The notes under the pieces are model-generated. The model saw only the letters and a program-made list of their open reading frames with translations. It was not told the DNA's origin and made no database searches. DNA of 64,000 nucleotides, from assembly GCF_964212655.1 (NCBI RefSeq), contig NZ_OZ156465.1, forward strand, positions 1,054,001 through 1,118,000. Direction: 5' to 3'. The position numbers and the translations under genes were made by a program. Positions 1-64,000 of the stretch are shown here, in pieces (positions within the stretch are counted from its first letter, which is position 1; every line of letters begins with the position of its first letter). This DNA is from Candidatus Thiodiazotropha sp. LNASS1. GTDB taxonomy: Bacteria; Pseudomonadota; Gammaproteobacteria; Chromatiales; Chromatiaceae.

Positions 1-1178
1 TCATAGATCAATCTCGCATGGGATCGCATCACGGCGGGAAAGAACTTCGATCGCGTCACCATGCCGCTCTTGTCGATATAGAGTTCACAGGTCATGCAGA
101 GCCGGTCGACCCGTGGGTTGATGGAGCAAAGGCCATTGGAGAGTTTTTCCGGCAGCATGGGTACCACCCGGTCCGGAAAGTAGACCGAGTTACCCCTGTT
201 ACGCGCCTCACTGTCCAGCGCGCTGCCCGGTTCGACATAGTGAGAAACATCGGCGATACAGACCAGCAGGCGCCAGCCTTTCGGTTTGGGTTCGCAGTAG
301 ACGGCATCATCGAAATCCCTGGCATCTGCACCATCGATGGTCACCAGCGGAAGATGGCGCAAATCGACCCTGCCCTTTTTGTCCGGTTCGACCACTTCAG
401 ATTTGACGGCCTTGATCTGATGCTCCACTTCATCCGGCCAGTCGACCGGTATACTGTGGGTGCGAATGGCGATATCGGTCTCCATTCCCGGTCCCAGATG
501 ATCCCCCAAAACCTCTGTGATACGGCCGATGGGAGGCGTGCGCTTGGTGGGTTGATCCAGAATCTCTGCAACCACCATCTGTCCCTGTCTGGCGACACCG
601 ATCTCGCTGCTCGGGATGATCACATCCTTACTGAGCCGCTTGGAATCGGGTACCACAAAGCCCACTCCAGTCTCCATGTAGAGACGGCCGGCGACATTTC
701 GTGTATTACGCTCCAATACCTCTACCACCGCCCCTTCCAGACGGTTGCGGCGATCCATCCCGGTCACCCTCACCACGGCCCTGTCGTCATGAAATACGGA
801 ACGCATCTCTTTGAAGGAGAGGTAGAGATCGTCACCGCCGTCATCGGGCCTGAGAAAACCGAAACCATCCGCATGCCCGATAACCCGCCCGACAATCAAG
901 TCGCGCTTATTGACCAGACAGTAGTTGTCATTACGGTTACAGACCAGCTGTCCGTCACGCTGCATGGCGCGCAGGCGTCGACGCAGTGCTTCGAATTGAT
1001 CTTCCGAAACGAGTTCAAGACGATCCGCCAGAGAGAGCATGTCCATCGGGACACCCTCTCTTTCCAGGGTCTCCATAATGAACTCCCGGCTTGGGATGGG
1101 ATTCTGGTATTTGCGTGCCTCGCGTGCATGGTGCGGATCCTTCACGCTGGATCGTCTGCTCTTTTTTCTGTTTGCCAC
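1..1178 (-). CDS. rnr: Ribonuclease R, N-terminal part (runs off the left edge)
   Basis: Processive 3'-5' exoribonuclease that degrades structured RNA. About 392 codons are visible from a GTG start at 1178. The next in-frame ATG lies after the conserved NPIPSREFI segment, so GTG is preferred. The N-terminal helix-turn-helix segment (PIPSREFIMETLEREG) is followed by cold-shock-type OB folds with the GHADGFGFLRPDD segment. The first half of the RNB catalytic domain then follows, with DGADARDFDDAVYCE (metal-binding aspartates) and CIADVSHYV. The frame is still open at AVMRSHARL at base 3. The S1 domain and C-terminus lie outside the window. It is divergent from the antiporter gene. Confidence 0.93.
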   Translation of the reverse strand, partial: MANRKKSRRSSVKDPHHAREARKYQNPIPSREFIMETLEREGVPMDMLSLADRLELVSEDQFEALRRRLRAMQRDGQLVCNRNDNYCLVNKRDLIVGRVIGHADGFGFLRPDDGGDDLYLSFKEMRSVFHDDRAVVRVTGMDRRNRLEGAVVEVLERNTRNVAGRLYMETGVGFVVPDSKRLSKDVIIPSSEIGVARQGQMVVAEILDQPTKRTPPIGRITEVLGDHLGPGMETDIAIRTHSIPVDWPDEVEHQIKAVKSEVVEPDKKGRVDLRHLPLVTIDGADARDFDDAVYCEPKPKGWRLLVCIADVSHYVEPGSALDSEARNRGNSVYFPDRVVPMLPEKLSNGLCSINPRVDRLCMTCELYIDKSGMVTRSKFFPAVMRSHARLIY

Positions 1179-1327
1179 GTTTTGTCTTATTTGTTTGCTG
1201 AAAAAAGGGATTTTAACATTTAACCGTTTAATACCCCATGACTTATCCCATCCTATCTCAATTGGGATTGGATTTATTTCATCGATATCATCAAACTTGA
1301 TGCACTATCGGCCCGGCTTGACCCGAA

Positions 1328-3310
1328 ATGAACATTCACACGTTGCAGATCATCCTCATATTACTCGCTGTTGCCGTTTTGACAGTGACTCTGTTCAAAC
1401 GATTTCACCTGCCGCCCATACTCGGTTATCTGATCGTCGGCATCCTGGTCGGCCCGTTCGGCACAGGTGTGATCGCATCCAATGAGGAGACCCGCTTCCT
1501 GGCCGAATTCGGGGTCGTATTTCTGCTTTTCGCGATTGGGCTGGAATTCTCCCTGCCGCAGATGATCGCCATGAAAGGCGCCGTATTCGGTCTCGGCGGC
1601 AGCCAGGTCTTGATCACCGGTATTGTCGCCGGCGGCATTGCCTGGTTGTTGGGACTCGAGCTGGCTGCAGCATTCGTTGTCGGCGCCATTCTGGCGCTCT
1701 CCTCGACCGCCATCGTGATTAAACAGTTATCAGAGCAGGTTGAGCTGAATACGGCACATGGCCGTGTCGGGGTCAGTATTCTGCTATTCCAGGACCTGGC
1801 GGTAATCCCGTTACTGGTGGTGATTCCCATACTTGTCAGCGATGCGGAGCAGGGGCTGCTGATACCGCTCTCCTGGGCCTTGATCAAGGCCGCAGTGGTG
1901 TTTGCGGTTATCATGGCGATCGGTCACTGGGCACTGCGTCCGCTGTTTCATGAGATCGCACGCGCCCGATCGGCGGAGTTGTTCACGCTGACCGTACTGC
2001 TGGTATCCCTTGCCGCTGCCTGGTTGACCCATGAAGCGGGGCTCTCCCTGGCCTTGGGCGCCTTTCTGGCCGGTATGATGCTGGGGGAGACCGAGTATCG
2101 CCATCAGATCGAGGCCGATATCCGCCCTTTTCAGGATGTTCTGCTCGGGCTGTTCTTCATCACTGTGGGAATGCGTGTCGATCTCTTGTCACTGTTGCCC
2201 CATCTGCAGTGGGTATTTCTTATCGCCGCTGCCCTTATCGCGGTTAAAGCGGTGATCATTCTGCTGTTGGTGCGTCAGACCAAGCAATCTTCTGCAACCG
2301 CATTTCGTTCAGGACTGTTGTTGGCGCAAGGCGGTGAGTTTGGTTTTGTGTTGCTGGACCTCTCCCTGCAATCCTCCCTGATACCGGGTGAGGCAGGGCA
2401 ACTGCTGTTTGCCGCGATAATAATCAGCATGGCGATCTCCCCTTTTCTGATTCGCTACAATGGCAAGTTGACAGAAATATTCTGTCAATTGCGTCCTTCG
2501 GACCGGGATTATGCAATCCCCCAGGACCTGGAGCATGAGGCAGGGGGAATGGAGCAGCATGTCATCATTTGCGGCTATGGTCGTATTGGCCAAAACCTGG
2601 GTCGACTCCTCGATCATGAAGGTTTTCCCTATGTTGCCCTCGATCTCGATCCCTCGGTGGTCAGGGAGGCCCACGAGGCGGGTGAACCGGTCCATTTCGG
2701 CGATGCCACTCGCCATGAGATTATGCATGCGGCCGGTATCGAGCGTGCCGGCGTGGTGGTGGTCACTTTCGAAGGCCACACTATTGCATTGCAGATCCTC
2801 CACCACATCCGCAAGGTGGCACCGCAAGTGCCCGTCCTGGTACGAACTAAAGACGACACGCATCTGGAGGAGCTGGAAGCGGCAGGCGCAGCGGAGGTCA
2901 TGCCGGAGGCGGTTGAAGCCAGCCTAATGATGGGTGGACAGCTTCTGTTGCTGTTGAAGGTGCCGGGTTCCCGTATCCTCAAGATAATGCGCGAAATTCG
3001 CGAGAATCACTACAAACTGCTGCGCGATTTTTACCATGGTGAGGAGGCCATCGATCTCGATCACGAAGAGGGCTTTCAGGAACGCCTGCATACCGTCACC
3101 CTGCCCGATCGTGCATTTGCCGTCGGACATACCATTGAAGACCTGCATCTATGGGATTGGGATGTCAGTATCACCGCGGTGCGTCGGGGCGGCATCAGGG
3201 GCGAGGCGCCGACCCCCGAGACCCGCCTGCAAGCGGGAGATGTCCTGGTACTGGCCGGAACCGCACACCATCTGGAACATGCAGAGGGTCTGTTGTTGTA
3301 TGGTCTTTAA
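1328..3310 (+). CDS. CPA2-family cation:proton antiporter with RCK domains (KefB/YbaL-like)
   Basis: This 660-residue inner-membrane protein probably exchanges K+ or Na+ for H+. Residues 1-380 form about 12 hydrophobic segments of the Na_H_Exchanger fold, including GYLIVGILVGPFG and the ALSSTAIVIKQL signature. A Rossmann RCK/TrkA-N domain follows at about 410-530 with the nucleotide-binding VIICGYGRIGQNLG, and a TrkA-C domain at about 575-660. Length and order match KefB, KefC and YbaL. No glutathione-site argument can be made by eye, so no symbol is given. The gene converges on lysS with a 9-bp gap. Confidence 0.9.
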   Translation: MNIHTLQIILILLAVAVLTVTLFKRFHLPPILGYLIVGILVGPFGTGVIASNEETRFLAEFGVVFLLFAIGLEFSLPQMIAMKGAVFGLGGSQVLITGIVAGGIAWLLGLELAAAFVVGAILALSSTAIVIKQLSEQVELNTAHGRVGVSILLFQDLAVIPLLVVIPILVSDAEQGLLIPLSWALIKAAVVFAVIMAIGHWALRPLFHEIARARSAELFTLTVLLVSLAAAWLTHEAGLSLALGAFLAGMMLGETEYRHQIEADIRPFQDVLLGLFFITVGMRVDLLSLLPHLQWVFLIAAALIAVKAVIILLLVRQTKQSSATAFRSGLLLAQGGEFGFVLLDLSLQSSLIPGEAGQLLFAAIIISMAISPFLIRYNGKLTEIFCQLRPSDRDYAIPQDLEHEAGGMEQHVIICGYGRIGQNLGRLLDHEGFPYVALDLDPSVVREAHEAGEPVHFGDATRHEIMHAAGIERAGVVVVTFEGHTIALQILHHIRKVAPQVPVLVRTKDDTHLEELEAAGAAEVMPEAVEASLMMGGQLLLLLKVPGSRILKIMREIRENHYKLLRDFYHGEEAIDLDHEEGFQERLHTVTLPDRAFAVGHTIEDLHLWDWDVSITAVRRGGIRGEAPTPETRLQAGDVLVLAGTAHHLEHAEGLLLYGL

Positions 3311-3319
3311 AGGCCCCGC

Positions 3320-4813
3320 CTACTCCGGCCGCATGTGAGGAAACAGCAGCACGTCGCGAATTGAGGGCGAGTCGGTAAGCAGCATCACCAGACGATCAAT
3401 CCCTATCCCCTCGCCTGCGGTAGGCGGCATGCCATGCTCCAGTGCACGCACATAGTCGGCATCGTAGTGCATCGCCTCATCATCCCCCGCCTCCTTTTCC
3501 TCCACCTGTTTGCGAAAACGTTCCGCCTGGTCTTCGGCGTCATTGAGTTCGGAGAAGCCATTCGCAATCTCACGTCCACCGACGAAAAATTCGAATCGAT
3601 CGGTCACGAACGGATCATCGTCGTTGCGTCTCGCCAGGGGGGAAACCTCGGTGGGATAGGCAGTGATGAAAGTGGGATTCATCAGGCGATGCTCCACACT
3701 CTTCTCGAATATCTCGATCTGAATCTTACCCAGCCCATAGCTCGGCTTGAGGGGTATCTCCATGCGTTCGGCAATGGTCCGGGTCTGTGCATCGTCATCC
3801 AGCATCTCCGCGGTGATGTCGGGGTTGAAATGGCAGATGGACTCCTTGACGGTCATGCGCTGGAAGGGGCTGCCGAAATCGTAACGCTCACCCTGATAGG
3901 ACACCTCCGTGCCGCCCAGGACCTCCTGACATAGACCCCGCAACATTGCCTCGGTGAGATCCATCAGGTCATTGTAGTCCGCATAGGCCTCATAAAATTC
4001 CAGCATGGTGAATTCGGGATTGTGGCGGGTGGAGAGTCCTTCGTTACGGAAATTACGGTTGATCTCATAGACCCTTTCAAAGCCACCTACCACAAGCCGC
4101 TTCAGATAGAGTTCCGGGGCGATGCGCAGAAACATGTCCATGTCGAGGGCATTATGGCGGGTAGCAAAGGGGCGTGCAGTGGCGCCGCCGGGTATCACCT
4201 GCATCATGGGTGTCTCCACTTCCAGGAAACCGCGCTGATCGAGGTAATTGCGAATAAACTGCACAATCCGAGTACGTAGCCGAAAGGTGTTGCGCGATGC
4301 CTCGTTCATGATCAGATCGACATAGCGTTGACGATAGCGAATCTCCTGGTCGGAGAGGCCGTGAAACTTCTCGGGAAGGGGCCGTAGCGCCTTGGTCAAT
4401 AAGCGGAGGCTGTCGACTTTGACGGACAGTTCACCGGTTTTTGTCTTGAACAGCACACCTTCGGCTCCGATGATGTCTCCGATATCCCACTTCTTGAATT
4501 GAGTGTTATAGACACCCTCATCAAGTGCGTCCCGTTGCACAAAGAGCTGCATCCGTCCCGACATATCCTGCAGATGTGCAAAGCTCGCCTTGCCCATCAC
4601 CCGCCGGCTCATCATGCGGCCGGCCAGTCTGACCCTGAGCCACAAAGACTCCAGCTCTTCACCAGACTTCTCCCCATATTCGGCATGCAACTCGCCGGCC
4701 ATGCTGTTGCGGCGGAAATCGTTAGGGAATGCGTTCCCGTGATCGCGCATCTGTTGCAGCTTCTCGCGCCGCTGGGCGATGAGTTTGTTTTCGTCCTGGG
4801 TCTCGTCATTCAT
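3320..4813 (-). CDS. lysS: Lysyl-tRNA synthetase, class II
   Basis: Charges tRNA-Lys with lysine. The 497 residues match the usual bacterial length. An anticodon-binding OB fold lies at about 58-165. The class II catalytic core carries motif 2 ([20 protein letters not shown]) and motif 3 ([13 protein letters not shown]). The gene lies 83 bp downstream of the prfB stop on the same strand, the same prfB-lysS order as in E. coli, which suggests cotranscription. Confidence 0.97.
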
Positions 4814-4896
4814 GGTCTGTTCAACTCAAAATATTCAATAATTTCAATCATTGCTTGAATCTGTCCTGTACCATCCGCATGGTATTGGCAAGCGGT

Positions 4897-5995
4897 TCAA
4901 ACACCGCTTTTAAGACTCGCCTCGATAAACATGTCGATTCCGCCGTCGAGCACGGCCTGGGTGTTTCCGGTCTCAACTCCGGTTCGCAGATCCTTGATCC
5001 GTGAGGCATCGAGCACATAACTGCGAATCTGACTGCCCCAGCCTATGTCGGATTTGCTCTCCTCCAGCTCCTGTTGAGAGGCATTTCGCTTCTGCACCTC
5101 GTATTCGTACAACTTGGCCTTGAGTTGCTTCATGGCCGTTGCCTTGTTCTTGTGCTGCGAGCGATCGTTCTGGCACTGAACCACAATCCCGGTCGGATTG
5201 TGGGTGATTCTCACCGCCGATTCAGTGCGGTTGACGTGCTGTCCCCCCGCACCGCTGGCGCGGTAGACATCGATTCTCAGATCGGCGGGATTGATATCGA
5301 CCTCGATGGAATCATCGATCTCCGGAGAGACGAAGACAGCGGCAAACGAGGTATGACGCCGGTTGCCGGAATCGAACGGCGATTTTCGCACCAGACGATG
5401 CACACCGATTTCAGTGCGTAACCAGCCGAAGGCATACTCTCCCTCATACCTCACCGTGGCGCTCTTGATACCGGCCACCTCGCCCGCGGACACCTCGATG
5501 AGCTCTGTCTTGAAACCACGATGTTCACCCCATCGCAGATACATACGCAGCAACATCTCTGCCCAGTCCTGCGCCTCGGTACCGCCTGAGCCGGCCTGGA
5601 TATCGAGGAATGCGTTACAGTGGTCGGTCTCGCCGGAGAACATGCGCCTGAACTCCAGATCAGAGACCTTTTTGCCAAAATCCGCAAGCTCTTCCTGGAT
5701 GGCGTCGACTGCAGCCTCGTCCTCCTCCTCGACCGCCATCTCCAACAACTCTCCTGCATCAGCCAGGCCATTGGTGAGCGCATCAAGCGTGAGTACCACC
5801 GTCTCAAGGGTGGCGCGTTCACGGCCCAGGGCCTGGGCCCTTTCCTGATCATTCCATACCGTGGGATCTTCCAGTTCGCGAAGGACTTCGGTCAGACGTT
5901 CCTGCTTGCCTTCATAGTCAAAGATACCCCCTCAGGGAGGTGGCCCGTCCCTTCAAATCAGCAATGGTTTGGCTAATCGGATTAATATCTTGCAT
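4897..5995 (-). CDS. prfB: Peptide chain release factor 2, expressed by a programmed +1 frameshift
   Basis: Releases peptides at UGA and UAA. The gene begins with ATG at 5995 and reads 25 codons to an in-frame TGA at 5918-5920. Translation continues in the +1 frame (GAC at 5917-5919) for 340 more residues, giving 365 aa, the usual RF2 length. The SPF tripeptide that recognises UGA ([16 protein letters not shown]) and the GGQ hydrolysis motif ([15 protein letters not shown]) are both visible. A single-frame gene call starts late, near 5799, and loses the N-terminus. Confidence 0.95.
5917..5932 (-). promoter_or_regulatory. prfB: prfB programmed +1 frameshift site
   Basis: On the minus strand the site reads AGGGGGTATCTTTGAC. 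It has an internal Shine-Dalgarno-like AGGGGG (5927-5932), the slippery CTT codon (5921-5923) and the in-frame TGA (5918-5920) followed by C. This matches the E. coli element base for base as I recall it. Low RF2 slows termination at the TGA and favours the shift, giving autoregulation. Confidence 0.95.
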
Positions 5996-6129
5996 GGCAA
6001 TACCGGCTTGGGAAAAAGCGGGGATTCTACACTACCTACCTGTGCGCAGGAACCACCAGCCCAGTAATCGCCATCAAAAAGTAGGTTTAAAATGGCTCTA
6101 TGAAGCCGATTGGATTAGTCTTAACAGGC

Positions 6130-6156
6130 CCTAGTGAATCGTGTCCTAACACTAGG
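6130..6156. other. 7-bp hairpin at the end of the sigma-like gene
   Basis: CCTAGTG (6130-6136) and CACTAGG (6150-6156) form a perfect inverted repeat across the stop codon of the sigma-like gene. No T-run follows on the minus strand, so it is not a standard intrinsic terminator. It may stabilise the 3' end of the message. Confidence 0.4.
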
Positions 6157-7018
6157 AGAGCTTGCGCACCCGGGGTCCTTTCTGGTGATCTCGTTTGCCT
6201 AGATTCGAAATTCTGGATCTGACCTGGTCTTTGAAATGGCCCAGCTTTCCAGCGATACCCGTGGAAACGTCCGATTTTACTGGGGCCTTCTCAGGCTGAT
6301 TCGGTTGCTCCGTCTGTCTGAGCCACATATTGAATGAATCAATAATCTCCTGATCCCACGAAGCCGGTGGCTTCACTACCCTGCTCTCACGATAGAGTCT
6401 CTCCAATGAGCGTTTCTTTGGACAGCCTGAATCTTCCATTGCCTCGCGGAGTTCCGACTCGGCTTCCCGCAATCCTTTCTCGACGTCCTTCCTGCTGACA
6501 TCCAATGTCCTGGAAATGGCCGTTTCACTGATACCGATCTCATGTTTGAAGAGAAAGTAGCGCTTCTTCTCAACAGACAGCTGTTTGAAGTGCTCAATAA
6601 GGACCAGGCTCCAATTACCGTCTTCCTCGATATCGCGGGGTAGATAGTTACTCGGCATATCAGTGCTCTGAGAAATGCCTGGATTTTGCACCGACTTGCC
6701 GAGGTATGAATAGAAAGAACGCTTGAGATCTTTTGGGGTTTTGATGGTTAGCCCGGAAACCACCAGGTGGCGCCATGCCGAATAGTAGGCTGCCTTGCCA
6801 TACTCGCCGGTGCCATATTGCCTGACTATAAAGCGATAGACACGTCCTCGGTATCGCTCATAGAACGAGGTAAAACCCTCCTTATCGTGCTGTAATATCT
6901 TCTCAAGCACAGCATCGGTATCAAATCTTCTCGATCTCACTTCAGCATAGGCTCCGAGGAGAAACCCTCCTCTCAGATAGGTTGCTGGAATGTGCAAAAT
7001 CCCTTGCCAGGCACTCAT
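6152..7018 (-). CDS. Sigma-70-like (ECF-type) regulator, divergent
   Basis: A predicted RNA-polymerase sigma-like protein. A region-2-like helix is seen in FTSFYERYRGRVYRFIVRQYG. Further on, EKKRYFLFKHEIGISETAI then SRTLDVSRKDVEKGLREAE resembles the region-4 helix-turn-helix. The C-terminal 90 residues are basic, Pro/Lys-rich and unlike standard ECF factors. The start is uncertain: ATG 7018 (288 aa) has a GGA nine bases upstream, and ATG 7036 and 7123 are in the same frame. The usual ECF region-2 core is weakly conserved, so promoter recognition is inferred rather than shown. No anti-sigma gene is adjacent. Confidence 0.55.
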   Translation of the reverse strand: MSAWQGILHIPATYLRGGFLLGAYAEVRSRRFDTDAVLEKILQHDKEGFTSFYERYRGRVYRFIVRQYGTGEYGKAAYYSAWRHLVVSGLTIKTPKDLKRSFYSYLGKSVQNPGISQSTDMPSNYLPRDIEEDGNWSLVLIEHFKQLSVEKKRYFLFKHEIGISETAISRTLDVSRKDVEKGLREAESELREAMEDSGCPKKRSLERLYRESRVVKPPASWDQEIIDSFNMWLRQTEQPNQPEKAPVKSDVSTGIAGKLGHFKDQVRSRISNLGKRDHQKGPRVRKLS

Positions 7019-7301
7019 TTTCAAGAATCCATCCATTAGGTTACAGTGCACAGTTTCGTCGGTAATTATAAAGCATACGGGTTTTTTTGCCTGTTTTTTG
7101 TCAAGCAGCTCAAACAATTTCACAAAAAAACACTTAAATTCCAGGTTATTAAGATAATTTCAAACCACAACCCCATATTTCGGTTATTGCTAATGTGCTA
7201 TAAACATCCCTCTTGTCACCCGCAACAACCGTTACGATAGACCGGATACTGAATTTACCGCCTCAAACCCGTTTTCACATTACCAAGTCCAGCCTTGATA
7301 T

Positions 7302-8126
7302 ATGTCGGTCTCAGTTATCATTCCAACCTACAATCGCGCCCATACGCTGTCGAGGGCGATTGACTCGGTATTGTCGCAGACCCATCCGCCGCTGGAGATC
7401 ATTGTCGTCGACGACGGCTCTAATGACGATACAGCGCGACTGATGACAGATCGATATGACCAGTGCGACTATCTCCACCAATCCAACCAGGGTGTCAGCA
7501 GTGCGCGAAATCTGGGAATAAAGAAGGCCCGTGGCGAGTGGATCGCCTTGCTCGACTCAGACGATCGCTGGTTACCGGATAAACTCCAACTACAGCTCGA
7601 GGCATTGACCGATTCACCGCACTACCGTCTTTGCCACAGCAACGAATTGTGGATACGCAAAGGCGTCAGGGTCAATCAAATGCATAAACACGCAAAAAGC
7701 GGGGGCATGATCTTCCAGCGCTGCCTGCCGCTGTGTGTCATCTCTCCCTCATCGGCCATATTGCACCGTACACTGTTTGACGAGTTCGGTCTGTTCGATA
7801 CCGAACTGCCGGCCTGTGAGGATTATGATCTGTGGCTGAGGATCTGCGCCACAGAAGAGGTCCTGTTTATCGACAAACCCCTGATAGAGAAGTATGGCGG
7901 TCATGCCGACCAGTTGTCACAACGCCATTGGGGCATGGACAGATTTCGTGTCCATGCCTTAATCAAGTTGCTTGAAAATAATCGGCTTGAAAGGAATGAC
8001 CGGATTGCCGCCGTGAATACATTGGTGCAAAAAAGCGGCATCCTGGCCCAGGGCGCAGAGAAGCGTGATCAACACGAACGTGCGGAATATTATCGGGCAA
8101 TTCAGCGGCGATATACGATGGAATGA
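7302..8126 (+). CDS. Family 2 glycosyltransferase
   Basis: A 274-residue GT-A-fold glycosyltransferase that probably moves a sugar from a nucleotide donor to a glycan or lipid. SVSVIIPTYNRAHTLSRAID at the N-terminus and VVDDGSNDDT are the nucleotide-binding elements. ALLDSDDRWLP is the DxD-type metal site. FDTELPACEDYDLWLRI contains the ED acceptor-side motif. No membrane helix is seen, so it is cytoplasmic or peripheral. The stop overlaps the next start by 4 bp (ATGA), so the pair is translationally coupled. The acceptor is unknown. Confidence 0.88.
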   Translation: MSVSVIIPTYNRAHTLSRAIDSVLSQTHPPLEIIVVDDGSNDDTARLMTDRYDQCDYLHQSNQGVSSARNLGIKKARGEWIALLDSDDRWLPDKLQLQLEALTDSPHYRLCHSNELWIRKGVRVNQMHKHAKSGGMIFQRCLPLCVISPSSAILHRTLFDEFGLFDTELPACEDYDLWLRICATEEVLFIDKPLIEKYGGHADQLSQRHWGMDRFRVHALIKLLENNRLERNDRIAAVNTLVQKSGILAQGAEKRDQHERAEYYRAIQRRYTME

Positions 8127-8728
8127 GGCAGATGCGAAAACGGGACAGCGAGTTTATCAACCTCGTCATAGCGCTTCCCGCCGAGGCGAGGCCATTAATT
8201 AACTTACTCAATTTACGACGTGATCAGGTAAACATGGAAATCCCTGTTTACCATGGTAACGGGATCCAGTTAGCCATAACCGGGCCGGGAGCGGCGGCAT
8301 CCGCCCGGGGTGTGCGCTATATAGACTCGATCAAACCCTGTTCTACTGCAAAATGGATCAATTTGGGTATCTGCGGTCACGGATCTCTTGCTGTCGGCAC
8401 ACCGCTCTTGATCAACCGCGTTATCGATCAGCAAAGCGGTAAGGAGTGGCCATTAACAATTCGACACTTGATTACCAGGACGACCGGGGCATTGACATGC
8501 GTACCCGAGCCTAAATCCGAATATACGGATGATATGGCCTTCGACATGGAGTCATCCGGATTCATTCAGGCCGTGAATGATATCGGTATGATCGAATACG
8601 CCAAGATTTTCAAGATCGTTTCGGATAATCCCGCCAATGACTCACGAGGAATCAGTGCTAAATTCGTGCACACACTGGTACAACAACAGCTCGGTTTGAT
8701 TCGCTCAATGATCGAATTGACTCAGTAA
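8123..8728 (+). CDS. Nucleoside phosphorylase / MTA-nucleosidase-like protein
   Basis: A 201-residue protein resembling the phosphorylase superfamily (PNP/UDP, MTAN, hopanoid-associated phosphorylases). It has a central glycine-rich GPGAAASARGV and NLGICGHGSLAVGT. A C-terminal FDMESSGFIQAV matches the DMExxA substrate-binding segment, and FKIVSDNPAND follows it. It is shorter than typical MTAN proteins. The 4-bp overlap with the glycosyltransferase suggests a joint role, perhaps in glycolipid or hopanoid modification, but this is inference. An internal in-frame ATG at 8132 is an alternative start. Confidence 0.65.
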   Translation: MRQMRKRDSEFINLVIALPAEARPLINLLNLRRDQVNMEIPVYHGNGIQLAITGPGAAASARGVRYIDSIKPCSTAKWINLGICGHGSLAVGTPLLINRVIDQQSGKEWPLTIRHLITRTTGALTCVPEPKSEYTDDMAFDMESSGFIQAVNDIGMIEYAKIFKIVSDNPANDSRGISAKFVHTLVQQQLGLIRSMIELTQ

Positions 8729-8865
8729 CCTGTTTGTCGATCTCTTGCTGATGACGATTAGGAAGGTGTTTCCGGCTGCCATTTTTAAAAAATTGATTAC
8801 CGTTTGCAACAGGCAATTGTTACCCTATCCGCTCCACACCAGATGACAAACAGTGACAAGTTGAA

Positions 8866-9594
8866 ATGCCGATGGATAAAGAGTCTCATACGTCACCACG
8901 TAAATTACTGGTAACCGGTGCCAGTCACGGTATCGGCGCCGCGATAACACGGCGATTGTTGAATCGGGGCCATCAAGTGGTGGCCGTTGGACGTGACTTT
9001 GCAAACTGGTCCGACGAAGATGGACTCGAAAAGCGTATTGTGGACCTTGCTTCCCTCGATACCTTGCCAAAACACTTGGAGGAGATAACAGCTGACCACC
9101 CGGACATGAACGGTGCGATCTTGAATGCAGGATCCGGACGCTTCGGTAATATAGAGGAGTTCTCTTTTCAGCAGATCAGCGATCTGGTTGCAGTCAATTT
9201 GCTACAGCATCTTTATGCCGCCCGTGCCCTGGTACCCCTGCTTAAACAATCGGGTTACGGTGATCTGGTAGTCATCGGTTCGGAGGCGGCATTGACCGGC
9301 GGGCGCAAGGGTGCTGTCTACTCGGCCTGTAAATTTGCCCTTAGGGGGTTTACCCAGTCACTACGCAGCGAATGTAGCAGCAGGGGCGTCAGAGTCTGCC
9401 TTATCAATCCCGGTATGGTGGACACGGATTTTTACGATAAGCTCAATTTCAAGCCGGGTGAACTGGCGGAAAACGCTTTGCGCGCGGAAGATATAGCAGA
9501 CACCGTGATGTTGGTATTGGGGTCCCATCCCGGCACGGTATTTGATGAAATCAACCTCAATCCACTGAAAAAGGTAATTCAGTTCAAAAACTAA
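8866..9594 (+). CDS. Short-chain dehydrogenase/reductase
   Basis: An NAD(P)-dependent oxidoreductase of 242 residues, the classical SDR length. The Rossmann motif is TGASHGIGAA near residue 18, with NAGSG in mid-sequence. The catalytic Tyr-Lys pair is in YSACKFAL and the preceding serine is in VIGSEAAL. INPGMVDTDF is the usual post-catalytic segment. The substrate is unknown. It lies 2 bp before trmO and is probably cotranscribed with it. Confidence 0.88.
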   Translation: MPMDKESHTSPRKLLVTGASHGIGAAITRRLLNRGHQVVAVGRDFANWSDEDGLEKRIVDLASLDTLPKHLEEITADHPDMNGAILNAGSGRFGNIEEFSFQQISDLVAVNLLQHLYAARALVPLLKQSGYGDLVVIGSEAALTGGRKGAVYSACKFALRGFTQSLRSECSSRGVRVCLINPGMVDTDFYDKLNFKPGELAENALRAEDIADTVMLVLGSHPGTVFDEINLNPLKKVIQFKN

Positions 9595-9596
9595 CT

Positions 9597-10319
9597 ATGC
9601 ATTTCGAGTTCCAGCCAATCGGCATCATCCACTCCTGTTTCAAAGAGAAATTCGGTATCCCCAGGCAGTCGCGTCTGATACCCGAAGCTGAGGCTCGGCT
9701 GGAGATCCTCCCTCCCTACAACCGGCCGGAGGCCTTTCGCGAATTGGCCGACTACTCTCATCTCTGGATTGTGTTCGTATTTCATGCATCGGCAACCGGC
9801 GAGTGGAAACCTACCGTTCGCCCTCCCCGGTTGGGCGGAAACCAACGGGTGGGGGTATTCGCCTCGCGCAGTCCCATACGCCCCAATCCCATCGGTCTCT
9901 CTGTGGTCGATCTGCTCGACCTCGAATTGTCACACAACTGTGTCAATCTGCTTTTGGGGGGTATCGACCTGTTGGACGGCACACCGGTGCTTGATATCAA
10001 ACCCTATCTACCCTATGTAGATGCCATTCCGGACGCAAACAGCGGGTACGCCGCCGATGCCCCGGGAAAGGCGATCGAATTGAGCTACTCATCAGCGGCG
10101 GAAAGGGTTCTCAAGCATATGCCGCCTGCAGAGGCCCATAAACTGCGGCAGCTGATACTGCGTGTCCTGCAAAATGACCCGCGCCCCGCTTACCTGGATG
10201 AAAGCAGAAGGAGCCGTTTCGGTATGCGCCTGCACGATTTCAATATTCGTTGGGAAGTTAAGGGGGGGACTTTTCATGTCATCGAGCTGCAATCGATCGA
10301 GGAGATCTCCGCCGACTGA
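9597..10319 (+). CDS. trmO: tRNA (N6-threonylcarbamoyladenosine-37 N6)-methyltransferase TrmO
   Basis: An S-adenosylmethionine-dependent enzyme that methylates t6A37 in tRNA. The 240 residues cover the TsaA/UPF0066 beta-barrel: FQPIGIIHSCFKEKFGIPRQ, SHLWIVFVFH and the SAM-binding RSPIRPNPIGLSVVDLL. The C-terminal segment PAYLDESRRSRFGMRL is also typical. Length equals the E. coli protein within a few residues. Confidence 0.92.
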   Translation: MHFEFQPIGIIHSCFKEKFGIPRQSRLIPEAEARLEILPPYNRPEAFRELADYSHLWIVFVFHASATGEWKPTVRPPRLGGNQRVGVFASRSPIRPNPIGLSVVDLLDLELSHNCVNLLLGGIDLLDGTPVLDIKPYLPYVDAIPDANSGYAADAPGKAIELSYSSAAERVLKHMPPAEAHKLRQLILRVLQNDPRPAYLDESRRSRFGMRLHDFNIRWEVKGGTFHVIELQSIEEISAD

Positions 10320-10534
10320 CGAGCAGCCAGCAGGACCTCATTTCTCCCCGTACGCGGATCTTTGTTGTATCTGCCCTTTTCTTCAAAGAGTGCTTCCTGT
10401 CGGCCTAACAAACCGCTATCATTCCCTGATCGGACAAGTAGTTAGAAGCTGAAGCAAATGTCGTGCATTGACACGCTGTCCCAGCGTCTCGTGCAGATAC
10501 GCCGAATTGGTAGAAAAATAAACCCAAATCCCTG

Positions 10535-12997
10535 ATGAGTAACGACAAACCCGTCAAACATATCGCGAAACCCGACCTGGTACAGACGTTTCTGAATCAA
10601 GTCCCCGGTAGGGTCTCTGCGATTTTGGAGAATTGGCACCAGTTGGTCCATAGCGACTGGAAAGGCAACCATCTGGATACCCTTATCGAACGAATCACAA
10701 CGCTGAACGAATCAGGAACAAAATTCGGCGTACCACAAATTGCACAGAGCGGGAGATCTTTGATTTCTCATCTTGGCGACTATCACGGCACCGGCCTGAA
10801 GCCCCAACACGACGATGTCGTTGCCCTGGACGGCCTGGTTCACGCCTTCAAGGACGCTGCTATTCAGGCCTGTAACCAGCAGGCGGAACTGCTCGCCAGT
10901 AAACCTGCGGAAACCGACAAGGATGAATCGGAATTCTCCACTGAACAGAAGGTATTTATTCTCGGTATCGATGAAGCACTGGCGGCGAATCTGACCCGAC
11001 ACCTGCAAGCCAACCAATTCGACGTCGAGTATCTCACCGGCACGGAAGAGATCGTACACTACTATGAGATCAATCCGGATGATACCAGCTTACTGATCAG
11101 CCATGTGGATTTGCTGGGCAAACTCTTCCCCGAATCGAAAAATGGTGGGCTGTGGAACAAGAATAATGCGCTCCCCGGCATGCCCGTAGCCTTCATCGCG
11201 GACAACCCGGACCTTAAGACCCGACTCTCCGCCATGCGCGTGGATGCCAGTGCCTATTGGGTGAAACCGGTCGATCCCTACCTGGCGGCAAAACGCATCC
11301 GCGAACTCTCTTCCACCCATTCGCACACCGCCTATCGTGTGCTGATCGTCGAGGATGACCCGGCACAGGCCGATTTTGCCGATGCCATTTTAAGCAAGGC
11401 CAATTTCGATTGCCGGTGCGTCACAGATCCGCTGCAGGTCATGGATGTCCTGCAGGATTTCAAACCGGACTTGATCCTGATGGATCTCTATATGCCGGAA
11501 GCCAGCGGCACTGAACTGACAACGGTAATCCGGGAAGACAATGAGTTCCTCGACGTACCGATCGTGTTTCTCTCAGGTGAGCAGGATCTTGACAAACAGC
11601 TGAGTGCACTCAGTTTCGGCGGCGAGGACTTTCTCTCCAAACCGATCGCGCCCAAACATCTCATTTCCACCGTCACCAACCGCATCCGACGCGCACGCCA
11701 ACTCAGTCACCGTCTGCACGGCCATACCCGCGGTGAAAAAGAGACCGGCCTTCACTCACGCAACTATCTGCTTGAACGTCTTGACGCCCTATTGCAATCA
11801 GAGTCACCAATCGATGAAATCACGGGGATCTTCTTTCTGCAGATAGACAATCCGGAAGAACTCATCAAGTCGGTGGGTATCGGCGGCCTCGATGCGGTAC
11901 TTGCGATGGTTGCCGATCATCTGAAACAGCACCTGCAGAGCCAGGATATACTGACCCGCTTTGGCGACAACAGCCTGAGCCTGCTTGCCTTGCGTCCATC
12001 ACGGGATGATCTGCAGTCTCTGGGTGAAACGCTATGTCAGTCGATATCCAAGCAGATCATCGAGGTCGAGAATACCACTGTCGGTGTCACTCTCAGCATC
12101 GGCATCTACCCGGTCGAGAGGAATAATCATGATTCTCGCTCAATTATCGCCCATGCTCAGATCGCCAGTCGCCAGGCCCTTGAAGCAGGCGGCAATCAAA
12201 TCAAATTCGTTGAAGCGGAGAAATCTCCCCAGGCACAGGCAGGTGAAAGTGCAGCGGTAGACATGGGTACATTGATCGAAAGCGCCATCGAGAAGGACTA
12301 TTTCGATATCTATTTCCAGCCTATTGTGGCCTTGCAGGGCAGCACCCAGGCCCACTACCAGACCCTGCTTCGACTTCAGGAACCCGATGGCAAACTGCAT
12401 CGTGCCGCAGAGTTCATCCCCGCGGCCGAGGAGCTGGGATTGATCAGCAAGGTGGATCAATGGACTGCGAGACGGGCAGTCCATGTCATCAATGAGCATA
12501 AGTTACAAGGGAATGAAATCCATCTGTTCGTCTCCCAATCCACCGATCTGCTGGAAAACATGGAACGTCTTACCTGGCTGCGCGAAAAATACCGCCAGGG
12601 TCAGATACAGAAAGGATCGCTGACCTTCGAGTTCAATATCAACGAAGTGGCCAAAAACCTCAAATCCGCGAAGATCTGTTTCGACATCCTGGGCAAGATC
12701 GGCATCTCTTCCCTGCTGACCCGCGCCACACTTACACCGGAAACCGAGCGAGTCATCGAACACCTGCCCATTCAATTTATAAAGCTCGATTTCAACCTGT
12801 TGCAGGAACCCGAACAGGGACTCAAGCAGCTCATCGAACTTGCCCATGAAAAAGGTATCAAAGTCATAGCTCCGCAAGTGGAGGATCCACGCAGCATCGC
12901 CATTTTGTGGAGCAGCGGTACCGATTACGTACAGGGGAATTTCGTACAGCGGCCGGAAAGCAACCTGATCTACGATTTTAACGAGTCTGTACTCTGA
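10535..12997 (+). CDS. Degenerate REC-REC-GGDEF-EAL signalling protein (FimX-like)
   Basis: An 820-residue cytoplasmic protein. Residues 1-120 are helical and may be an Hpt-like or scaffold domain. A divergent receiver-like domain at about 145-260 ends in the switch-lysine context YWVKPVD. A canonical receiver at about 268-390 has VLIVEDD, LILMDLYMP (phospho-acceptor Asp) and FLSKP. The GGDEF-like domain has FGDNS in place of GGDEF. The EAL-like domain has TLLRL in place of the catalytic EAL and lacks other metal ligands. It is therefore predicted to bind rather than make or cut c-di-GMP, as FimX and similar effectors do. Its partner is unknown. Confidence 0.8.
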   Translation: MSNDKPVKHIAKPDLVQTFLNQVPGRVSAILENWHQLVHSDWKGNHLDTLIERITTLNESGTKFGVPQIAQSGRSLISHLGDYHGTGLKPQHDDVVALDGLVHAFKDAAIQACNQQAELLASKPAETDKDESEFSTEQKVFILGIDEALAANLTRHLQANQFDVEYLTGTEEIVHYYEINPDDTSLLISHVDLLGKLFPESKNGGLWNKNNALPGMPVAFIADNPDLKTRLSAMRVDASAYWVKPVDPYLAAKRIRELSSTHSHTAYRVLIVEDDPAQADFADAILSKANFDCRCVTDPLQVMDVLQDFKPDLILMDLYMPEASGTELTTVIREDNEFLDVPIVFLSGEQDLDKQLSALSFGGEDFLSKPIAPKHLISTVTNRIRRARQLSHRLHGHTRGEKETGLHSRNYLLERLDALLQSESPIDEITGIFFLQIDNPEELIKSVGIGGLDAVLAMVADHLKQHLQSQDILTRFGDNSLSLLALRPSRDDLQSLGETLCQSISKQIIEVENTTVGVTLSIGIYPVERNNHDSRSIIAHAQIASRQALEAGGNQIKFVEAEKSPQAQAGESAAVDMGTLIESAIEKDYFDIYFQPIVALQGSTQAHYQTLLRLQEPDGKLHRAAEFIPAAEELGLISKVDQWTARRAVHVINEHKLQGNEIHLFVSQSTDLLENMERLTWLREKYRQGQIQKGSLTFEFNINEVAKNLKSAKICFDILGKIGISSLLTRATLTPETERVIEHLPIQFIKLDFNLLQEPEQGLKQLIELAHEKGIKVIAPQVEDPRSIAILWSSGTDYVQGNFVQRPESNLIYDFNESVL

Positions 12998-13055
12998 AGC
13001 ATTCCTCCATCCGGGTTACTGTCATTGACTCGCCGGGGAATTAGGGAGCCGTATT

Positions 13056-13436
13056 ATGATGCAACTGCAACGATACACCCTGCCACTGATACTGATGCTG
13101 GTTTCAACACCTGCCATATCGACTGATGAGGCCAGAGCTTATCCGAGACCTGTCGAACCCCTCTATGAGGAAGGGGACGAGCAACTCAGCTGCAGGCAGC
13201 TGGAACAGCGATTGTCACACCTGGAAAGTCGATCCTACAGTGCCAAACCGGGATTCTATGAGGACCCCTATACCGGGGCGTCCATCTGGATCGGTTCCCT
13301 TTGGGTGCCAGGCGCCCTGAGCTATCTGGGTTATTCCGCTATTGCTGAATATCAAGAGAACGATCGTCTTCATCACACACAGAGCCGAATCGAGGGTCTT
13401 CGGCGGATGAAGGCCAACCTTCGATGTCATGAATAG
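13056..13436 (+). CDS. Small secreted hypothetical protein
   Basis: 126 residues with a likely signal peptide (about residues 1-22, hydrophobic LPLILMLVSTPAIS). A Pro/Glu-rich linker follows, then a short hydrophobic stretch SLWVPGALSYLGYSAIAEY, which may be a membrane anchor, and a basic helical tail. Two cysteines (SCRQLEQ and LRCHE) could form a disulfide. I do not recognise the family. It overlaps the ABC exporter gene start by 8 bp, so it is probably coupled to it. Confidence 0.6.
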   Translation: MMQLQRYTLPLILMLVSTPAISTDEARAYPRPVEPLYEEGDEQLSCRQLEQRLSHLESRSYSAKPGFYEDPYTGASIWIGSLWVPGALSYLGYSAIAEYQENDRLHHTQSRIEGLRRMKANLRCHE

Positions 13437-15258
13437 CGATGCCGCATACCCGTTGTCCAAATCCGGCTTGCGCGAGGGGGAGTATCGCTGGAACGAACTG
13501 ATCCAGATGGTGCTGCATCACCGGCGTGAGCTGGTTGCCGCCAATGTGATTGCCGTTCTGGGTGCCATAGCTGCCGTACCCGTGCCCCTGTTGATTCCGT
13601 TGTTGGTGGACGAAGTGTTGCTCGACCAACCCGGAAAGGCGATTGCCGCCATGAATGCCCTGTTTCCACAGGCCTGGCATGGACCGGTGCTGTACATTCT
13701 CGCGATTCTGGTTCTCACCCTCATCCTGCGCCTTCTCGCGCTTATCTTCGGTGTGTGGCAGACCTGGCAGTTCACGAGGATCGCCAAGGATGTCATTTTT
13801 CATATCCGGCGGGATTTGCTGCTCAGACTTGAATGCATCTCCATGTCCGCCTACGAGACCATGGGCAGCGGCACCGTCGCATCCCATCTGGTTACCGATC
13901 TGGAAGCCGTGGACAGCTTCGTCAGTGTCACCACCAGCAAGTTCCTGGTGGCTGCGTTGAGTATCATCGGGACCGCGATCGTGTTGCTCTGGATCAACTG
14001 GGCCCTGGCCTTTTTCATTCTTTTTCTCAATCCCTTGGTGATCTATTTCACCACTATTTTCGGGCGCAAGGTCAAGCAGCTCAAAAAGAGGGAGAACTCA
14101 GCCTTCCAGCTGTTTCAGGAGTCTCTCGAGGAGACCCTGGATGCCATTCAGCAGATTCGCGCCAGCAACCGGGAGCGGCACTATATAAGACGCATCATCG
14201 ACAAAGCCGACAATATCCGCCATCACTCCGCGGCGTTCACCTGGAAGAGCGATGCGGCCAATCGCCTCTCCTTCATGATCTTCCTCTTCGGTTTTGATAT
14301 CTTCCGCACTGTCAGCATGTTCATGGTGCTCTGGTCCGATCTGACGATTGGGGAAATGTTAGGCGTCTACGCCTATCTCTGGTTCATGATGGGGCCGGTG
14401 CAGGAAGTGCTGAATATCCAGTATGCCTACAATGGCGCACAGGCAGCGCTCGGCCGCATTAACGAGATGTTTAGAGTCGACCTTGAGCCGACCTATCCGC
14501 ACAACCACAATCCCTTTCTCGGCAAACCCACTGTCGGTCTCCGTCTTGAGGATATCCACTTTGCCTATGGCGATGGCTCGTCTGTATTGAACGGTGTCAA
14601 CCTGGAAGTCAAAGCCGGTGAAAAGGTTGCTTTCGTCGGAGCCAGCGGTGGTGGAAAGACCACCCTGGTTCAAATCATACTGGGCCTCTATCCCGTTAAG
14701 GCCGGACGGGTTCTGTTTGACGAGATTTCCGTAGAGGAGGTCGGTATGGACGTAGTACGGGACCATGTCGCCACCGTTCTACAACACCCGGCCCTGCTCA
14801 ATGACAGTGTCAGGATCAATCTCACCCTGGGGCGCGAGATTGCAGATGATAAATTGTGGCAGGCCCTGGAGATCGCACAGTTGCAGGATACCGTGCATGC
14901 CATGGAAAATGGTCTGGAGACACTGATCGGCCGTTTCGGTGTCCGCCTGTCCGGCGGTCAGCGGCAACGGCTTGCTATTGCACGCATGGTGTTGACCGAC
15001 CCCAAGGTGGTGATTCTCGATGAAGCCACCTCCGCCCTCGATACCACAACGGAAGGCGACCTCCATGCTGCCCTGCAGAGCTTTCTCAAGGGACGAACGA
15101 CGATAATCATTGCGCATAGACTGAGTGCTGTAAAACAGGCTGACCGGGTGCTTGTATTTGAAGATGGGCAGGTCGTTGAAGAGGGTCGTCATGAGGAATT
15201 GTTGGAAAACAACGGCCTCTATACCAGCCTGTACGGACGGCAGGAACAGCAGCGCTAG
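13429..15258 (+). CDS. ABC exporter, fused permease and ATPase (MsbA-like)
   Basis: A 609-residue inner-membrane half-transporter. Six predicted helices (about 25-330) form the ABC_membrane domain, and the nucleotide-binding domain covers about 365-600. Walker A is GASGGGKTT, the signature is LSGGQRQRLAIARM, Walker B is VVILDEATSALD and the switch histidine lies in IIIAHRLSAV. The MsbA/lipid-exporter class is the closest by layout, but the substrate cannot be read from sequence. Confidence 0.88.
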   Translation: MNSDAAYPLSKSGLREGEYRWNELIQMVLHHRRELVAANVIAVLGAIAAVPVPLLIPLLVDEVLLDQPGKAIAAMNALFPQAWHGPVLYILAILVLTLILRLLALIFGVWQTWQFTRIAKDVIFHIRRDLLLRLECISMSAYETMGSGTVASHLVTDLEAVDSFVSVTTSKFLVAALSIIGTAIVLLWINWALAFFILFLNPLVIYFTTIFGRKVKQLKKRENSAFQLFQESLEETLDAIQQIRASNRERHYIRRIIDKADNIRHHSAAFTWKSDAANRLSFMIFLFGFDIFRTVSMFMVLWSDLTIGEMLGVYAYLWFMMGPVQEVLNIQYAYNGAQAALGRINEMFRVDLEPTYPHNHNPFLGKPTVGLRLEDIHFAYGDGSSVLNGVNLEVKAGEKVAFVGASGGGKTTLVQIILGLYPVKAGRVLFDEISVEEVGMDVVRDHVATVLQHPALLNDSVRINLTLGREIADDKLWQALEIAQLQDTVHAMENGLETLIGRFGVRLSGGQRQRLAIARMVLTDPKVVILDEATSALDTTTEGDLHAALQSFLKGRTTIIIAHRLSAVKQADRVLVFEDGQVVEEGRHEELLENNGLYTSLYGRQEQQR

Positions 15259-15478
15259 GTATATTTGAGCACTCGCCAATCAAGATTTACTGCCTAAGCC
15301 GCGCCGAACCAGGAATGCGGTGGATGAAACCCTTTGATTATCTTATACGTATCTTTGAATAACAGGTTTCTGTCGGTTTCACATGCTCATCCATCCCTGA
15401 TGTAAATACAGAGTGCAGAGCGCAACAGGGAGACACATGCCAGAGATCACCCGTATGATACTGGCTGACAGATCTGTT

Positions 15479-15568
15479 CTCGTTCCCACGCTCTAGCATG
15501 AGAATACATACAGGAGGCAGATTAACAGAACACTGCATGGATTCCCACGTGGGATCGTGGGAACCAAA
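15479..15568 (+). repeat. GTTCCCACGC palindromic repeat unit, copy 1
   Basis: A degenerate copy that begins CTCGTTCCCACGCTCTAGC. After about 35 bp it ends in a second inverted segment, ATTCCCACGTGGGATCG. It has the same two-hairpin layout as the copies at 30454 and 31685. Confidence 0.6.
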
Positions 15569-15577
15569 AAAACAGAT

Positions 15578-15603
15578 GTAGGGTGCGGCTTGCCGCACCC
15601 TAC
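15578..15603. repeat. GTAGGGTGCGGC palindrome, perfect copy
   Basis: GTAGGGTGCGGC followed by TT and its exact complement, giving a 12-bp stem. Shorter or degenerate copies lie at 18184, 18245, 29557, 30399, 46358, 49099 and 49138. Confidence 0.8.
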
Positions 15604-15621
15604 TTGTCACATCATATTTTA

Positions 15622-15706
15622 CTCGTTCCCATGCTCCAGCGTGGGAACATATACAGTAGGTAGGTTAGTAATATGCAATATGGTTCCCATGCCTGACCAT
15701 TGAAAA
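15622..15706 (+). repeat. GTTCCCACGC palindromic repeat unit, copy 2
   Basis: Begins CTCGTTCCCATGCTCCAGC, then GTGGGAACATATAC, and ends in a decayed second arm (GGTTCCCATGCC). Confidence 0.6.
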
Positions 15707-15816
15707 AAAACCATCCACTCAAATAAACTCAACACTGAAACTTTTTTAACATCATTTTTTTGTAGTGGCTGAGTAAAGTGGATTACCAGGTAGTGGTAAG
15801 GAAAGATATAATCTCT

Positions 15817-16926
15817 ATGTCATACAACCATCGACGCAACTCTTATTTTGGATTCATCCCGATTGGTTTACTCCGAGCATTAATCTTGTCATTGGTTCAG
15901 ATAGGACACGCAGAGAGCGACTGGGATATGCGTACCAAAGATGAACCGTATGACACAGGCTGGCAGATCTATTTCGATAATGACATCTCCTTCAACGACG
16001 AAAAGGACCGAAACTATACGGGTGGCCTTGCACTCACTTTAACAGGTAAGCGTGCCGCCGATTACTGGTTCTCTCTCGACCCATGGCTGAATAGTCTGGA
16101 TCGACTGAGCGGCTTCGGCAAACTCCAGGCAGGGGACAATGGCATCCACAGGCATGCCATCGAATACGGCCTAACCATTTTTACCCCGGATGATATTGCT
16201 GAATCAGATCCCATTGAGAACGATCACCCCTATGCCAACATGCTGTTCCTGTCCAACAGCCAGAGTCGTGTCTACCCCTCACGTGGTTTGCTTTTTCAGT
16301 CGACTCTGCTGCTGGGAGTCCTGGGCACGGATGTAGGTGAGGAAGTACAAAAAGCGATGCACAACCTGACCGACTCCGACCAACCTCGGGGATGGAGCAA
16401 TCAGATCTCAGACGGCGGTGAGTTGACGGCCAAATACTCACTCTCCGTTCAGAAAATGCTGTTGAGTCGTCAGGGAAGCCTTTCATATGATGTCAGAGCC
16501 GGGCTTGAAGCCGGTATCGGTTATACGACGGACGTCAACGGCGCAATCAGTTTTCGGCTGGGAAAACTCAATACGCCCTGGTGGCGATTTACCCCTCATC
16601 AATCCGAATACATCAGCTTTGGACAAACATTCGGACAAACTACCGATCATGGGCACACTCGACCGGAATTCTTTCTCTGGGGTGGATTGAACCTGAAATA
16701 CCGTTTTTATAACGCCATACTACAAGGCCAGTTTCGCGACAGTGTAGTGACATTCAACCGGGATGAATTGGAATCTGTGATTCTGAATGGATGGCTGGGT
16801 ATCACCAAAACATTCAGCAACGGAATGGGTATCAGCTTTGTTATACGCAAGCAGAACAATGAGATCGAGAACAGCGGCAAGGATGACCCTTTCTGGAGCG
16901 GACTGATTATCAGCAAGACCTATTGA
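15817..16926 (+). CDS. LpxR-family lipid A deacylase-like outer membrane protein
   Basis: A predicted outer-membrane beta-barrel of 369 residues related to LpxR, which removes the 3'-acyloxyacyl chain of lipid A in a Ca2+-dependent reaction. A hydrophobic leader ends near QIGHAES. The family ND motif sits in IYFDNDISFNDEKDRNYTGG. HAIEYGLTIFTPDD and NDHPYANMLFLS match the conserved catalytic-side segments. The C-terminus ends in an aromatic residue, as barrels usually do. ATG 15817 is chosen because it begins directly before the leader, although the frame is open from GTG 15778. The AAGGA upstream is far (about 15 bp). Repeats on both sides and the IS110 element suggest a variable locus. Confidence 0.75.
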   Translation: MSYNHRRNSYFGFIPIGLLRALILSLVQIGHAESDWDMRTKDEPYDTGWQIYFDNDISFNDEKDRNYTGGLALTLTGKRAADYWFSLDPWLNSLDRLSGFGKLQAGDNGIHRHAIEYGLTIFTPDDIAESDPIENDHPYANMLFLSNSQSRVYPSRGLLFQSTLLLGVLGTDVGEEVQKAMHNLTDSDQPRGWSNQISDGGELTAKYSLSVQKMLLSRQGSLSYDVRAGLEAGIGYTTDVNGAISFRLGKLNTPWWRFTPHQSEYISFGQTFGQTTDHGHTRPEFFLWGGLNLKYRFYNAILQGQFRDSVVTFNRDELESVILNGWLGITKTFSNGMGISFVIRKQNNEIENSGKDDPFWSGLIISKTY

Positions 16927-16996
16927 TCTCTTCTATTCCCATTTTTCTCATTTCCACGGGGGACTTAAAAACAGATGTAGATACCATCTCTCCCTT

Positions 16997-17033
16997 ACTC
17001 CCACAAGTAGCTATAAAGCGGCTTGTGGGGAGT
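16997..17033. other. Hairpin across the IS110 transposase stop codon
   Basis: ACTCCCACAAG (16997-17007) pairs with CTTGTGGGGAGT (17022-17033) with one bulged base. The transposase TAG lies in the loop. It may protect the element from outside transcription or end its own message. Confidence 0.5.
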
Positions 17034-17997
17034 AAACTTGCTGGTGCTTGAGTACCCCAAAGCACAGATGTACTAATTTGCGCATAACGGCTCCTAATGC
17101 GGACATTTTGCATTTTCCTCTCGCGAGCAACCGCTCGTATAAGGCCTTGGCCGTCGGGTTGTGTAGACTGGCCACGATAGCAGGCATGTAGAGTTTGGCC
17201 CTGATCCTCGCGCTGCCTGCTTTCGACAGTCGTGGTCGCTTGTTGATGCTGGATCCGGATTGATGCTCGATGGGCACCACTCCCAGATAGGCGGCCATTT
17301 GACTAGCATGCTCAAAATCCCGGGCACGGTAGACACTCATCATGATTCGACTGAGGGTCCGGCCAATGCCTGGGATACTTTCTAGCAGCTGCTGGTCGTT
17401 TTTCAGCTGGGGGTGGGTGTCGATATGCTCATCGATCATCGCTTCCAGACGCTTTTGTTCTTGCTCCAGGCCTTTGAGCACGGTCGAGATGGAGTGCCCA
17501 ACCTCTGGATGACTGATCCCTGACAAAGCCTTCTCCAGGCGGTTGCGTTCACGCTGGATATCGCCTTGCAATGCCTCCAGCCGTGACAGTAACTCTTTGA
17601 GTTTACGTATCTCTGCCGGTTCCGGTCTCCACAGATGCAGGGGTTCTTTGGCGCCATACAAGGCTAACACCAGCGAGTCCTTTCTGTCGGTCTTGGTGTG
17701 CACCGCGATACCCTTGGCGTAATCTCTCACCTGGGCCGGGTTAAGCACCGCGACTTCACCACCTTGCTCATGCAGACCGTAGGCTAGACGCTCGTGGTAG
17801 ATGCCAGTCGCCTCCATGACAAAGCGTAACCCACTCAGTGGCTGACCAGTCTGTTTTTGTGACCAATCGAGTAGGTGGTCATGGCCGGCTGGTGTATTAG
17901 GAAAGACCTTCGACTTGACCTTGCGTGGTTCGATACTGCGTAACCACAGACAATCCAGCTTATTTTTACTCACATCAATGCCAATTATCGCTTTCAT
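17011..17997 (-). CDS. IS110-family transposase
   Basis: A 328-residue DEDD transposase. The N-terminal RuvC-like domain has IIGIDVSKNKLDCLW (first Asp), VMEATGIYHERLAYGL (Glu) and KTDRKDSLVLALYG (two Asp). The C-terminal Transposase_20 domain has ESIPGIGRTLSRI and YLGVVPIEHQSGSSINK with the catalytic serine. A coiled-coil linker lies between them. ATG 17997 gives the conserved MKAIIGID start; a GTG lies three codons upstream. The gene is intact, so the element may be active. Confidence 0.93.
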   Translation of the reverse strand: MKAIIGIDVSKNKLDCLWLRSIEPRKVKSKVFPNTPAGHDHLLDWSQKQTGQPLSGLRFVMEATGIYHERLAYGLHEQGGEVAVLNPAQVRDYAKGIAVHTKTDRKDSLVLALYGAKEPLHLWRPEPAEIRKLKELLSRLEALQGDIQRERNRLEKALSGISHPEVGHSISTVLKGLEQEQKRLEAMIDEHIDTHPQLKNDQQLLESIPGIGRTLSRIMMSVYRARDFEHASQMAAYLGVVPIEHQSGSSINKRPRLSKAGSARIRAKLYMPAIVASLHNPTAKALYERLLARGKCKMSALGAVMRKLVHLCFGVLKHQQVYSPQAAL

Positions 17998-18183
17998 TCT
18001 CTTCACTCACCTTGTTCATGCAGCCTCTCTCCGTAATGCCGGAGGGACTCCGATACCATTCAGTTTATAGAGAATCGGTGATAGCCTGTATCTACAAAAC
18101 AGACTCGTGGTCTCAGGGTGCGGTGCAGGTCTTATCACCGTGTGATGAATTGCTAGCTAAACAATTCATCAGAAGAGATACAA

Positions 18184-18202
18184 GGGTGCGGCTTGCCGCA
18201 CC
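18184..18202. repeat. GGGTGCGGC palindrome
   Basis: GGGTGCGGCTTGCCGCACC, same family as 15578. Confidence 0.7.
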
Positions 18203-18244
18203 ATCTACCGGTTACCACGCTTGGGATGGTTCTGTTAATGGTTC

Positions 18245-18266
18245 GGTGCGGCAAGCCGCACCCTAC
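18245..18266. repeat. GGTGCGGC palindrome
   Basis: GGTGCGGCAAGCCGCACC then CTAC, opposite orientation to the copy 43 bp to its left. Confidence 0.7.
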
Positions 18267-18301
18267 TTGTACATCATATTGTTTACGTGGCATGCCCAGG
18301 C

Positions 18302-18823
18302 CTATTCCAGTGCCCAGCGCCGCAACACCTGATAACGTGTCCCGGATGAACCCGGGTTCGCCGAAGACGCCAAGACAAACTCGCTCACCTGCCAGACAAT
18401 AGGCTCTGACAGCTGTTGCGGGGCAACCCGGCGCGCTTTCCTGTAAAGGGTGACATGGGGTTTATAACTGCGCTCCTCCGGTTCGTGTCCACAACCGGTC
18501 AGGCCATTGTTCAAATCCACAACCAGTTGGCTGAGCGCTGAGGGCGTCTCTCCCGGTGAGGCCCAGAATATCCTGGGTCTCGACCAATAGCCGGTATGAT
18601 CAATCGACAACTCGATCGGCGCCCCCCTGATACCATCGGCGACATTTTCGATACAGCGCTTTTGGGATGGCACTATCTGACCGAGAAAGACCAGGGTCAT
18701 ATGCAGATCCTCTGCAATATGACGGCGCCCTTCTCCCGGCTCGGATGTATGCGCCAAGGCACTCAGGCGATACCGCACCTCCTCGTCCGGCCATAGGGCA
18801 AAGAAATAACGCTCCTCACTCAT
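18302..18823 (-). CDS. thpR: RNA 2',3'-cyclic phosphodiesterase (2H family)
   Basis: A 173-residue member of the 2H phosphoesterase family that opens 2',3'-cyclic phosphates on RNA and can ligate tRNA halves in vitro. Both catalytic HxT motifs are present: HMTLVFLG near residue 40 and HVTLYRKA near residue 125. YFFALWPDEEVR at the start is typical. The ATG at 18823 is preceded in frame by TTG. It is the last gene of the long minus-strand run and is separated from pncC by 150 bp, so it may have its own promoter. Confidence 0.9.
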   Translation of the reverse strand: MSEERYFFALWPDEEVRYRLSALAHTSEPGEGRRHIAEDLHMTLVFLGQIVPSQKRCIENVADGIRGAPIELSIDHTGYWSRPRIFWASPGETPSALSQLVVDLNNGLTGCGHEPEERSYKPHVTLYRKARRVAPQQLSEPIVWQVSEFVLASSANPGSSGTRYQVLRRWALE

Positions 18824-18973
18824 CAATCAGTCTGATTACCTCTCTCACTCCGCTATTGAATCCATGCTCCATTCAGTCTTGAAACGATAGCGATGCCGCT
18901 AGCTTTATTCTCGAGCTTTAAAGTGACGCTCCTATATAGCCGTGATTGATGGAACAGAGCCCCACCACATTGA

Positions 18974-19489
18974 TCAATTGGAGGTGCGAGGCGCGCTCAG
19001 TATACCCTCAAGTTGTTGCAAAGCGCAGACCACCGCCTGCCAACGCACCTGGTTGCGATCACCATTGAAAAAGTGCCGCTGGGCCATTCCCTCGTTATCC
19101 TTGACCTGCCAGGCGAAGCAGACGGTTCCCACCGGCTTTTCCTTGCTGCCGCCACCGGGCCCGGCAATCCCGCTGATCGCCACTGCAACGTCGGCACCGC
19201 TTTCAGTCAATGCTCCTTGCGTCATCTCCAGGACGCAGGCTTCACTTACCGCACCGGATTGTTGCAGGGTTGTTGACGAGACGCCCAGCATTGTCTGTTT
19301 CGACTGATTGCTGTAGGTCACAAATCCGCGGTCGAACCAATCGCTGCTCCCAGGCAGATCGGTCAAAATCTTGGCAAGCCATCCACCGGTGCAGGACTCG
19401 GCAACAACCAGACGATAACCCTGTTGGCGCAGCCGGCCGGCACATACTCCTGTTAGCTCTTCAACGGCTTGAGCCGAGGTAATATCCAT
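18974..19489 (-). CDS. pncC: Nicotinamide-nucleotide amidase (CinA C-terminal family)
   Basis: Deamidates NMN to nicotinate mononucleotide in pyridine-nucleotide recycling. The 171 residues equal the stand-alone PncC length. LVVAESCTGGWLAKILTDLP has the nucleophilic serine, and VAVAISGIAGPGGGS is the second signature. The start codon directly follows the amphi-Trp stop (19490), so it is translationally linked to that operon. In many gammaproteobacteria pncC instead sits beside recA. Confidence 0.93.
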   Translation of the reverse strand: MDITSAQAVEELTGVCAGRLRQQGYRLVVAESCTGGWLAKILTDLPGSSDWFDRGFVTYSNQSKQTMLGVSSTTLQQSGAVSEACVLEMTQGALTESGADVAVAISGIAGPGGGSKEKPVGTVCFAWQVKDNEGMAQRHFFNGDRNQVRWQAVVCALQQLEGILSAPRTSN

Positions 19490-19765
19490 CTATTTCACTT
19501 TAACCTTTAAATTCTTGCTCTTTTTCGGCCTATCCGCTTCGACCTGCCAGGTAATGCGTAGATTGATGCGATGCCGTTCCTCATCCTGAGTGGCGGCGAC
19601 TTTCAACTGCAGCAATCCATTTGGCTGCATAACCATCTCGCCATCCTCATCGCTGAGGGTCAGTTTACCTTTTGCGATCCCTTGAGAGATCGCCTTTAGA
19701 AGCGCCTGAATCGACTCTTTATCCTGCAACGATTCATGACGGAAGTTTTTTTTACCCTGTCTCAT
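19490..19765 (-). CDS. Amphi-Trp domain protein
   Basis: A 91-residue protein matching the amphi-Trp family (TIGR04354, from memory). It has an N-terminal helix rich in Glu/Lys (FRHESLQDKESIQALLKAI), strands in KGKLTLSDEDGEMVM and LLQLKVAATQ, and the tryptophan strand INLRITWQVE with a basic tail. Members occur beside HprK-related kinases and the GAK ATP-grasp enzyme, as here. The biochemical role is unknown to me. Confidence 0.8.
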   Translation of the reverse strand: MRQGKKNFRHESLQDKESIQALLKAISQGIAKGKLTLSDEDGEMVMQPNGLLQLKVAATQDEERHRINLRITWQVEADRPKKSKNLKVKVK

Positions 19766-19815
19766 GATTGTTTTCCAACTCTACATCGATTAAGCATAGG
19801 CTGGTCAGAGATTGC

Positions 19816-21162
19816 CTATGTAAATGACTTATAGTCGAACACCTTGATATGCGGATAGTCGGTACTGATACCCATCACAAGCTGTTTCGGATGAAAGATG
19901 GTCACTGCGGCACCCTTTCCTTTGAGCCCTTCCTTAATGCGAGTATAGCGGTCGATAGTGGCGTCGCATTCAAAGTGGATCATCCCCTTACGCAGCATGA
20001 TCCTTTGTCCGTAATGACGGTTGGCATGGCCATGCACTATGGTGTGGATGCCCGCATCGTGCATCAAGTCGCTCCCTTTGCGTGTCAACGGCATATCCAC
20101 GTCCCGGTATTTTGTGCGAATCAGATTGGCCATCGGTCCATAGTAAAATTCAAAAATCTCATCTTCGACACTGTCCCTGAACTCCTTGTTGATGTACTTG
20201 ATGCCTTTACGCTCAATCAGTTTCGCCATCCTGTCGTCTATACCTGCGTGGACAAAGAGAAAAGAGCCCTGGCGGTAGACCAGTTGCATCTGCTTGTAGA
20301 ACCAAATGAATTCTCCCTTTGGCTTGAGAAACAGCTGTTGCCATTTCATCACAGCAGCATAGACATGGCGCAATGAGAGACCTACCGCCTCGCAGTCCGA
20401 TTCAAAGTCGTCTATCTTCTCCTTGAGACGTTTCAGCTCCCTGGCCATACGTTTATCAGGCATGACCCAGCTCGCCATTTTCGGAAACTCCTTAAACCAG
20501 CGCTTCGGCGGGTAGAGTATGCGTCGGCAGGTGCGTGTAGGCGGCACACCCTTCAATGCATCCTTATCCTGAAGATACTCATCGACGATTTCACGCAACA
20601 TGGGTATGACCTTGCTGCCCATGCGTATAAAGAAGTGGTCGTGGCGAGGATCGGGATCCATGCCCACCGACGCAATACCCAACTTGACGCGCAGATCGTG
20701 ATTACCCGCCAGCAGCACTACCCTGGCTCCCAGCTGTTTCAGCTGTTGTATCGACCGCAACAGTTTTAGGTTGCTTGGCCCCTTGTCGAAACAGTCCCCG
20801 CCGATGACGAAAATGGCATCTTTGCCATGTGAGGTCAGCTTCAACGCATGCTGTTTACTCCCTGTCTTTTTCACCCCACCCGATGCCACCAGAGAGGCGA
20901 TCAAGGCATCCGCGTCGGCATGCAGGTCGGAGAAGAAGTAGAGCTTGCGTTTTGGCCACTGCCATTTACCTCGTTTCACCACTTCTCTCAACAGCCCCGC
21001 CGCTGAACTGCGCTGCCCCCTCTCTTTGACAACCGAACGCTGTCTGCCCAAGAGCCACGGCTGACTGTTTGTAGGCAGTTCCACATCAAGCCATTTCCGA
21101 CCCTTGTATACCGGCAGATACCGGGTGTGACGTTCGATACTGTTTTTGTTCTTAGTCGTCAA
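19816..21162 (-). CDS. Calcineurin-like/PPP-type metallophosphoesterase
   Basis: A 448-residue phosphatase with the PPP/ApaH-like metal motifs in order: SDLHAD (DxH), GGDCFDKGP (GDxxDxG), LLAGNHDLRV (GNHD) and HTIVHGHANRH (C-terminal GH). It has a basic N-terminal extension of about 90 residues and a long helical insert in the middle. The start is TTG 21162, supported by AAGGAG six bases upstream; it overlaps the end of the preceding phosphatase gene by 11 bp. The substrate (protein, nucleotide or phosphorylated metabolite) is unknown. Confidence 0.82.
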   Translation of the reverse strand: MTTKNKNSIERHTRYLPVYKGRKWLDVELPTNSQPWLLGRQRSVVKERGQRSSAAGLLREVVKRGKWQWPKRKLYFFSDLHADADALIASLVASGGVKKTGSKQHALKLTSHGKDAIFVIGGDCFDKGPSNLKLLRSIQQLKQLGARVVLLAGNHDLRVKLGIASVGMDPDPRHDHFFIRMGSKVIPMLREIVDEYLQDKDALKGVPPTRTCRRILYPPKRWFKEFPKMASWVMPDKRMARELKRLKEKIDDFESDCEAVGLSLRHVYAAVMKWQQLFLKPKGEFIWFYKQMQLVYRQGSFLFVHAGIDDRMAKLIERKGIKYINKEFRDSVEDEIFEFYYGPMANLIRTKYRDVDMPLTRKGSDLMHDAGIHTIVHGHANRHYGQRIMLRKGMIHFECDATIDRYTRIKEGLKGKGAAVTIFHPKQLVMGISTDYPHIKVFDYKSFT

Positions 21163-21856
21163 ATGATTCTCCTTTCGAGCGGATCTTCCACTCTCCAGTC
21201 AGATGCTGCCATGATCCATCCGGCAGACGTTCGAGAAAAACCGGTCGGCAATGATACATACTCAGTGCCGCAATCTGATCAAATGACAATACACCGAGAT
21301 GGTGGGCGGCATGACGAAAGGCAGCACCATGACCGACAAACAACTTCACGCTATCCGACTTCACTTGCGATTGCAGTTCTAAAAGCCGGCGCTCCATGTG
21401 CTCCGCCACCCGTTGGCCGGCATCCATGAGTGACTCCGCCCCCTGAAGCGGCAGTCGATAGTGGCTGTCGGACTTCCAACCAGCTGGCGGTTGCGAAAAC
21501 CGGGGATCGTCCCGCAACACCGACTCAATCTGTTGCAACGACAGGTTGGCCGCTGAACCCAGGGAACGCTCGGCCAGTGCATCGTATGATTCGATCTGCA
21601 ATCTATCCGGACTCGCAATCTGTAATCCCTTGCGAATCATTTCAGCGGTCTGCCAACCACGCAACAAGCGCGAACTGTCGATTACCGGATACAAGCGCCA
21701 TTTGAACATTTCGAGGACACCCTGAATCAGGGTTACCGAGCGCTCTGCCTGCTCTGCCCCAACCCCGGTCAGGGGATAGGGTTGCAGTGCACTCGGGGTA
21801 TCAGGCAGTTGGTGATACTCGCCATGACGCAATATGGCGGCTATCAATCTAGCCAC
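21152..21856 (-). CDS. Histidine phosphatase family protein
   Basis: A 234-residue phosphoglycerate-mutase-like phosphatase. The N-terminal AAILRHGEYHQL holds the phospho-acceptor His of the RHG motif, and LFVGHGAAFRHAAHHLGV the second catalytic His. SRLLRGWQTAEMI supplies the conserved arginine region. Start GTG 21856 is the only good candidate before RHG. It is translationally coupled to the downstream metallophosphoesterase. The substrate is unknown. Confidence 0.8.
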   Translation of the reverse strand: MARLIAAILRHGEYHQLPDTPSALQPYPLTGVGAEQAERSVTLIQGVLEMFKWRLYPVIDSSRLLRGWQTAEMIRKGLQIASPDRLQIESYDALAERSLGSAANLSLQQIESVLRDDPRFSQPPAGWKSDSHYRLPLQGAESLMDAGQRVAEHMERRLLELQSQVKSDSVKLFVGHGAAFRHAAHHLGVLSFDQIAALSMYHCRPVFLERLPDGSWQHLTGEWKIRSKGESFDD

Positions 21857-21914
21857 GACTCAGCGCCATATAAGACAGAGGGTGTTCGTTGATCAAGACC
21901 ATGCGTTTGACGAC

Positions 21915-22880
21915 CTACCCATTCAATTGCTTGGCCAGGGCTTGTATCATCGGTTTCAATTCAGCCTGCTTGACCCTTTTCATCGCCTGTTTAGGCGCCA
22001 GCCACTCGCGTCCGCGATGATGCTCCTCCCACTCGTCTTCCGGCAATTCGCGGGTAACCTGCATCGGGTAGACACTCACCGTGCATTCTGCACCCCATTT
22101 TTCATAGGAATAGGCGCCTATGGGCTCTTCAGCAACCTCCCCCTCGACACCCGCCTCCTCCAAGGCCTCTTTTGCTGCCGAATCCTGCAGGCTCAATGCA
22201 GGCTCGCTAATCCCTTTCGGCAATACCCAATGCTTCCGCTTACTCGACATGACCACCAGGATTTCAACCTCACCCTCCTCTATCCGATAAGGAATCACCG
22301 AGGATTGTTTGTAGTAATAGGCCGGTCGATCCCGCATCTCAGTGCCATGTTCATCGGGAAAGGGAAACTTCTTGTCCATACTGCTCGGGCGAACGATGGA
22401 CAGCAGTTCACCGTCCCCTGCCTTCAGATCAATCCAGTCATCCGGCATTTCAAGATGCGCCAAAGTTGCGGTGGGAATCAGTTTGCCGTCACTGGGCAAA
22501 GGGATGCGTTCACCGTGCAGATACTCTGTCAGCATCTCCAATCCCGGGTTGTGTCCCACCAACATGACCCGCTTGCTGTCAGGTGGCACATCCGAGAGTA
22601 CCCGCAACAATTCACCCACATTGGCGGCATAGATGCGCCGATCCTGTACGATGGCATAGGCATCGCCACCCATCGCCTTCACCGTCTTCTGAGCAGTCAC
22701 GATGGCACGCTCTGCGGGTGAACTGATGACATAATCGGGCTGTAACTGCTGCTGCAGCAACCACACCCCCATGCGTTGGGCGCCACGTTTGCCGCGATCC
22801 TTTAGCGGGCGCTTGAAATCTTCTAACTGTTGACTCCAATCGGATTTCCCGTGTCTGAGCAACATCAATTCTCTAGTCAT
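21915..22880 (-). CDS. SixA-type histidine phosphatase fused to a NUDIX hydrolase
   Basis: 321 residues in two domains. Residues 1-160 are SixA-like, with LMLLRHGKSDW and MLVGHNPGLEML as the two catalytic histidine segments. Residues about 185-315 are NUDIX, with WVLPKGISEPALSLQDSAAK running into EALEEAGVEG. The box keeps the EALEEAG catalytic glutamates, but Leu replaces the first Glu and Lys the Arg. That looks nearest the diphosphoinositol-polyphosphate type, which is a loose similarity only. The fusion implies removal of two different phosphates from one substrate or pathway. Confidence 0.8.
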   Translation of the reverse strand: MTRELMLLRHGKSDWSQQLEDFKRPLKDRGKRGAQRMGVWLLQQQLQPDYVISSPAERAIVTAQKTVKAMGGDAYAIVQDRRIYAANVGELLRVLSDVPPDSKRVMLVGHNPGLEMLTEYLHGERIPLPSDGKLIPTATLAHLEMPDDWIDLKAGDGELLSIVRPSSMDKKFPFPDEHGTEMRDRPAYYYKQSSVIPYRIEEGEVEILVVMSSKRKHWVLPKGISEPALSLQDSAAKEALEEAGVEGEVAEEPIGAYSYEKWGAECTVSVYPMQVTRELPEDEWEEHHRGREWLAPKQAMKRVKQAELKPMIQALAKQLNG

Positions 22881-22925
22881 TGTCTGTCTGCCTCATACAG
22901 TTCTTAGTTGCTGGGTGTCTGCTTG

Positions 22926-24056
22926 CTAGGGCCTGTCATCGCTCATCCATAACTTCAAACACAACTCTTTCAACCCGGCAAAATCTATTTTACCTGTCAC
23001 CTCATAGATTGGGACACGCTTCAGCAGATCCAGATAAGGAGCGGGCTGAAGCGGTTCATCATCCCTTATAAACTCACCAAGGCTATCCTGAAAGAATGGC
23101 CCTGGAGACTTCATCACCGCATTCAGTAATTCACTGCGTTGCGCAATATCGACCTTTGTCATCTTAACCGGTGCACGCTCACCCCTGCTCCAGTTCAGGA
23201 TCACCATCGCGTCAAAGGATACGGGTGTCGAGGTATCGATACGATCGCTGCCATACAGCCGTTCAACATCCACATCGAACTTCTCTTCAAGCTCCCATAG
23301 CTCCTGTTGCGGCAACTTCAGCAGCTGCTCCCTTCTCTGTTCATCGATCAGCGGTGAAAGCCGCGAACTGTTCACCACGGTGCCTGGATTGATACGGGGA
23401 AGCTTGGGGATACCCACCGCCTCCACCCCGACGCCCCGACGTCGCAGGAAGAGCCGGTCGTTGGTCAGATAGCGACTCTTCGGGTGTTCCATCAGATGCA
23501 ACATCAGGGTCGACTTGCCACCCCCGGAAAATCCGGCCATGGCGATCGCATGATTGTTCAGGATCAAGCCGGCGGCGTGACAGATCAGCCACTCCCGCTG
23601 CTGCAACCAGTTCATTACCTGTGAATTGATGAAATTGATCAGCTGGTTGTCATTTTCCTCACAAGGTCCGACCGCGATGCGCCACTGCTCGCTCTGCAGA
23701 AACAGCATGCCGGTGCGCACCTTGAGCACCAGGCGGCCATCCGTCAGTTCCACATAGGCATCCTTGCGCCCGCTTTTACCCGCTTCGCGGCGCCAGTCGA
23801 TAAACGGCAGACCGGTCTCGAGCTTGTCGCTCTCGATCGCAGTGACTTCGATGGTCGCCAGACCCCTGGTCTTGGGCAGATGATGAAAATAGCTTGCCAA
23901 CCGATCCAGCAGCGACTGACTGTTGGAACGAATCACCAGGACACAATCACCTATGTTCAGCTGCAACGGCTCCCCGCACAGTTGCACTTTTTGCATAAGC
24001 AGCTTGGCCGCATCCCCGGCACTGCTGACACCAACCCACTCGGCAGGTATGTTCAT
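22926..24056 (-). CDS. HprK-related kinase B
   Basis: A 376-residue kinase related to HPr kinase/phosphorylase. The P-loop GFSGGGKSTLMLHLMEH sits near residue 175, followed by YLTNDRLFLRRRG, the counterpart of the HprK catalytic segment. The N-terminal 160 residues are a separate domain. This matches the HprK_rel_B family (TIGR04355, from memory) of the GAK system. It overlaps the ATP-grasp gene by 4 bp (ATGA). The phosphorylated target, protein or small molecule, is not known. Confidence 0.82.
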   Translation of the reverse strand: MNIPAEWVGVSSAGDAAKLLMQKVQLCGEPLQLNIGDCVLVIRSNSQSLLDRLASYFHHLPKTRGLATIEVTAIESDKLETGLPFIDWRREAGKSGRKDAYVELTDGRLVLKVRTGMLFLQSEQWRIAVGPCEENDNQLINFINSQVMNWLQQREWLICHAAGLILNNHAIAMAGFSGGGKSTLMLHLMEHPKSRYLTNDRLFLRRRGVGVEAVGIPKLPRINPGTVVNSSRLSPLIDEQRREQLLKLPQQELWELEEKFDVDVERLYGSDRIDTSTPVSFDAMVILNWSRGERAPVKMTKVDIAQRSELLNAVMKSPGPFFQDSLGEFIRDDEPLQPAPYLDLLKRVPIYEVTGKIDFAGLKELCLKLWMSDDRP

Positions 24057-24943
24057 ACTTCGAGTTCCTCCAGCATATAGGCCACATAACGGGATGGCAC
24101 ATCGATGCCCATACCCTCTTTCGCCCCACGAAAACCACCGAATGCGGAGACCTCGAAGACCACCGGTCCCTGTTCGGTCTCCGCCACATCGACAGTGGTA
24201 AAATCGAGACCGAAGATTGCCTGCGCCTTGCGGGCAAGCGTCACCAACGCCTCGTCGGCCTGATAACCCTCGTAGTGACCGCCGCTCCTGATGGTGGTAT
24301 TCCAGGTCCCCGATTTACCCACCCGGGCGTAGCTACCGAGATATTCCCCATCGAGAAACACCATTCCCAGATCCCTGCCCGGTAGCGCGAGCTTTTTCTG
24401 GATGTACATCACCGGATTGTCCACCCGAAAGGCCTCGATCTGTTGCAGCAGCTGTTGCGGATCCTGATCGGCATCGATCAACGTCATCCCTCTGGCCTTG
24501 GTGGAATAGAGCGGTTTGAAGACAGCCGATCCGAATGCAGTGACCGTATCGGCAGCTATGGCAATTCTCTCGGTGACGCGGGTTGGGGGCATGGGAATAT
24601 CTGCATTGTAGAGCGACAGGGTGCAGCTGAGACGGTCGATCAGGCGGATGATACGCTCTACCTTGCTGAACACCCGCACCCCGGCACGCTGCAACTGGCG
24701 CAACATCTCCAGTCTGTCCAGGACATGGGGACTGTACTCTTCGCTGATCTTTTTCACCACGACCCCATCGAGACGGGTCAGATCATGCTCCCGATAGACG
24801 AGTCTGCCGCTGTCGAGTTCGGCACAAACCTCGGCCATGTCGATCACCAGGCGAAAGCCTGTGGCCGCCTCCACCGCGTCCGCCAGGGCCTCCGTGGACC
24901 ATTTTCCAGGGATGCCGACCACCCCGATCTTCGGTTTAGCCAA
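24053..24943 (-). CDS. GAK-system ATP-grasp enzyme
   Basis: A 296-residue RimK-like ATP-grasp ligase. SAVFKPLYSTKARGM is the ATP-binding small fold, and RDLGMVFLDGEYLGSY and VVFEVSAFGGFRGAKEG supply the metal-binding region. Members join an acid to an amine through an acyl phosphate. It matches the family named for the GAK system (TIGR04356, from memory). Start is TTG 24943 with AAGGAG seven bases upstream; it overlaps the upstream gene by 8 bp. Confidence 0.82.
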   Translation of the reverse strand: MAKPKIGVVGIPGKWSTEALADAVEAATGFRLVIDMAEVCAELDSGRLVYREHDLTRLDGVVVKKISEEYSPHVLDRLEMLRQLQRAGVRVFSKVERIIRLIDRLSCTLSLYNADIPMPPTRVTERIAIAADTVTAFGSAVFKPLYSTKARGMTLIDADQDPQQLLQQIEAFRVDNPVMYIQKKLALPGRDLGMVFLDGEYLGSYARVGKSGTWNTTIRSGGHYEGYQADEALVTLARKAQAIFGLDFTTVDVAETEQGPVVFEVSAFGGFRGAKEGMGIDVPSRYVAYMLEELEV

Positions 24944-26573
24944 TGAATATCTCCTTTACGGGCACCACAAATGGGCGCTTGGATTTGGATTCGCTCTCGA
25001 GCAGTCTCTCCATCAGATAGGTGGCGCGCGAGAACATGCGCTCCGACAGGGATTTATCAAGAATAAAACGGGTTGAAGTGGCAAAGGAGCGGATCAGGCC
25101 CATCGCCAGCCGCAGCTCGAAGCTCTCATCCCCCTGTTTGCGGGCAAAGACCCTGGCGAAGCGATAGAAGGCGTGGCAGAGATCCATGATCCGCTGCCTG
25201 ACCCGGGGATCGAACACCCGCAGTCGGTAGTTGGAGACCATGAAGACGCTGACATCCTGCAGATAGTCCATATAGCTGGAACGGTGCAGATCGATGAAAT
25301 TGATACGTTTCTCCCGCGGGTCGAAGATGATGTTATCGACGTTGAAATCACCATGGATATAGACGGAAAACGGCGCCTTGACGTCAGACTCGAAGCGTTG
25401 CATCCGTTTCAGGAGATCATCGAATGCGGGAAACGCTGCGCCTCCGATATTGACCGCAGGCTGTCTGAATTCGGGATGGATGGCATACACATCCCCCATG
25501 CGCTTCGCCAGCTGTTTCATATACCCGGCGGAGACAGGTTTTTTGGTCTTGGTCTCAAGCCATACCTGTGTCAGGGTCTTGGTCAGATGATTCAGGGCCT
25601 GCTGAAGCAGCGCATCAGAACCGTCCAGCAGGATCTGTTCGAAGGTCTGCCCCGCCAGGTGCTCAATCAACAGGGCCGCGGAATCGCCCTGTTTCTGATA
25701 GGCGAGGATCTTCGGCGCCAGTCCGGGAAAGATATCGTGCCAATCATTGACCCGCTGCTTCTCCTCCTTCAGCTTACGCTTTCGGCCATCCTTGAAGATG
25801 GCGTGGTAACCGCTGCCCTTTTCATTGCTGCTGAGCGCGTTGATGGCGCTGCCCGATTTGGTCTCTGCGATCGGTTTGAACGCCAGTTCATCGATGTCGT
25901 TCACTGTCTTGAGCTCTGTCACCGAGGCATTGAATGCATGGTAGCGGTCGGTACTGAAATGCTGCCCCATCGACGCAGAGATGATCGCCTCGCTGACCCG
26001 CAACATGGCATTGCCCATCTGCTCGATAATATGCGCCAACATGATGAGCGAAATCCGATCCGCCGGATGCTTCTCCTTTTTCAGCAGCCGTGAGTATCGT
26101 TTGAGCTGTTTTTGGTAGGCATCGACCAGGTGTCGTTCCACCTTGCCGATCTTCAGGGCGCGGCGGGTATCCTTGGCCGACAACGCGGGTTCGATCAACT
26201 CCAGTCCATTGTTGACCCGGTCGATCATGGCTAGAAAATCCTTCACCTTCAGCATACCCCGATGTTGGACATGGGCGCTCTGCATCACCGCATCCCGGCA
26301 AAGCTCCACAATCCGCTCCAGCTGGCTGGCGATCACCTCCACCGATCTCAGTAACTGGTAATCCGCATCCTGCCCGCGGGATGAAGACATCTCTCGCAAA
26401 CAGTGGTTATGGATGCTCAGCTTCAGGTTTTCCACATACCCCTGACGGTCCAGCAGCCGCATGGGGATGGTTGCCGTAGGCAGGGTCAGATAATCTTCCA
26501 GCAGGGAGAGGTGGGTGGTGGTCTCAGTCAGCAGAAAATGAAGATTTTCCTGGATGCTTTTGGCGAGGGGCAT
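24936..26573 (-). CDS. PhoU-like domain fused to an aminoglycoside-phosphotransferase-type kinase
   Basis: 545 residues. Residues about 1-215 are all-helical and PhoU-like (KIGKVERHLVDAYQKQLKRY, and IEQMGNAMLRVSEAI). Residues about 250-520 are an APH/choline-kinase fold with the Brenner motif VYIHGDFNVDNIIFD and the metal-binding INFIDLHRSS. It therefore looks like a small-molecule kinase with a phosphate-signalling-type domain. ATG 26573 is chosen because it begins one base after the NUDIX stop; the longer open frame upstream is a shadow of the NUDIX gene. Confidence 0.75.
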   Translation of the reverse strand: MPLAKSIQENLHFLLTETTTHLSLLEDYLTLPTATIPMRLLDRQGYVENLKLSIHNHCLREMSSSRGQDADYQLLRSVEVIASQLERIVELCRDAVMQSAHVQHRGMLKVKDFLAMIDRVNNGLELIEPALSAKDTRRALKIGKVERHLVDAYQKQLKRYSRLLKKEKHPADRISLIMLAHIIEQMGNAMLRVSEAIISASMGQHFSTDRYHAFNASVTELKTVNDIDELAFKPIAETKSGSAINALSSNEKGSGYHAIFKDGRKRKLKEEKQRVNDWHDIFPGLAPKILAYQKQGDSAALLIEHLAGQTFEQILLDGSDALLQQALNHLTKTLTQVWLETKTKKPVSAGYMKQLAKRMGDVYAIHPEFRQPAVNIGGAAFPAFDDLLKRMQRFESDVKAPFSVYIHGDFNVDNIIFDPREKRINFIDLHRSSYMDYLQDVSVFMVSNYRLRVFDPRVRQRIMDLCHAFYRFARVFARKQGDESFELRLAMGLIRSFATSTRFILDKSLSERMFSRATYLMERLLESESKSKRPFVVPVKEIFIG

Positions 26574-26574
26574 G

Positions 26575-27063
26575 TCAGTCGATGACTCCCAGATATGTCG
26601 GTGTCGTCGCTTGCGCAAGACCGGGCAGATGAGGTGCCAATCCCTTGGGGAAGATCTCATGGTTGAGGATATCGGCAAAGGGCACCCACACCACATCGAC
26701 CTGATGTTTGTCGGGATGGTGACCCGATGCGGGTTGATAGCTTGCCGGCAGGGTACAACCGAACAGAAACTCAACCAGATGCCGCACCGAAGGGTAGGCC
26801 GTATCGCGCTGTTTGTAGAAATCGGCAATCGCGAGCAGGCTCTCGATCTCCACGGTGGCGCCGATCTCCTCCTCGCATTCACGCACCAGTGCCTGGACCA
26901 GGGTCTCGTGCACATCCTGACCTCCACCGGGAAGGGTGTACCAGGTACCGCGCTGTTGCGCCCATTTCTTCTGCATCAATACCGCATGATCACGTACGAT
27001 CACAGCGCGCACGGCATTACGGATGTTCGGTTCCAGCCCTTTTTGTTGTGGTCGGTCGTTCAT
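26575..27063 (-). CDS. NUDIX hydrolase
   Basis: A 162-residue NUDIX enzyme with a perfect box, GGQDVHETLVQAL then VRECEEEIGA (Gx5Ex7REUxEExG pattern). It hydrolyses a nucleoside-diphosphate-X type bond; the substrate is unknown. It is the first gene of the minus-strand GAK-type operon and lies directly upstream of the PhoU-like/APH fusion. Confidence 0.88.
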   Translation of the reverse strand: MNDRPQQKGLEPNIRNAVRAVIVRDHAVLMQKKWAQQRGTWYTLPGGGQDVHETLVQALVRECEEEIGATVEIESLLAIADFYKQRDTAYPSVRHLVEFLFGCTLPASYQPASGHHPDKHQVDVVWVPFADILNHEIFPKGLAPHLPGLAQATTPTYLGVID

Positions 27064-27228
27064 TGGGCAGTTGAGTAGCCACCTTTTTGCTCATTGTAAT
27101 AATCATTGATTAGAAAAAGCATTGCCATCAATCATTATTAATGCAGTTATTTATCCGGCAGTTTACAATCCATAACAGAATCGGCATGCGAGTAGGCAGC
27201 CATTGCATACCCGAAACCGATAGGCTCG

Positions 27229-27609
27229 CTAAGTTGACAGCCTACCGGCTAATACCGATCCCCAACACAAAACAACCAGCAGCAGGGATATCAAAACCGC
27301 CGCAGATCCCTGATCCTTGGCCCGTCCCGACAACTTATGCTTTTCATCGCTGATCCTGTCGACAACGCTTTCAATGGCGCTGTTGATCAGCTCCACGATC
27401 AGCACGATCAACAGCGGCGCCACCAGCAATGCCCGCTCCACGCCGTCATTCCCCAACCAGAATCCCAAGGGTGCCAGCAGAATCAGCAGATAGACCTCCT
27501 GCCTGAACGCCTCCTCATGTTCAAAGGTCGCTGTTAGACCTTTCATAGACCAGCCCAGGGCATTTGCCAAACGCCTGATGCCTACATTCTGTTGTGGTTT
27601 CTCTGACAT
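27229..27609 (-). CDS. dgkA: Diacylglycerol kinase
   Basis: A 126-residue integral membrane kinase that recycles diacylglycerol to phosphatidic acid. Three membrane segments are seen. The catalytic region is HEEAFRQEVYLL, and the conserved VELINSAIESVVDRIS holds the metal-binding Glu. The motif DEKHKLSGRAKDQGSAAV is also typical. Confidence 0.95.
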   Translation of the reverse strand: MSEKPQQNVGIRRLANALGWSMKGLTATFEHEEAFRQEVYLLILLAPLGFWLGNDGVERALLVAPLLIVLIVELINSAIESVVDRISDEKHKLSGRAKDQGSAAVLISLLLVVLCWGSVLAGRLST

Positions 27610-27735
27610 GACGGCATTTCTAACAGCTTATACAAAAAAAATCGACCGCGTCATAAACAAATCATATTCCCCACATCAAACTGCAACAGTCCACCCCTAT
27701 GGTGCGCATGCAATGAAGCACATGAGAGCAAGTAT

Positions 27736-28551
27736 ATGACGACGCTACGTTATAAGAGTCTCTTCATATCCGATACCCACCTCGGCCTGCGCGCCTCCCG
27801 TACAGAATATCTCCTCGACTTCCTCAAACACACCGATAGCGACAACCTCTATCTGGTGGGGGATATTATCGATTTCTGGAAGATGCGATCCGGGTGGTAC
27901 TGGCCAGCCATCAACAACGAAGTCATTCAGCAGATCATCGCCAAGGCGAAACGGGGCACCCGGGTGGTATATGTGCCGGGTAACCATGACGAGCTGCTGC
28001 GTGACTACCTCAACTTCCATGTCTCCGGCATCGAGATCCGGAAAGAGGTGATCCACACCACTGAGGATAACCGGCAATTCCTGATCCTCCACGGCGATGA
28101 GTTCGACGGTGTGGTGCTGAACAACAAATGGCTGGCCCATCTCGGCAGCGACGCCTACGACCTGCTGCTGTGGCTCAACCGCTGGTTCAACGTCGCCCGG
28201 CGGCGCCTCGGTTTCGGCTATTGGTCCCTCTCCGCCTACCTTAAAAACCAAGTCAAAGAAGCGATGAAGTATATCGGCAACTTCGAACAGGCCGTGATTC
28301 ACACCGTACGCGAGCGCAATCTGGATGGTGTCATCTGCGGCCACATCCATCACGCGGTGATAAGCGACATAGAGGACCTCACCTACGCCAACTGCGGCGA
28401 CTGGGTGGAGAGCTGCACTGCCCTGGCCGAAGAGCCCGACGGATCACTGAAGCTGATCCGCTGGGTCGATGAATCGATGAATCTTCTGGATGAAAAAGAG
28501 AAAACGTATGCGTATAGCGATAGTGACGGACGCGTGGTTTCCACAAATTAA
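27736..28551 (+). CDS. UDP-2,3-diacylglucosamine diphosphatase-family metallophosphoesterase
   Basis: A 271-residue calcineurin-fold hydrolase of the LpxH-like group. Motifs in order: SLFISDTHLGL, YLVGDIIDFW, YVPGNHDELL and GVICGHIHHAV. In this subgroup the true lipid A role is not always shown, so no symbol is given. The end overlaps the glycosyltransferase gene. Pairing with a GT4 enzyme beside dgkA suggests work on glycolipids. Confidence 0.85.
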   Translation: MTTLRYKSLFISDTHLGLRASRTEYLLDFLKHTDSDNLYLVGDIIDFWKMRSGWYWPAINNEVIQQIIAKAKRGTRVVYVPGNHDELLRDYLNFHVSGIEIRKEVIHTTEDNRQFLILHGDEFDGVVLNNKWLAHLGSDAYDLLLWLNRWFNVARRRLGFGYWSLSAYLKNQVKEAMKYIGNFEQAVIHTVRERNLDGVICGHIHHAVISDIEDLTYANCGDWVESCTALAEEPDGSLKLIRWVDESMNLLDEKEKTYAYSDSDGRVVSTN

Positions 28552-29548
28552 CGGCGTCGTTCGCACCCTTGATAAAACCATCAATCTGTTGAAGGAGTGG
28601 GGGCACGAAGTGCTCTGCATCAATCCGGAGCTGTTCCGCAGCGTGCCGATGCCGACCTACCCCGATATCCCGTTGGCCCTGTTTCCCTATGCCAGAGTGA
28701 AGGAACTGCTGGATGCGTTTCAACCCGACGCCATCCATCTTTCCACCGAAGGCCCCATCGGATGGGCCGGGCGGCGCTATTGCCTCAGGCACAACCACCC
28801 CTACACCACAACCTACCATACCCGTTTCCCCGAGTATGTGAGGCTGCGCGCCCCCATCCCCCTATCGCTCTCTTACGCCTTTGTCAGGGCCTTCCACAAT
28901 AAGGCGACCCTGACCATGGTGGCGACCGGCTCAATGAAGAAGACCCTGGAATCACATGGCTTCAAAAACCTCGAATACTGGACGCGTGGGGTTGATATCG
29001 AACACTTCATACCCATCGATCAGCCGGTACTGGATTTGCCCCACCCCATTGCCCTATACCTGGGCCGGGTGGCGGTGGAAAAGAATATCACCGATTTCCT
29101 TGACCTGAAGATGCCGGGCTCCAAGGTGGTGATCGGCGACGGGCCCGCCCTGGAATCGCTGCAACAACGCTACCCTCAGGCCCATTTTCTCGGCTACCGG
29201 AAAAACGGCGATCTCGCCCGCCTCCTCGCCTCCGCCGATGTGATGGTCTTCCCCAGCCGCACCGATACCTTCGGTCTGGTGATGCTGGAGGCCATGGCCT
29301 GCGGCGTACCCGTCGCCACCTACCCGGTTGAGGGCCCGCTCGATGTGATCAAAAACGGTTCAAACGGCTGGATGGACGAAGACCTGTCGACCGCCGTCAC
29401 CAGGGCCCTGGAGGTCGATCGCAGAAGCTGCCGACAATTTGCCGAAGGCTACTCCTGGGAGGCCTGCACCCGGCAGTTCCTCACACTGATCCAGTCCAAC
29501 CTGTCTGACCTGGTTGCCGAACCCGCACCGGCTGAGAAGAGCCTCTGA
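28508..29548 (+). CDS. GT4-family glycosyltransferase
   Basis: A 346-residue GT-B glycosyltransferase. It has an N-terminal IAIVTDAWFPQINGVVRTLD and the C-terminal donor site with DVMVFPSRTDTFGLVMLEAM and ACGVPVATYPV (EX7E motif). It resembles mannosyltransferases that act on phosphatidylinositol or diacylglycerol lipids, but the substrate is unproven. ATG 28508 gives the standard MRIAIVTD start; ATG 28490 is also in frame. It overlaps the phosphatase gene by 44 bp. Confidence 0.88.
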   Translation: MRIAIVTDAWFPQINGVVRTLDKTINLLKEWGHEVLCINPELFRSVPMPTYPDIPLALFPYARVKELLDAFQPDAIHLSTEGPIGWAGRRYCLRHNHPYTTTYHTRFPEYVRLRAPIPLSLSYAFVRAFHNKATLTMVATGSMKKTLESHGFKNLEYWTRGVDIEHFIPIDQPVLDLPHPIALYLGRVAVEKNITDFLDLKMPGSKVVIGDGPALESLQQRYPQAHFLGYRKNGDLARLLASADVMVFPSRTDTFGLVMLEAMACGVPVATYPVEGPLDVIKNGSNGWMDEDLSTAVTRALEVDRRSCRQFAEGYSWEACTRQFLTLIQSNLSDLVAEPAPAEKSL

Positions 29549-29556
29549 CCCAAAAC

Positions 29557-29574
29557 GGTACGGCGAGCCGCACC
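29557..29574. repeat. GGTACGGC palindrome
   Basis: GGTACGGCGAGCCGCACC, a decayed copy of the 15578 family. Confidence 0.55.
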
Positions 29575-29684
29575 GAGATATTTCACAAATATCGGCGCTA
29601 ACCCATCAGGGAAAAGTTGAGCAGAACCACCCATGTTCTCTAGAATAACAACATGATCAATAAAATGACGCTTAGCTGAAGACC

Positions 29685-30383
<699 letters not shown>

Positions 30384-30398
30384 TCTGATCAAACCACC

Positions 30399-30450
30399 GT
30401 AGGGTGCGCCTCGGCGCACCGCTAAATCCCGGGTTAACCCCCTCCCCCAG
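30399..30450 (+). repeat. Island-flanking repeat, left copy
   Basis: Begins GTAGGGTGCGCCTCGGCG, continues CACCGCTAAATCCCGGG and then TTAACCCCCTCCCCC. A near-identical copy in the same orientation lies at 49138-49190. The two bracket the defence island. Confidence 0.75.
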
Positions 30451-30453
30451 CAT

Positions 30454-30543
30454 CTCGTTCCCACACTCCAGCGTGGGAATGCATATAGCCGGTAAAACTA
30501 TGGAGCTGTGTATTCGTTCCCACGCAGGAGCGTTGAAACGAGC
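30454..30543 (+). repeat. GTTCCCACGC repeat unit, copy 3
   Basis: Starts CTCGTTCCCACACTCCAGC and ends CGTTCCCACGCAGGAGCG then TTGAAACGAG. The two ends are inverted (CTCGTTCC versus AACGAG), like a miniature mobile element. Confidence 0.7.
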
Positions 30544-30661
30544 AAAGAAAGTGGTAATAAAAAGGTGTTCATTATTGATTTACTGAACAGTTCCCATAAG
30601 ATAGGCCATTGAAATTTCTGGAAGCAAGGGATAATCGATTAATTCCCTTTCAGCGTATGGA

Positions 30662-31582
30662 ATGCCTATGCCCATCCCCGACTATCAATCGATAATGCGC
30701 CCCCTCCTGGCCTTAATATCAGACGGTCAGCCACACACAATCTCAGATTTGCACCAAAACCTCTGTAATCATTTCCAGCTGACGCCGGAAGAGATCAAAC
30801 AGCGCACACCCAGCGGTGGCCAGACCACTATGCGTAACCGGGTAGGATGGGCGAGAACCTATCTCAACAAAGCAGGGTTATTGGAGATCCCTGCCCGCGC
30901 CCAGGTCAAAATCACCGATTCGGGGCTGCAAGCCCTAAAAAAGTGCCCAGACAGGATAGATCTCGCCTATCTGAAGCAATTCGAGACATTCAGGGCCTTC
31001 ACGACACCCAAGAAAACAGATCAAGTTACCGAGGCACCCGACACCACAGCAGAGAATATCACCACCCCCGACGAACAGATCGAATCAGCCTACCAAACCC
31101 TCAACCAATCCCTGGGCGACGAACTCCTCACCACCCTGAAAGCGGGCAACTTCGAGTTCTTCGAGAGAGTCGTGGTCGATCTGATGCTCGCCATGGGCTA
31201 CGGAGGATCGCGCCAGGATGCCGGCCAGGCCACCCAGTCCACCAACGATGACGGTATCGACGGTATCATCAAGGAAGACCGCCTCGGCCTGGATGTAATC
31301 TACTTGCAGGCCAAGAAATGGGAAAAGACCGTCCACCGGCCGGAGATCGACAAATTCATCGGCACCCTCACCCGCCAAAGAGCACGAAAGGGGGTATTCA
31401 TCACCACATCGGACTTTTCAACCGGGGCGAAAGAGGCCGTGAACAGCCTGGATATGAAAGTGGTGCTCATCAATGGCCAGCAGTTGGCCGGGTTGATGAT
31501 AGAGCACAACCTGGGTGTGACCCCTAAAGAGGTCTACGAAGTCAAGCAAATAGACAGTGACTACTTTAGCGAAGAGCGCTGA
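30662..31582 (+). CDS. Mrr-family restriction endonuclease
   Basis: 306 residues. The N-terminal Mrr_N winged-helix domain (about 1-95) has SGGQTTMRNRVGWARTYLNK. The C-terminal catalytic domain (about 150-290) has NFEFFERVVVDLMLAMGYGG, GIDGIIKEDRLGLDVIYLQA and KKW, giving the D-QxK nuclease signature. It probably cuts modified DNA (type IV). It opens the defence island. ATG 30668 is an alternative start two codons in. Confidence 0.9.
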   Translation: MPMPIPDYQSIMRPLLALISDGQPHTISDLHQNLCNHFQLTPEEIKQRTPSGGQTTMRNRVGWARTYLNKAGLLEIPARAQVKITDSGLQALKKCPDRIDLAYLKQFETFRAFTTPKKTDQVTEAPDTTAENITTPDEQIESAYQTLNQSLGDELLTTLKAGNFEFFERVVVDLMLAMGYGGSRQDAGQATQSTNDDGIDGIIKEDRLGLDVIYLQAKKWEKTVHRPEIDKFIGTLTRQRARKGVFITTSDFSTGAKEAVNSLDMKVVLINGQQLAGLMIEHNLGVTPKEVYEVKQIDSDYFSEER

Positions 31583-32025
31583 GGCAGTCAGGATTTAAGT
31601 TATGACCTCCAACGAAGAACAGCAATTACTCCCTGTTCCCACTCTCCCGAGCCCCTCGTCCCTAGTTCCCACACTCCCGAACCCCTCGTTCCCACGCTCC
31701 AGCGTGGGAATGCATACAGCAGGTAGAATAATGGAACTAAGGTATAGGTATGCGTTCCCAGGTGTGACCGTAAGAACGAGTAACGAATGAACCGTATAAT
31801 CCACCCATGCCTCTAACCACTCCAGCAATTAGGAATTCCATTCCTCCCTGAACCGACAACACTCTTCACTATTCCATTGATATTCATGCATAAGTAATAT
31901 AAACATAAACAAATCATTGAACCGACAGGCCAGAGACTTCACGGAAGACCTCATTGAGTAACAGAAAAAACAATCGGGAGTTACAAAGAACAGTCGGTAA
32001 ACTCATTGGTCTGGTGGTGTAGATC
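31583..32025. other. Non-coding stretch with repeats before hsdR
   Basis: No gene is seen in 443 bp. The first 200 bp hold partial and full GTTCCCACGC repeats. The rest is AT-rich and probably carries the promoter of the type I restriction operon. Confidence 0.55.
31685..31785 (+). repeat. GTTCCCACGC repeat unit, copy 4
   Basis: Starts CTCGTTCCCACGCTCCAGCG, then TGGGAATGCATACAGC, and ends GCGTTCCCAGGTGTG then AAGAACGAG. Same layout as copy 3. Decayed half-units lie just upstream at 31633-31684. Confidence 0.7.
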
Positions 32026-34806
32026 ATGACACCGCCCGAAGAAACCCTCCTCGAAACCCAAACCCGCGAAGCGATTGACCGCAAACTCACCGACGCGGGC
32101 TGGGTCATCCAGGACAAAAAGCGAATCAACCTCTATGAATCCCTGGGCGTGGCGGTACGGGAGATGGACACGGACACAGGTCCCGCCGACTACATGCTCT
32201 TCATCGACGGCAAGGCTTGCGGCATTATCGAGGCCAAGCGGGAAGGCACCGACCTCGGCGGCGTGGCCGAACAATCCGCCCGCTACGCTAGCTCCCAGAC
32301 CAAATTCATCGAACGCTGGGTGGCGGAAGACCAGCCCCTACCCCTGTTATACGAGGCAACCAACCACGAGATACGCTTTCGGGACGAGCGTGATCCCCAC
32401 CCCCGCTCACGCAACATCTTCCACTTCCATCGCCCCGAAACCCTGCTCGATAGACTGCAGGAAGAAGAGACCTTACGCGCAAGACTGCAACAACTGCCCA
32501 GTCTAAACACGGAAAACCTTCGTAACTGCCAGATCGACGCCATCACCGGCATCGAACACAGCCTCAAACAGGGCAAACCCCGCGCCCTGCTGCAAATGGC
32601 CACCGGCTCCGGTAAAACCTACACCGCCGTCACCCAGGTCTATCGCCTGGCCAAATTCGCCAAAATCAAGCGGGCCTTGTTCCTGGTCGACCGTGGCAAC
32701 CTCGCCACCAATGCCAAGGATGAATTTGAACAATTCGTCATCCCCCACGATGGCCGCAAATTCACCCAACACTACAACGTCAACATCCTCGGCCGCGCCG
32801 GCATCCCTGACGCCACCAAGGTCACCATCTCCACCATCCAGCGCCTCTATTCCCAACTCACCAACCAGGAGCTGGATGACGAAGCCGACGAACACTCTGG
32901 TTTCGAAGTAGAAGCCAGCACCATCAATAAAGAACTAAGACCCGTCAGCTACAACCCCGACATCCCCATCGAAGAGTTCGATGTCATCATCATCGACGAA
33001 TGCCACCGCTCCATCTACAACCTCTGGCGCCAGGTGCTCGAATACTTCGATGCCTTTCTGATTGGCCTCACAGCTACACCCACCAAAAAGACCATCGGCT
33101 TTTTTAATCAAAACCTCGTCTCCGAATACACCCACGAAGACGCCGTGGTCGACAAGGTCAATGTGGGCTACGACATCTACCGCATCAAAACCGAGCTGAC
33201 CGAGCAGGGCAACAAAATCGACGCCGGCACCACCGTCGAAATCCGCGACCGCCTCACTAAACAAAAACGCCTCGAAGTGCTCGATAGCCAGGAAGAATGG
33301 CTCGCCCAACAACTCGACCGCAGCGTCCTGGCCCCCAACCAAATTCGCACCGTCATCCAGGCCTTCAAAGACTGCTGCCTGAAAGAATGCTTCCCCCATC
33401 GCAACTGGCAACAAGACAAGATGGAATGGGTCCCCAAAACCCTCATCTTCGCCAAGGACGACGACCACTGCGACCGCATCGTCGATGCCGTGCGCGAAGT
33501 CTTCGATGAAGGCAACGCCTTCTGCAAAAAGATCACCTACAAAGTCGGCAAAATAACCGCAGAAGAATCCATCAAAGCCTTCCGCACCGATCCGCAATAT
33601 CGTATCGCCGTCACCGTCGACATGATCGCCACCGGCACCGACATCCGGCCCCTGGAATGCGTCATGTTCATGCGCGATGTCAAAAGCCAGGCCTACTACG
33701 AACAAATGAAAGGCCGCGGCACCCGCATCATCAGCCGCGACGAACTTCACAAAGTCACCCCCGATGCCTTCGGTAAAAGCCGCTTTGTCCTGGTCGATTG
33801 CGTCGGCGTTACCGAAACAGACAAAACCGAAACCAAATCACTGGAAACCAAACCCAGCATCTCCACCGCCAAACTCATGGAACAAGTCGCCAGAGGCGAT
33901 CGCCACTCCGACACCCTGCGCGCCCTGGGTAACCGCATGATCCGGCTCGACCTCAAACTTAATGACCAACAACGCAAACGCATTAGTGAACTCGCCGGCA
34001 AACCCCTGGCCCTCATCGCCGGCGAACTCATTCATGCCACCAATGAAGAACCATTAATCGAAGCGGCCAAAATACACGCAAAAACCAAAGAGCCGAATGA
34101 AAAACAAATCCAGGAAGCCTTTAAACCCAAGGCTGATATTCTGATCAAACCCTTCCACAACCCGGACCTGCGCGTACTTTTGGAAGAATACCGCAAGGAA
34201 ACCGACCAACTCATCGACGACAGCGCCGACGAACTCATCAGCGCCGGTTACGATGAAGAAAAAGCCGAAGTCCTCATCCAGAACTGGCAGCAATTTATTC
34301 AAGACCACAAAAACGAACTCGACGCCATCCAGCTCATCTACCAGCTGCCCTACCAAAAGCGCCACCTGAGTTACGAGCAAATCGAAAAACTGGCGGAAGA
34401 AATCCAGCAACCTCCGTATAATCTTGCACCCATCGAAGTATGGAAGGCCTACGAACAGTTGGAAAAGAACAAAGTCAAAGGCGTGCCGCCCAAAGAACTG
34501 TTAACCAATATCGTCAGCCTCATACGTTTTTCCACCGGCCTAAGCGATGTACTCGAACCCTTTACCGAGCTGGTCAACAACCGCTTTGATAACTGGCTAA
34601 AACAACAAGGCAAAGATTTCCAGCCAGAACAACTCGCCTGGCTCAACAAAATCAAAGACCAAATCGCCCAAAATGCCGAAATGACGGTAGAAGACTTTAA
34701 CTACATCCCCTTTAACCAGGAGGGTGGATTATTAAAGGCGAGGGAGCTGTTTGGGAAAGAATTAGAACCACTAATCAGTGAATTGAACGGATATTTGATT
34801 GCATGA
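32026..34806 (+). CDS. hsdR: Type I restriction enzyme, R (motor/nuclease) subunit
   Basis: 926 residues of the EcoEI-like R family. The N-terminal PD-(D/E)XK nuclease has PADYMLFIDGKACGIIEAKR. The helicase has Walker A QMATGSGKTYTA, Walker B IIIDECHRSIYN (DECH box), motif III LTATPTKKT, and motif VI in QMKGRGTRI. The C-terminal 330 residues are the EcoEI_R_C assembly domain. It translocates and cuts unmethylated DNA with HsdM and HsdS. Stop and hsdS start overlap (ATGA). Confidence 0.94.
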   Translation: MTPPEETLLETQTREAIDRKLTDAGWVIQDKKRINLYESLGVAVREMDTDTGPADYMLFIDGKACGIIEAKREGTDLGGVAEQSARYASSQTKFIERWVAEDQPLPLLYEATNHEIRFRDERDPHPRSRNIFHFHRPETLLDRLQEEETLRARLQQLPSLNTENLRNCQIDAITGIEHSLKQGKPRALLQMATGSGKTYTAVTQVYRLAKFAKIKRALFLVDRGNLATNAKDEFEQFVIPHDGRKFTQHYNVNILGRAGIPDATKVTISTIQRLYSQLTNQELDDEADEHSGFEVEASTINKELRPVSYNPDIPIEEFDVIIIDECHRSIYNLWRQVLEYFDAFLIGLTATPTKKTIGFFNQNLVSEYTHEDAVVDKVNVGYDIYRIKTELTEQGNKIDAGTTVEIRDRLTKQKRLEVLDSQEEWLAQQLDRSVLAPNQIRTVIQAFKDCCLKECFPHRNWQQDKMEWVPKTLIFAKDDDHCDRIVDAVREVFDEGNAFCKKITYKVGKITAEESIKAFRTDPQYRIAVTVDMIATGTDIRPLECVMFMRDVKSQAYYEQMKGRGTRIISRDELHKVTPDAFGKSRFVLVDCVGVTETDKTETKSLETKPSISTAKLMEQVARGDRHSDTLRALGNRMIRLDLKLNDQQRKRISELAGKPLALIAGELIHATNEEPLIEAAKIHAKTKEPNEKQIQEAFKPKADILIKPFHNPDLRVLLEEYRKETDQLIDDSADELISAGYDEEKAEVLIQNWQQFIQDHKNELDAIQLIYQLPYQKRHLSYEQIEKLAEEIQQPPYNLAPIEVWKAYEQLEKNKVKGVPPKELLTNIVSLIRFSTGLSDVLEPFTELVNNRFDNWLKQQGKDFQPEQLAWLNKIKDQIAQNAEMTVEDFNYIPFNQEGGLLKARELFGKELEPLISELNGYLIA

Positions 34807-36263
34807 ATGCAGTACTAGAAAAAGTAAATGAATTGCCAGATGGCTGGGAAATGCTAGCTATCGAAGATATTGCAGAAGTTAATCCACGGGTGAATAAGAC
34901 AGAGATATCCGATGATTTAATTGTTTCATTTGTGCCAATGCCTGCCGTAGAGGCAGAGAGTGGCACCATTGATGTAAGCCAAGAAAGGCCATTTTCAGAA
35001 GTAAAAAAAGGTTTCACGCCATTTATAGAAGGTGATGTACTTTTCGCAAAGATCACACCTTGTATGGAAAACGGCAAAATGGCTGTAGTGCCAAAGGTAA
35101 AGAATGGTTATGGCTTTGGTTCAACAGAATTTCACGTGCTGCGTCCAAAAGAAGAAATTGAATCCAAATATATCTATTACTTTGTTTCTAGCAGAACTTT
35201 CAGAGGCGTTGCGCAACACAACATGTCTGGTGCAGTTGGTCAGAAGCGTGTGCCGACAAATTATATAAAACAGCACTTAATTCCTGTTGCACCACCCGAA
35301 CAACAAAAACACATCGTCGCCAAAATCGAAGAACTCTTCTCCCATATTGATGCCGGCATCGAAGCCCTAAAAAAAGCCCAAGAGCTCCTCAAACAATACC
35401 GCCAATCCGTCCTCAAAGCCGCCGTCACCGGCGAGCTCACCAAAGAATGGCGCGAAGCAAACAAGGCTAAAATCGAACCCGCCTCCCAACTACTCGAACG
35501 CATCCTCAAAGAACGCCGAGAAAAATGGGAAGAACAGCAGCTCGAACAATTAAAAGCCAAAGGCAAAGTGCCGAAGGATGATAAGTGGAAAGAGAAGTAT
35601 AAAGATCCAAACATGGGTCAAGATCGGTTTTTTGGTGAAAACCCAGAGGAATGGGAAGTTGCCTCAATTGATCATTTGGCACTAGATATTCGTTACGGTT
35701 CAAGTTCTAAAACTAGCCAAGATGAAAAGGGCGTGCCGGTTCTAAGGATGGGTAATATCATTGATGGTAATTTAGATTATTCAAATCTGAAATACTTACC
35801 AGTTGACCATGATGAGTTCCCTGACTTGCTACTACATGATGGTGATTTGCTATTCAATCGCACAAATAGTAAAGAATTAGTAGGTAAAACTGCAGTATTT
35901 CGAGATACAGGCAAACAAACATCATTAGCCTCATATCTTATAAGAGTAAGAGTGCTTAGTGAGATAGAACCAGATTTTGTGGCTTTCTTCATTAATTCTT
36001 CTTGCGGGAGGAATTGGGTTAAAAGCTGTGTAAGCCAAAATGTGGGACAAGCAAATGTAAATGGAACGAAATTAAAGGCTTTAGCATTGCCTTTGCCAAG
36101 CTCAAATGAGCAAAAAGTAATTGTTCGTCGTGTAGAAGAAAAAATGCAGTCATCAGATAAGCTTCTGACTGAGCTTGATCATCAACTGTTTAAAGTAGAG
36201 AAAAATAAACAGTCAATATTAGCTTCAGCATTCAGCGGCTCTCTGAATGGGGCAAATAGTTGA
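34803..36263 (+). CDS. hsdS: Type I restriction enzyme, specificity subunit
   Basis: 486 residues with two target-recognition domains (about 10-165 and 285-450). Each is followed by a helical spacer, with PPEQQKHIVAKIEELFSHID ending the first half and SSNEQKVIVRRVEEK the second. The central spacer (bases about 35290-35560) is GC-richer, while both recognition domains are AT-rich, as expected if these domains were exchanged by recombination. Confidence 0.92.
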   Translation: MNAVLEKVNELPDGWEMLAIEDIAEVNPRVNKTEISDDLIVSFVPMPAVEAESGTIDVSQERPFSEVKKGFTPFIEGDVLFAKITPCMENGKMAVVPKVKNGYGFGSTEFHVLRPKEEIESKYIYYFVSSRTFRGVAQHNMSGAVGQKRVPTNYIKQHLIPVAPPEQQKHIVAKIEELFSHIDAGIEALKKAQELLKQYRQSVLKAAVTGELTKEWREANKAKIEPASQLLERILKERREKWEEQQLEQLKAKGKVPKDDKWKEKYKDPNMGQDRFFGENPEEWEVASIDHLALDIRYGSSSKTSQDEKGVPVLRMGNIIDGNLDYSNLKYLPVDHDEFPDLLLHDGDLLFNRTNSKELVGKTAVFRDTGKQTSLASYLIRVRVLSEIEPDFVAFFINSSCGRNWVKSCVSQNVGQANVNGTKLKALALPLPSSNEQKVIVRRVEEKMQSSDKLLTELDHQLFKVEKNKQSILASAFSGSLNGANS

Positions 36264-36286
36264 AAACTAAGTCAGGGTCTAATTGA

Positions 36287-36847
36287 ATGAGGCGTATTGA
36301 AGCAACATTGCCTGCGTTAGGGAGCTATACAGTTCCATTTCATAATGAGTCTGAGGAAGTCTTAGACTTTTTGGGTAATGGTGAGCTTAGCAGGCTGGAT
36401 CGTGTACAGCATTTAGGAATCGCTTCTAAAGTATTCACTGGCGTGAATCACTCTCGCTTAGAATATCTACTTCTTCAGTGCGCAATTATTAATTTATTGC
36501 CAAGGTTTCATAGAGGTAAGGAGCAATTTGCTTTAAGTGGGAAAGTATTTATTCCTGGACAAACGGCAAAAATATCATCTGGTGAAGAATTATTAAAATG
36601 CTGGACGCTGCTTGGCAATGCTGGCCATTCACAATATACATTTGGCGTAGAAAGGTCACTTTTAAATCACGCGAGAGATAACCCTGCTTTTAAGACTATT
36701 TTGGTTTCTGAACTACCATCAAAACTAAAGAGCTGGTCTTTGGCAATTATTGATAATTATGAAGATGCTAATTTTCACTATATATTGTCATTAATCAAAA
36801 TTGCTCAACTTCCATCTGGCTCAAGGGGTAATCCCCCCGAAAAATAA
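36287..36847 (+). pseudogene. IS-interrupted gene, N-terminal part
   Basis: The first 180 codons of an unknown gene, up to the IS3-family insertion at 36826. The last six residues before the stop are encoded by the element. NHSRLEYLLLQCAIINLL and, later, WTLLGNAGHSQYTFGVERSL recall the spacing of HD-superfamily domains, but the metal ligands are not clearly conserved. It sits directly after hsdS on the same strand and is AT-rich. Removing the element and one AAGG copy joins the frame to 38035. Confidence 0.7.
36823..36826 (+). repeat. IS3 target-site duplication, left copy
   Basis: AAGG, repeated at 38031-38034 directly outside the other end of the element. Confidence 0.8.
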
Positions 36848-36900
36848 CGGGGTTCAAAAGTAGAATTTTCCAATTATGATTACGAAAAGGAGAATCTACA

Positions 36901-37167
36901 ATGAAGAAGTCTCGCTACAGCGAATCCCAGATCATATCGATCCTGAAAGAGGCCGAGGCCGGTATTCCGGTCGCTGAGCTGTGCCGCAAGCACGGTATGA
37001 GTGATGCCACTTTTTACAATTGGCGCGCCAAGTATGGCGGCATGGACGTATCGATGATGAAGCGGATGAAGGAACTGGAGGCGGAGAACCGGCGCCTGAA
37101 GAAGATGTATGCAGAAGAACGGCTCAAGGCCGAGATCCGCAAGGAGGCCCTTGAGGGAAAGTACTAA
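36901..37167 (+). CDS. IS3-family OrfA (HTH protein)
   Basis: An 88-residue Transposase_8 helix-turn-helix protein: [40 protein letters not shown], then a leucine-zipper-like helix [20 protein letters not shown]. It binds the ends of the element. GGAG lies shortly before the ATG. Confidence 0.93.
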
Positions 37168-37187
37168 GGCCATCTCAACGACGAGAG

Positions 37188-37988
37188 ATGGCCAAGCACG
37201 CTTTGTCGAAGCACAGGCTGAGTATCCGCCTGACCTGCGAGATTTTTGGTATCAGCGAGACCTGCTACCGTTACCAGCCGAAGCTATCGGGTGACAATGC
37301 CCATATCACGGACTGGCTACTTCGCCTCACAACAGCCAATCGCACCTGGGGCTTTGGCCTGTGTTTTCTGTATCTGCGCAATGTGAAGGGCTACGGCTAC
37401 AATCACAAGCGCGTTTATCGCATCTACCGTGAGCTGGAGTTGAATCTGAGGATCAAGCCGAAGCGACGATTGAAGCGAGACAAGCCTGATGAGTTATCAG
37501 TGCCCCGGCAGATCAACGAAGTCTGGTCGATGGATTTTATGCATGATCGGCTGATAGATGGTCGAAGCTTTCGGACCTTTAACGTGATCGATGATTACAA
37601 CCGGGAAGGCTTGGGGATTGAAGTTGATCTTTCATTGCCGGCACTCAGAGTCATCCGTACCCTGGGTCGCATCATTGAGTGGCGCGGCAAACCCAAGGTT
37701 ATTCGCTGTGATAATGGACCGGAATACTTGAGTAGCCAGCTCGTTGAATGGGCCAACAGGCATCGGATTCAGTTGCAGTATATTCAGCCGGGTAAGCCAC
37801 AGCAGAACGCTTATGTGGAACGATTCAATCGGACAGTTCGACATGAGTGGCTGGATCAACATTTATTTGAATCGATTACCCATGCACAGGATACTGCCAC
37901 CCGGTGGTTATGGCGCTACAATAATGATCGACCAAACATGGCACTAGGTGGAATCACCCCGGTACAGAAGCTGGCTCAGACCGCTTAA
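37188..37988 (+). CDS. IS3-family OrfB (DDE transposase)
   Basis: 266 residues. HTH_21 segment [18 protein letters not shown], then the rve integrase core with [14 protein letters not shown] (first Asp), [15 protein letters not shown] (second Asp) and [20 protein letters not shown] (Glu). Its frame is open upstream across the end of orfA, so an OrfAB fusion made by frameshifting is likely. The ATG at 37188 gives the stand-alone form. Confidence 0.93.
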
Positions 37989-38030
37989 CAGTGACTACTT
38001 TTGAGTCCCATTATTAATGGGGGGATTACC

Positions 38031-38034
38031 AAGG
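38031..38034 (+). repeat. IS3 target-site duplication, right copy
   Basis: AAGG, matching 36823-36826. Confidence 0.8.
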
Positions 38035-38556
38035 TTAAAGGGCAGATTATTTAGGTTGCTTGCTGTTTTACTTTTGCCGATTGGTGAATTGAAAATAAGT
38101 AGCTCCGCTGACAGATACAAAATATATCGGCTGCGAAGTTTATTCTCACGGGTTAGATTGCTTAGTATTGTTGCGCTTGATGCATATTATTCTCATCATC
38201 CAGTGAGGTATCAAATTTCAGGTGCATTGATGAATTTGGATTCCTTGCTTGAGGGTGTTGATGAGAAATCAGAGTTTTTTAGATTACTGGAGCAAACTGC
38301 ATCTTGGCTTGCGGATGAAATATACCTGCATCCACGCTCTGCAGCAGCACAGAAATTATATGAAGTAGAATCTAGAACAAAGCTTAACGGCAGCTATGCA
38401 CCACGCATAAGCTCAATAACTGATTTTAGAGTATTTCTTCCTAACTTTATGAGTAATGGTTTTGGACAGCCAAAAGTTGATAAATTGGGGGCATTTGGCA
38501 CGATTAACATTTCCATACTGGCGCGTAGGATCTTTATTTGGAAAAGATGTATATGA
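38035..38556 (+). pseudogene. IS-interrupted gene, middle part
   Basis: This continues the frame broken at 36826: the codon agg of the AAGG copy, then LKGRLFRLLAVLLLP and onward. The frame stops at 38556, but near a GGGGG run (38487-38491) the better coding frame moves by one base to that of 38456-39388. With four G instead of five the two would read through as one protein of about 630 residues. The unknown middle domain is helical. Confidence 0.6.
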
Positions 38557-39388
38557 TTTTTCGCTAGCATTGGAAAAACAGCTTAGTAAGGAAAATGATA
38601 CACATGTATCTGTGCTTTTAAACCCATACTCAAAAAGGGTGCACATTGATCTCTTGTATGACTATAAGTTATCAGGTAGCGATTCAATATCTAAGTTGTG
38701 CACAAGCACTACAAGATGGATTATTCGTTTAATAGAAGCTCAAATATTGCATAGGTTACGAAGGCTAAATTTGCCGCCGAGTATGGACGAAGAATCAAAA
38801 AAAGAAATTCTATCAAATTTTAGAAAAAGATTTCTCGTGGATATTATTAAGCCAGCACAACCAGCATTAAAAAGTATTTTTTCTGGTGTTGTCAAGTACA
38901 TCTTACCAAATGAGCTAGTTGGAACCATATCAGAAGTTATACCCCGCAAAGGCGCAGATACTATTGGTCTAAAATTAGAGCTTGTGGATGGTAGTATTTA
39001 TGACTCAATTACATCTAATATGGAAGAAATCATAAATAATAATCCACAAGAGTTAACTGCCGATAGAATTCATGAAATTAAGGTGTTACAAAAATATGTT
39101 AGAAAATCTAATGCACCATTTATTGCTGCATGCTATGAAAAATTCATTATCAGAGAAAAAGACGGTGGTGATAAAGATGATTGGGATGGTGTGGTATTAG
39201 AAATATATGATCATAAAGTGACAATTACAGTTATTGAAGCAAAAAATATCAGGCCAATCACTTCTCGCGAGACCCAAGCATTCAATCAACTAAATACTAC
39301 AAAGAAGCTTGTTAACTCAAAACGAAGACTAAGTAGTAGACGAAAAAGGCTACCGGGTGAAGGTGCATTGATAACGTTTACATTATGA
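38456..39388 (+). CDS. C-terminal part of the interrupted gene, PD-(D/E)XK-like
   Basis: A 310-residue open frame, probably the 3' portion of the gene that began at 36287. Near the C-terminus DDWDGVVLEIYDHKVTITVI then EAKN has the D-x(n)-ExK order of PD-(D/E)XK nucleases. A basic tail with SKRRLSSRRKRLPGEGA follows. If translated alone it would start at ATG 38456. Position between hsdS and hsdM suggests a nuclease or accessory factor of the restriction system. This is inference; I do not recognise the family. Confidence 0.5.
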   Translation: MVLDSQKLINWGHLARLTFPYWRVGSLFGKDVYDFSLALEKQLSKENDTHVSVLLNPYSKRVHIDLLYDYKLSGSDSISKLCTSTTRWIIRLIEAQILHRLRRLNLPPSMDEESKKEILSNFRKRFLVDIIKPAQPALKSIFSGVVKYILPNELVGTISEVIPRKGADTIGLKLELVDGSIYDSITSNMEEIINNNPQELTADRIHEIKVLQKYVRKSNAPFIAACYEKFIIREKDGGDKDDWDGVVLEIYDHKVTITVIEAKNIRPITSRETQAFNQLNTTKKLVNSKRRLSSRRKRLPGEGALITFTL

Positions 39389-39425
39389 ATATTTCAAATT
39401 GGTTATATAAAATCAAGTTCAAAGA

Positions 39426-39895
39426 ATGAGTGCAACAGAAATAGTCAATAATGTTTGGAACTACACCCATGTCTTACGGGACGATGGCGTGGGATATAGG
39501 GATTATGTCGAGCAGATTACTTATCTAATCTTCCTCAAAATGGCTGATGAGTTTGAAAAGGCCGGTCAAATGACAAAAGTGCCCAAGAGATATAATTGGG
39601 CGAGACTGGTAAAGGAAGATGGTGGTGATCTGGAAAATCAATATCGCCATACCTTGGAAGCTTTGGACAAACTCGGTAACTCATTAGACACCATCTTCCG
39701 CAAGGCGCAAAAACAAAATTGATGCAGGCCGTCCATGACCTGCACCCTTCGGGCAGCCTTCGGCTATCCAAATTTGTTCCCAACAAATTTGTCAGGGCCC
39801 CGCCAAGCTGTAACGTTTGATCAAGATGATCGACAAGGAACAGTGGTCCACATTTCCGGAAGATGTAATAGGCGAAATTTACGTAAGCCTGAACG
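39426..39895 (+). pseudogene. hsdM remnant, 5' end only
   Basis: The first 97 or so residues match the N-terminus of the intact HsdM at 42302 at roughly 80 of 98 positions by eye (VWNYTHVLRDDGVGYRDYVE). The frame ends at 39722 inside an inserted palindromic sequence. After it, homology resumes (CCCCGCCAAGCTG, then LIKMIDKEQWST in translation) but with a stop, and fades near 39895. The divergence is too great for a recent tandem copy. Confidence 0.85.
39720..39793. repeat. Small palindromic insertion in the hsdM remnant
   Basis: About 73 bp absent from the intact hsdM at the matching point. It contains GCAGG/CCTGC, CCTTCGGG and a perfect 9-bp inverted repeat AAATTTGTT-CCC-AACAAATTT. It looks like a REP/MITE-type element, and its insertion truncated the reading frame. 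Confidence 0.65.
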
Positions 39896-39940
39896 GACTT
39901 GCTGTGCGATCTTATTTAGCGGCCTGATACTATATGATAA

Positions 39941-39954
39941 GTGTAAATTTTCAC
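39941..39954. promoter_or_regulatory. Possible AbiEi operator
   Basis: GTGTAAATTTTCAC, palindromic except for one base pair, in the AT-rich region upstream of abiEi. AbiEi-type antitoxins repress their own promoter through inverted repeats, so this is a candidate site only. Confidence 0.25.
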
Positions 39955-40070
39955 CTAATAAGGGAATTTATTCGCACATAATATAGTAATTTCCAAGGCA
40001 TTGATATATATTGTACGTAGATATTCATATAAACATCGAATTAATACGCCAGGAATATACTGTGCAACCG

Positions 40071-40865
40071 ATGAACGGACTAGGAAAAACCGACCGCAAA
40101 CGCCTGTCAGCGGTGCTCCGGGGCACGAAAGGCACGATCTCTGTCGCTGAGGCAGCCGAGATCCTGGACATGCCCGGCAGCGGTGCGGCCAAGTTGTTAT
40201 CGCGTTGGGCTAAAAAGGGTTGGCTTGCCCGGGTGCGTCGGGGACTCTATGTGTCCATCCCGCTGGAGTCGCGGACTGTGGATGTACCATTGGAGGATGC
40301 CTGGATTATCGCGGATAAGCTATTTGGCCCTTGTTATATCGGCGGTTGGAGTGCGGCTGAATATTGGGATTTGACGGAGCAGGTATTTCGCACGCTGATC
40401 GTTTTGACGACGCAGCGCCCCAGAGATCGTAAACCGACGATCAAGGGAACGGCGTTCTGGTTGAGGACAGCGCCGGATAGCGCCATGTTTGGTTTGAAGG
40501 CGGTATGGCGAGGCCTGGAAAAAGTCAATGTGTCTGATGCCACTCGCACCATCCTCGATTTGCTAGGTGATCCACAGTTGGGCGGAGGGCTGCGCTCAAC
40601 GGTGGATATGTTTAGGAATTACCTGAATTCGGAAAAGAAAGACCTGAAGTTATTGCTTGAATACGCAGAGCAGTTGGGTAATGGTGCGATTTTCAAACGC
40701 CTCGGTTTCCTGCTGGAACAATACACTGAAAACGAACAAGACGTCATCGATTCATGTCGTGAAAAATTGACGGCAGGTAATACAAAGCTGGATCCCACAT
40801 TAAAGGCGGAGAGGTTAATAACACGCTGGCGCTTATGGGTGCCGGAGCGATGGACAAAGGAGTAA
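40071..40865 (+). CDS. abiEi: AbiEi-type antitoxin
   Basis: 264 residues. The N-terminal winged helix (LGKTDRKRLSAVLRGTKGTI, and GAAKLLSRWAKKGWLARVRR with GLY) is the AbiEi DNA-binding domain. The C-terminal domain has YIGGWSAAEYWDLTEQVFRT and DATRTILDLL, typical of AbiEi_1. It represses the operon and counters the AbiEii toxin (type IV toxin-antitoxin). ATG 40071 is chosen over the AT-rich upstream in-frame start at 40011. It ends 4 bp before the toxin gene. Confidence 0.88.
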   Translation: MNGLGKTDRKRLSAVLRGTKGTISVAEAAEILDMPGSGAAKLLSRWAKKGWLARVRRGLYVSIPLESRTVDVPLEDAWIIADKLFGPCYIGGWSAAEYWDLTEQVFRTLIVLTTQRPRDRKPTIKGTAFWLRTAPDSAMFGLKAVWRGLEKVNVSDATRTILDLLGDPQLGGGLRSTVDMFRNYLNSEKKDLKLLLEYAEQLGNGAIFKRLGFLLEQYTENEQDVIDSCREKLTAGNTKLDPTLKAERLITRWRLWVPERWTKE

Positions 40866-40869
40866 CACA

Positions 40870-42294
40870 TTGATCGACAGACAGGAAGTCATGGATTTCG
40901 CGCGTGAGTTTGGGCTTGCACCGCAAGTGATTGAGAAGGATTACACCTTGGGGTGGTTGCTCGCCGGCATTGCCGCACATCCTGAAATCGGACAGAGTTG
41001 GGCGTTTAAAGGGGGTACATGTCTTAAGAAATGCTACTTTGAGACCTATCGTTTTTCAGAAGACCTGGATTTTACTTTAATGAATCAGGAACATTTAACG
41101 GAAGATATTCTACTTGAAACTTTCCGTCAGGTGGCCGATTGGTTATATGACCAGGCCGGGATTGAAGTGCCTGCAGATACTATCCGTTTTGAGGTTTATG
41201 AAAACCCACGTGGTCATAATTCCGCACAAGGAAGAGTGGGGTATCGAGGTCCCATGCAAAGACGGGGCGATACGCCAAGAATAAAGCTGGATCTGACCGA
41301 TGATGAAATTCTGGTTTTAGACCCGGTTATGCGTGAAGTGCATCACCCCTATTCAGATCGGCCGGATACAGGGATTCATGTTCTAAGTTATGATTTTGAA
41401 GAAGTTTTTGCAGAAAAGATTCGTGCCTTGGCAGAGCGGGAAAGACCAAGGGACTTATATGATGTTGTTCACTTATACAGGTGGGAAGGTATAAGCCCAG
41501 ATCGCACTTTGATTCTGAGTACATTGGCGGAGAAATGTCAGTTTAAAGGAATTGATGTTCCCACAATGGAGATCCTTGCAAATCAGCCGGAAAGAGTGGA
41601 TTTGGAGGCAGATTGGGACCATATGTTAGCTCATCAATTACCAGTGCTTCCTCCTTTTCAGCAATTCTGGAACGAACTATTCGATGTGTTTGATTGGCTG
41701 CATCAGACAAAGGAAAAACAAGTATTTGCAAAGGTGCAGGCCTATGGCGGTGGAGCCATCGATGAATCATGGAGTCCGCCTCCGATGGCGCAGGCATGGA
41801 ACGTTGACGTACCGCTTGAAGTCGTCCGTTTTGCGGCAGCGAACAGACTTTGTGTTGACCTAGAGTACAGGGATGCGGAAGGTAGACAGGCAAGTCGGCT
41901 GATTGAACCTTATTCGTTAAGACGGACTCAGGATGGGAATATATTACTCTATGCAGTGCGCCATGAAGATGGGCAACCTCGTTCATATAGAGTAGATAGA
42001 ATTCAAGGTGCAACAGCAACGAATATTTCATTCAGTCCAAAGTATACAATCGAATTAACTTCTTCTGGTCCATTGCACACGCCAGAAACAGAGCGAACAT
42101 CTTCCCGTCGGATGAGCAGTTTTGGTGGGGTTCGCAGAGGAAGTAGCGCTGGTCCAACTTACGTGGTGGAATGCTCCTATTGTGGAAAGAATTTCAAAAG
42201 AAAAACAAGCGGTACCACCCTAAAAGCGCATAAAGATAGAAATGGATATCCTTGCCCGGGAAGGCGTGGCCATTTGGTAGATACAATTTACTAG
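40870..42294 (+). CDS. abiEii: AbiEii-type nucleotidyltransferase toxin with WYL-like and zinc-finger-like C-terminus
   Basis: 474 residues, longer than the roughly 300 usual for AbiEii. Residues 1-300 are the toxin: SWAFKGGTCLKKCYFETYRF then SEDLDFTL (GGT near 48-50, Asp65 and Asp67), later FEEVFAEKIRALAERERPRD with the conserved Lys and Arg. Residues about 316-395 resemble a WYL domain (VVRFAAANRLCVDLEYRD, LIEPYSLRRTQDGNILLYAV). Residues 435-462 hold C-x2-C-x15-H-x7-C, which could bind zinc. The start codon is TTG or ATT-like in context (TTG at 40870), just after the AbiEi stop. The fusion suggests ligand sensing or nucleic-acid targeting. Confidence 0.82.
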   Translation: MIDRQEVMDFAREFGLAPQVIEKDYTLGWLLAGIAAHPEIGQSWAFKGGTCLKKCYFETYRFSEDLDFTLMNQEHLTEDILLETFRQVADWLYDQAGIEVPADTIRFEVYENPRGHNSAQGRVGYRGPMQRRGDTPRIKLDLTDDEILVLDPVMREVHHPYSDRPDTGIHVLSYDFEEVFAEKIRALAERERPRDLYDVVHLYRWEGISPDRTLILSTLAEKCQFKGIDVPTMEILANQPERVDLEADWDHMLAHQLPVLPPFQQFWNELFDVFDWLHQTKEKQVFAKVQAYGGGAIDESWSPPPMAQAWNVDVPLEVVRFAAANRLCVDLEYRDAEGRQASRLIEPYSLRRTQDGNILLYAVRHEDGQPRSYRVDRIQGATATNISFSPKYTIELTSSGPLHTPETERTSSRRMSSFGGVRRGSSAGPTYVVECSYCGKNFKRKTSGTTLKAHKDRNGYPCPGRRGHLVDTIY

Positions 42295-42301
42295 GACAAT
42301 T

Positions 42302-43777
42302 ATGAGCGCATCAGAAATAGTAAACAAAGTCTGGAACTACGCCCACGTATTACGTGATGATGGCGTGGGCTATGGGGATTACGTGGAACAGATAACTTAC
42401 CTTATCTTCCTCAAGATGGCCGATGAGCGGGAAAAGGCAGGCCAGGAGACTAAAGTACCCAAAAAGTATAACTGGTCGAAACTGGTTAAACTGGACGGGG
42501 ATGACCTGGAAAACCAGTACCGTCATACGCTGGAGGCATTGGGTAAGCTGGGGAATACACTCGGTACCATCTTCCGCAAATCCCAAAACAAAATCCAGGA
42601 CCCCGCCAAGCTGGAACGCTTGATCAAGATGATCGACAAGGAGCAGTGGTCTACCTTGCCAGCGGATGTGAAAGGCGACATCTACGAAGGTTTATTGGAA
42701 CGCAATGCGCAGGATGTGAAAGGCGGAGCCGGGCAATACTTTACTCCGCGCCCGTTAATCCAGGCGATGGTGGAGGTGATGCAACCCAAACCCACCGACA
42801 CCGTGGCTGATCCCGCCTGTGGTACTGGCGGCTTTTTATTGGCCGCCCACGATTACATGGCCCAACACGCCACCTCCAAAAAAGAACAACGTCATCTCAA
42901 AGAACACGCCTTACGCGGTAACGATATTGTTGATAGCGTGGTGCGCTTATGTGCCATGAACTTATACCTGCACGGTATCGGCGGCGATGAATGCCCGATT
43001 ACCGCCAATGATGCTCTGGCCAAAGAAGTAGGGGATGACCGTGTCGATATGGTCCTGGCCAATCCGCCCTTTGGTAAAAAGAGCTCCATTACCGTTATCA
43101 ACGAAAAGACCGGTAAAAATGAACAGGAAAAGTTGGTCTATGAGCGTGAGGACTTTTGGGCCGCCACCTCCAACAAACAACTCAACTTCGTACAACACAT
43201 CGCCAATATGCTCAAGATCGACGGAAAAGCCGCTGTGGTGGTACCGGACAACGTCCTCTTCGAAGGCGGCGCCGGCGAAACCGTACGCAAGAACCTGCTC
43301 GAACGCACCGACCTCCACACCCTGCTGCGCCTGCCCACCGGCATCTTCTACGCCCAAGGAGTGAAGGCCAACGTCATCTTCTTCGACGCCAAACCCGCCT
43401 CCAAAACCGCTTGGACCAAAAAACTCTGGGTCTACGACTACCGCACAAATGTGCATAAGACTTTGAAGCAGAACAAGTTGTCCTTCGACGATTTCGCCGA
43501 GTTCATCGAATGCTACAAAGCCGAAGACCGCAGCAGACGCCGTGAATCAAAGAAAAAAGAGCGTTGGAAGTCCTTTACCTATGATGAACTCATCGCACGG
43601 GACAAGACCAATCTGGATATATTCTGGATGAAGGATGAGTCGCTGGAGGATACCGAAAACCTCCCTCCCCCGGATGTACTGGCACAGGAGATCGTCGAAC
43701 AGCTCGAAGCGGCGCTGGAGGAGTTTCGCAATGTGGAGGAGATATTGGCTAACGGTAATGGCAATGGCGCTGGTTGA
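42302..43777 (+). CDS. hsdM: Type I restriction enzyme, DNA methyltransferase subunit
   Basis: 491 residues. The N-terminal HsdM_N helical domain (about 5-130) precedes the N6-adenine methyltransferase with SAM motif VADPACGTGGFLLAAHDY and catalytic VDMVLANPPFGKKSS (NPPF). The C-terminus is helical for contact with HsdS. It methylates host sites and, with HsdR and HsdS, forms the restriction complex. It is separated from hsdS by the interrupted gene, the remnant hsdM and the AbiE pair, an unusual order. Confidence 0.95.
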   Translation: MSASEIVNKVWNYAHVLRDDGVGYGDYVEQITYLIFLKMADEREKAGQETKVPKKYNWSKLVKLDGDDLENQYRHTLEALGKLGNTLGTIFRKSQNKIQDPAKLERLIKMIDKEQWSTLPADVKGDIYEGLLERNAQDVKGGAGQYFTPRPLIQAMVEVMQPKPTDTVADPACGTGGFLLAAHDYMAQHATSKKEQRHLKEHALRGNDIVDSVVRLCAMNLYLHGIGGDECPITANDALAKEVGDDRVDMVLANPPFGKKSSITVINEKTGKNEQEKLVYEREDFWAATSNKQLNFVQHIANMLKIDGKAAVVVPDNVLFEGGAGETVRKNLLERTDLHTLLRLPTGIFYAQGVKANVIFFDAKPASKTAWTKKLWVYDYRTNVHKTLKQNKLSFDDFAEFIECYKAEDRSRRRESKKKERWKSFTYDELIARDKTNLDIFWMKDESLEDTENLPPPDVLAQEIVEQLEAALEEFRNVEEILANGNGNGAG

Positions 43778-43812
43778 TGTTGGGCCATGAGCGCTTCTTG
43801 TCTCCTTTCACC

Positions 43813-43846
43813 GGTATGCATTCCCACGCTGGAGCGTGGGAACGAG
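43813..43846 (-). repeat. GTTCCCACGC repeat, half unit
   Basis: GGTATGCATTCCCACGC then TGGAGCGTGGGAACGAG, reversed relative to the copies at 30454 and 31685. A decayed second piece lies at 43904-43930. Confidence 0.65.
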
Positions 43847-43955
43847 AAAAAAATACCCCACAAAGAGGCAAAAAAAAAAGAATGATAATGATGCTCTCAA
43901 CTTTCGTTCCCAAGTTCTCGTGCGGGGACGATAGCTATCCTGAGGAGATTTCTTA

Positions 43956-44951
43956 ATGATATCAACTCCCATGTGGAAAATTGCAGCCGGACGCGGCGGT
44001 GGTGATTTTGACCTATTTCATGAAGGTGCCATTATTGCCATGGGATTGGATGAAACCGGGGATCTATCAGCCACGCGCTCTAGAAAGGAGATCGTCACCA
44101 AGGTACAAAATGCTTATCCGAACTGGCCGCCCGGTCGAATCTCGGCCTGGGGCGGCATGCTTTATCGATTTCAGCACGAAATAGGCGTTGAGGATTTTGT
44201 CATCACCTACGACCCTGGCCGTCGAATATATCTTGTAGGAACGATTACCTCCAATTGCATCTATGATCCCAATCGTGTACCCGGCTCGCCCTATGTTCGA
44301 GAAGTCAATTGGTTAAAAGAAGTGGAGAGAGATAACCTTGCCACCTCAGTAAAAAACAGCCTGGGTGCTATTTCCACGCTTTTTCGTGTACCTGATCAAC
44401 ATATTGATGAGATTCTAGCCAGAGGTACAGGCGACCGAACACCGGACCAATCCGACTTGCTTGTTGATGAAGATCAAAGCCTTAACTTGGGCAAGGTTGA
44501 GGAAGAGTCGATAGAGCGTGTCAAGGACCAGGTCGCCTCACTCGGTTGGGATGAGCTGCAGGAGTTGGTGGCAGGCTTATTGCGGGGTATGGGTTATAAA
44601 ACCAGGGTTTCACCCCTGGGACCCGATCGCGGTAAGGACATTATCGCTTCCCCAGATGGCTTCGGCTTTGAGAGCCCGAGAATTGTGGTCGAGGTGAAGC
44701 ATCGCGGCCAATCTATGGGATCCCATGAGATTCGCAGCTTTCTCGGTGGTCGACACGTCGCGGATAAAGGTCTATACGTCAGTACCGGCGGCTTTACCAA
44801 AGATGCCTATTACGAAGCCGAACGGGCCAATATACCACTGACATTGATGAGTCTTGATGAACTTGTAAAAGCTCTGCTTGAATACTACGACCAGTTAGAT
44901 ATCGAAACACAGCAACTTGTACCACTTAAGAAGGTTTATTGGCCAGTTTAA
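43956..44951 (+). CDS. Mrr-type restriction endonuclease, second
   Basis: 331 residues. Residues 1-140 form a domain with MWKIAAGRGGGDFDLFHEGA and WGGMLYRFQHEIGVEDFVIT, which looks like a binding module. The C-terminal Mrr_cat domain has GWDELQELVAGLLRGMGYKT, PDRGKDIIASP and RIVVEVKHRGQ, giving the D-ExK nuclease site. It probably recognises modified DNA. GAGGAG lies eight bases before the ATG. Sequence is unlike the Mrr at 30662 outside the nuclease core. Confidence 0.87.
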   Translation: MISTPMWKIAAGRGGGDFDLFHEGAIIAMGLDETGDLSATRSRKEIVTKVQNAYPNWPPGRISAWGGMLYRFQHEIGVEDFVITYDPGRRIYLVGTITSNCIYDPNRVPGSPYVREVNWLKEVERDNLATSVKNSLGAISTLFRVPDQHIDEILARGTGDRTPDQSDLLVDEDQSLNLGKVEEESIERVKDQVASLGWDELQELVAGLLRGMGYKTRVSPLGPDRGKDIIASPDGFGFESPRIVVEVKHRGQSMGSHEIRSFLGGRHVADKGLYVSTGGFTKDAYYEAERANIPLTLMSLDELVKALLEYYDQLDIETQQLVPLKKVYWPV

Positions 44952-45048
44952 AACTGCTGACAAGGCTATATAGCAGCTGTAATACCTTGACAAAGACCCA
45001 TTACCCGATCTAAAGTGTTTCTTGTTTCGAAACAGGAATTTCCGTATC

Positions 45049-45570
45049 GTGCTCAAACCCCAAGATACATTACTAGCACTCAAATACTGGTCACTTAAAC
45101 AAAACTATCAGGAGAGTAGTGTCCGTAACATCGCAGATGCGATCGGGATCAGTGCGAGTGAAGTCAGCAAAGGGACCAAACGTTTGATGGCTTCTCATCT
45201 GGTCGTTGAACGATCCGGTTCTATTCATGTTGAGTCGGGTGGGCTCTTGGAATGGCTTTGCTTTGGCATCCGCTATGCATATCCACAAGAGAGTATCGGT
45301 TATGGAAGAGGGATGAGCACCTCATGGAACTGTCCTTTGCTTGTAAGCGAAATGGTTCCACTAAACCCACCACTGGTCTGGCCAGTGCCGGGGGGAAATT
45401 CCGAAGGTGCGCTGATAAGACCCTTTCATGATTCGGTACCATTTGCAGCCAGTCGCGATGAAAATTTATATAAGGCTTTATCTTTATTGGAATCAATTAG
45501 AGGGGGCAAACCCAGAGAGTTGGCAATTGCCAGAGATCTATTAAATAAATTAATCAGAGGAAAGTCATGA
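45049..45570 (+). CDS. Winged-helix regulator, putative antitoxin
   Basis: 173 residues. The N-terminal 65 residues form a helix-turn-helix (VRNIADAIGISASEVSKGTK, RLMASHLVV). The remainder has GGLLEWLCFGIRYAYPQE and a Pro-rich middle, and is not one I can name. GTG 45049 is chosen with AACAGGAA upstream; the frame is open from TTG 45022. It overlaps the nucleotidyltransferase gene by 4 bp, the layout of a toxin-antitoxin pair. Confidence 0.6.
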   Translation: MLKPQDTLLALKYWSLKQNYQESSVRNIADAIGISASEVSKGTKRLMASHLVVERSGSIHVESGGLLEWLCFGIRYAYPQESIGYGRGMSTSWNCPLLVSEMVPLNPPLVWPVPGGNSEGALIRPFHDSVPFAASRDENLYKALSLLESIRGGKPRELAIARDLLNKLIRGKS

Positions 45571-46256
45571 AGAGCAAGGAAGCTAATTTATTTCAGTTAA
45601 TCACCGTAGCACAGGCATTAGGCGATTTATTGCCTCATGTCACTTTTGTTGGTGGAAGCACAACACTTCTACTGGTCGATGAATCTGCACATTTTGGCAT
45701 TCGAAAAACGGATGACATAGATGTCATTGTCGATGTTGCCACATTGGTTGAGTATCAGAGATTCTCACAAAAACTACGTAAACTGGGGTTCCGCGAGGAC
45801 AAAGAAGGTCCTATATGTCGATGGCTACTCGATTCAGGTGTTGGAAAGGTCAAACTTGATGTGATGCCCGTTGATGAAAAGATATTGGGATTTTCCAACC
45901 GCTGGTACAAGGATGCAATCAATAAAGCAGCTGAAACTTCTCTACCTGACGGCACCGAAATTCGGGTTGTCAGCCCTGCATATTTCATTGCCACCAAATT
46001 CGAGGCATTCACCGGGCGTGGACAAGGCGACTTCTTCAGCCACGACCTGGAGGACATTGTTTTTGTAATGGAAAACCGAAATGGGCTGTTGTTGGAACTC
46101 ATGGACAGCCCGGATGAGCTGAAAAGCTATTTTGCTGAACAGGCCAGGTTGTTGCTCAATGATGATTTTCTGAATGTGCTGCCTGGATTGCTCAACAACT
46201 CGGATTCTGCACAAGCAATCGAAAACAGCTTAAATATCATGAGTTCTTGGGCATGA
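45567..46256 (+). CDS. Nucleotidyltransferase, AbiEii-like, putative toxin
   Basis: 229 residues. VTFVGGSTTLLLVDESAHFG and then IRKTDDIDVIVDV give the GG[ST] and DxD motifs of the polymerase-beta nucleotidyltransferase fold. SPAYFIATKFEAFTGRGQGD is the AbiEii-like helical segment with conserved Lys and Arg. The overlapping upstream HTH gene supports an AbiE-like (type IV) pair, different in sequence from the pair at 40071-42294. Confidence 0.7.
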   Translation: MKSKEANLFQLITVAQALGDLLPHVTFVGGSTTLLLVDESAHFGIRKTDDIDVIVDVATLVEYQRFSQKLRKLGFREDKEGPICRWLLDSGVGKVKLDVMPVDEKILGFSNRWYKDAINKAAETSLPDGTEIRVVSPAYFIATKFEAFTGRGQGDFFSHDLEDIVFVMENRNGLLLELMDSPDELKSYFAEQARLLLNDDFLNVLPGLLNNSDSAQAIENSLNIMSSWA

Positions 46257-46357
46257 AATTGCGTAATTTCCGATACAATATATGCTGGAAGACCAGGCCG
46301 ACCAGGCACGTGTTGGTCTGGTGATAGATAGGATTGAAGCGATCGTTAAAGGATAAC

Positions 46358-46375
46358 GGTGCGGCGAGCCGCACC
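46358..46375. repeat. GGTGCGGC palindrome
   Basis: GGTGCGGCGAGCCGCACC, same family as 15578. Confidence 0.65.
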
Positions 46376-46444
46376 CTGCACTCGTCTCAATGGTGTGGCT
46401 TGACTTCAGCATCCATTGTTTCCACCATGTCCCTGCGGCCGGCG

Positions 46445-46624
46445 CTCCGAGCGGTTCCGCGACTATGGCATGCCAAGGTCGCCGAACACTCCGGGGCTAC
46501 CCCGGGGTAGTGTTATAGCCAACATTTCCGTTGCTGGTACCACGTTGCGCTTCACGCAAGATGGTACCAGCCATACGAGCAGGGTCGGAGGCCGGTCGCA
46601 CTTGGTTACACGGTATACTCGGAG
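46445..46624 (+). ncRNA. Candidate retron msr-msd RNA
   Basis: A possible a1/a2 pair, CTCCGAG (46445-46451) and CTCGGAG (46618-46624), encloses two strong hairpins. The first (46485-46514) pairs AACACT/AGTGTT and CCGGGG/CCCCGG. The second (46533-46571) pairs GCTGGTACCA with TGGTACCAGC and TTGCG with CGCAA around a 5-base loop, as expected of an msd stem. AGC, the usual branch-site context, follows at 46450. The RNA lies 34 bp before the reverse transcriptase start. The a1/a2 match is only 7 bp, so the ends are tentative. Confidence 0.45.
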
Positions 46625-46658
46625 GCTTTCGATCCGAGCCTTCTGATTGGGGAATGGA

Positions 46659-47981
46659 TTGTCCTGTTTCAACAACAATCTACGTTTGCTGACGCTTTCC
46701 ATTCTTGGCGGTGTCTGGGACAAGCACGCCCTATGCGATCGCCTGCAGCGCACCCTTGAAGGCGGTCCACCCGATCCCGGGCGCTTGGCCGCACGCTTGA
46801 TTTTCCATTTCGATGAGGGGCAGCCTCCTTCTTATAAACAACTCGTCAACTTTCTTCATGCCGACGATGAACTGCACCAGCGGTTTGAGAGACAGGACCG
46901 GAAAGAGCAGCCGGTTATTCTGCTCGATTCACCTGTCATGGGCAGACCGCCTGACAAACTGCTCACCTTTCCCCCGCCGTCACTGTCGACCGTCAAGGAT
47001 CTTCAGCAGTGGCTCGGCCTGTTCGATCATGAGTTGGCCTGGTTCGCCGACCGCGAGCGGCGACAGTGCAAAGTCACGGAATCCAGATTGCACCATTACC
47101 GCTATCGGTGGATCGAAAAGCGTTCAGGCCCGCCTCGCCTGATCGAGATTCCCAAGACCCGCCTCAAGATGCTTCAACACCAGATATTAAGGGAAATCCT
47201 CAACCGGGTACCGCCCCATCCCTGCGCACAGGGATTTGTTCGCGGCCGCTCTATCAAGCACTTTGTCGAACCCCATCTCGGCAAAGAGGTTGTCCTGCGG
47301 TTGGACCTAAAGGACTTCTTTCACACGGTTCCAGTTTCCCGCATCGGTGCGCTGTTTCACCGTCTCGGTTACCCCTGGAGCGTCGCCCGTCTGCTTCAGG
47401 GATTATCCACCCATGCCAGCTCTCCATCGCTTGCCGGCAATACCTTTCATAGGCTTCCATGGGCGATGCAGAAACGGCTCAGGGACAAACACCTCCCCCA
47501 GGGCGCCCCCACCTCACCCACTCTCGCCAATCTTGCTGCATTTCGATTCGACTGCCGTCTACAGGGTGTCGCCAACCGTTTCTCCCTCAACTACACCCGT
47601 TACGCGGATGACCTCGCCTTTTCCGGCAATAGGGAACTGTTGAGACTGGCGCCGTTCCTGAAAGGACTGATCGGCGCCATCGCCATTGAAGAGGGATTCG
47701 AGATCAACCATCGCAAGACGCGAGTTCAGACCCAGGCACAATCCCAACGCCTGGGGGGTATGGTGATCAACCAAAGGCCCAACCTGCCCCGGGAGGAGTT
47801 CGATCGGTTGAAGGCGATACTCCACAACTGTGTGCGTTGGGGACCCGAGAGTCAGAACCGTGAGGGTGTTGACGATTTTAAGGCCCACCTGAGCGGACGG
47901 GTTGCCTATGCTGTTTGGCTTAATCCTGAAAAAGGTAAGCGATTGAGACAGTTATGGAAACGCATCCAATGGTTAGAGTAA
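46659..47981 (+). CDS. Retron-like reverse transcriptase
   Basis: About 440 residues, longer than the roughly 320 of common retron enzymes. A 110-residue N-terminal extension of unknown fold is followed by HYRYRWIEKRSGPPRLIEIP, AQGFVRGRSIKHFVEPHLG, VVLRLDLKDFFHTVP (first Asp), LPQGAPTSPTLANL and the catalytic NYTRYADDLAFSGN. Near the C-terminus LGGMVINQRPNLPREE stands where retrons usually have VTG. Start TTG 46659 has GGGGA five bases upstream; TTG 46647 is also in frame. No effector gene is fused to it. Group II intron maturase domains are absent. Confidence 0.85.
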   Translation: MSCFNNNLRLLTLSILGGVWDKHALCDRLQRTLEGGPPDPGRLAARLIFHFDEGQPPSYKQLVNFLHADDELHQRFERQDRKEQPVILLDSPVMGRPPDKLLTFPPPSLSTVKDLQQWLGLFDHELAWFADRERRQCKVTESRLHHYRYRWIEKRSGPPRLIEIPKTRLKMLQHQILREILNRVPPHPCAQGFVRGRSIKHFVEPHLGKEVVLRLDLKDFFHTVPVSRIGALFHRLGYPWSVARLLQGLSTHASSPSLAGNTFHRLPWAMQKRLRDKHLPQGAPTSPTLANLAAFRFDCRLQGVANRFSLNYTRYADDLAFSGNRELLRLAPFLKGLIGAIAIEEGFEINHRKTRVQTQAQSQRLGGMVINQRPNLPREEFDRLKAILHNCVRWGPESQNREGVDDFKAHLSGRVAYAVWLNPEKGKRLRQLWKRIQWLE

Positions 47982-48007
47982 ATGAGAACTGAGTTGTGAT
48001 GCTGGGG

Positions 48008-48038
48008 TTTGCATACCCACGCGAAGCATGGGAACGAG
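48008..48038 (-). repeat. GTTCCCACGC repeat, decayed half unit
   Basis: TTTGCATACCCACGCG then AAGCATGGGAACGAG, oriented as at 43813. Confidence 0.55.
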
Positions 48039-48110
48039 AGTGCTCCCCAGCTTGATACGACTCAATTTAGGTCCTATAGTACCCATTATAGGTCTTTTAT
48101 AGGAATTCAG

Positions 48111-48740
48111 ATGCAACCCTCCTCAATCGGCGACGCCTTATTCACCAAAACCCAGCAAAGGGTTCTCAGCCTGCTATACGGCACACCTGACAAGAGTTTC
48201 TACGCCAATGAAATAGTCCGCTGGGCTGATATGGGACGCGGGACCGTGCGCCGTGAATTGGAGCGGATGACAGCTGCGGGCTTGCTTGTTTCATCGCGAA
48301 CGGGCAATCAGCTTCACTATCAAGCCAATGCCGATAATCCGATCTATCCAGACCTGCTGAATATCGTCAGAAAAACCTTTGGTGTAGCGGATGTGATTCG
48401 GCAGGCATTGAGGTCACAGGAGGCTCATATCGATGTGGCATTCGTGTATGGATCAATCGCCAAACTGGAAGACTCGCAAACCAGCGATCTGGATCTGATG
48501 TTGGTGGGTGACCTGACCTATAGCGATATCGTCGAGCTACTGTTACCGGTGGAGTCTTCACTACAACGAACAATCAATCCGACGATCTATACCCTCTCTG
48601 AGTTCAATTCGAGGTTGCAGCAGGGAAGCAGCTTTTTGGAACGGGTTATGAAACAACCCAAACTGATGATTAAAGGAGTAATCAATGACTTTGGAGAACC
48701 TCTACAAAAGCAAGGCACTGCAAAAGGAACCACCAGATAA
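48111..48740 (+). CDS. HTH-MNT fusion, putative antitoxin nucleotidyltransferase
   Basis: 209 residues. Residues about 10-75 are a winged helix (YANEIVRWADMGRGTVRREL, ERMTAAGLLV). Residues about 100-190 are a minimal nucleotidyltransferase with VAFVYGSIAKLEDSQTSDLD then LMLVG (Gly-Ser at 114-115, Asp126, Asp128). MNT proteins AMPylate and silence HEPN toxins in type VII pairs; the added DNA-binding domain suggests autoregulation. ATG 48111 has AGGA eight bases upstream. The gene overlaps the HEPN gene by 56 bp. Confidence 0.78.
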   Translation: MQPSSIGDALFTKTQQRVLSLLYGTPDKSFYANEIVRWADMGRGTVRRELERMTAAGLLVSSRTGNQLHYQANADNPIYPDLLNIVRKTFGVADVIRQALRSQEAHIDVAFVYGSIAKLEDSQTSDLDLMLVGDLTYSDIVELLLPVESSLQRTINPTIYTLSEFNSRLQQGSSFLERVMKQPKLMIKGVINDFGEPLQKQGTAKGTTR

Positions 48741-49092
48741 GCGTGAGTTTGATGGATTATTGCAAACGGCCATCGATCGTCTCAACGATGCGGAGAATAC
48801 CGACCTTTCCTATGCCAGCCGATTCGATTTGGCCTATAACGCCGCCCATGCATTGGCGCTGGCCGCATTAAGATCCGCTGGTTATCGCTCGGATAAGCGT
48901 TATCTGGTTTTTCAGTGTCTTGCCCATACTTGCAATCTCAGAAAAAGCCGGATCAGGACCTTCTCTCTTTGCCATGACAGACGCAATCGCGCCGAATACG
49001 GGGGCTATCTTGAGCAAGACGAGGCTTTGTTGCTTGAGTTGATCGCCAATACACAATCCCTGTTGAAATCAGTCAGGTCGATAAATTTATAG
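48685..49092 (+). CDS. HEPN-domain protein, putative toxin
   Basis: 135 residues, all-helical: ASRFDLAYNAAHALALAALR then SAGYR is the HEPN core and CHDRRNRAEYGGYL (Arg99 to Gly107) the conserved C-terminal helix. The usual RNase Rx4-6H motif is replaced by RNRAEY, so RNase activity is not assured. It sits beside the HTH-MNT gene, matching the MNT/HEPN module. GGAG is not visible near its start; coupling to the upstream gene is likely. Confidence 0.75.
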   Translation: MTLENLYKSKALQKEPPDKREFDGLLQTAIDRLNDAENTDLSYASRFDLAYNAAHALALAALRSAGYRSDKRYLVFQCLAHTCNLRKSRIRTFSLCHDRRNRAEYGGYLEQDEALLLELIANTQSLLKSVRSINL

Positions 49093-49098
49093 CAGGAC

Positions 49099-49116
49099 GG
49101 TGCGGCAAGCCGCACC
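49099..49116. repeat. GGTGCGGC palindrome
   Basis: GGTGCGGCAAGCCGCACC, same family as 15578. Confidence 0.7.
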
Positions 49117-49137
49117 CCACGCTATATTGTGAACCCC

Positions 49138-49190
49138 GTAGGGTGCGCCTTGGCGCACCGCTAAATCCCGGGTTAACCTCCTCCCCCCAT
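49138..49190 (+). repeat. Island-flanking repeat, right copy
   Basis: Begins GTAGGGTGCGCCTTGGCG, continues CACCGCTAAATCCCGGG and then TTAACCTCCTCCCCCC. It differs from 30399-30450 at only a few positions by eye. Confidence 0.75.
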
Positions 49191-49270
49191 TCGCGGTAAA
49201 CTCTGCCGTCTGATCCACGGCCGCACTACGGGTGGCGGTTTCTCATTAAAGCAAGCACGAAACGGATAAC

Positions 49271-49552
49271 ATGACTGAACTGAAAATTCTCTGCGAACAC
49301 CGCCCCTCCGCCATGAAGCTGGAGATCCAGGGGGTCTACGACTGGCCGATCTGGGAGAAGGAGGTCTCGAAGTTCGATTGGGAGTATAGCCAGACCGAGA
49401 TCTGCTACATCCTGCGCGGCAAGTTCATCGTCACCCCGGAGGGTGGGGAGCCCCAGGAGTTCGGCCGTGGTGATCTGATCACCTTCCCCGCGGGCATGAA
49501 GTGCACCTGGGAGATCACCAAAGACGTGGAAAAACACTACACCTTTGAATAG
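49271..49552 (+). CDS. Cupin-domain protein
   Basis: A 93-residue single cupin. SQTEICYILRGKFIVTPEGG and EFGRGDLITFPAGMKCTWEI are the two cupin motifs, and WEYSQTEICYIL suggests the DUF861/cupin_3 type. Metal ligands are only partly conserved. It lies 15 bp before mutS. The role is unknown. Confidence 0.85.
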   Translation: MTELKILCEHRPSAMKLEIQGVYDWPIWEKEVSKFDWEYSQTEICYILRGKFIVTPEGGEPQEFGRGDLITFPAGMKCTWEITKDVEKHYTFE

Positions 49553-49567
49553 TTGTCGTCCTGCCTG

Positions 49568-52141
49568 ATGACCAAAGCCGCAAAATCCCAGCAGCACACC
49601 CCTATGATGCAGCAGTACCTGCGCATCAAGGGGGAGCATCCCGATATGCTGGTCTTCTACCGCATGGGGGATTTCTATGAACTCTTTTTTGCCGATGCGG
49701 AGAAGGCGGCGCGGCTGCTCGATATCACCCTGACCAAGCGGGGTCAGTCGGCGGGCAAGCCGATCCCCATGGCCGGTGTTCCCTACCATGCTGCCGAAGG
49801 CTACCTGGCGCGCCTGGTCAAACAGGGGGAGTCGGTGGCGATCTGCGAGCAGATCGGCGATCCGGCCACCAGCAAGGGACCGGTGGAACGCAAGGTGGTG
49901 CGCATCGTCACCCCGGGCACCCTCACCGACGAGGCGCTGTTGGAAGAGCGGCGGGAAAACCTTTTGCTGGCGATCAACGAAGGGGATGATTACGGCCTAG
50001 CGGCCCTGGACCTGGCCAGTGGCCGCTTTACCATTCAGCAACTCAGCGGCCTGGAGTCCCTGAGCGGTGAACTGGAGCGACTCAGCCCGGCGGAGATCCT
50101 GCTGGATGAGGATTCCTCCCTGCCTGAGACCCTCGCACTACGCAATGGCGTAACCAGGCGCCCCGCCTGGCACTACGATCTCGACTCCGCGCAGAGGCTG
50201 TTGTGCAAGCAGTTCGGCACCCGTGACCTGGGCGGATTCGGCTGTCAGGAGCAGCCCCTGGCCGTGGCCGCCGCCGGCTGCCTGTTGCAGTATGTGGAGG
50301 AGACCCAGTTCGGCGCCCTGCCCCACATTCGCGGCATGCGGGTGGAGCATCGGGATCAGAGCGTGATCATCGATGCGGCGACCCGACGCAATCTGGAACT
50401 GGTCCACTCCCTCTCCAATCAGCCGCAACATACCCTGGCGGGGATCATGGACCGCACCGTCACCGCCATGGGCAGCCGCATGCTGCGGCGCTGGATCAGC
50501 CAGCCCCTGAGACACAGGGAGGCGGTGGCTGAGCGCCATGCCACCATCGAGGCCCTGCTCGCCTCCCGCCTCTACCATGAACTGCGGGAGATTCTGCAGG
50601 GGATCGGCGATATCGAACGCATTCTCGCCCGGGTGGCCTTGAAGAGCGCCCGTCCGCGGGATCTGTCCACCCTGCGGGAGGCCCTCGGCGCCCTGCCCCA
50701 GCTCCAACCCCTGCTGGCGCAACTCGACAGCCCCCTGTCGCCCGCGCTGGCACGACAGATCGGTGAACATCCCGCAACCCAGCAACTGCTGCGGGGCGCC
50801 ATCATAGATCAACCGCCGATGCTGATCCGCGACGGCGGGGTCATCGCCGAGGGGTATGACGCGGAACTGGATGAACTGCGTGCCCTCTCCCAGAACGCCG
50901 ACCAGTTTCTACTCGACCTGGAGAGTCGCGAGCGCGAGCGCACCGGCATAGCCACCCTCAAGGTGAGCTACAACCGGGTCCACGGCTACTACATCGAGAT
51001 CAGCCGTGGCCAGTCCGACAGGGCGCCTGAAGACTATATCCGCCGCCAGACCCTGAAGGGGGCGGAGCGCTTCATCACACCGGAGCTGAAGAAGTTCGAG
51101 GATCAGGTGCTGAGCGCCCGTGAACGCGCCCTGGCACGGGAGAAGTATCTCTATGATCAGCTGCTCGATCGGCTCTGCGGGGAGCTGACGCCTCTGCAAC
51201 AGTGTGCCGAGGGACTGGCCCAGCTGGATGTAATCTGCAACCTGGCGGAGCGGGCTCAGCAACTCAACCTGGTCTCTCCGCAAATGGTGGAGGAACCTGG
51301 CCTGCAGATTACCGACGGTCGTCACTCGGTGGTGGAACAGGTCAGCAGCGACCCCTTTGTCGCCAACAGCGTTACCTTCGACGACCAGCAGCGGATGCTG
51401 ATCATCACCGGCCCCAACATGGGCGGCAAGTCGACCTTCATGCGCCAGATCGCCCTCATCGTGCTGCTCGCCTACAGCGGCAGCTTCGTGCCCGCCGCCG
51501 CGGCGCGGATCGGGCCCATCGACCGCATCTTCTCCCGCATCGGCGCCTCCGACGATCTGGCAGGGGGACGCTCCACCTTCATGGTGGAGATGGAGGAGAC
51601 CGCCAACATCCTGCACAACGCCACCGCCCAGAGCCTGGTGCTGATGGATGAGATCGGCCGCGGCACCTCCACCTTCGACGGGCTCTCCCTGGCCTGGTCC
51701 TGTGCGGTTGAACTGGCCACCTGTCTGCGCGCCTATACCCTCTTCGCCACCCACTACTTCGAACTCACCACCCTGCCGGAGGAGTATCCCGGCATCGGCA
51801 ATCTGCACCTGGATGCGGTGGAGCACGGCGATACCATCGTCTTTCTGCATGCGGTGCGGGAGGGACCGGCCAACCAGAGCTATGGCCTACAGGTGGCCAC
51901 CCTGGCCGGGGTGCCTAAGCCGGTCATTCTCAGGGCGCGCCAGCGCCTGCTGGAGTTGGAAGCCAGCGCCCAGCGCCATGCGGAACAGCAGCAGAGTCAG
52001 CTACCCCTGTTCGACACAGAAACGCCCTGTACGGAAGCGTCCGCAGTTGAACAGCAGTTGCGTGAAATCGATCCCGACGAACTGACTCCGAGAGAGGCGC
52101 TGGAGGCCTTGTACCGGTTAAAGCAGAAACTTGAAGAATAA
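49568..52141 (+). CDS. mutS: DNA mismatch repair protein MutS
   Basis: 857 residues, the standard MutS1 length. The mismatch-binding N-terminus has [20 protein letters not shown] with the Phe-x-Glu wedge. Clamp and lever domains follow. The ATPase has Walker [36 protein letters not shown], Walker [18 protein letters not shown] and ATHYFELT. The C-terminal tetramer helix ends [13 protein letters not shown] 49568 is preferred to the in-frame TTG at 49553, which adjoins the cupin stop. Confidence 0.97.
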
Positions 52142-52159
52142 TTTTGAATTGTTGTGCTC

Positions 52160-52180
52160 CCCTCTTCCTGAGGTAGAGGG
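52160..52180 (+). terminator. Possible terminator hairpin after mutS
   Basis: CCCTCT (52160-52165) and AGAGGG (52175-52180) form a 6-bp stem with a 9-base loop, 19 bp after the mutS stop. The T-rich tail is weak. Confidence 0.3.
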
Positions 52181-52206
52181 TATATGTTGATAGTGAGTTG
52201 TATAGG

Positions 52207-52270
52207 TAAGCCGCGAATACTCGCGAATGATTGTTATGTCCGCAAATGAACGCGAATATATTTATTTGCT
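52207..52270. repeat. CGCGAAT/CGCAAATGAACGC repeat
   Basis: AAGCCGCGAATACTCGCG and CCGCAAATGAACGCGAAT. It is related to the longer inverted repeat at 58375-58527. Confidence 0.45.
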
Positions 52271-52387
52271 GTACAACAGAGTGTGACTGAGAATGGCGGG
52301 TAACCAGCTATTTTATTAAACCGATTGCGCACACAGCACACACAACAATTCAAAACTCAACTTTAAAAAAAACCGGAGGTTTTTTAT

Positions 52388-52597
52388 ATGCCCGATCACG
52401 TCTACAAGAAGATCCAGCTGGTGGGTTCATCCCAGACCAGCAGTGACGATGCCATCCGTAATGCCATTGCGCGCGCGGGAGAGACCATCGACAACATGAA
52501 CTGGTTCGAGGTTGTGGAAACCCGCGGTCATATCGATAACGGCCAGGTGGCCCATTGGCAGGTCACCATCAATATCGGTTTTCGGCTCAATGATTGA
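52388..52597 (+). CDS. Dodecin-family protein
   Basis: 69 residues, the dodecin size. VYKKIQLVGSSQTSSDDAIR and NMNWFEVVETRGHIDNG (Trp in the flavin-binding position), ending QVTINIGFRL. Dodecins form hollow dodecamers that store flavin or coenzyme A. CGGAGG precedes the ATG. Confidence 0.93.
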   Translation: MPDHVYKKIQLVGSSQTSSDDAIRNAIARAGETIDNMNWFEVVETRGHIDNGQVAHWQVTINIGFRLND

Positions 52598-52707
52598 ACT
52601 CAATCTCCTGAGCACTCGGTAAAACCCTGATCAATATTGGGATTATTCCCCATACAAAGCAAACGAGTGTCCGCCTACATTAAATGTGACTGAATCATGA
52701 CAGGGGC

Positions 52708-53148
52708 ATGACAATGGACGCTCGCAGAAGCCCTAGAACGAAAACATCGCTTCAAGTGATGCTGGCATCGAAGGCCGGGGGTGTCGAGCAGGTAAGCATT
52801 GTCAGGGATCTCAGCGAAACGGGCTTCTATGCTACATCCCTGGCCACAGCCAAGGTAAATGATGGTTACCGGGTCTCCATCAAGAGACCGGGGCAGCATG
52901 AAAGTCAGGAGTTGTCGGCAAAAGTCATCCGAGTCGACAACCCGGGTTGTGGACTCGCCTTCGATCAGCTAACGCCTCACGAGAGTCAGTTCCTGACCGA
53001 TTTGATCCATCCGAAATGGGATGGCAAGGATCTGCTGGAAGGTGTGATCATGCACGGCATACTTGAAGACACCGCCAGTTTTGCAGCCTGCATGCGACTG
53101 ACATCACTATTGGACAGCAACTACAAGCACGGCAACCGTGCTGTATAG
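52708..53148 (+). CDS. PilZ-domain protein
   Basis: 146 residues. RRSPRTKTSLQVML supplies the RxxxR motif and RDLSETGFYATSL the DxSxxG motif that bind c-di-GMP. The C-terminal 40 residues are helical and specific. It is a likely effector of the same signal sensed by the degenerate GGDEF-EAL protein at 10535. Confidence 0.88.
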   Translation: MTMDARRSPRTKTSLQVMLASKAGGVEQVSIVRDLSETGFYATSLATAKVNDGYRVSIKRPGQHESQELSAKVIRVDNPGCGLAFDQLTPHESQFLTDLIHPKWDGKDLLEGVIMHGILEDTASFAACMRLTSLLDSNYKHGNRAV

Positions 53149-53184
53149 ATATCGCCAGGAATGCGGCACACTCGGCTTGATATC

Positions 53185-53880
53185 TTAATTAAGAAACTCC
53201 AGGGATAGATCACCCAGGTCGATGCGGTCGCCGTCGTGCAGTTCCACGCCACCCGCTTTGATGGGCTCACCATTGATCATTGGCGGATTATCGCCGCCAA
53301 CTTTGAGCAGAAAGAATCCCGATTGACGCTGATTTATCAGCACCAGATCACCACCGGGGTTGCCCACACTGAAAAAGGCCCTATCGACCACTTTCACCTT
53401 GCCCTTATTTTCACCGTCAAGGAAACGCACCCTGGGCCTATCCTTAACAGGCGTCTCAATATCCGGTTGTGTACTCGATTCCGCATCGGCCGGTTGAACT
53501 CCTGCAACCTCGGGTGATGATGGCTGAACAAGTTTGGGCGCTCGCGGACGCAATACCACTGTCCTATCGGGATCATCCATATCTTGGGGTGGCGCCTGGG
53601 TGATAAAGCGAAGATGGTATTTGCCGACCTCGATCAGGTCACCGTGTTTCAGGAAACGCTTTGTAACGGTGTTGCCATTGACCCGAGTGCCGTTGGTGCT
53701 CTGTTCATCCTCAATGGAATATCCACTGAAGACTTTTATTAGCGTGGCATGGTGGCGGCTGACTGAACGATCCTTAAGACAGACTTCGCAGCTCTCGTCA
53801 CGTCCGATCAACATGCGTTTGCCGACAAGTGGAAACTCTTGCGGTGACTCATCATCACCCATAACAACGAGTTTTTCCAT
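53185..53880 (-). CDS. Protein with two FHA domains
   Basis: 231 residues. FHA 1 (about 1-95) has RMLIGRDESCEVCLKDRSVS and RHHATL, and NGTRVNG. A Pro/Asp-rich linker follows. FHA 2 (about 150-231) has FFSVGNPGGDLVLINQ but with RQSGFFLLK in place of the Ser-x-x-His core, so it may not bind phosphothreonine. It is cotranscribed with the PP2C phosphatase 27 bp upstream. Confidence 0.86.
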   Translation of the reverse strand: MEKLVVMGDDESPQEFPLVGKRMLIGRDESCEVCLKDRSVSRHHATLIKVFSGYSIEDEQSTNGTRVNGNTVTKRFLKHGDLIEVGKYHLRFITQAPPQDMDDPDRTVVLRPRAPKLVQPSSPEVAGVQPADAESSTQPDIETPVKDRPRVRFLDGENKGKVKVVDRAFFSVGNPGGDLVLINQRQSGFFLLKVGGDNPPMINGEPIKAGGVELHDGDRIDLGDLSLEFLN

Positions 53881-53907
53881 ATAGCTCTCTACCCAGGTAC
53901 CTTAAAT

Positions 53908-54660
53908 TTAATTACTATCATTCGCCATGGCGCGAACCAGAATAACAGAGATGTTATCCACGCCCCCCATCCTGCAGGCAAATTCGACAAGCTCATCGGC
54001 CTGCTGCATAAGATCGAGATTAATATTTTCTAGGATACTTTGGATTTCATCATCCGTCACCATACCTGTGAGACCATCGGAGCAAAAGAGATAGAGATCA
54101 CCATTATCGATCTCCGTCTCGCTCAGGTCGATATCCACTATCTCTTCTGAGCCTACTGCCCGTGACAATACGTTGGTTGGCACACCTGCCATGAGTGCCT
54201 GCTCAAAACTGGCGAAATCCCCAAGGTTGACCATCTCCTGGATGATTGTATGGTCCGTGGTCATCTGCTCAAACAGACCGTCCCGCAGGCGATAGAGCCT
54301 GGAATCCCCTACATGGGCGTATAGCAGGCTATGCTCGGTGAATAGCCCGACCACCAGGGTCGTTCCCATGCCCTGATACTCCGGCACCTGCTGCGAGAGC
54401 TCTTGTATTGCATGATTCACATCCTGGATGGCATTCAGCAGTCGCTCCCGCCCTGTTTCCGCATAACCGGCTTCACTGGAACCGGCCAACTGACTCGTCA
54501 GCATCTCGACCGACAGGCTGCTGGCGACCTCACCGGCGTTGGCGCCGCCCATACCGTCAGCGAGTATCATAAACCCGGCATCAGGATCACCACCGATGGC
54601 ATCCTCATTATGCTCCCGTACCACCCCTTTATCGGTACGCATTGCCACATCAAATTTCAA
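53908..54660 (-). CDS. PP2C-type Ser/Thr protein phosphatase
   Basis: 250 residues. The PPM metal-binding motifs are visible: TDKGVVREHNEDAI, FMILADGMGGANAGEVAS, YAHVGDSRLYRLRDG, LYLFCSDGLTGMVTDDEI and GGVDNISVILV. It removes phosphate from Ser/Thr in an FHA-linked signalling pair with the adjacent gene. No kinase gene is next to it. Confidence 0.92.
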   Translation of the reverse strand: MKFDVAMRTDKGVVREHNEDAIGGDPDAGFMILADGMGGANAGEVASSLSVEMLTSQLAGSSEAGYAETGRERLLNAIQDVNHAIQELSQQVPEYQGMGTTLVVGLFTEHSLLYAHVGDSRLYRLRDGLFEQMTTDHTIIQEMVNLGDFASFEQALMAGVPTNVLSRAVGSEEIVDIDLSETEIDNGDLYLFCSDGLTGMVTDDEIQSILENINLDLMQQADELVEFACRMGGVDNISVILVRAMANDSN

Positions 54661-54752
54661 GCTAACTCCTGAAGTGAACAGTACAGATCCTTAGATTAAC
54701 TTACATTGCACATTGATTCCCGAAACGAACCGGGAAACAACAGCTTTCATTA

Positions 54753-55526
54753 TCACTTCTGAGACTGATTCTTCTCCAACTCCTGTAAAATAGCACTCAG
54801 GCGTTGTGCGGGAATATAGCCGGGCAGCAAATCTCCGCTTTTCAGGAATATGGCCGGTGTTCCGTTCACCCCCAGGCTCTTACCGAGGGCCCAGTGCTGT
54901 TCGACCGGATTGTCGCACACTTTTTTAGCCAGCTTCTCACCCGCCTTGGAACGGGTCATGGCATCGTTACGATCGTCGGAACACAATACGGTTATCGCCT
55001 TATCGAAGGATTCACTGCCAATGCCGGCCCTGGGAAACATCAGGTAGCGCACACTGATACCCAGGTCATTATAGTCTTTTATTTCACTATGCAGCTTCTG
55101 GCAATAGCCACAATCTATATCGGTGAATATGGTGACGGTGTGCTTGGTCTTTTCCGGCGCGAAAACCACCATATTGGCTTCACCCACCGCCTCGATCGCT
55201 TCAGCTTTGGCATGGGAAACCTTCGGTGTGGTCAAATCCTCCCGGGTTTCGATATCGTACATGTTTCCACTCAAAAGATACCTGCCGTCAGCGGATACGT
55301 AATAGAGTTGCGGACCCACCATGACCTCATACAGGCCGTTGATCTTCGAGGGGGCGACACTGGAGATATTACCCCGCTTGAGTATTTTGTTGACCCCTTC
55401 GCGTACCTTCTGGATCTCAGCGTTTTGCTTGGTAGGCTCTCCCATGACGGGTCCGACAGTGAACAGGGTGGCTATCGGCAGTAACATTAAACCCCTGCGC
55501 AGGGCAGCTTGATATGTTCGTTTCAT
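54753..55526 (-). CDS. dsbC: Thiol:disulfide interchange protein DsbC
   Basis: 257 residues with a signal peptide (LMLLPIATLFTVGPVMG). The N-terminal dimerisation domain ends near residue 100. The thioredoxin-like domain has the active-site FTDIDCGYCQKLH and the cis-proline loop LGVNGTPAIFLKSGD. It is a periplasmic disulfide isomerase. It follows yajQ by 6 bp. Confidence 0.92.
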   Translation of the reverse strand: MKRTYQAALRRGLMLLPIATLFTVGPVMGEPTKQNAEIQKVREGVNKILKRGNISSVAPSKINGLYEVMVGPQLYYVSADGRYLLSGNMYDIETREDLTTPKVSHAKAEAIEAVGEANMVVFAPEKTKHTVTIFTDIDCGYCQKLHSEIKDYNDLGISVRYLMFPRAGIGSESFDKAITVLCSDDRNDAMTRSKAGEKLAKKVCDNPVEQHWALGKSLGVNGTPAIFLKSGDLLPGYIPAQRLSAILQELEKNQSQK

Positions 55527-55532
55527 AGATGA

Positions 55533-56015
55533 TTAGTCCCGAAAATTTTGAAATTGCAGAGGAAGACCGTAGTCGACATCCCGAATAAGCGCGATAGCCT
55601 GCTGCAGATCGTCCCGCTTTTTCCCTGTCACACGGATCTGCTCACCCTGGATCTGGGCCTGCACTTTCAGTTTGCCGCCCTTGATCTGTTTGACCATCTT
55701 TTTTGCCAAATCGCTCTCGATACCTTGTCTGACAACCACACGCTGTCTCGCATTATGCAGGCTTGTCTCGGCATCTTTAATATCCATCGCAGCGATATCA
55801 ACCTTACGTTTGACCAGTTTCTGGCGCAGAATATCCATCATCTGATTGAGTTGGAACTCCTGCTCCGCACGTAATAGGATCTCGTTCTCATTCTGCTCGA
55901 AAGCGGCATCGACACCTTTGAAATCGAATCGTGTCCCGATCTCCCGGTTGGCCTGATCGACTGCATTTCTGACCTCCTGAAGATCCACTTCAGAGACGAT
56001 ATCGAACGATGGCAT
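55533..56015 (-). CDS. yajQ: YajQ-family nucleotide-binding protein
   Basis: 160 residues, full length for UPF0234. [20 protein letters not shown] and [20 protein letters not shown] are the signatures; some members bind c-di-GMP. It is placed between xerD and dsbC on the minus strand. Confidence 0.94.
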
Positions 56016-56102
56016 ATAGGCTCCTGCTCACATAAACACTGGGATGGGACTTTACCATAACCTGGCCCCACTCACATGCGTTGCTATCTGTAACTTGACC
56101 AC

Positions 56103-57008
56103 TCAACCCCGGGGATGGTGAGTGGCGTGCAGTTGTTTCAGCCGCTCCCGTGCCACATGGGTGTAGATTTGAGTGGTGGACAAGTCACTGTGTCCCAACA
56201 GCAGTTGTACTACGCGCAGATCAGCGCCGTGGTTCAACAGATGGGTGGCAAAGGCGTGCCGCAGGGTATGGGGCGAGATGGAATGAGTGATACCCGCGAT
56301 TGCCGCATGCTTTTTGATCCGGTACCAGAAAGCCTGCCTGGTCATACCCTGGCCACGCCGGGTCGGAAACAGATGGGAACAGACCCTCTCGCCCAGGAGC
56401 TCAATCCGGGCACCGGAATAGAAGCGTTCAAGCCAGCCCTGAGCTTCATCACCCATCGGCACCAGCCGCTCCTTGCCGCCTTTCCCCAGGATACGCATCA
56501 CCCCCTGGGACAGATTCACCTGCTCCGGTCGCAGATCAACCAATTCCGAAACCCGCAATCCCGCTGCATAGAGCACTTCCAGCATGGTTCGGTCCCGCAT
56601 ACCCTCCGCATCGTCTATATCAGGGGCATTCAGCAGCGCCTCAACCTCTCCTTCGGAGAGTGATTTCGGTAACGGTCTGCCGAGCTTGGGGGAATCGATA
56701 CGAACACTGGGATCGGCACTCAACCAGCCTTCCCGCAAACTGAATTGATAGAACTGTCGAACACAGGAGAGCAGGCGCGCAGTGGAGCGTGGCTTCCTGC
56801 CCTGTTTTACCAAGTGCGCCAAATAGGATTGCAGGTCGGCCCGTTTGGCCTGGAGCAATCCATAACCCCTGTTGTTGTGCAACCAGTCAGCGACTTTGCC
56901 TAAATCGGACTGGTAGGCTGAAAGTGTGTTGCGGCTTAGCCCTCGCTCCATCCATAGGGCATCGGAAAACGATTCGATGAGCGCAGCATCCTCACTGCCC
57001 CCTTTCAC
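56103..57008 (-). CDS. xerD: Tyrosine recombinase XerD
   Basis: 301 residues. It has an N-terminal SAM-like binding domain, then the catalytic set: Arg in AAGLRVSELVDLRPEQ, Lys in ILGKGGKERLVPMG, His-x-x-Arg in ISPHTLRHAFATHLL, His in LLGHSDLSTTQIYTHV with the Tyr nucleophile. With XerC it resolves chromosome dimers at dif. The xerD-dsbC neighbourhood is the housekeeping one, so it is not taken as an island integrase. It overlaps ogt by 4 bp. Confidence 0.94.
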   Translation of the reverse strand: MKGGSEDAALIESFSDALWMERGLSRNTLSAYQSDLGKVADWLHNNRGYGLLQAKRADLQSYLAHLVKQGRKPRSTARLLSCVRQFYQFSLREGWLSADPSVRIDSPKLGRPLPKSLSEGEVEALLNAPDIDDAEGMRDRTMLEVLYAAGLRVSELVDLRPEQVNLSQGVMRILGKGGKERLVPMGDEAQGWLERFYSGARIELLGERVCSHLFPTRRGQGMTRQAFWYRIKKHAAIAGITHSISPHTLRHAFATHLLNHGADLRVVQLLLGHSDLSTTQIYTHVARERLKQLHATHHPRG

Positions 57009-57484
57009 AGGGCACCTTCATGTTTCAACAACCAGCGCTTGATTTCCAGCTTCTCACCACCCCGCTCACCGGCAAACCCTCCCAGGCCCGCCTTACCGAC
57101 AACCCGGTGGCATGGCACAATCAATGGACAGGGATTGTCGCGACAGGCATTGCCCACGGCCCTGGCGCCACTGCCGATCTGTCGCGCCAGCTCTCCATAG
57201 GTCAGGGTTGAACCGGAGGGTATCTCCTGCAGCGCCTGCCAGACACGACACTGAAATGGCGTACCTTCGAGTAGGAGTCCCAGATCGAACGCTCTCTTTG
57301 GGTCGTCCAGATAGGCCTGAATGGCATCGATCACGGCATTCAGTCCGGATACATTATTACGGTACTCGTGCTGTGGTCGAGGCAGGTATTCGAGCGCTTT
57401 CAGTCTACCCTTTGAGAGGATGATGCCAACCGGTGCAAACGGGAAATTCACCACTGCCTGATAGGATTGGGTCGTTCCGCTCAT
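57005..57484 (-). CDS. ogt: Methylated-DNA-protein-cysteine S-methyltransferase
   Basis: 159 residues. The active site NPCPLIVPCHRVVGKAGLGG holds the accepting Cys (PCHRV). TLTYGELARQIGSGARAVGN is the DNA-binding helix-turn-helix. ATG 57484, with GGAG about eight bases upstream, fits the family; the frame is open further upstream but without homology. It repairs O6-alkylguanine. Confidence 0.92.
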   Translation of the reverse strand: MSGTTQSYQAVVNFPFAPVGIILSKGRLKALEYLPRPQHEYRNNVSGLNAVIDAIQAYLDDPKRAFDLGLLLEGTPFQCRVWQALQEIPSGSTLTYGELARQIGSGARAVGNACRDNPCPLIVPCHRVVGKAGLGGFAGERGGEKLEIKRWLLKHEGAL

Positions 57485-57928
57485 GATGTTTGCTCCACGC
57501 ATACGATAGACTGAATATTCAATAACCATAACTGCTGTGACGAAGTCTCGAGGCGTATGCTCAACTCTACCCTTGATTATGTCCACAGAACTTGTGGATA
57601 ACTTTGTGAGTAAACTGAAGGTACCGAGCTGCAGCCCTTGATCCTGTTACCCTCTTTTTAAATTGTGTAATTTCTGTACAATTCATTAATTACATTATAT
57701 TTCAATAGATTACTGATTATTTCGAACGTAACGTCACAGGAGTTCCCCTTAAGCTATCAATCTCTTATTCAGAGTGATCCGGATTGTGCATAAAAGCCAT
57801 TGACAGTTGCCTGCATACATGATCTTAAGAAAGCCTGTCACTCGGATATGCCAGGTACCCGCACTTTGCAGAATCGCAGCACCTGAACACCATGCTACTT
57901 GCCTCACTTATAGTGATATTATCCCATA
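57485..57928. other. Non-coding AT-rich stretch
   Basis: No gene is seen. It holds the inverted repeat CCACAGAACTTGTGG, which includes one exact DnaA-box sequence (57593-57601), and an AT-rich 60-bp block near 57655-57725. Promoters for ogt and the YcgN-type gene probably lie here. Confidence 0.5.
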
Positions 57929-58369
57929 ATGGTCCTTACCGAATCCCCATTCTGGATTACCACGCCACTTGAAGCGATGTCCCGCGAAATGTGGGAGTCT
58001 CTCTGCGATGGCTGCGGGAAATGCTGCCTGCAGAAACTGGAGGACGAGGAGACAAGGGAGATTTTCAACACCAATATCGTATGTGATCTGCTCGATCTCG
58101 AAAACTGCCGCTGCACTCACTATGCCCAGCGTTCTAAATTGGTGCCCAATTGCGTCACCCTGACACCGGAAGACCTGAATGACCCCTACTGGTTACCCCA
58201 GACGTGCGCCTACCGCCTGTTGGCGGAGGGAAAACAGCTTCCCGACTGGCATCCATTGATAACCGGAGATCCCGAGAGCGTGGAACATGCAGGCCACTCC
58301 ATCCGCGGCAAAGTCATCAAGGAATCGGCAGCTGACGACTGGGAGCATCACCTGGTCGATTGGATATAG
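57929..58369 (+). CDS. YcgN-family cysteine-cluster protein (UPF0260)
   Basis: 146 residues. WESLCDGCGKCCLQKLEDEE and CDLLDLENCRCTHYAQR carry the CxxCxxCC and CxC clusters, probably for Fe-S or zinc. It runs the full family length from SPFWITTPLEAMSREM. The function is unknown. Confidence 0.92.
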   Translation: MVLTESPFWITTPLEAMSREMWESLCDGCGKCCLQKLEDEETREIFNTNIVCDLLDLENCRCTHYAQRSKLVPNCVTLTPEDLNDPYWLPQTCAYRLLAEGKQLPDWHPLITGDPESVEHAGHSIRGKVIKESAADDWEHHLVDWI

Positions 58370-58374
58370 TGATT

Positions 58375-58527
58375 GCCGCAAATGAACGCAAATAACCTCC
58401 AAGTATGCGCAAATAGAATTTAGTTGATGTGGCCGATGATGACTGAGTTAAGAAGATACAATCCATCTATAAGTCCCTGTTTTCAATATTTGCGTCAACT
58501 TTGCGGTTGTTTGCGTTCATTTGCGGC
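58375..58527. repeat. Inverted-repeat element, GCCGCAAATGAACGC ends
   Basis: The left end 58375-58397 (GCCGCAAATGAACGCAAAT then AACC) pairs with 58505-58527 at 22 of 23 positions. About 107 bp lie between, so it has the shape of a miniature inverted-repeat element. A related piece is at 52207. Confidence 0.65.
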
Positions 58528-58595
58528 TAACTGACTGTTCTTTAAGCAGATGTACTACCCCTTTAGAACCTGCAGATTAATCTAGGCATGTATTT

Positions 58596-59645
58596 ATGAA
58601 CACCATCGCCACTCTGACTGAATTCATTGAATCCGGCGGACTCTCCCTGGATTTTTCAGATATGGGTCGGCGGGTCAGTAGCCTTCCCAGGGAGCAATTC
58701 GTTGCATTCGAAAATGCTGAGATCCCCTACCCGTTACCGCTGCAACAACAGGCGTGGTTTGCCCTGACCCTGGCCGATCCGGCTCAGCGACAGATTGATC
58801 CCATGATCTGGTTTATCCGCTTTCCGCTGGATGAACAGGGTAAGCTGTCATTGTCCGCCAGGGATGACTTCATGCATCACCTGGTAGAGAGCTTGGGGAG
58901 CAAACCCGATACGGACGGCATGGAGACTGCGCTACAGGACAACCCGTATGCCTTTCAGCCCAAGCAGGAACGTCTGGCCATATTTCATGCACGCCTGACC
59001 CGCAATCTGAATAAACCGGTGTCACGCTTCTACGACCATGCCAAAGCCTATTTCGACGGTGATTTGGGGTGGGAACAGTGGTCATTCATCGGCTATCAGG
59101 GAATTGCCGATCTCGCCGCCCGTTTCGATCAGCAAGGCAATACCCAGCGTATCGCCAAATCGATTCCATCCCTGCCACCCTCCCCCCTGGAGGCGTTGTG
59201 CCACTGCCTCGAAAACGAGGTCATACCACAGACTATCGCTAACGCACTGGCTCAAAGGGGCCTGTCAAACCTACAACAGGATATGCCTAATCCACAGGTG
59301 CTCTCAGCTGTTGTGCGCGGTCTTTCTCAGAGCAGCAAGACAGCCATTCGTGATGATTACATTCACCGGCTGCTCGACCATTCCATCTCCCACCGCAGTG
59401 ATCTGCTGGCGGCAATTGCAGGACGTGCCTGGGAGGCATTGGAAGACAGCGCGATGCGCCATCGTTTTCTTGAGCAGCTGGCGGACAATGAGGAGGGCCA
59501 GGGATTCTTCAATGGTATCTTAAGCGACCTGCTCTATTTGCCCGCTACCCGGCAGGCTATGCAGGCAAGCCTGCGCGATCCTCTCCGTACTGAGAGACTG
59601 AGTCAGGTGATCGGTACTTTTTTCAGTCAGATCAGAGGAGAGTAG
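58596..59645 (+). CDS. DUF3549 family protein
   Basis: 349 residues, mostly helical and cytoplasmic. IATLTEFIESGGLSLDFSDM then GRRV and DPMIWFIRFPLDEQGKLSL match DUF3549, a family I know only from gammaproteobacteria. No catalytic motif is seen. It converges on icd. Confidence 0.8.
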   Translation: MNTIATLTEFIESGGLSLDFSDMGRRVSSLPREQFVAFENAEIPYPLPLQQQAWFALTLADPAQRQIDPMIWFIRFPLDEQGKLSLSARDDFMHHLVESLGSKPDTDGMETALQDNPYAFQPKQERLAIFHARLTRNLNKPVSRFYDHAKAYFDGDLGWEQWSFIGYQGIADLAARFDQQGNTQRIAKSIPSLPPSPLEALCHCLENEVIPQTIANALAQRGLSNLQQDMPNPQVLSAVVRGLSQSSKTAIRDDYIHRLLDHSISHRSDLLAAIAGRAWEALEDSAMRHRFLEQLADNEEGQGFFNGILSDLLYLPATRQAMQASLRDPLRTERLSQVIGTFFSQIRGE

Positions 59646-59671
59646 AGAACGGCGGTGAATGCGATGGTCGT

Positions 59672-59699
59672 CCGGTTACCGCATCCTTGCGATAACCGG
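59672..59699. terminator. Possible bidirectional terminator between DUF3549 and icd
   Basis: CCGGTTA/TAACCGG and inner CGCA/TGCG form an 11-bp stem with one mismatch and a 4-base loop. It lies between the convergent stops at 59645 and 59710. There is no T-run. Confidence 0.4.
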
Positions 59700-59709
59700 G
59701 ATCAGTTCA

Positions 59710-60966
59710 CTACATCATACCGATCATGGCATCGCCGAACGCTGAACAACTCAGCTCCTGAGGATTGTCCATCAACCTTGCAAAGTCGTAGGTAACGGTC
59801 TTTGCCGAAATCGTCTTGCCCAGGCTGTTGATGATCAAATCCGCTGCCTCGAACCAACCCATGTGGCGCAACATCATCTCGGCCGAGAGGATCAGCGAAC
59901 CGGGATTGACCTTGTCCTGCCCGGCATATTTCGGCGCGGTGCCGTGGGTCGCCTCGAACATGGCCACGTCATCCGAGAGGTTGGCGCCCGGTGCGATACC
60001 GATACCGCCCACCTGGGCCGCCAGGGCATCGGAGATATAGTCACCATTCAGGTTCAAGGTGGCGATCACACTGTATTCCGCGGGCCGCAACAGGATCTGC
60101 TGCAGGAAAGCATCGGCGATCACATCCTTGACGATGATCTCCTCGCCGCTCTTGGGATTCTTGAAGCTGCACCAGGGACCGCCATCCAACTCAACCGCAC
60201 CGAACTCATCCTTGGCTAACTCGTAGCCCCAGTTTTTGAAGGCGCCTTCGGTGAATTTCATGATATTGCCCTTGTGCACCAGGGTCACCGAGTCGCGATC
60301 GTTATCGATGGCGTATTGGATCGCCTTGCGCACCAGGCGCCTGGTGCCGTCGCTGGAGACGGGTTTTACCCCGATACCGGACGTGGCCGGAAAGCGGATT
60401 TTACTGACGCCCATGCTCTCCTGCAGAAAATCGATGACCTGCTTTGCCTCATCGCTGCCGGACTCCCACTCTATACCGGCATAGATGTCTTCCGAGTTCT
60501 CGCGAAAAATCACCATGTTGGTCTTTTCGGGCTCTTTCAGCGGGCTGGGAGTGCCATCGAAATAGCGTACCGGCCTCAGGCATACGTAGAGATCGAGCTG
60601 CTGGCGCAGTGCCACATTGAGGGATCGGATACCACCACCCACCGGTGTGGTCAAAGGACCCTTGATGGAGACGACAAAATCCTTCACCGCATCCAGGGTC
60701 TCCTGAGGCAACCAGGTATCGCTGTCGTAGACATGGGTCGCTTTCTCACCGGCATAGACCTCCATCCAGGCGATTTTCCTGTTACCGCCGTAGGCCTTCT
60801 CCACTGCGGCATCGATCACTTTTTTCATCACCGGAGTGATATCCACGCCTATGCCGTCACCCTCTATATAGGGAATGATGGGGTTGTCGGGTACATTCAG
60901 CACCCCATTCGGGCCAACGGTAATCTTTTCCCCAGCAGAAGGGATCTCAATCTTGTCATATGCCAT
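59710..60966 (-). CDS. icd: Isocitrate dehydrogenase, NADP-dependent
   Basis: 418 residues. It oxidises isocitrate to 2-oxoglutarate in the TCA cycle. [20 protein letters not shown] at the start, [20 protein letters not shown] and [14 protein letters not shown] carry the substrate loop. [18 protein letters not shown] then [19 protein letters not shown] are the metal and NADP segments. Length equals E. coli Icd. Confidence 0.97.
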
Positions 60967-61260
60967 GGATATTTCCTGTGTCTAGAAAAAACAGTCCAGT
61001 TATCGTAAAGCCGAAAACCAGGTCACTCGATTGTATGCTCAGGGCCGGTTAACACTGATCCGATCCGCCCTGGTAAAAGTTGCAATTGTAGCTGTGTTTC
61101 GGTGAATGTTTACAGACCTATCGCCTTTAACACAGATAATTCGGCTCAAGAAGTCATGATAATGCACGCTATAACGGGTTAATAAATACCTAATTCTGTA
61201 GAATATTTATGGTATTGACCATTCCGATTGAGTCCCCTCACATTGTTACAGGGAGGTTTG

Positions 61261-62256
61261 ATGTCTGATTCCAACCGTAAAACAGCGGGTAAACTGCTCC
61301 GATCACTATTGGTGGAATGGGAAAAAGCCATAATCGGCAAACCGGACACCCTACGTCTGGTGATGATCAGCCTGCTATGCCGTGGACACCTGTTGCTGGA
61401 GGATCTGCCCGGACTGGGTAAAACCACCCTGGCCAAGGCCCTGGCAAAGAGTCTGGACCTGACCTTCAAGCGGATTCAATGCACCCCGGATCTGCTGCCG
61501 GCGGATATCACCGGTATCACTATTTTCGATCAGAAGGCGCAGGGATTCCGCTTCCTGCCCGGACCGGTGTTCACCAATATCCTGTTGGCGGATGAGATCA
61601 ATCGCACCTCGCCACGCACACAATCCGCCCTGCTCGAGGCGATGGCGGAGAGGACGGTCACCGTGGACCGCAAGACCCGTAAACTGCCCGCCACTTTCAT
61701 GGTCATCGCGACCCAGAATCCGATCGAATTCAGTGGCACTTTTCCCCTGCCTGAGGCACAACTGGATCGTTTTTTCATGCGCGTCTCCCTGGGCTATCCC
61801 AAACTGCAGGACGAGACCCGCATCATGCAGATGAACCGAGGCGAGGATCCTCTCGACCGGATCGAAGCAAAGATCGACGATGAGACACTGCAAAAACTGC
61901 AGCATGCAGTGACCAAGGTCCAGATCGATCAGAAGATCGTCGATTATATTGCTGCACTGATCCACGCCACCCGGAGACATAAAAAGATCCGTCTCGGCGT
62001 CAGTCCTCGCGGCTCCATTTCCCTGATGAAGGCGGCGCAGGCGAGTGCATTGCTGAATGATGAAAGCTTTGTCACACCACTGCGGGTTCAGGAACTGGTG
62101 GCGCCTGTACTGGCCCATCGCATGTTGTTGAGAAGCAATAACGATAATGATAGGAATCTCCTGCAAGAGATCATCGATGCCACACCGGTTCCCGCCATGC
62201 CGGAGATTAAGGGTGACAACCATACAACGGAGACTGTTCTCGAACTCGCGGAGTAA
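61261..62256 (+). CDS. MoxR-family AAA+ ATPase
   Basis: 331 residues. Walker A is DLPGLGKTTLAKAL, Walker B LLADEINRTSPRTQSALLEA, sensor 1 VIATQNPIEFSGTFPLPEAQ and the arginine finger DRFFMRV. MoxR chaperones usually act with the DUF58 protein next door. ATG 61261 has GGGAGG seven bases upstream. Confidence 0.93.
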   Translation: MSDSNRKTAGKLLRSLLVEWEKAIIGKPDTLRLVMISLLCRGHLLLEDLPGLGKTTLAKALAKSLDLTFKRIQCTPDLLPADITGITIFDQKAQGFRFLPGPVFTNILLADEINRTSPRTQSALLEAMAERTVTVDRKTRKLPATFMVIATQNPIEFSGTFPLPEAQLDRFFMRVSLGYPKLQDETRIMQMNRGEDPLDRIEAKIDDETLQKLQHAVTKVQIDQKIVDYIAALIHATRRHKKIRLGVSPRGSISLMKAAQASALLNDESFVTPLRVQELVAPVLAHRMLLRSNNDNDRNLLQEIIDATPVPAMPEIKGDNHTTETVLELAE

Positions 62257-62262
62257 TTGGGG

Positions 62263-63489
62263 ATGAAGGAGCAGGCTCTGCTGTCCAACAGGCTGTCGCC
62301 TGAAATCACTGCCTGGCTGCAACGTTGGTTCAACCTGCATGTTGTAATCTGGCTGCTCTCCCTGGCCTGTTTTTTTGCCGCCTGGAACCGGGGACTGGCA
62401 CTGCTGTACGGTCTCTCTTCACTCTGCTTGTCCCTGTTGCTGATCTCGCATTTGCTGCCCAGGCTGCAAATGCGTGGCGTCCAGGTAACGCGCGCCCTGA
62501 TTGGTGAACTGACCGCGGGCAGCGAAGGCGAGTTGGCCTACCTGGTCACGACAAAGGGTCGACGTTATCACCTTCAGTTGAGCGACGACCTTCCTTTTAG
62601 TGAAACCGAACAGAACCTTTTCATTTCCCGCTGCGATACATCGATTCGCAAGCAGGCAACGATCTACTGCGAACGTCGCGGCAAGTTTCAACTGCGACAG
62701 CTCACACTCTCCTCCTCCTACCCATTCGGTGTGGTAAGACACAGTCGGCATCTGACAACCGATAGGCTTGATGTCCTGGTGCTGCCCCGGGTATACAACC
62801 TGCAGCGCATCCCTCTCCCTGTTATCGCGGATGCCAACAGCGACGGCGATCTGCGGATACCTCAACAGGGTGGCCAGGACGAGTTTGCGGCGGTGCGCGA
62901 ATACACCCAGGGCGACACGCTTCGCCACATCCACTGGCGTGCCTCGGCCCGACAACAGCAACTGGTCGTCAAAGAGTATGAACGCAGTGACCGGCCGGTA
63001 CTCCTGGTGACACTGGACAGCAGGCCGGTCTTTAATCAGGGTGAGGGTTCGAGATCCACCTTTGAATATGCGATATCGATCGCCGCATCGATGATTCGTT
63101 TTGCCAGCCGCGAGGGTATGCAGAGTATCCTGGTGTTTGAAAACGGCGACTGGCACGACTATGTCGTCCCGGCCTATAGCGCTGACCTCTACGATCTCTA
63201 TGCCTTACTGGCAACCCTCGAAAGCAACGGCACCCAAAGCTGCAGCGATTTGATCGAGCAGGCCGTTATCAGGTTCCCTCAGGCCAACCTGATTGCCGGA
63301 TTTCGTCTCCAGGATGACAACCTGCTACCGATGCTCACGCCCTATCTGACCCATATCGATATCGAGATGGATGCAGAGAGTTTTCTGTTTCCCATGCGGA
63401 ACAGCCCAACCACCGATCACCATCGGGAGGGCAACCGCTTGATCTATCCTGTGAATGCCCTGTCCCCGTTACAGGAGCTTTTCCAGTGA
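62263..63489 (+). CDS. DUF58-domain protein
   Basis: 408 residues. Two N-terminal membrane helices (about 25-65) precede a von Willebrand-like domain with EYTQGDTLRHIHWRASARQQ and LVVKEYE, the DUF58 core. It forms a MoxR/DUF58/transglutaminase operon. Its stop overlaps the next GTG start by 3 bp. The role is unknown, probably envelope protein assembly. Confidence 0.9.
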   Translation: MKEQALLSNRLSPEITAWLQRWFNLHVVIWLLSLACFFAAWNRGLALLYGLSSLCLSLLLISHLLPRLQMRGVQVTRALIGELTAGSEGELAYLVTTKGRRYHLQLSDDLPFSETEQNLFISRCDTSIRKQATIYCERRGKFQLRQLTLSSSYPFGVVRHSRHLTTDRLDVLVLPRVYNLQRIPLPVIADANSDGDLRIPQQGGQDEFAAVREYTQGDTLRHIHWRASARQQQLVVKEYERSDRPVLLVTLDSRPVFNQGEGSRSTFEYAISIAASMIRFASREGMQSILVFENGDWHDYVVPAYSADLYDLYALLATLESNGTQSCSDLIEQAVIRFPQANLIAGFRLQDDNLLPMLTPYLTHIDIEMDAESFLFPMRNSPTTDHHREGNRLIYPVNALSPLQELFQ

Positions 63490-64000
63490 AGCTCGAATCG
63501 GTCAAGGTCGTCTATTGGTACAGCCTGGTATCCGCAGTCGCAGCGGGAGCGGTCCTGTTTGCCTACCTGGGTGTAATGCCCGCACTTCTCGGTGCGATTA
63601 TGACAGTCGCCGTCACCCATTTCATACTGGTGCTGGTGGGCCGTAGCGATGAGCAGTCCAATCCCTATCTGAAGATCTCGGAACAGATCGCCGCCATGGG
63701 CATTATTCTCTTCCTGCCCCTGATGATCGTCTATGGCCCCCTCCCGGCGCTTTTGGTCTTCATAGGATTCGCCCATCTTGCACTGCTGTTTCAGACCCAT
63801 GACTATCGCCGACTCTATATGGGGCTGGCGGTGGGTTTCACTGCGCTGATCGCCGGTGCGGTCGAATCGAAATCGGGCCATTATCTACTTTTTTTTCTCG
63901 CCTATTCAGTGACCATCAGCATCACCCTGGGCTATGCCTATATTGAACCGCTGAGTCGCAACCGTTCCCAATGGAATCCGCTCGACCAGTTGCGCGCCGC
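63486..64000 (+). CDS. TgpA-like transglutaminase, N-terminal membrane part (runs off right edge)
   Basis: 171 codons of an integral membrane protein starting at GTG 63486. Several hydrophobic helices are visible (VYWYSLVSAVAAGAVLFAYL, AMGIILFLPLMIVYG, GHYLLFFLAYSVTI). Position after MoxR and DUF58 marks it as the DUF3488/TgpA membrane region that precedes a periplasmic transglutaminase domain, which would lie outside the window. Confidence 0.75.
   Translation, partial: MKLESVKVVYWYSLVSAVAAGAVLFAYLGVMPALLGAIMTVAVTHFILVLVGRSDEQSNPYLKISEQIAAMGIILFLPLMIVYGPLPALLVFIGFAHLALLFQTHDYRRLYMGLAVGFTALIAGAVESKSGHYLLFFLAYSVTISITLGYAYIEPLSRNRSQWNPLDQLRA

Follow-up and report, generated by a model that had tools for sequence, protein, structure and literature searches.

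The GAK system is represented in TIGRFAMs/NCBIfam by three naming families, an amphi-Trp protein, an HprK-related kinase and an ATP-grasp enzyme, and its deltaproteobacterial form also includes an XXXCH protein. A search of the open literature by family names and accessions returned no paper on the system. Among eukaryotic enzymes, PPIP5K has a kinase domain of the ATP-grasp type. This kinase domain is described together with a phosphatase domain in the same protein (PMC11836120), and 1-InsP7 is reported to be hydrolysed by DIPP/Ddp1 (PMC12678693). Ddp1-type NUDIX enzymes are further described as polyphosphatases, and CHAD as a polyphosphate-binding module (PMC6537752). One report places ppk, parA and CHAD next to each other in Acidithiobacillus, and describes a SixA-PPX-CHAD gene group in archaea (PMC10892726).

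We analysed a stretch of 64,000 nucleotides (the window) from Candidatus Thiodiazotropha sp. LNASS1, a bacterium related to clam symbionts. The minus strand carries a run of eight adjacent genes, from 27063 to 19490, in which kinases face phosphatases; these and the next gene, pncC, are the nine genes described in a first-pass annotation, and all were located. The proposal that the operon is of the GAK type was borne out by the three family models, as TIGR04354 (amphi-Trp) scored 68 bits against a cut-off of 31, TIGR04355 (HprK-related kinase) 334 against 200, and TIGR04356 (ATP-grasp) 429 against 300. CofD_GAK (TIGR04357) was found in the same genome, far from the operon (G000:C1:4627244-4628347, E 1e-159). 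In contrast to the three naming families, the PhoU-APH fusion, the histidine phosphatase (HisP), the PPP phosphatase, the NUDIX enzyme and the SixA-NUDIX fusion have no NCBIfam model above cut-off, and they bear generic names in RefSeq. Its eight genes represent the proteobacterial form of the GAK system.

All genes described below lie on the minus strand. The first (26575..27063, 162 aa) encodes a NUDIX hydrolase (Pfam PF00293, 61.5 bits), a variable member of the operon, whose NUDIX box appears intact by eye. Since its stop sits one base from the ATG of the PhoU-APH fusion kinase, we assign the latter to 24936..26573 (545 aa; Pfam APH, 44 bits) in preference to a longer GTG frame. PhoU-APH overlaps the gene of the RimK/MptN-like ATP-grasp enzyme (24053..24943, 296 aa), and the branch 1 histidine phosphatase (HisP; 21152..21856, 234 aa; Pfam PF00300, 46.5 bits) overlaps the PPP/calcineurin-like metallophosphatase (19816..21162, 448 aa; Pfam Metallophos, 34.9 bits); in both pairs the downstream gene has a TTG start with a good ribosome-binding site ahead of it. 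An ATGA overlap joins the ATP-grasp gene to that of the HprK-related kinase B (22926..24056, 376 aa), which has the PEPCK/HprK fold. The SixA-NUDIX fusion (21915..22880, 321 aa; Pfam His_Phos_1 and NUDIX) and the amphi-Trp protein (19490..19765, 91 aa; also passing Pfam PF20068) complete the run. The dN/dS of all eight genes, compared with locus L005, was 0.02-0.15. Promoter- and terminator-like sites were no more numerous than in shuffled sequence.

We compared gene order in 43 non-redundant loci (59 stretches minus 16 near-duplicates or fragments), collected through the ATP-grasp gene, so that locus counts are conditional on it. Whole-genome searches, independent of that gene, covered an order sample of 147 genomes and a phylum sample of 398; the sampled genomes are related, and their counts are thus not independent. 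PhoU-APH lies immediately upstream of the ATP-grasp gene in 43/43 loci, and the two occur in an identical set of genomes in both samples (34/147 and 13/398). In one genome of the phylum sample (G179), which lacks PhoU-APH, the match to an ATP-grasp frame begins no earlier than position 101, and the first third of this frame is unrelated. PPP was found in 34/147 genomes, and both mismatches with the GAK set fall at contig ends. The constant core is PhoU-APH, the ATP-grasp enzyme and kinase B, with HisP (36/43 loci) and PPP (37/43) usual, not universal. Amphi-Trp is present in 38/43 loci and was not found in the 19.7 kb covered for L012. NUDIX and SixA-NUDIX each occur in about two thirds of loci, the 28 loci with NUDIX (28/43) all having it within 100 bases upstream of PhoU-APH. 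Where flanks were covered, HisP is absent next to the kinases in L091, and both HisP and PPP are absent in L014, L017 (where a 63-residue remnant of PPP, included in the above count, persists), L019 and L025; the breaking arm of the unit is therefore not always local. A unit of five to eight genes is kept across Gamma- and Alphaproteobacteria, and one Longimicrobiales assembly (L025) has a shorter GAK form.

Apart from the generic public annotation of PhoU-APH, HisP and PPP, nothing speaks for unrelated housekeeping genes that are adjacent by chance. Co-occurrence in the same genomes, the fixed order and retention after break-up of the operon refute this reading, to which we give practically no weight: in genome G073 the operon is split into three places with all eight genes retained. 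Pairwise distances of six families correlate with r 0.68-0.90 (33 loci, shared species history uncorrected). The association of PhoU-APH, HisP, PPP, NUDIX and SixA-NUDIX with GAK, as first suggested, is upheld by gene order in other loci, and for PhoU-APH, PPP and SixA-NUDIX by whole-genome co-occurrence as well; neighbours do not vary at random, the core order being conserved elsewhere. The inclusion of pncC in the operon did not survive this comparison. This gene (18974..19489), a nicotinamide-nucleotide amidase barely above the cut-off of NF002975, is a co-directed local neighbour in 7/43 non-redundant loci and 17/59 of all stretches, the 17 being Thiodiazotropha or lucinid-symbiont records and L009. 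The next co-directed open reading frame (18302..18826), which we take to be thpR-like (2'-5' RNA ligase family), also occurs in 7/43 loci. Both were rejected as members of the system, as they are restricted to the genus plus one relative.

Patchy presence (34/147) and plasmid carriage of the operon in Rhodobacterales, including named marine strains such as the culturable Tritonibacter mobilis, would suit an anti-phage defence operon. We consider this very improbable, because within the genus the ATP-grasp gene is found in 21/22 genomes and an operon fragment in the remaining one, and because in PADLOC NUDIX had a single match (37.5 bits), PhoU-APH a single marginal one (E 8.5e-4) and the other six none. 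PADLOC was uninformative, and assignment to a defence system was dropped.

Catalytic residues were examined, family by family, in a selection of 21 to 30 rows, to which all residue counts refer, rather than in every locus. PhoU-APH consists of an N-terminal PhoU-like helical domain and a C-terminal APH-fold kinase with the motif HGDFNxDN...FIDLHR; its profile matched PhoU (E 2e-12, positions 7-223) and APH(3') (E 1e-6) in the PDB. H407, D409, N414 and D428 are invariant in 30/30 rows. The Asp of what we presume to be the PhoU metal motif is partly kept across rows and is Asn in the window copy. Our literature search found no PhoU-kinase fusion of this kind.

Kinase B shares the fold, the P-loop and the preceding His with HPr kinase/phosphorylase and PEP carboxykinase. 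Its AlphaFold2 model (pLDDT 94.2) matched PEPCK (E 6e-8) and HprK/P (E 5e-6) in Foldseek, pointing to a predicted PEPCK/HprK fold, and the P-loop is intact (H160, G180-K181-S182-T183 and N199-D200 invariant in 29/29 rows). It differs from HprK in belonging to its own family, TIGR04355; its best models are HprK_rel_B and then, far under cut-off, HprK_rel_A, with no match to a curated HprK family. The genome's own HprK is separate, at L123, beside genes that we take to be RapZ- and RpoN-like.

The ATP-grasp enzyme resembles RimK/MptN/LysX ligases over its full length (RimK structures, E 6e-20, by profile against the PDB), but it forms its own family, TIGR04356, stays below the cut-offs of rimK_fam (91 versus 143 bits) and MptN (141 versus 350), and has EVS in 23/23 rows for the metal-site EVN seen in the genome's own RimK-like paralogue. 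That MptN is its second-best model (141 bits) raises the possibility that the operon makes a dedicated phosphorylated cofactor or compatible metabolite, in which the kinases would phosphorylate, the MptN/RimK-like ligase would add glutamate, a CofD-like protein would join a phosphodiester, and the hydrolases would proof-read or recycle. The presence of CofD_GAK, which adjoins the operon or sits elsewhere in the same genome, is consistent with this. However, CofD_GAK was not found in 7/35 GAK genomes, YvcK is the next model after TIGR04357 for the two copies that were scanned, and genes for redox steps, transport or scaffold building do not recur in most loci, which makes such a pathway unlikely.

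The first-pass annotation had counted two histidine phosphatases, which proved to be unequal. In HisP the residues R10, H11, R66, E96 and H176, presumably the complete catalytic set, are invariant in 23/23 rows. In the SixA domain R9, H10 and H110 are all kept in 14/21 rows, including the window copy, and at least one is lost in 7/21. It scored 52.5 bits with TIGR00249, not reaching the cut-off of 74.5, and the SixA half lends little weight to activity. In the NUDIX half of the fusion, E238, E241 and E242 are kept in 21/21 rows, and the nearest PDB relatives by sequence profile are DIPP (diphosphoinositol polyphosphate phosphohydrolases; E about 1e-14). PPP has the motifs DxH, GGDxxDKGP, GNHD, HAG and GH, whose residues are invariant in 25/25 rows; its nearest PDB sequences are ApaH (E 1e-3).

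Amphi-Trp is predicted to form a helix and a four-stranded sheet with a lysine-rich tail (AlphaFold2 pLDDT 86.6). HPr is of about the same size as this 91-aa protein. It is possible to read the operon as a protein-modification switch, in which kinase B would phosphorylate a small protein, most simply amphi-Trp, the RimK-like enzyme would add an amino-acid tail, and HisP, PPP and SixA would reverse these steps. The fold of kinase B and the RimK similarity of the ATP-grasp enzyme agree with this, as do the occurrence of amphi-Trp with the kinases even in L014, L017 and L019, which lack HisP and PPP, and the conservation of Ser12 in 24/26 amphi-Trp rows. However, Ser12 is Ala in the other two, and the protein does not end in one constant residue (K 10, S 7, D 4, R 2, G 2, A 1 in 26 rows); hence a fixed phosphosite cannot be seen in amphi-Trp, nor can a C-terminal tail in the RimK/LysW style. 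The best PDB fold match of its model has an E of only 0.6, kinase B has Asn for the first Asp of the ADD of the genome's HprK in 29/29 rows (by eye), and the NUDIX enzymes and PhoU would be left unexplained. An HPr-like or LysW-like carrier was rejected on the lack of strict conservation of Ser12 and the C-terminus and of a fold match, and we regard the switch as a whole as doubtful.

New here are the DIPP relatives of the NUDIX half of SixA-NUDIX and the neighbours of GAK or SixA-NUDIX in other genomes, namely CofD_GAK, CHAD-ParA, CYTH or Na/Pi-cotransporter genes. A CHAD-ParA pair lies in the flanks (up to about 10 kb) of 5/42 non-redundant loci (the 43 without L081). In L024 one same-strand run reads CHAD-ParA-CYTH-PhoU-APH-ATP-grasp-kinase-HisP-PPP-amphi-Trp. 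Two genomes (L105 and L106) have SixA-NUDIX without the GAK kinases, in both cases beside a Na/Pi cotransporter and CofD_GAK, and in one also with CHAD, ParA, a PhoU gene and a transporter permease. CofD_GAK occurs in 28/35 GAK genomes versus 5/112 others, and CHAD-type ParA in 33/35 versus 33/112 (at genus level 8/9 versus 15/39, p 0.009). CHAD alone is too common to be informative (112/147 genomes), and PPK1 shows no clear enrichment (31/35 versus 82/112, p 0.07). Two of the four GAK genomes without PPK1 are single-contig assemblies; we rejected polyphosphate as an obligate PPK1-made substrate, as PPK1 is missing from 4/35 GAK genomes. The adjacency of CHAD-ParA pairs to GAK recalls the CHAD-ParA-PPK groups described for Acidithiobacillus (PMC10892726), with the difference that CHAD-type ParA occurs also without GAK and that the pair is not at the operon studied here. 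This genome has its pair at another place (L115), and no phosphate-transport or CHAD gene was seen beside the operon in the window.

The enzyme kinds of the unit, ATP-grasp, histidine phosphatase and DIPP-like NUDIX, are similar to those of eukaryotic PPIP5K and DIPP/Ddp1. GAK might be a bacterial counterpart of eukaryotic phosphate sensing by inositol pyrophosphates, with a soluble, densely phosphorylated pyrophosphate messenger: the ATP-grasp/kinase set would build it on a polyol, inositol-like or other, as acceptor, the DIPP-like NUDIX, histidine and PPP phosphatases would erase it, and a PhoU-gated kinase would link the messenger with phosphate status and with the polyphosphate granules of CHAD-ParA. 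We hold this to be quite improbable. The GAK ATP-grasp profile has 16 PDB matches, none of which is PPIP5K, the GAK histidine phosphatase is of branch 1, and no inositol gene is among the operon families.

We tentatively favour, at somewhat less than an even chance, a reversible phosphorylation cycle with a PhoU-gated kinase that serves the phosphate/polyphosphate economy. The PhoU domain would sense phosphate status and gate the fused APH kinase. Together with kinase B, of the PEPCK/HprK fold, and the ATP-grasp enzyme, this kinase would spend ATP on assembling, on one shared acceptor, a product that carries several phosphates and may be ligated as well. HisP and PPP would strip phosphomonoesters, the DIPP-like NUDIX half of SixA-NUDIX would cut a pyrophosphate link, and the level of the product would report or buffer phosphate, with amphi-Trp as a putative small binding or acceptor subunit. 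Composition, gene order, co-occurrence, the conservation of active-site residues and the neighbours are direct observations; the phosphate link is inferred from the folds and the neighbouring genes, and the direction of each enzymatic step, gating by PhoU and the role of amphi-Trp are inferences as well. The original suggestion of an operon that makes and breaks a highly phosphorylated compound or modification agrees with the active sites being intact and gains strength from the CHAD, CYTH and Na/Pi context, and we retain it in this conditional form. Counted for the favoured cycle were the family models, the fixed order, the correlated distances, co-occurrence, the G073 split, the PhoU and DIPP-like matches, the neighbours and the published functions and gene groups of CHAD and Ddp1-type enzymes. 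Counted against it were the small share of loci with CHAD-ParA directly alongside, the occurrence of this ParA in GAK-free genomes, the lack of clear PPK1 enrichment, the GAK genomes without PPK1, the HisP/PPP gaps beside the kinases, the partly kept PhoU metal-motif Asp, the closeness of the ATP-grasp family to glutamate ligases, and the phosphate-transport and CHAD genes missing next to the operon in the window. The membership established here and the proposed link to phosphate storage turn a bare GAK family name into a testable pathway, from which one would expect a kinase regulated by PhoU and, as product, a phosphorylated compound or a protein modification that is new.

The eight minus-strand genes running from 27063 to 19490 of the window encode, in order, a NUDIX enzyme, a PhoU-APH fusion, an ATP-grasp enzyme, an HprK-related kinase (kinase B), a SixA-NUDIX fusion, a stand-alone histidine phosphatase (HisP), a PPP/calcineurin-like metallophosphatase (PPP) and an amphi-Trp protein, the families being assigned with Pfam and NCBIfam. 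All three GAK models of NCBIfam (TIGR04354, TIGR04355 and TIGR04356) match well above cut-off, and the locus, as the first-pass annotation had proposed, is by this family test a member of the GAK system. Neighbouring genes overlap or are separated by at most 58 bases, and the two that start with TTG are each preceded by a good ribosome-binding site. Next after the operon come pncC and then a thpR-like gene, past which lies a transposase-like gene (17011-18006), presumably of the IS110 type. The host genome is a single contig of 4.75 Mb; the closest named relative in our scan (97% identity in the ATP-grasp enzyme) is Candidatus Thiodiazotropha endolucinida, a symbiont of lucinid clams. Elsewhere in the window, G+C is 0.38 at 38-40 kb and 0.65 at 50-52 kb versus about 0.5-0.57 in the rest; positions 34001-46000 and 50001-52000 are possibly an island or a region of odd gene content.

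We mapped the operon members by iterated profiles on 59 stretches (25 loci of named genomes, 33 further stretches and the window), of which 16 near-duplicates and fragments were removed, leaving 43 loci for membership counts. PhoU-APH and ATP-grasp were present in all 43, PhoU-APH always preceding ATP-grasp within 100 bases, followed in frequency by kinase B (42), amphi-Trp (38), PPP (37), HisP (36), NUDIX (28) and SixA-NUDIX (26). In contrast, pncC, initially counted as an operon member, was carried by only 7 of the 43 loci and had to be dropped. Some absences (genes missing from L011 and L079, amphi-Trp from L096) are contig ends, and L081 is part of G073, a genome whose operon is split. HisP and a full PPP were absent from L014, L017, L019 and L025, although their flanks were covered; L017 retains a 63-residue PPP remnant directly ahead of amphi-Trp. 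HisP was not found beside the kinases in L091, nor amphi-Trp in L012. In L075 and L076, from two genomes of one genus, PhoU-APH is read in two frames that break near the domain boundary. Pairwise distances of six operon families correlate (r 0.68-0.90, 33 loci), a correlation of which shared species history alone would produce a part.

Among 147 genomes of the order, ATP-grasp exceeded the cut-off in 34, and PhoU-APH was found in the identical 34. PPP was also found in 34, missing G010 and adding G016; since the operon meets a contig end in both, we count 35 GAK genomes, 22 of them from the genus of the window (by genus, 9 of 48). Such truncated operons, seen in L079 and L110 (both G134), L104 (G016) and L109 (G010), would mimic gene loss in simple presence tables. 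Full-length SixA-NUDIX occurred in 36 genomes, namely the 34 with ATP-grasp plus G137 and G142; the remaining 76 of the 112 genomes matched in that search had the SixA half only. In a sample of 398 genomes of the phylum, ATP-grasp above its cut-off and PhoU-APH were found in the same 13, with one partial exception (G179). G073 has its operon split into three pieces (NUDIX-PhoU-APH-ATP-grasp; kinase B-SixA-NUDIX, with HisP further on; PPP-amphi-Trp), yet keeps all eight genes. PhoU-APH, PPP and SixA-NUDIX thus accompany GAK genome-wide within the order, as the annotation had suspected, and are not random neighbours. Given the co-occurrence, the match across the phylum and the split without loss in G073, it is very likely that the operon genes share a common function.

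Most of the enzymes keep their motif residues. All 30 rows of PhoU-APH have the APH motif residues, and the N-terminal half of the protein resembles PhoU structures (E 2e-12); the Asp of the presumed second PhoU metal motif is only partly kept (D in 16 and E in 5 of these rows, N in the window's copy). For kinase B a PEPCK/HprK fold is modelled with confidence; its His, P-loop and Asp do not vary, but Asn replaces the first Asp of the HprK pair. The ATP-grasp enzyme is RimK-like, with EVS instead of EVN in 23 of 23 rows. Motif residues are kept in HisP and in PPP; PPN2, a polyphosphatase, is likewise a PPP-fold enzyme. In SixA-NUDIX the SixA half has degenerated in 7 of the 21 rows, but the NUDIX half, closest in the PDB to diphosphoinositol polyphosphate phosphohydrolases (DIPP), keeps three glutamates in all 21. 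The amphi-Trp model comprises one helix and four strands, and no close known fold was found for it.

The neighbours of GAK point to phosphate or polyphosphate, directly so in a minority of loci. A CofD-like gene lies within the covered flanks of 15 of 42 loci, and the two checked both pass TIGR04357 (CofD_GAK). A CHAD-ParA pair lies in those of five (L020, L022, L024, L096 and L098), and its placing differs: the L024 pair leads, together with a CYTH gene, into the operon on the same strand, and in L098 the pair and two more genes stand between PPP and amphi-Trp. L094 has, directly upstream on the opposite strand, a Na/Pi cotransporter that includes a PhoU domain. G137 and G142 have SixA-NUDIX without the GAK kinases, and in both CofD_GAK and a Na/Pi cotransporter adjoin; the G137 cluster (L105, 2-13827) also holds CHAD, ParA, a transporter permease and a PhoU gene that weakly matches LMW phosphatase, and that of G142 (L106, 1022-9514) a NUDIX gene. 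Both of these phosphate-related clusters include CNNM/CorC proteins, one in L105 assigned by Pfam and the others by resemblance. The window's own genome has CofD_GAK and a CHAD-ParA pair (L115, 8602-10892, stop and start overlapping), but away from the operon. CofD_GAK was found in 28 of 35 GAK genomes versus 5 of 112 others (by genus, 7/9 versus 5/39), and CHAD-type ParA (E up to 1e-40), present in 66 of the 147, in 33 of 35 versus 33 of 112 (8/9 versus 15/39). CHAD adjoins this ParA type where coordinates were compared by eye, as in G000 (the window's genome) and G137, and the pair may serve to position polyphosphate granules. PPK1 did not discriminate (31/35 versus 82/112).

CHAD domains are described as binding polyphosphate, and polyphosphatases as including Ddp1-type NUDIX enzymes and PPN2, in a section of PMC6537752; an extract of PMC9239181 places CHAD proteins at polyphosphate granules. 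Parts of PMC10892726 report a conserved ppk, parA and CHAD group in Acidithiobacillus and, in a legend, archaeal groups with SixA, PPX and CHAD. An open-library search for amphi-Trp and for six GAK family names or accessions returned no paper.

With two kinases, one of which carries a fused PhoU domain, an ATP-grasp enzyme, phosphatases (two in most loci) and, often, a NUDIX enzyme of a pyrophosphate-cleaving type, the unit may be read as a phosphate-gated cycle in which a phosphorylated product would be made and then erased. The product could be either a small molecule or a modification carried by a protein; loci with amphi-Trp but no HisP and PPP tilt slightly to the second. That some GAK genomes lack PPK1 argues that the substrate need not be PPK1-made polyphosphate. 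The boldest reading, resting on the kinds of enzyme, is that GAK would be a bacterial analogue of inositol-pyrophosphate signalling, with which the data are compatible; hydrolysis of 1-InsP7 by DIPP/Ddp1 is described in a portion of PMC12678693.

Carriage of the operon on large plasmids of Rhodobacterales suggests horizontal spread. Of 72,556 plasmid records, 5 have the ATP-grasp gene, each listed under a Rhodobacterales organism name. The three examined, large plasmids of Tritonibacter (L124), Qingshengfaniella (L125) and Pseudooceanicola (L126) that are typed non-mobilizable, share the order PhoU-APH, ATP-grasp, kinase B, HisP, metallophosphoesterase, amphi-Trp, two having CofD_GAK upstream. 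The new points on the GAK system are that PhoU-APH is a constant member, HisP and PPP are usual and NUDIX and SixA-NUDIX frequent ones, that pncC falls outside it, and that it stands in a phosphate/polyphosphate context; the plasmid-borne operon offers a convenient genetic test system.
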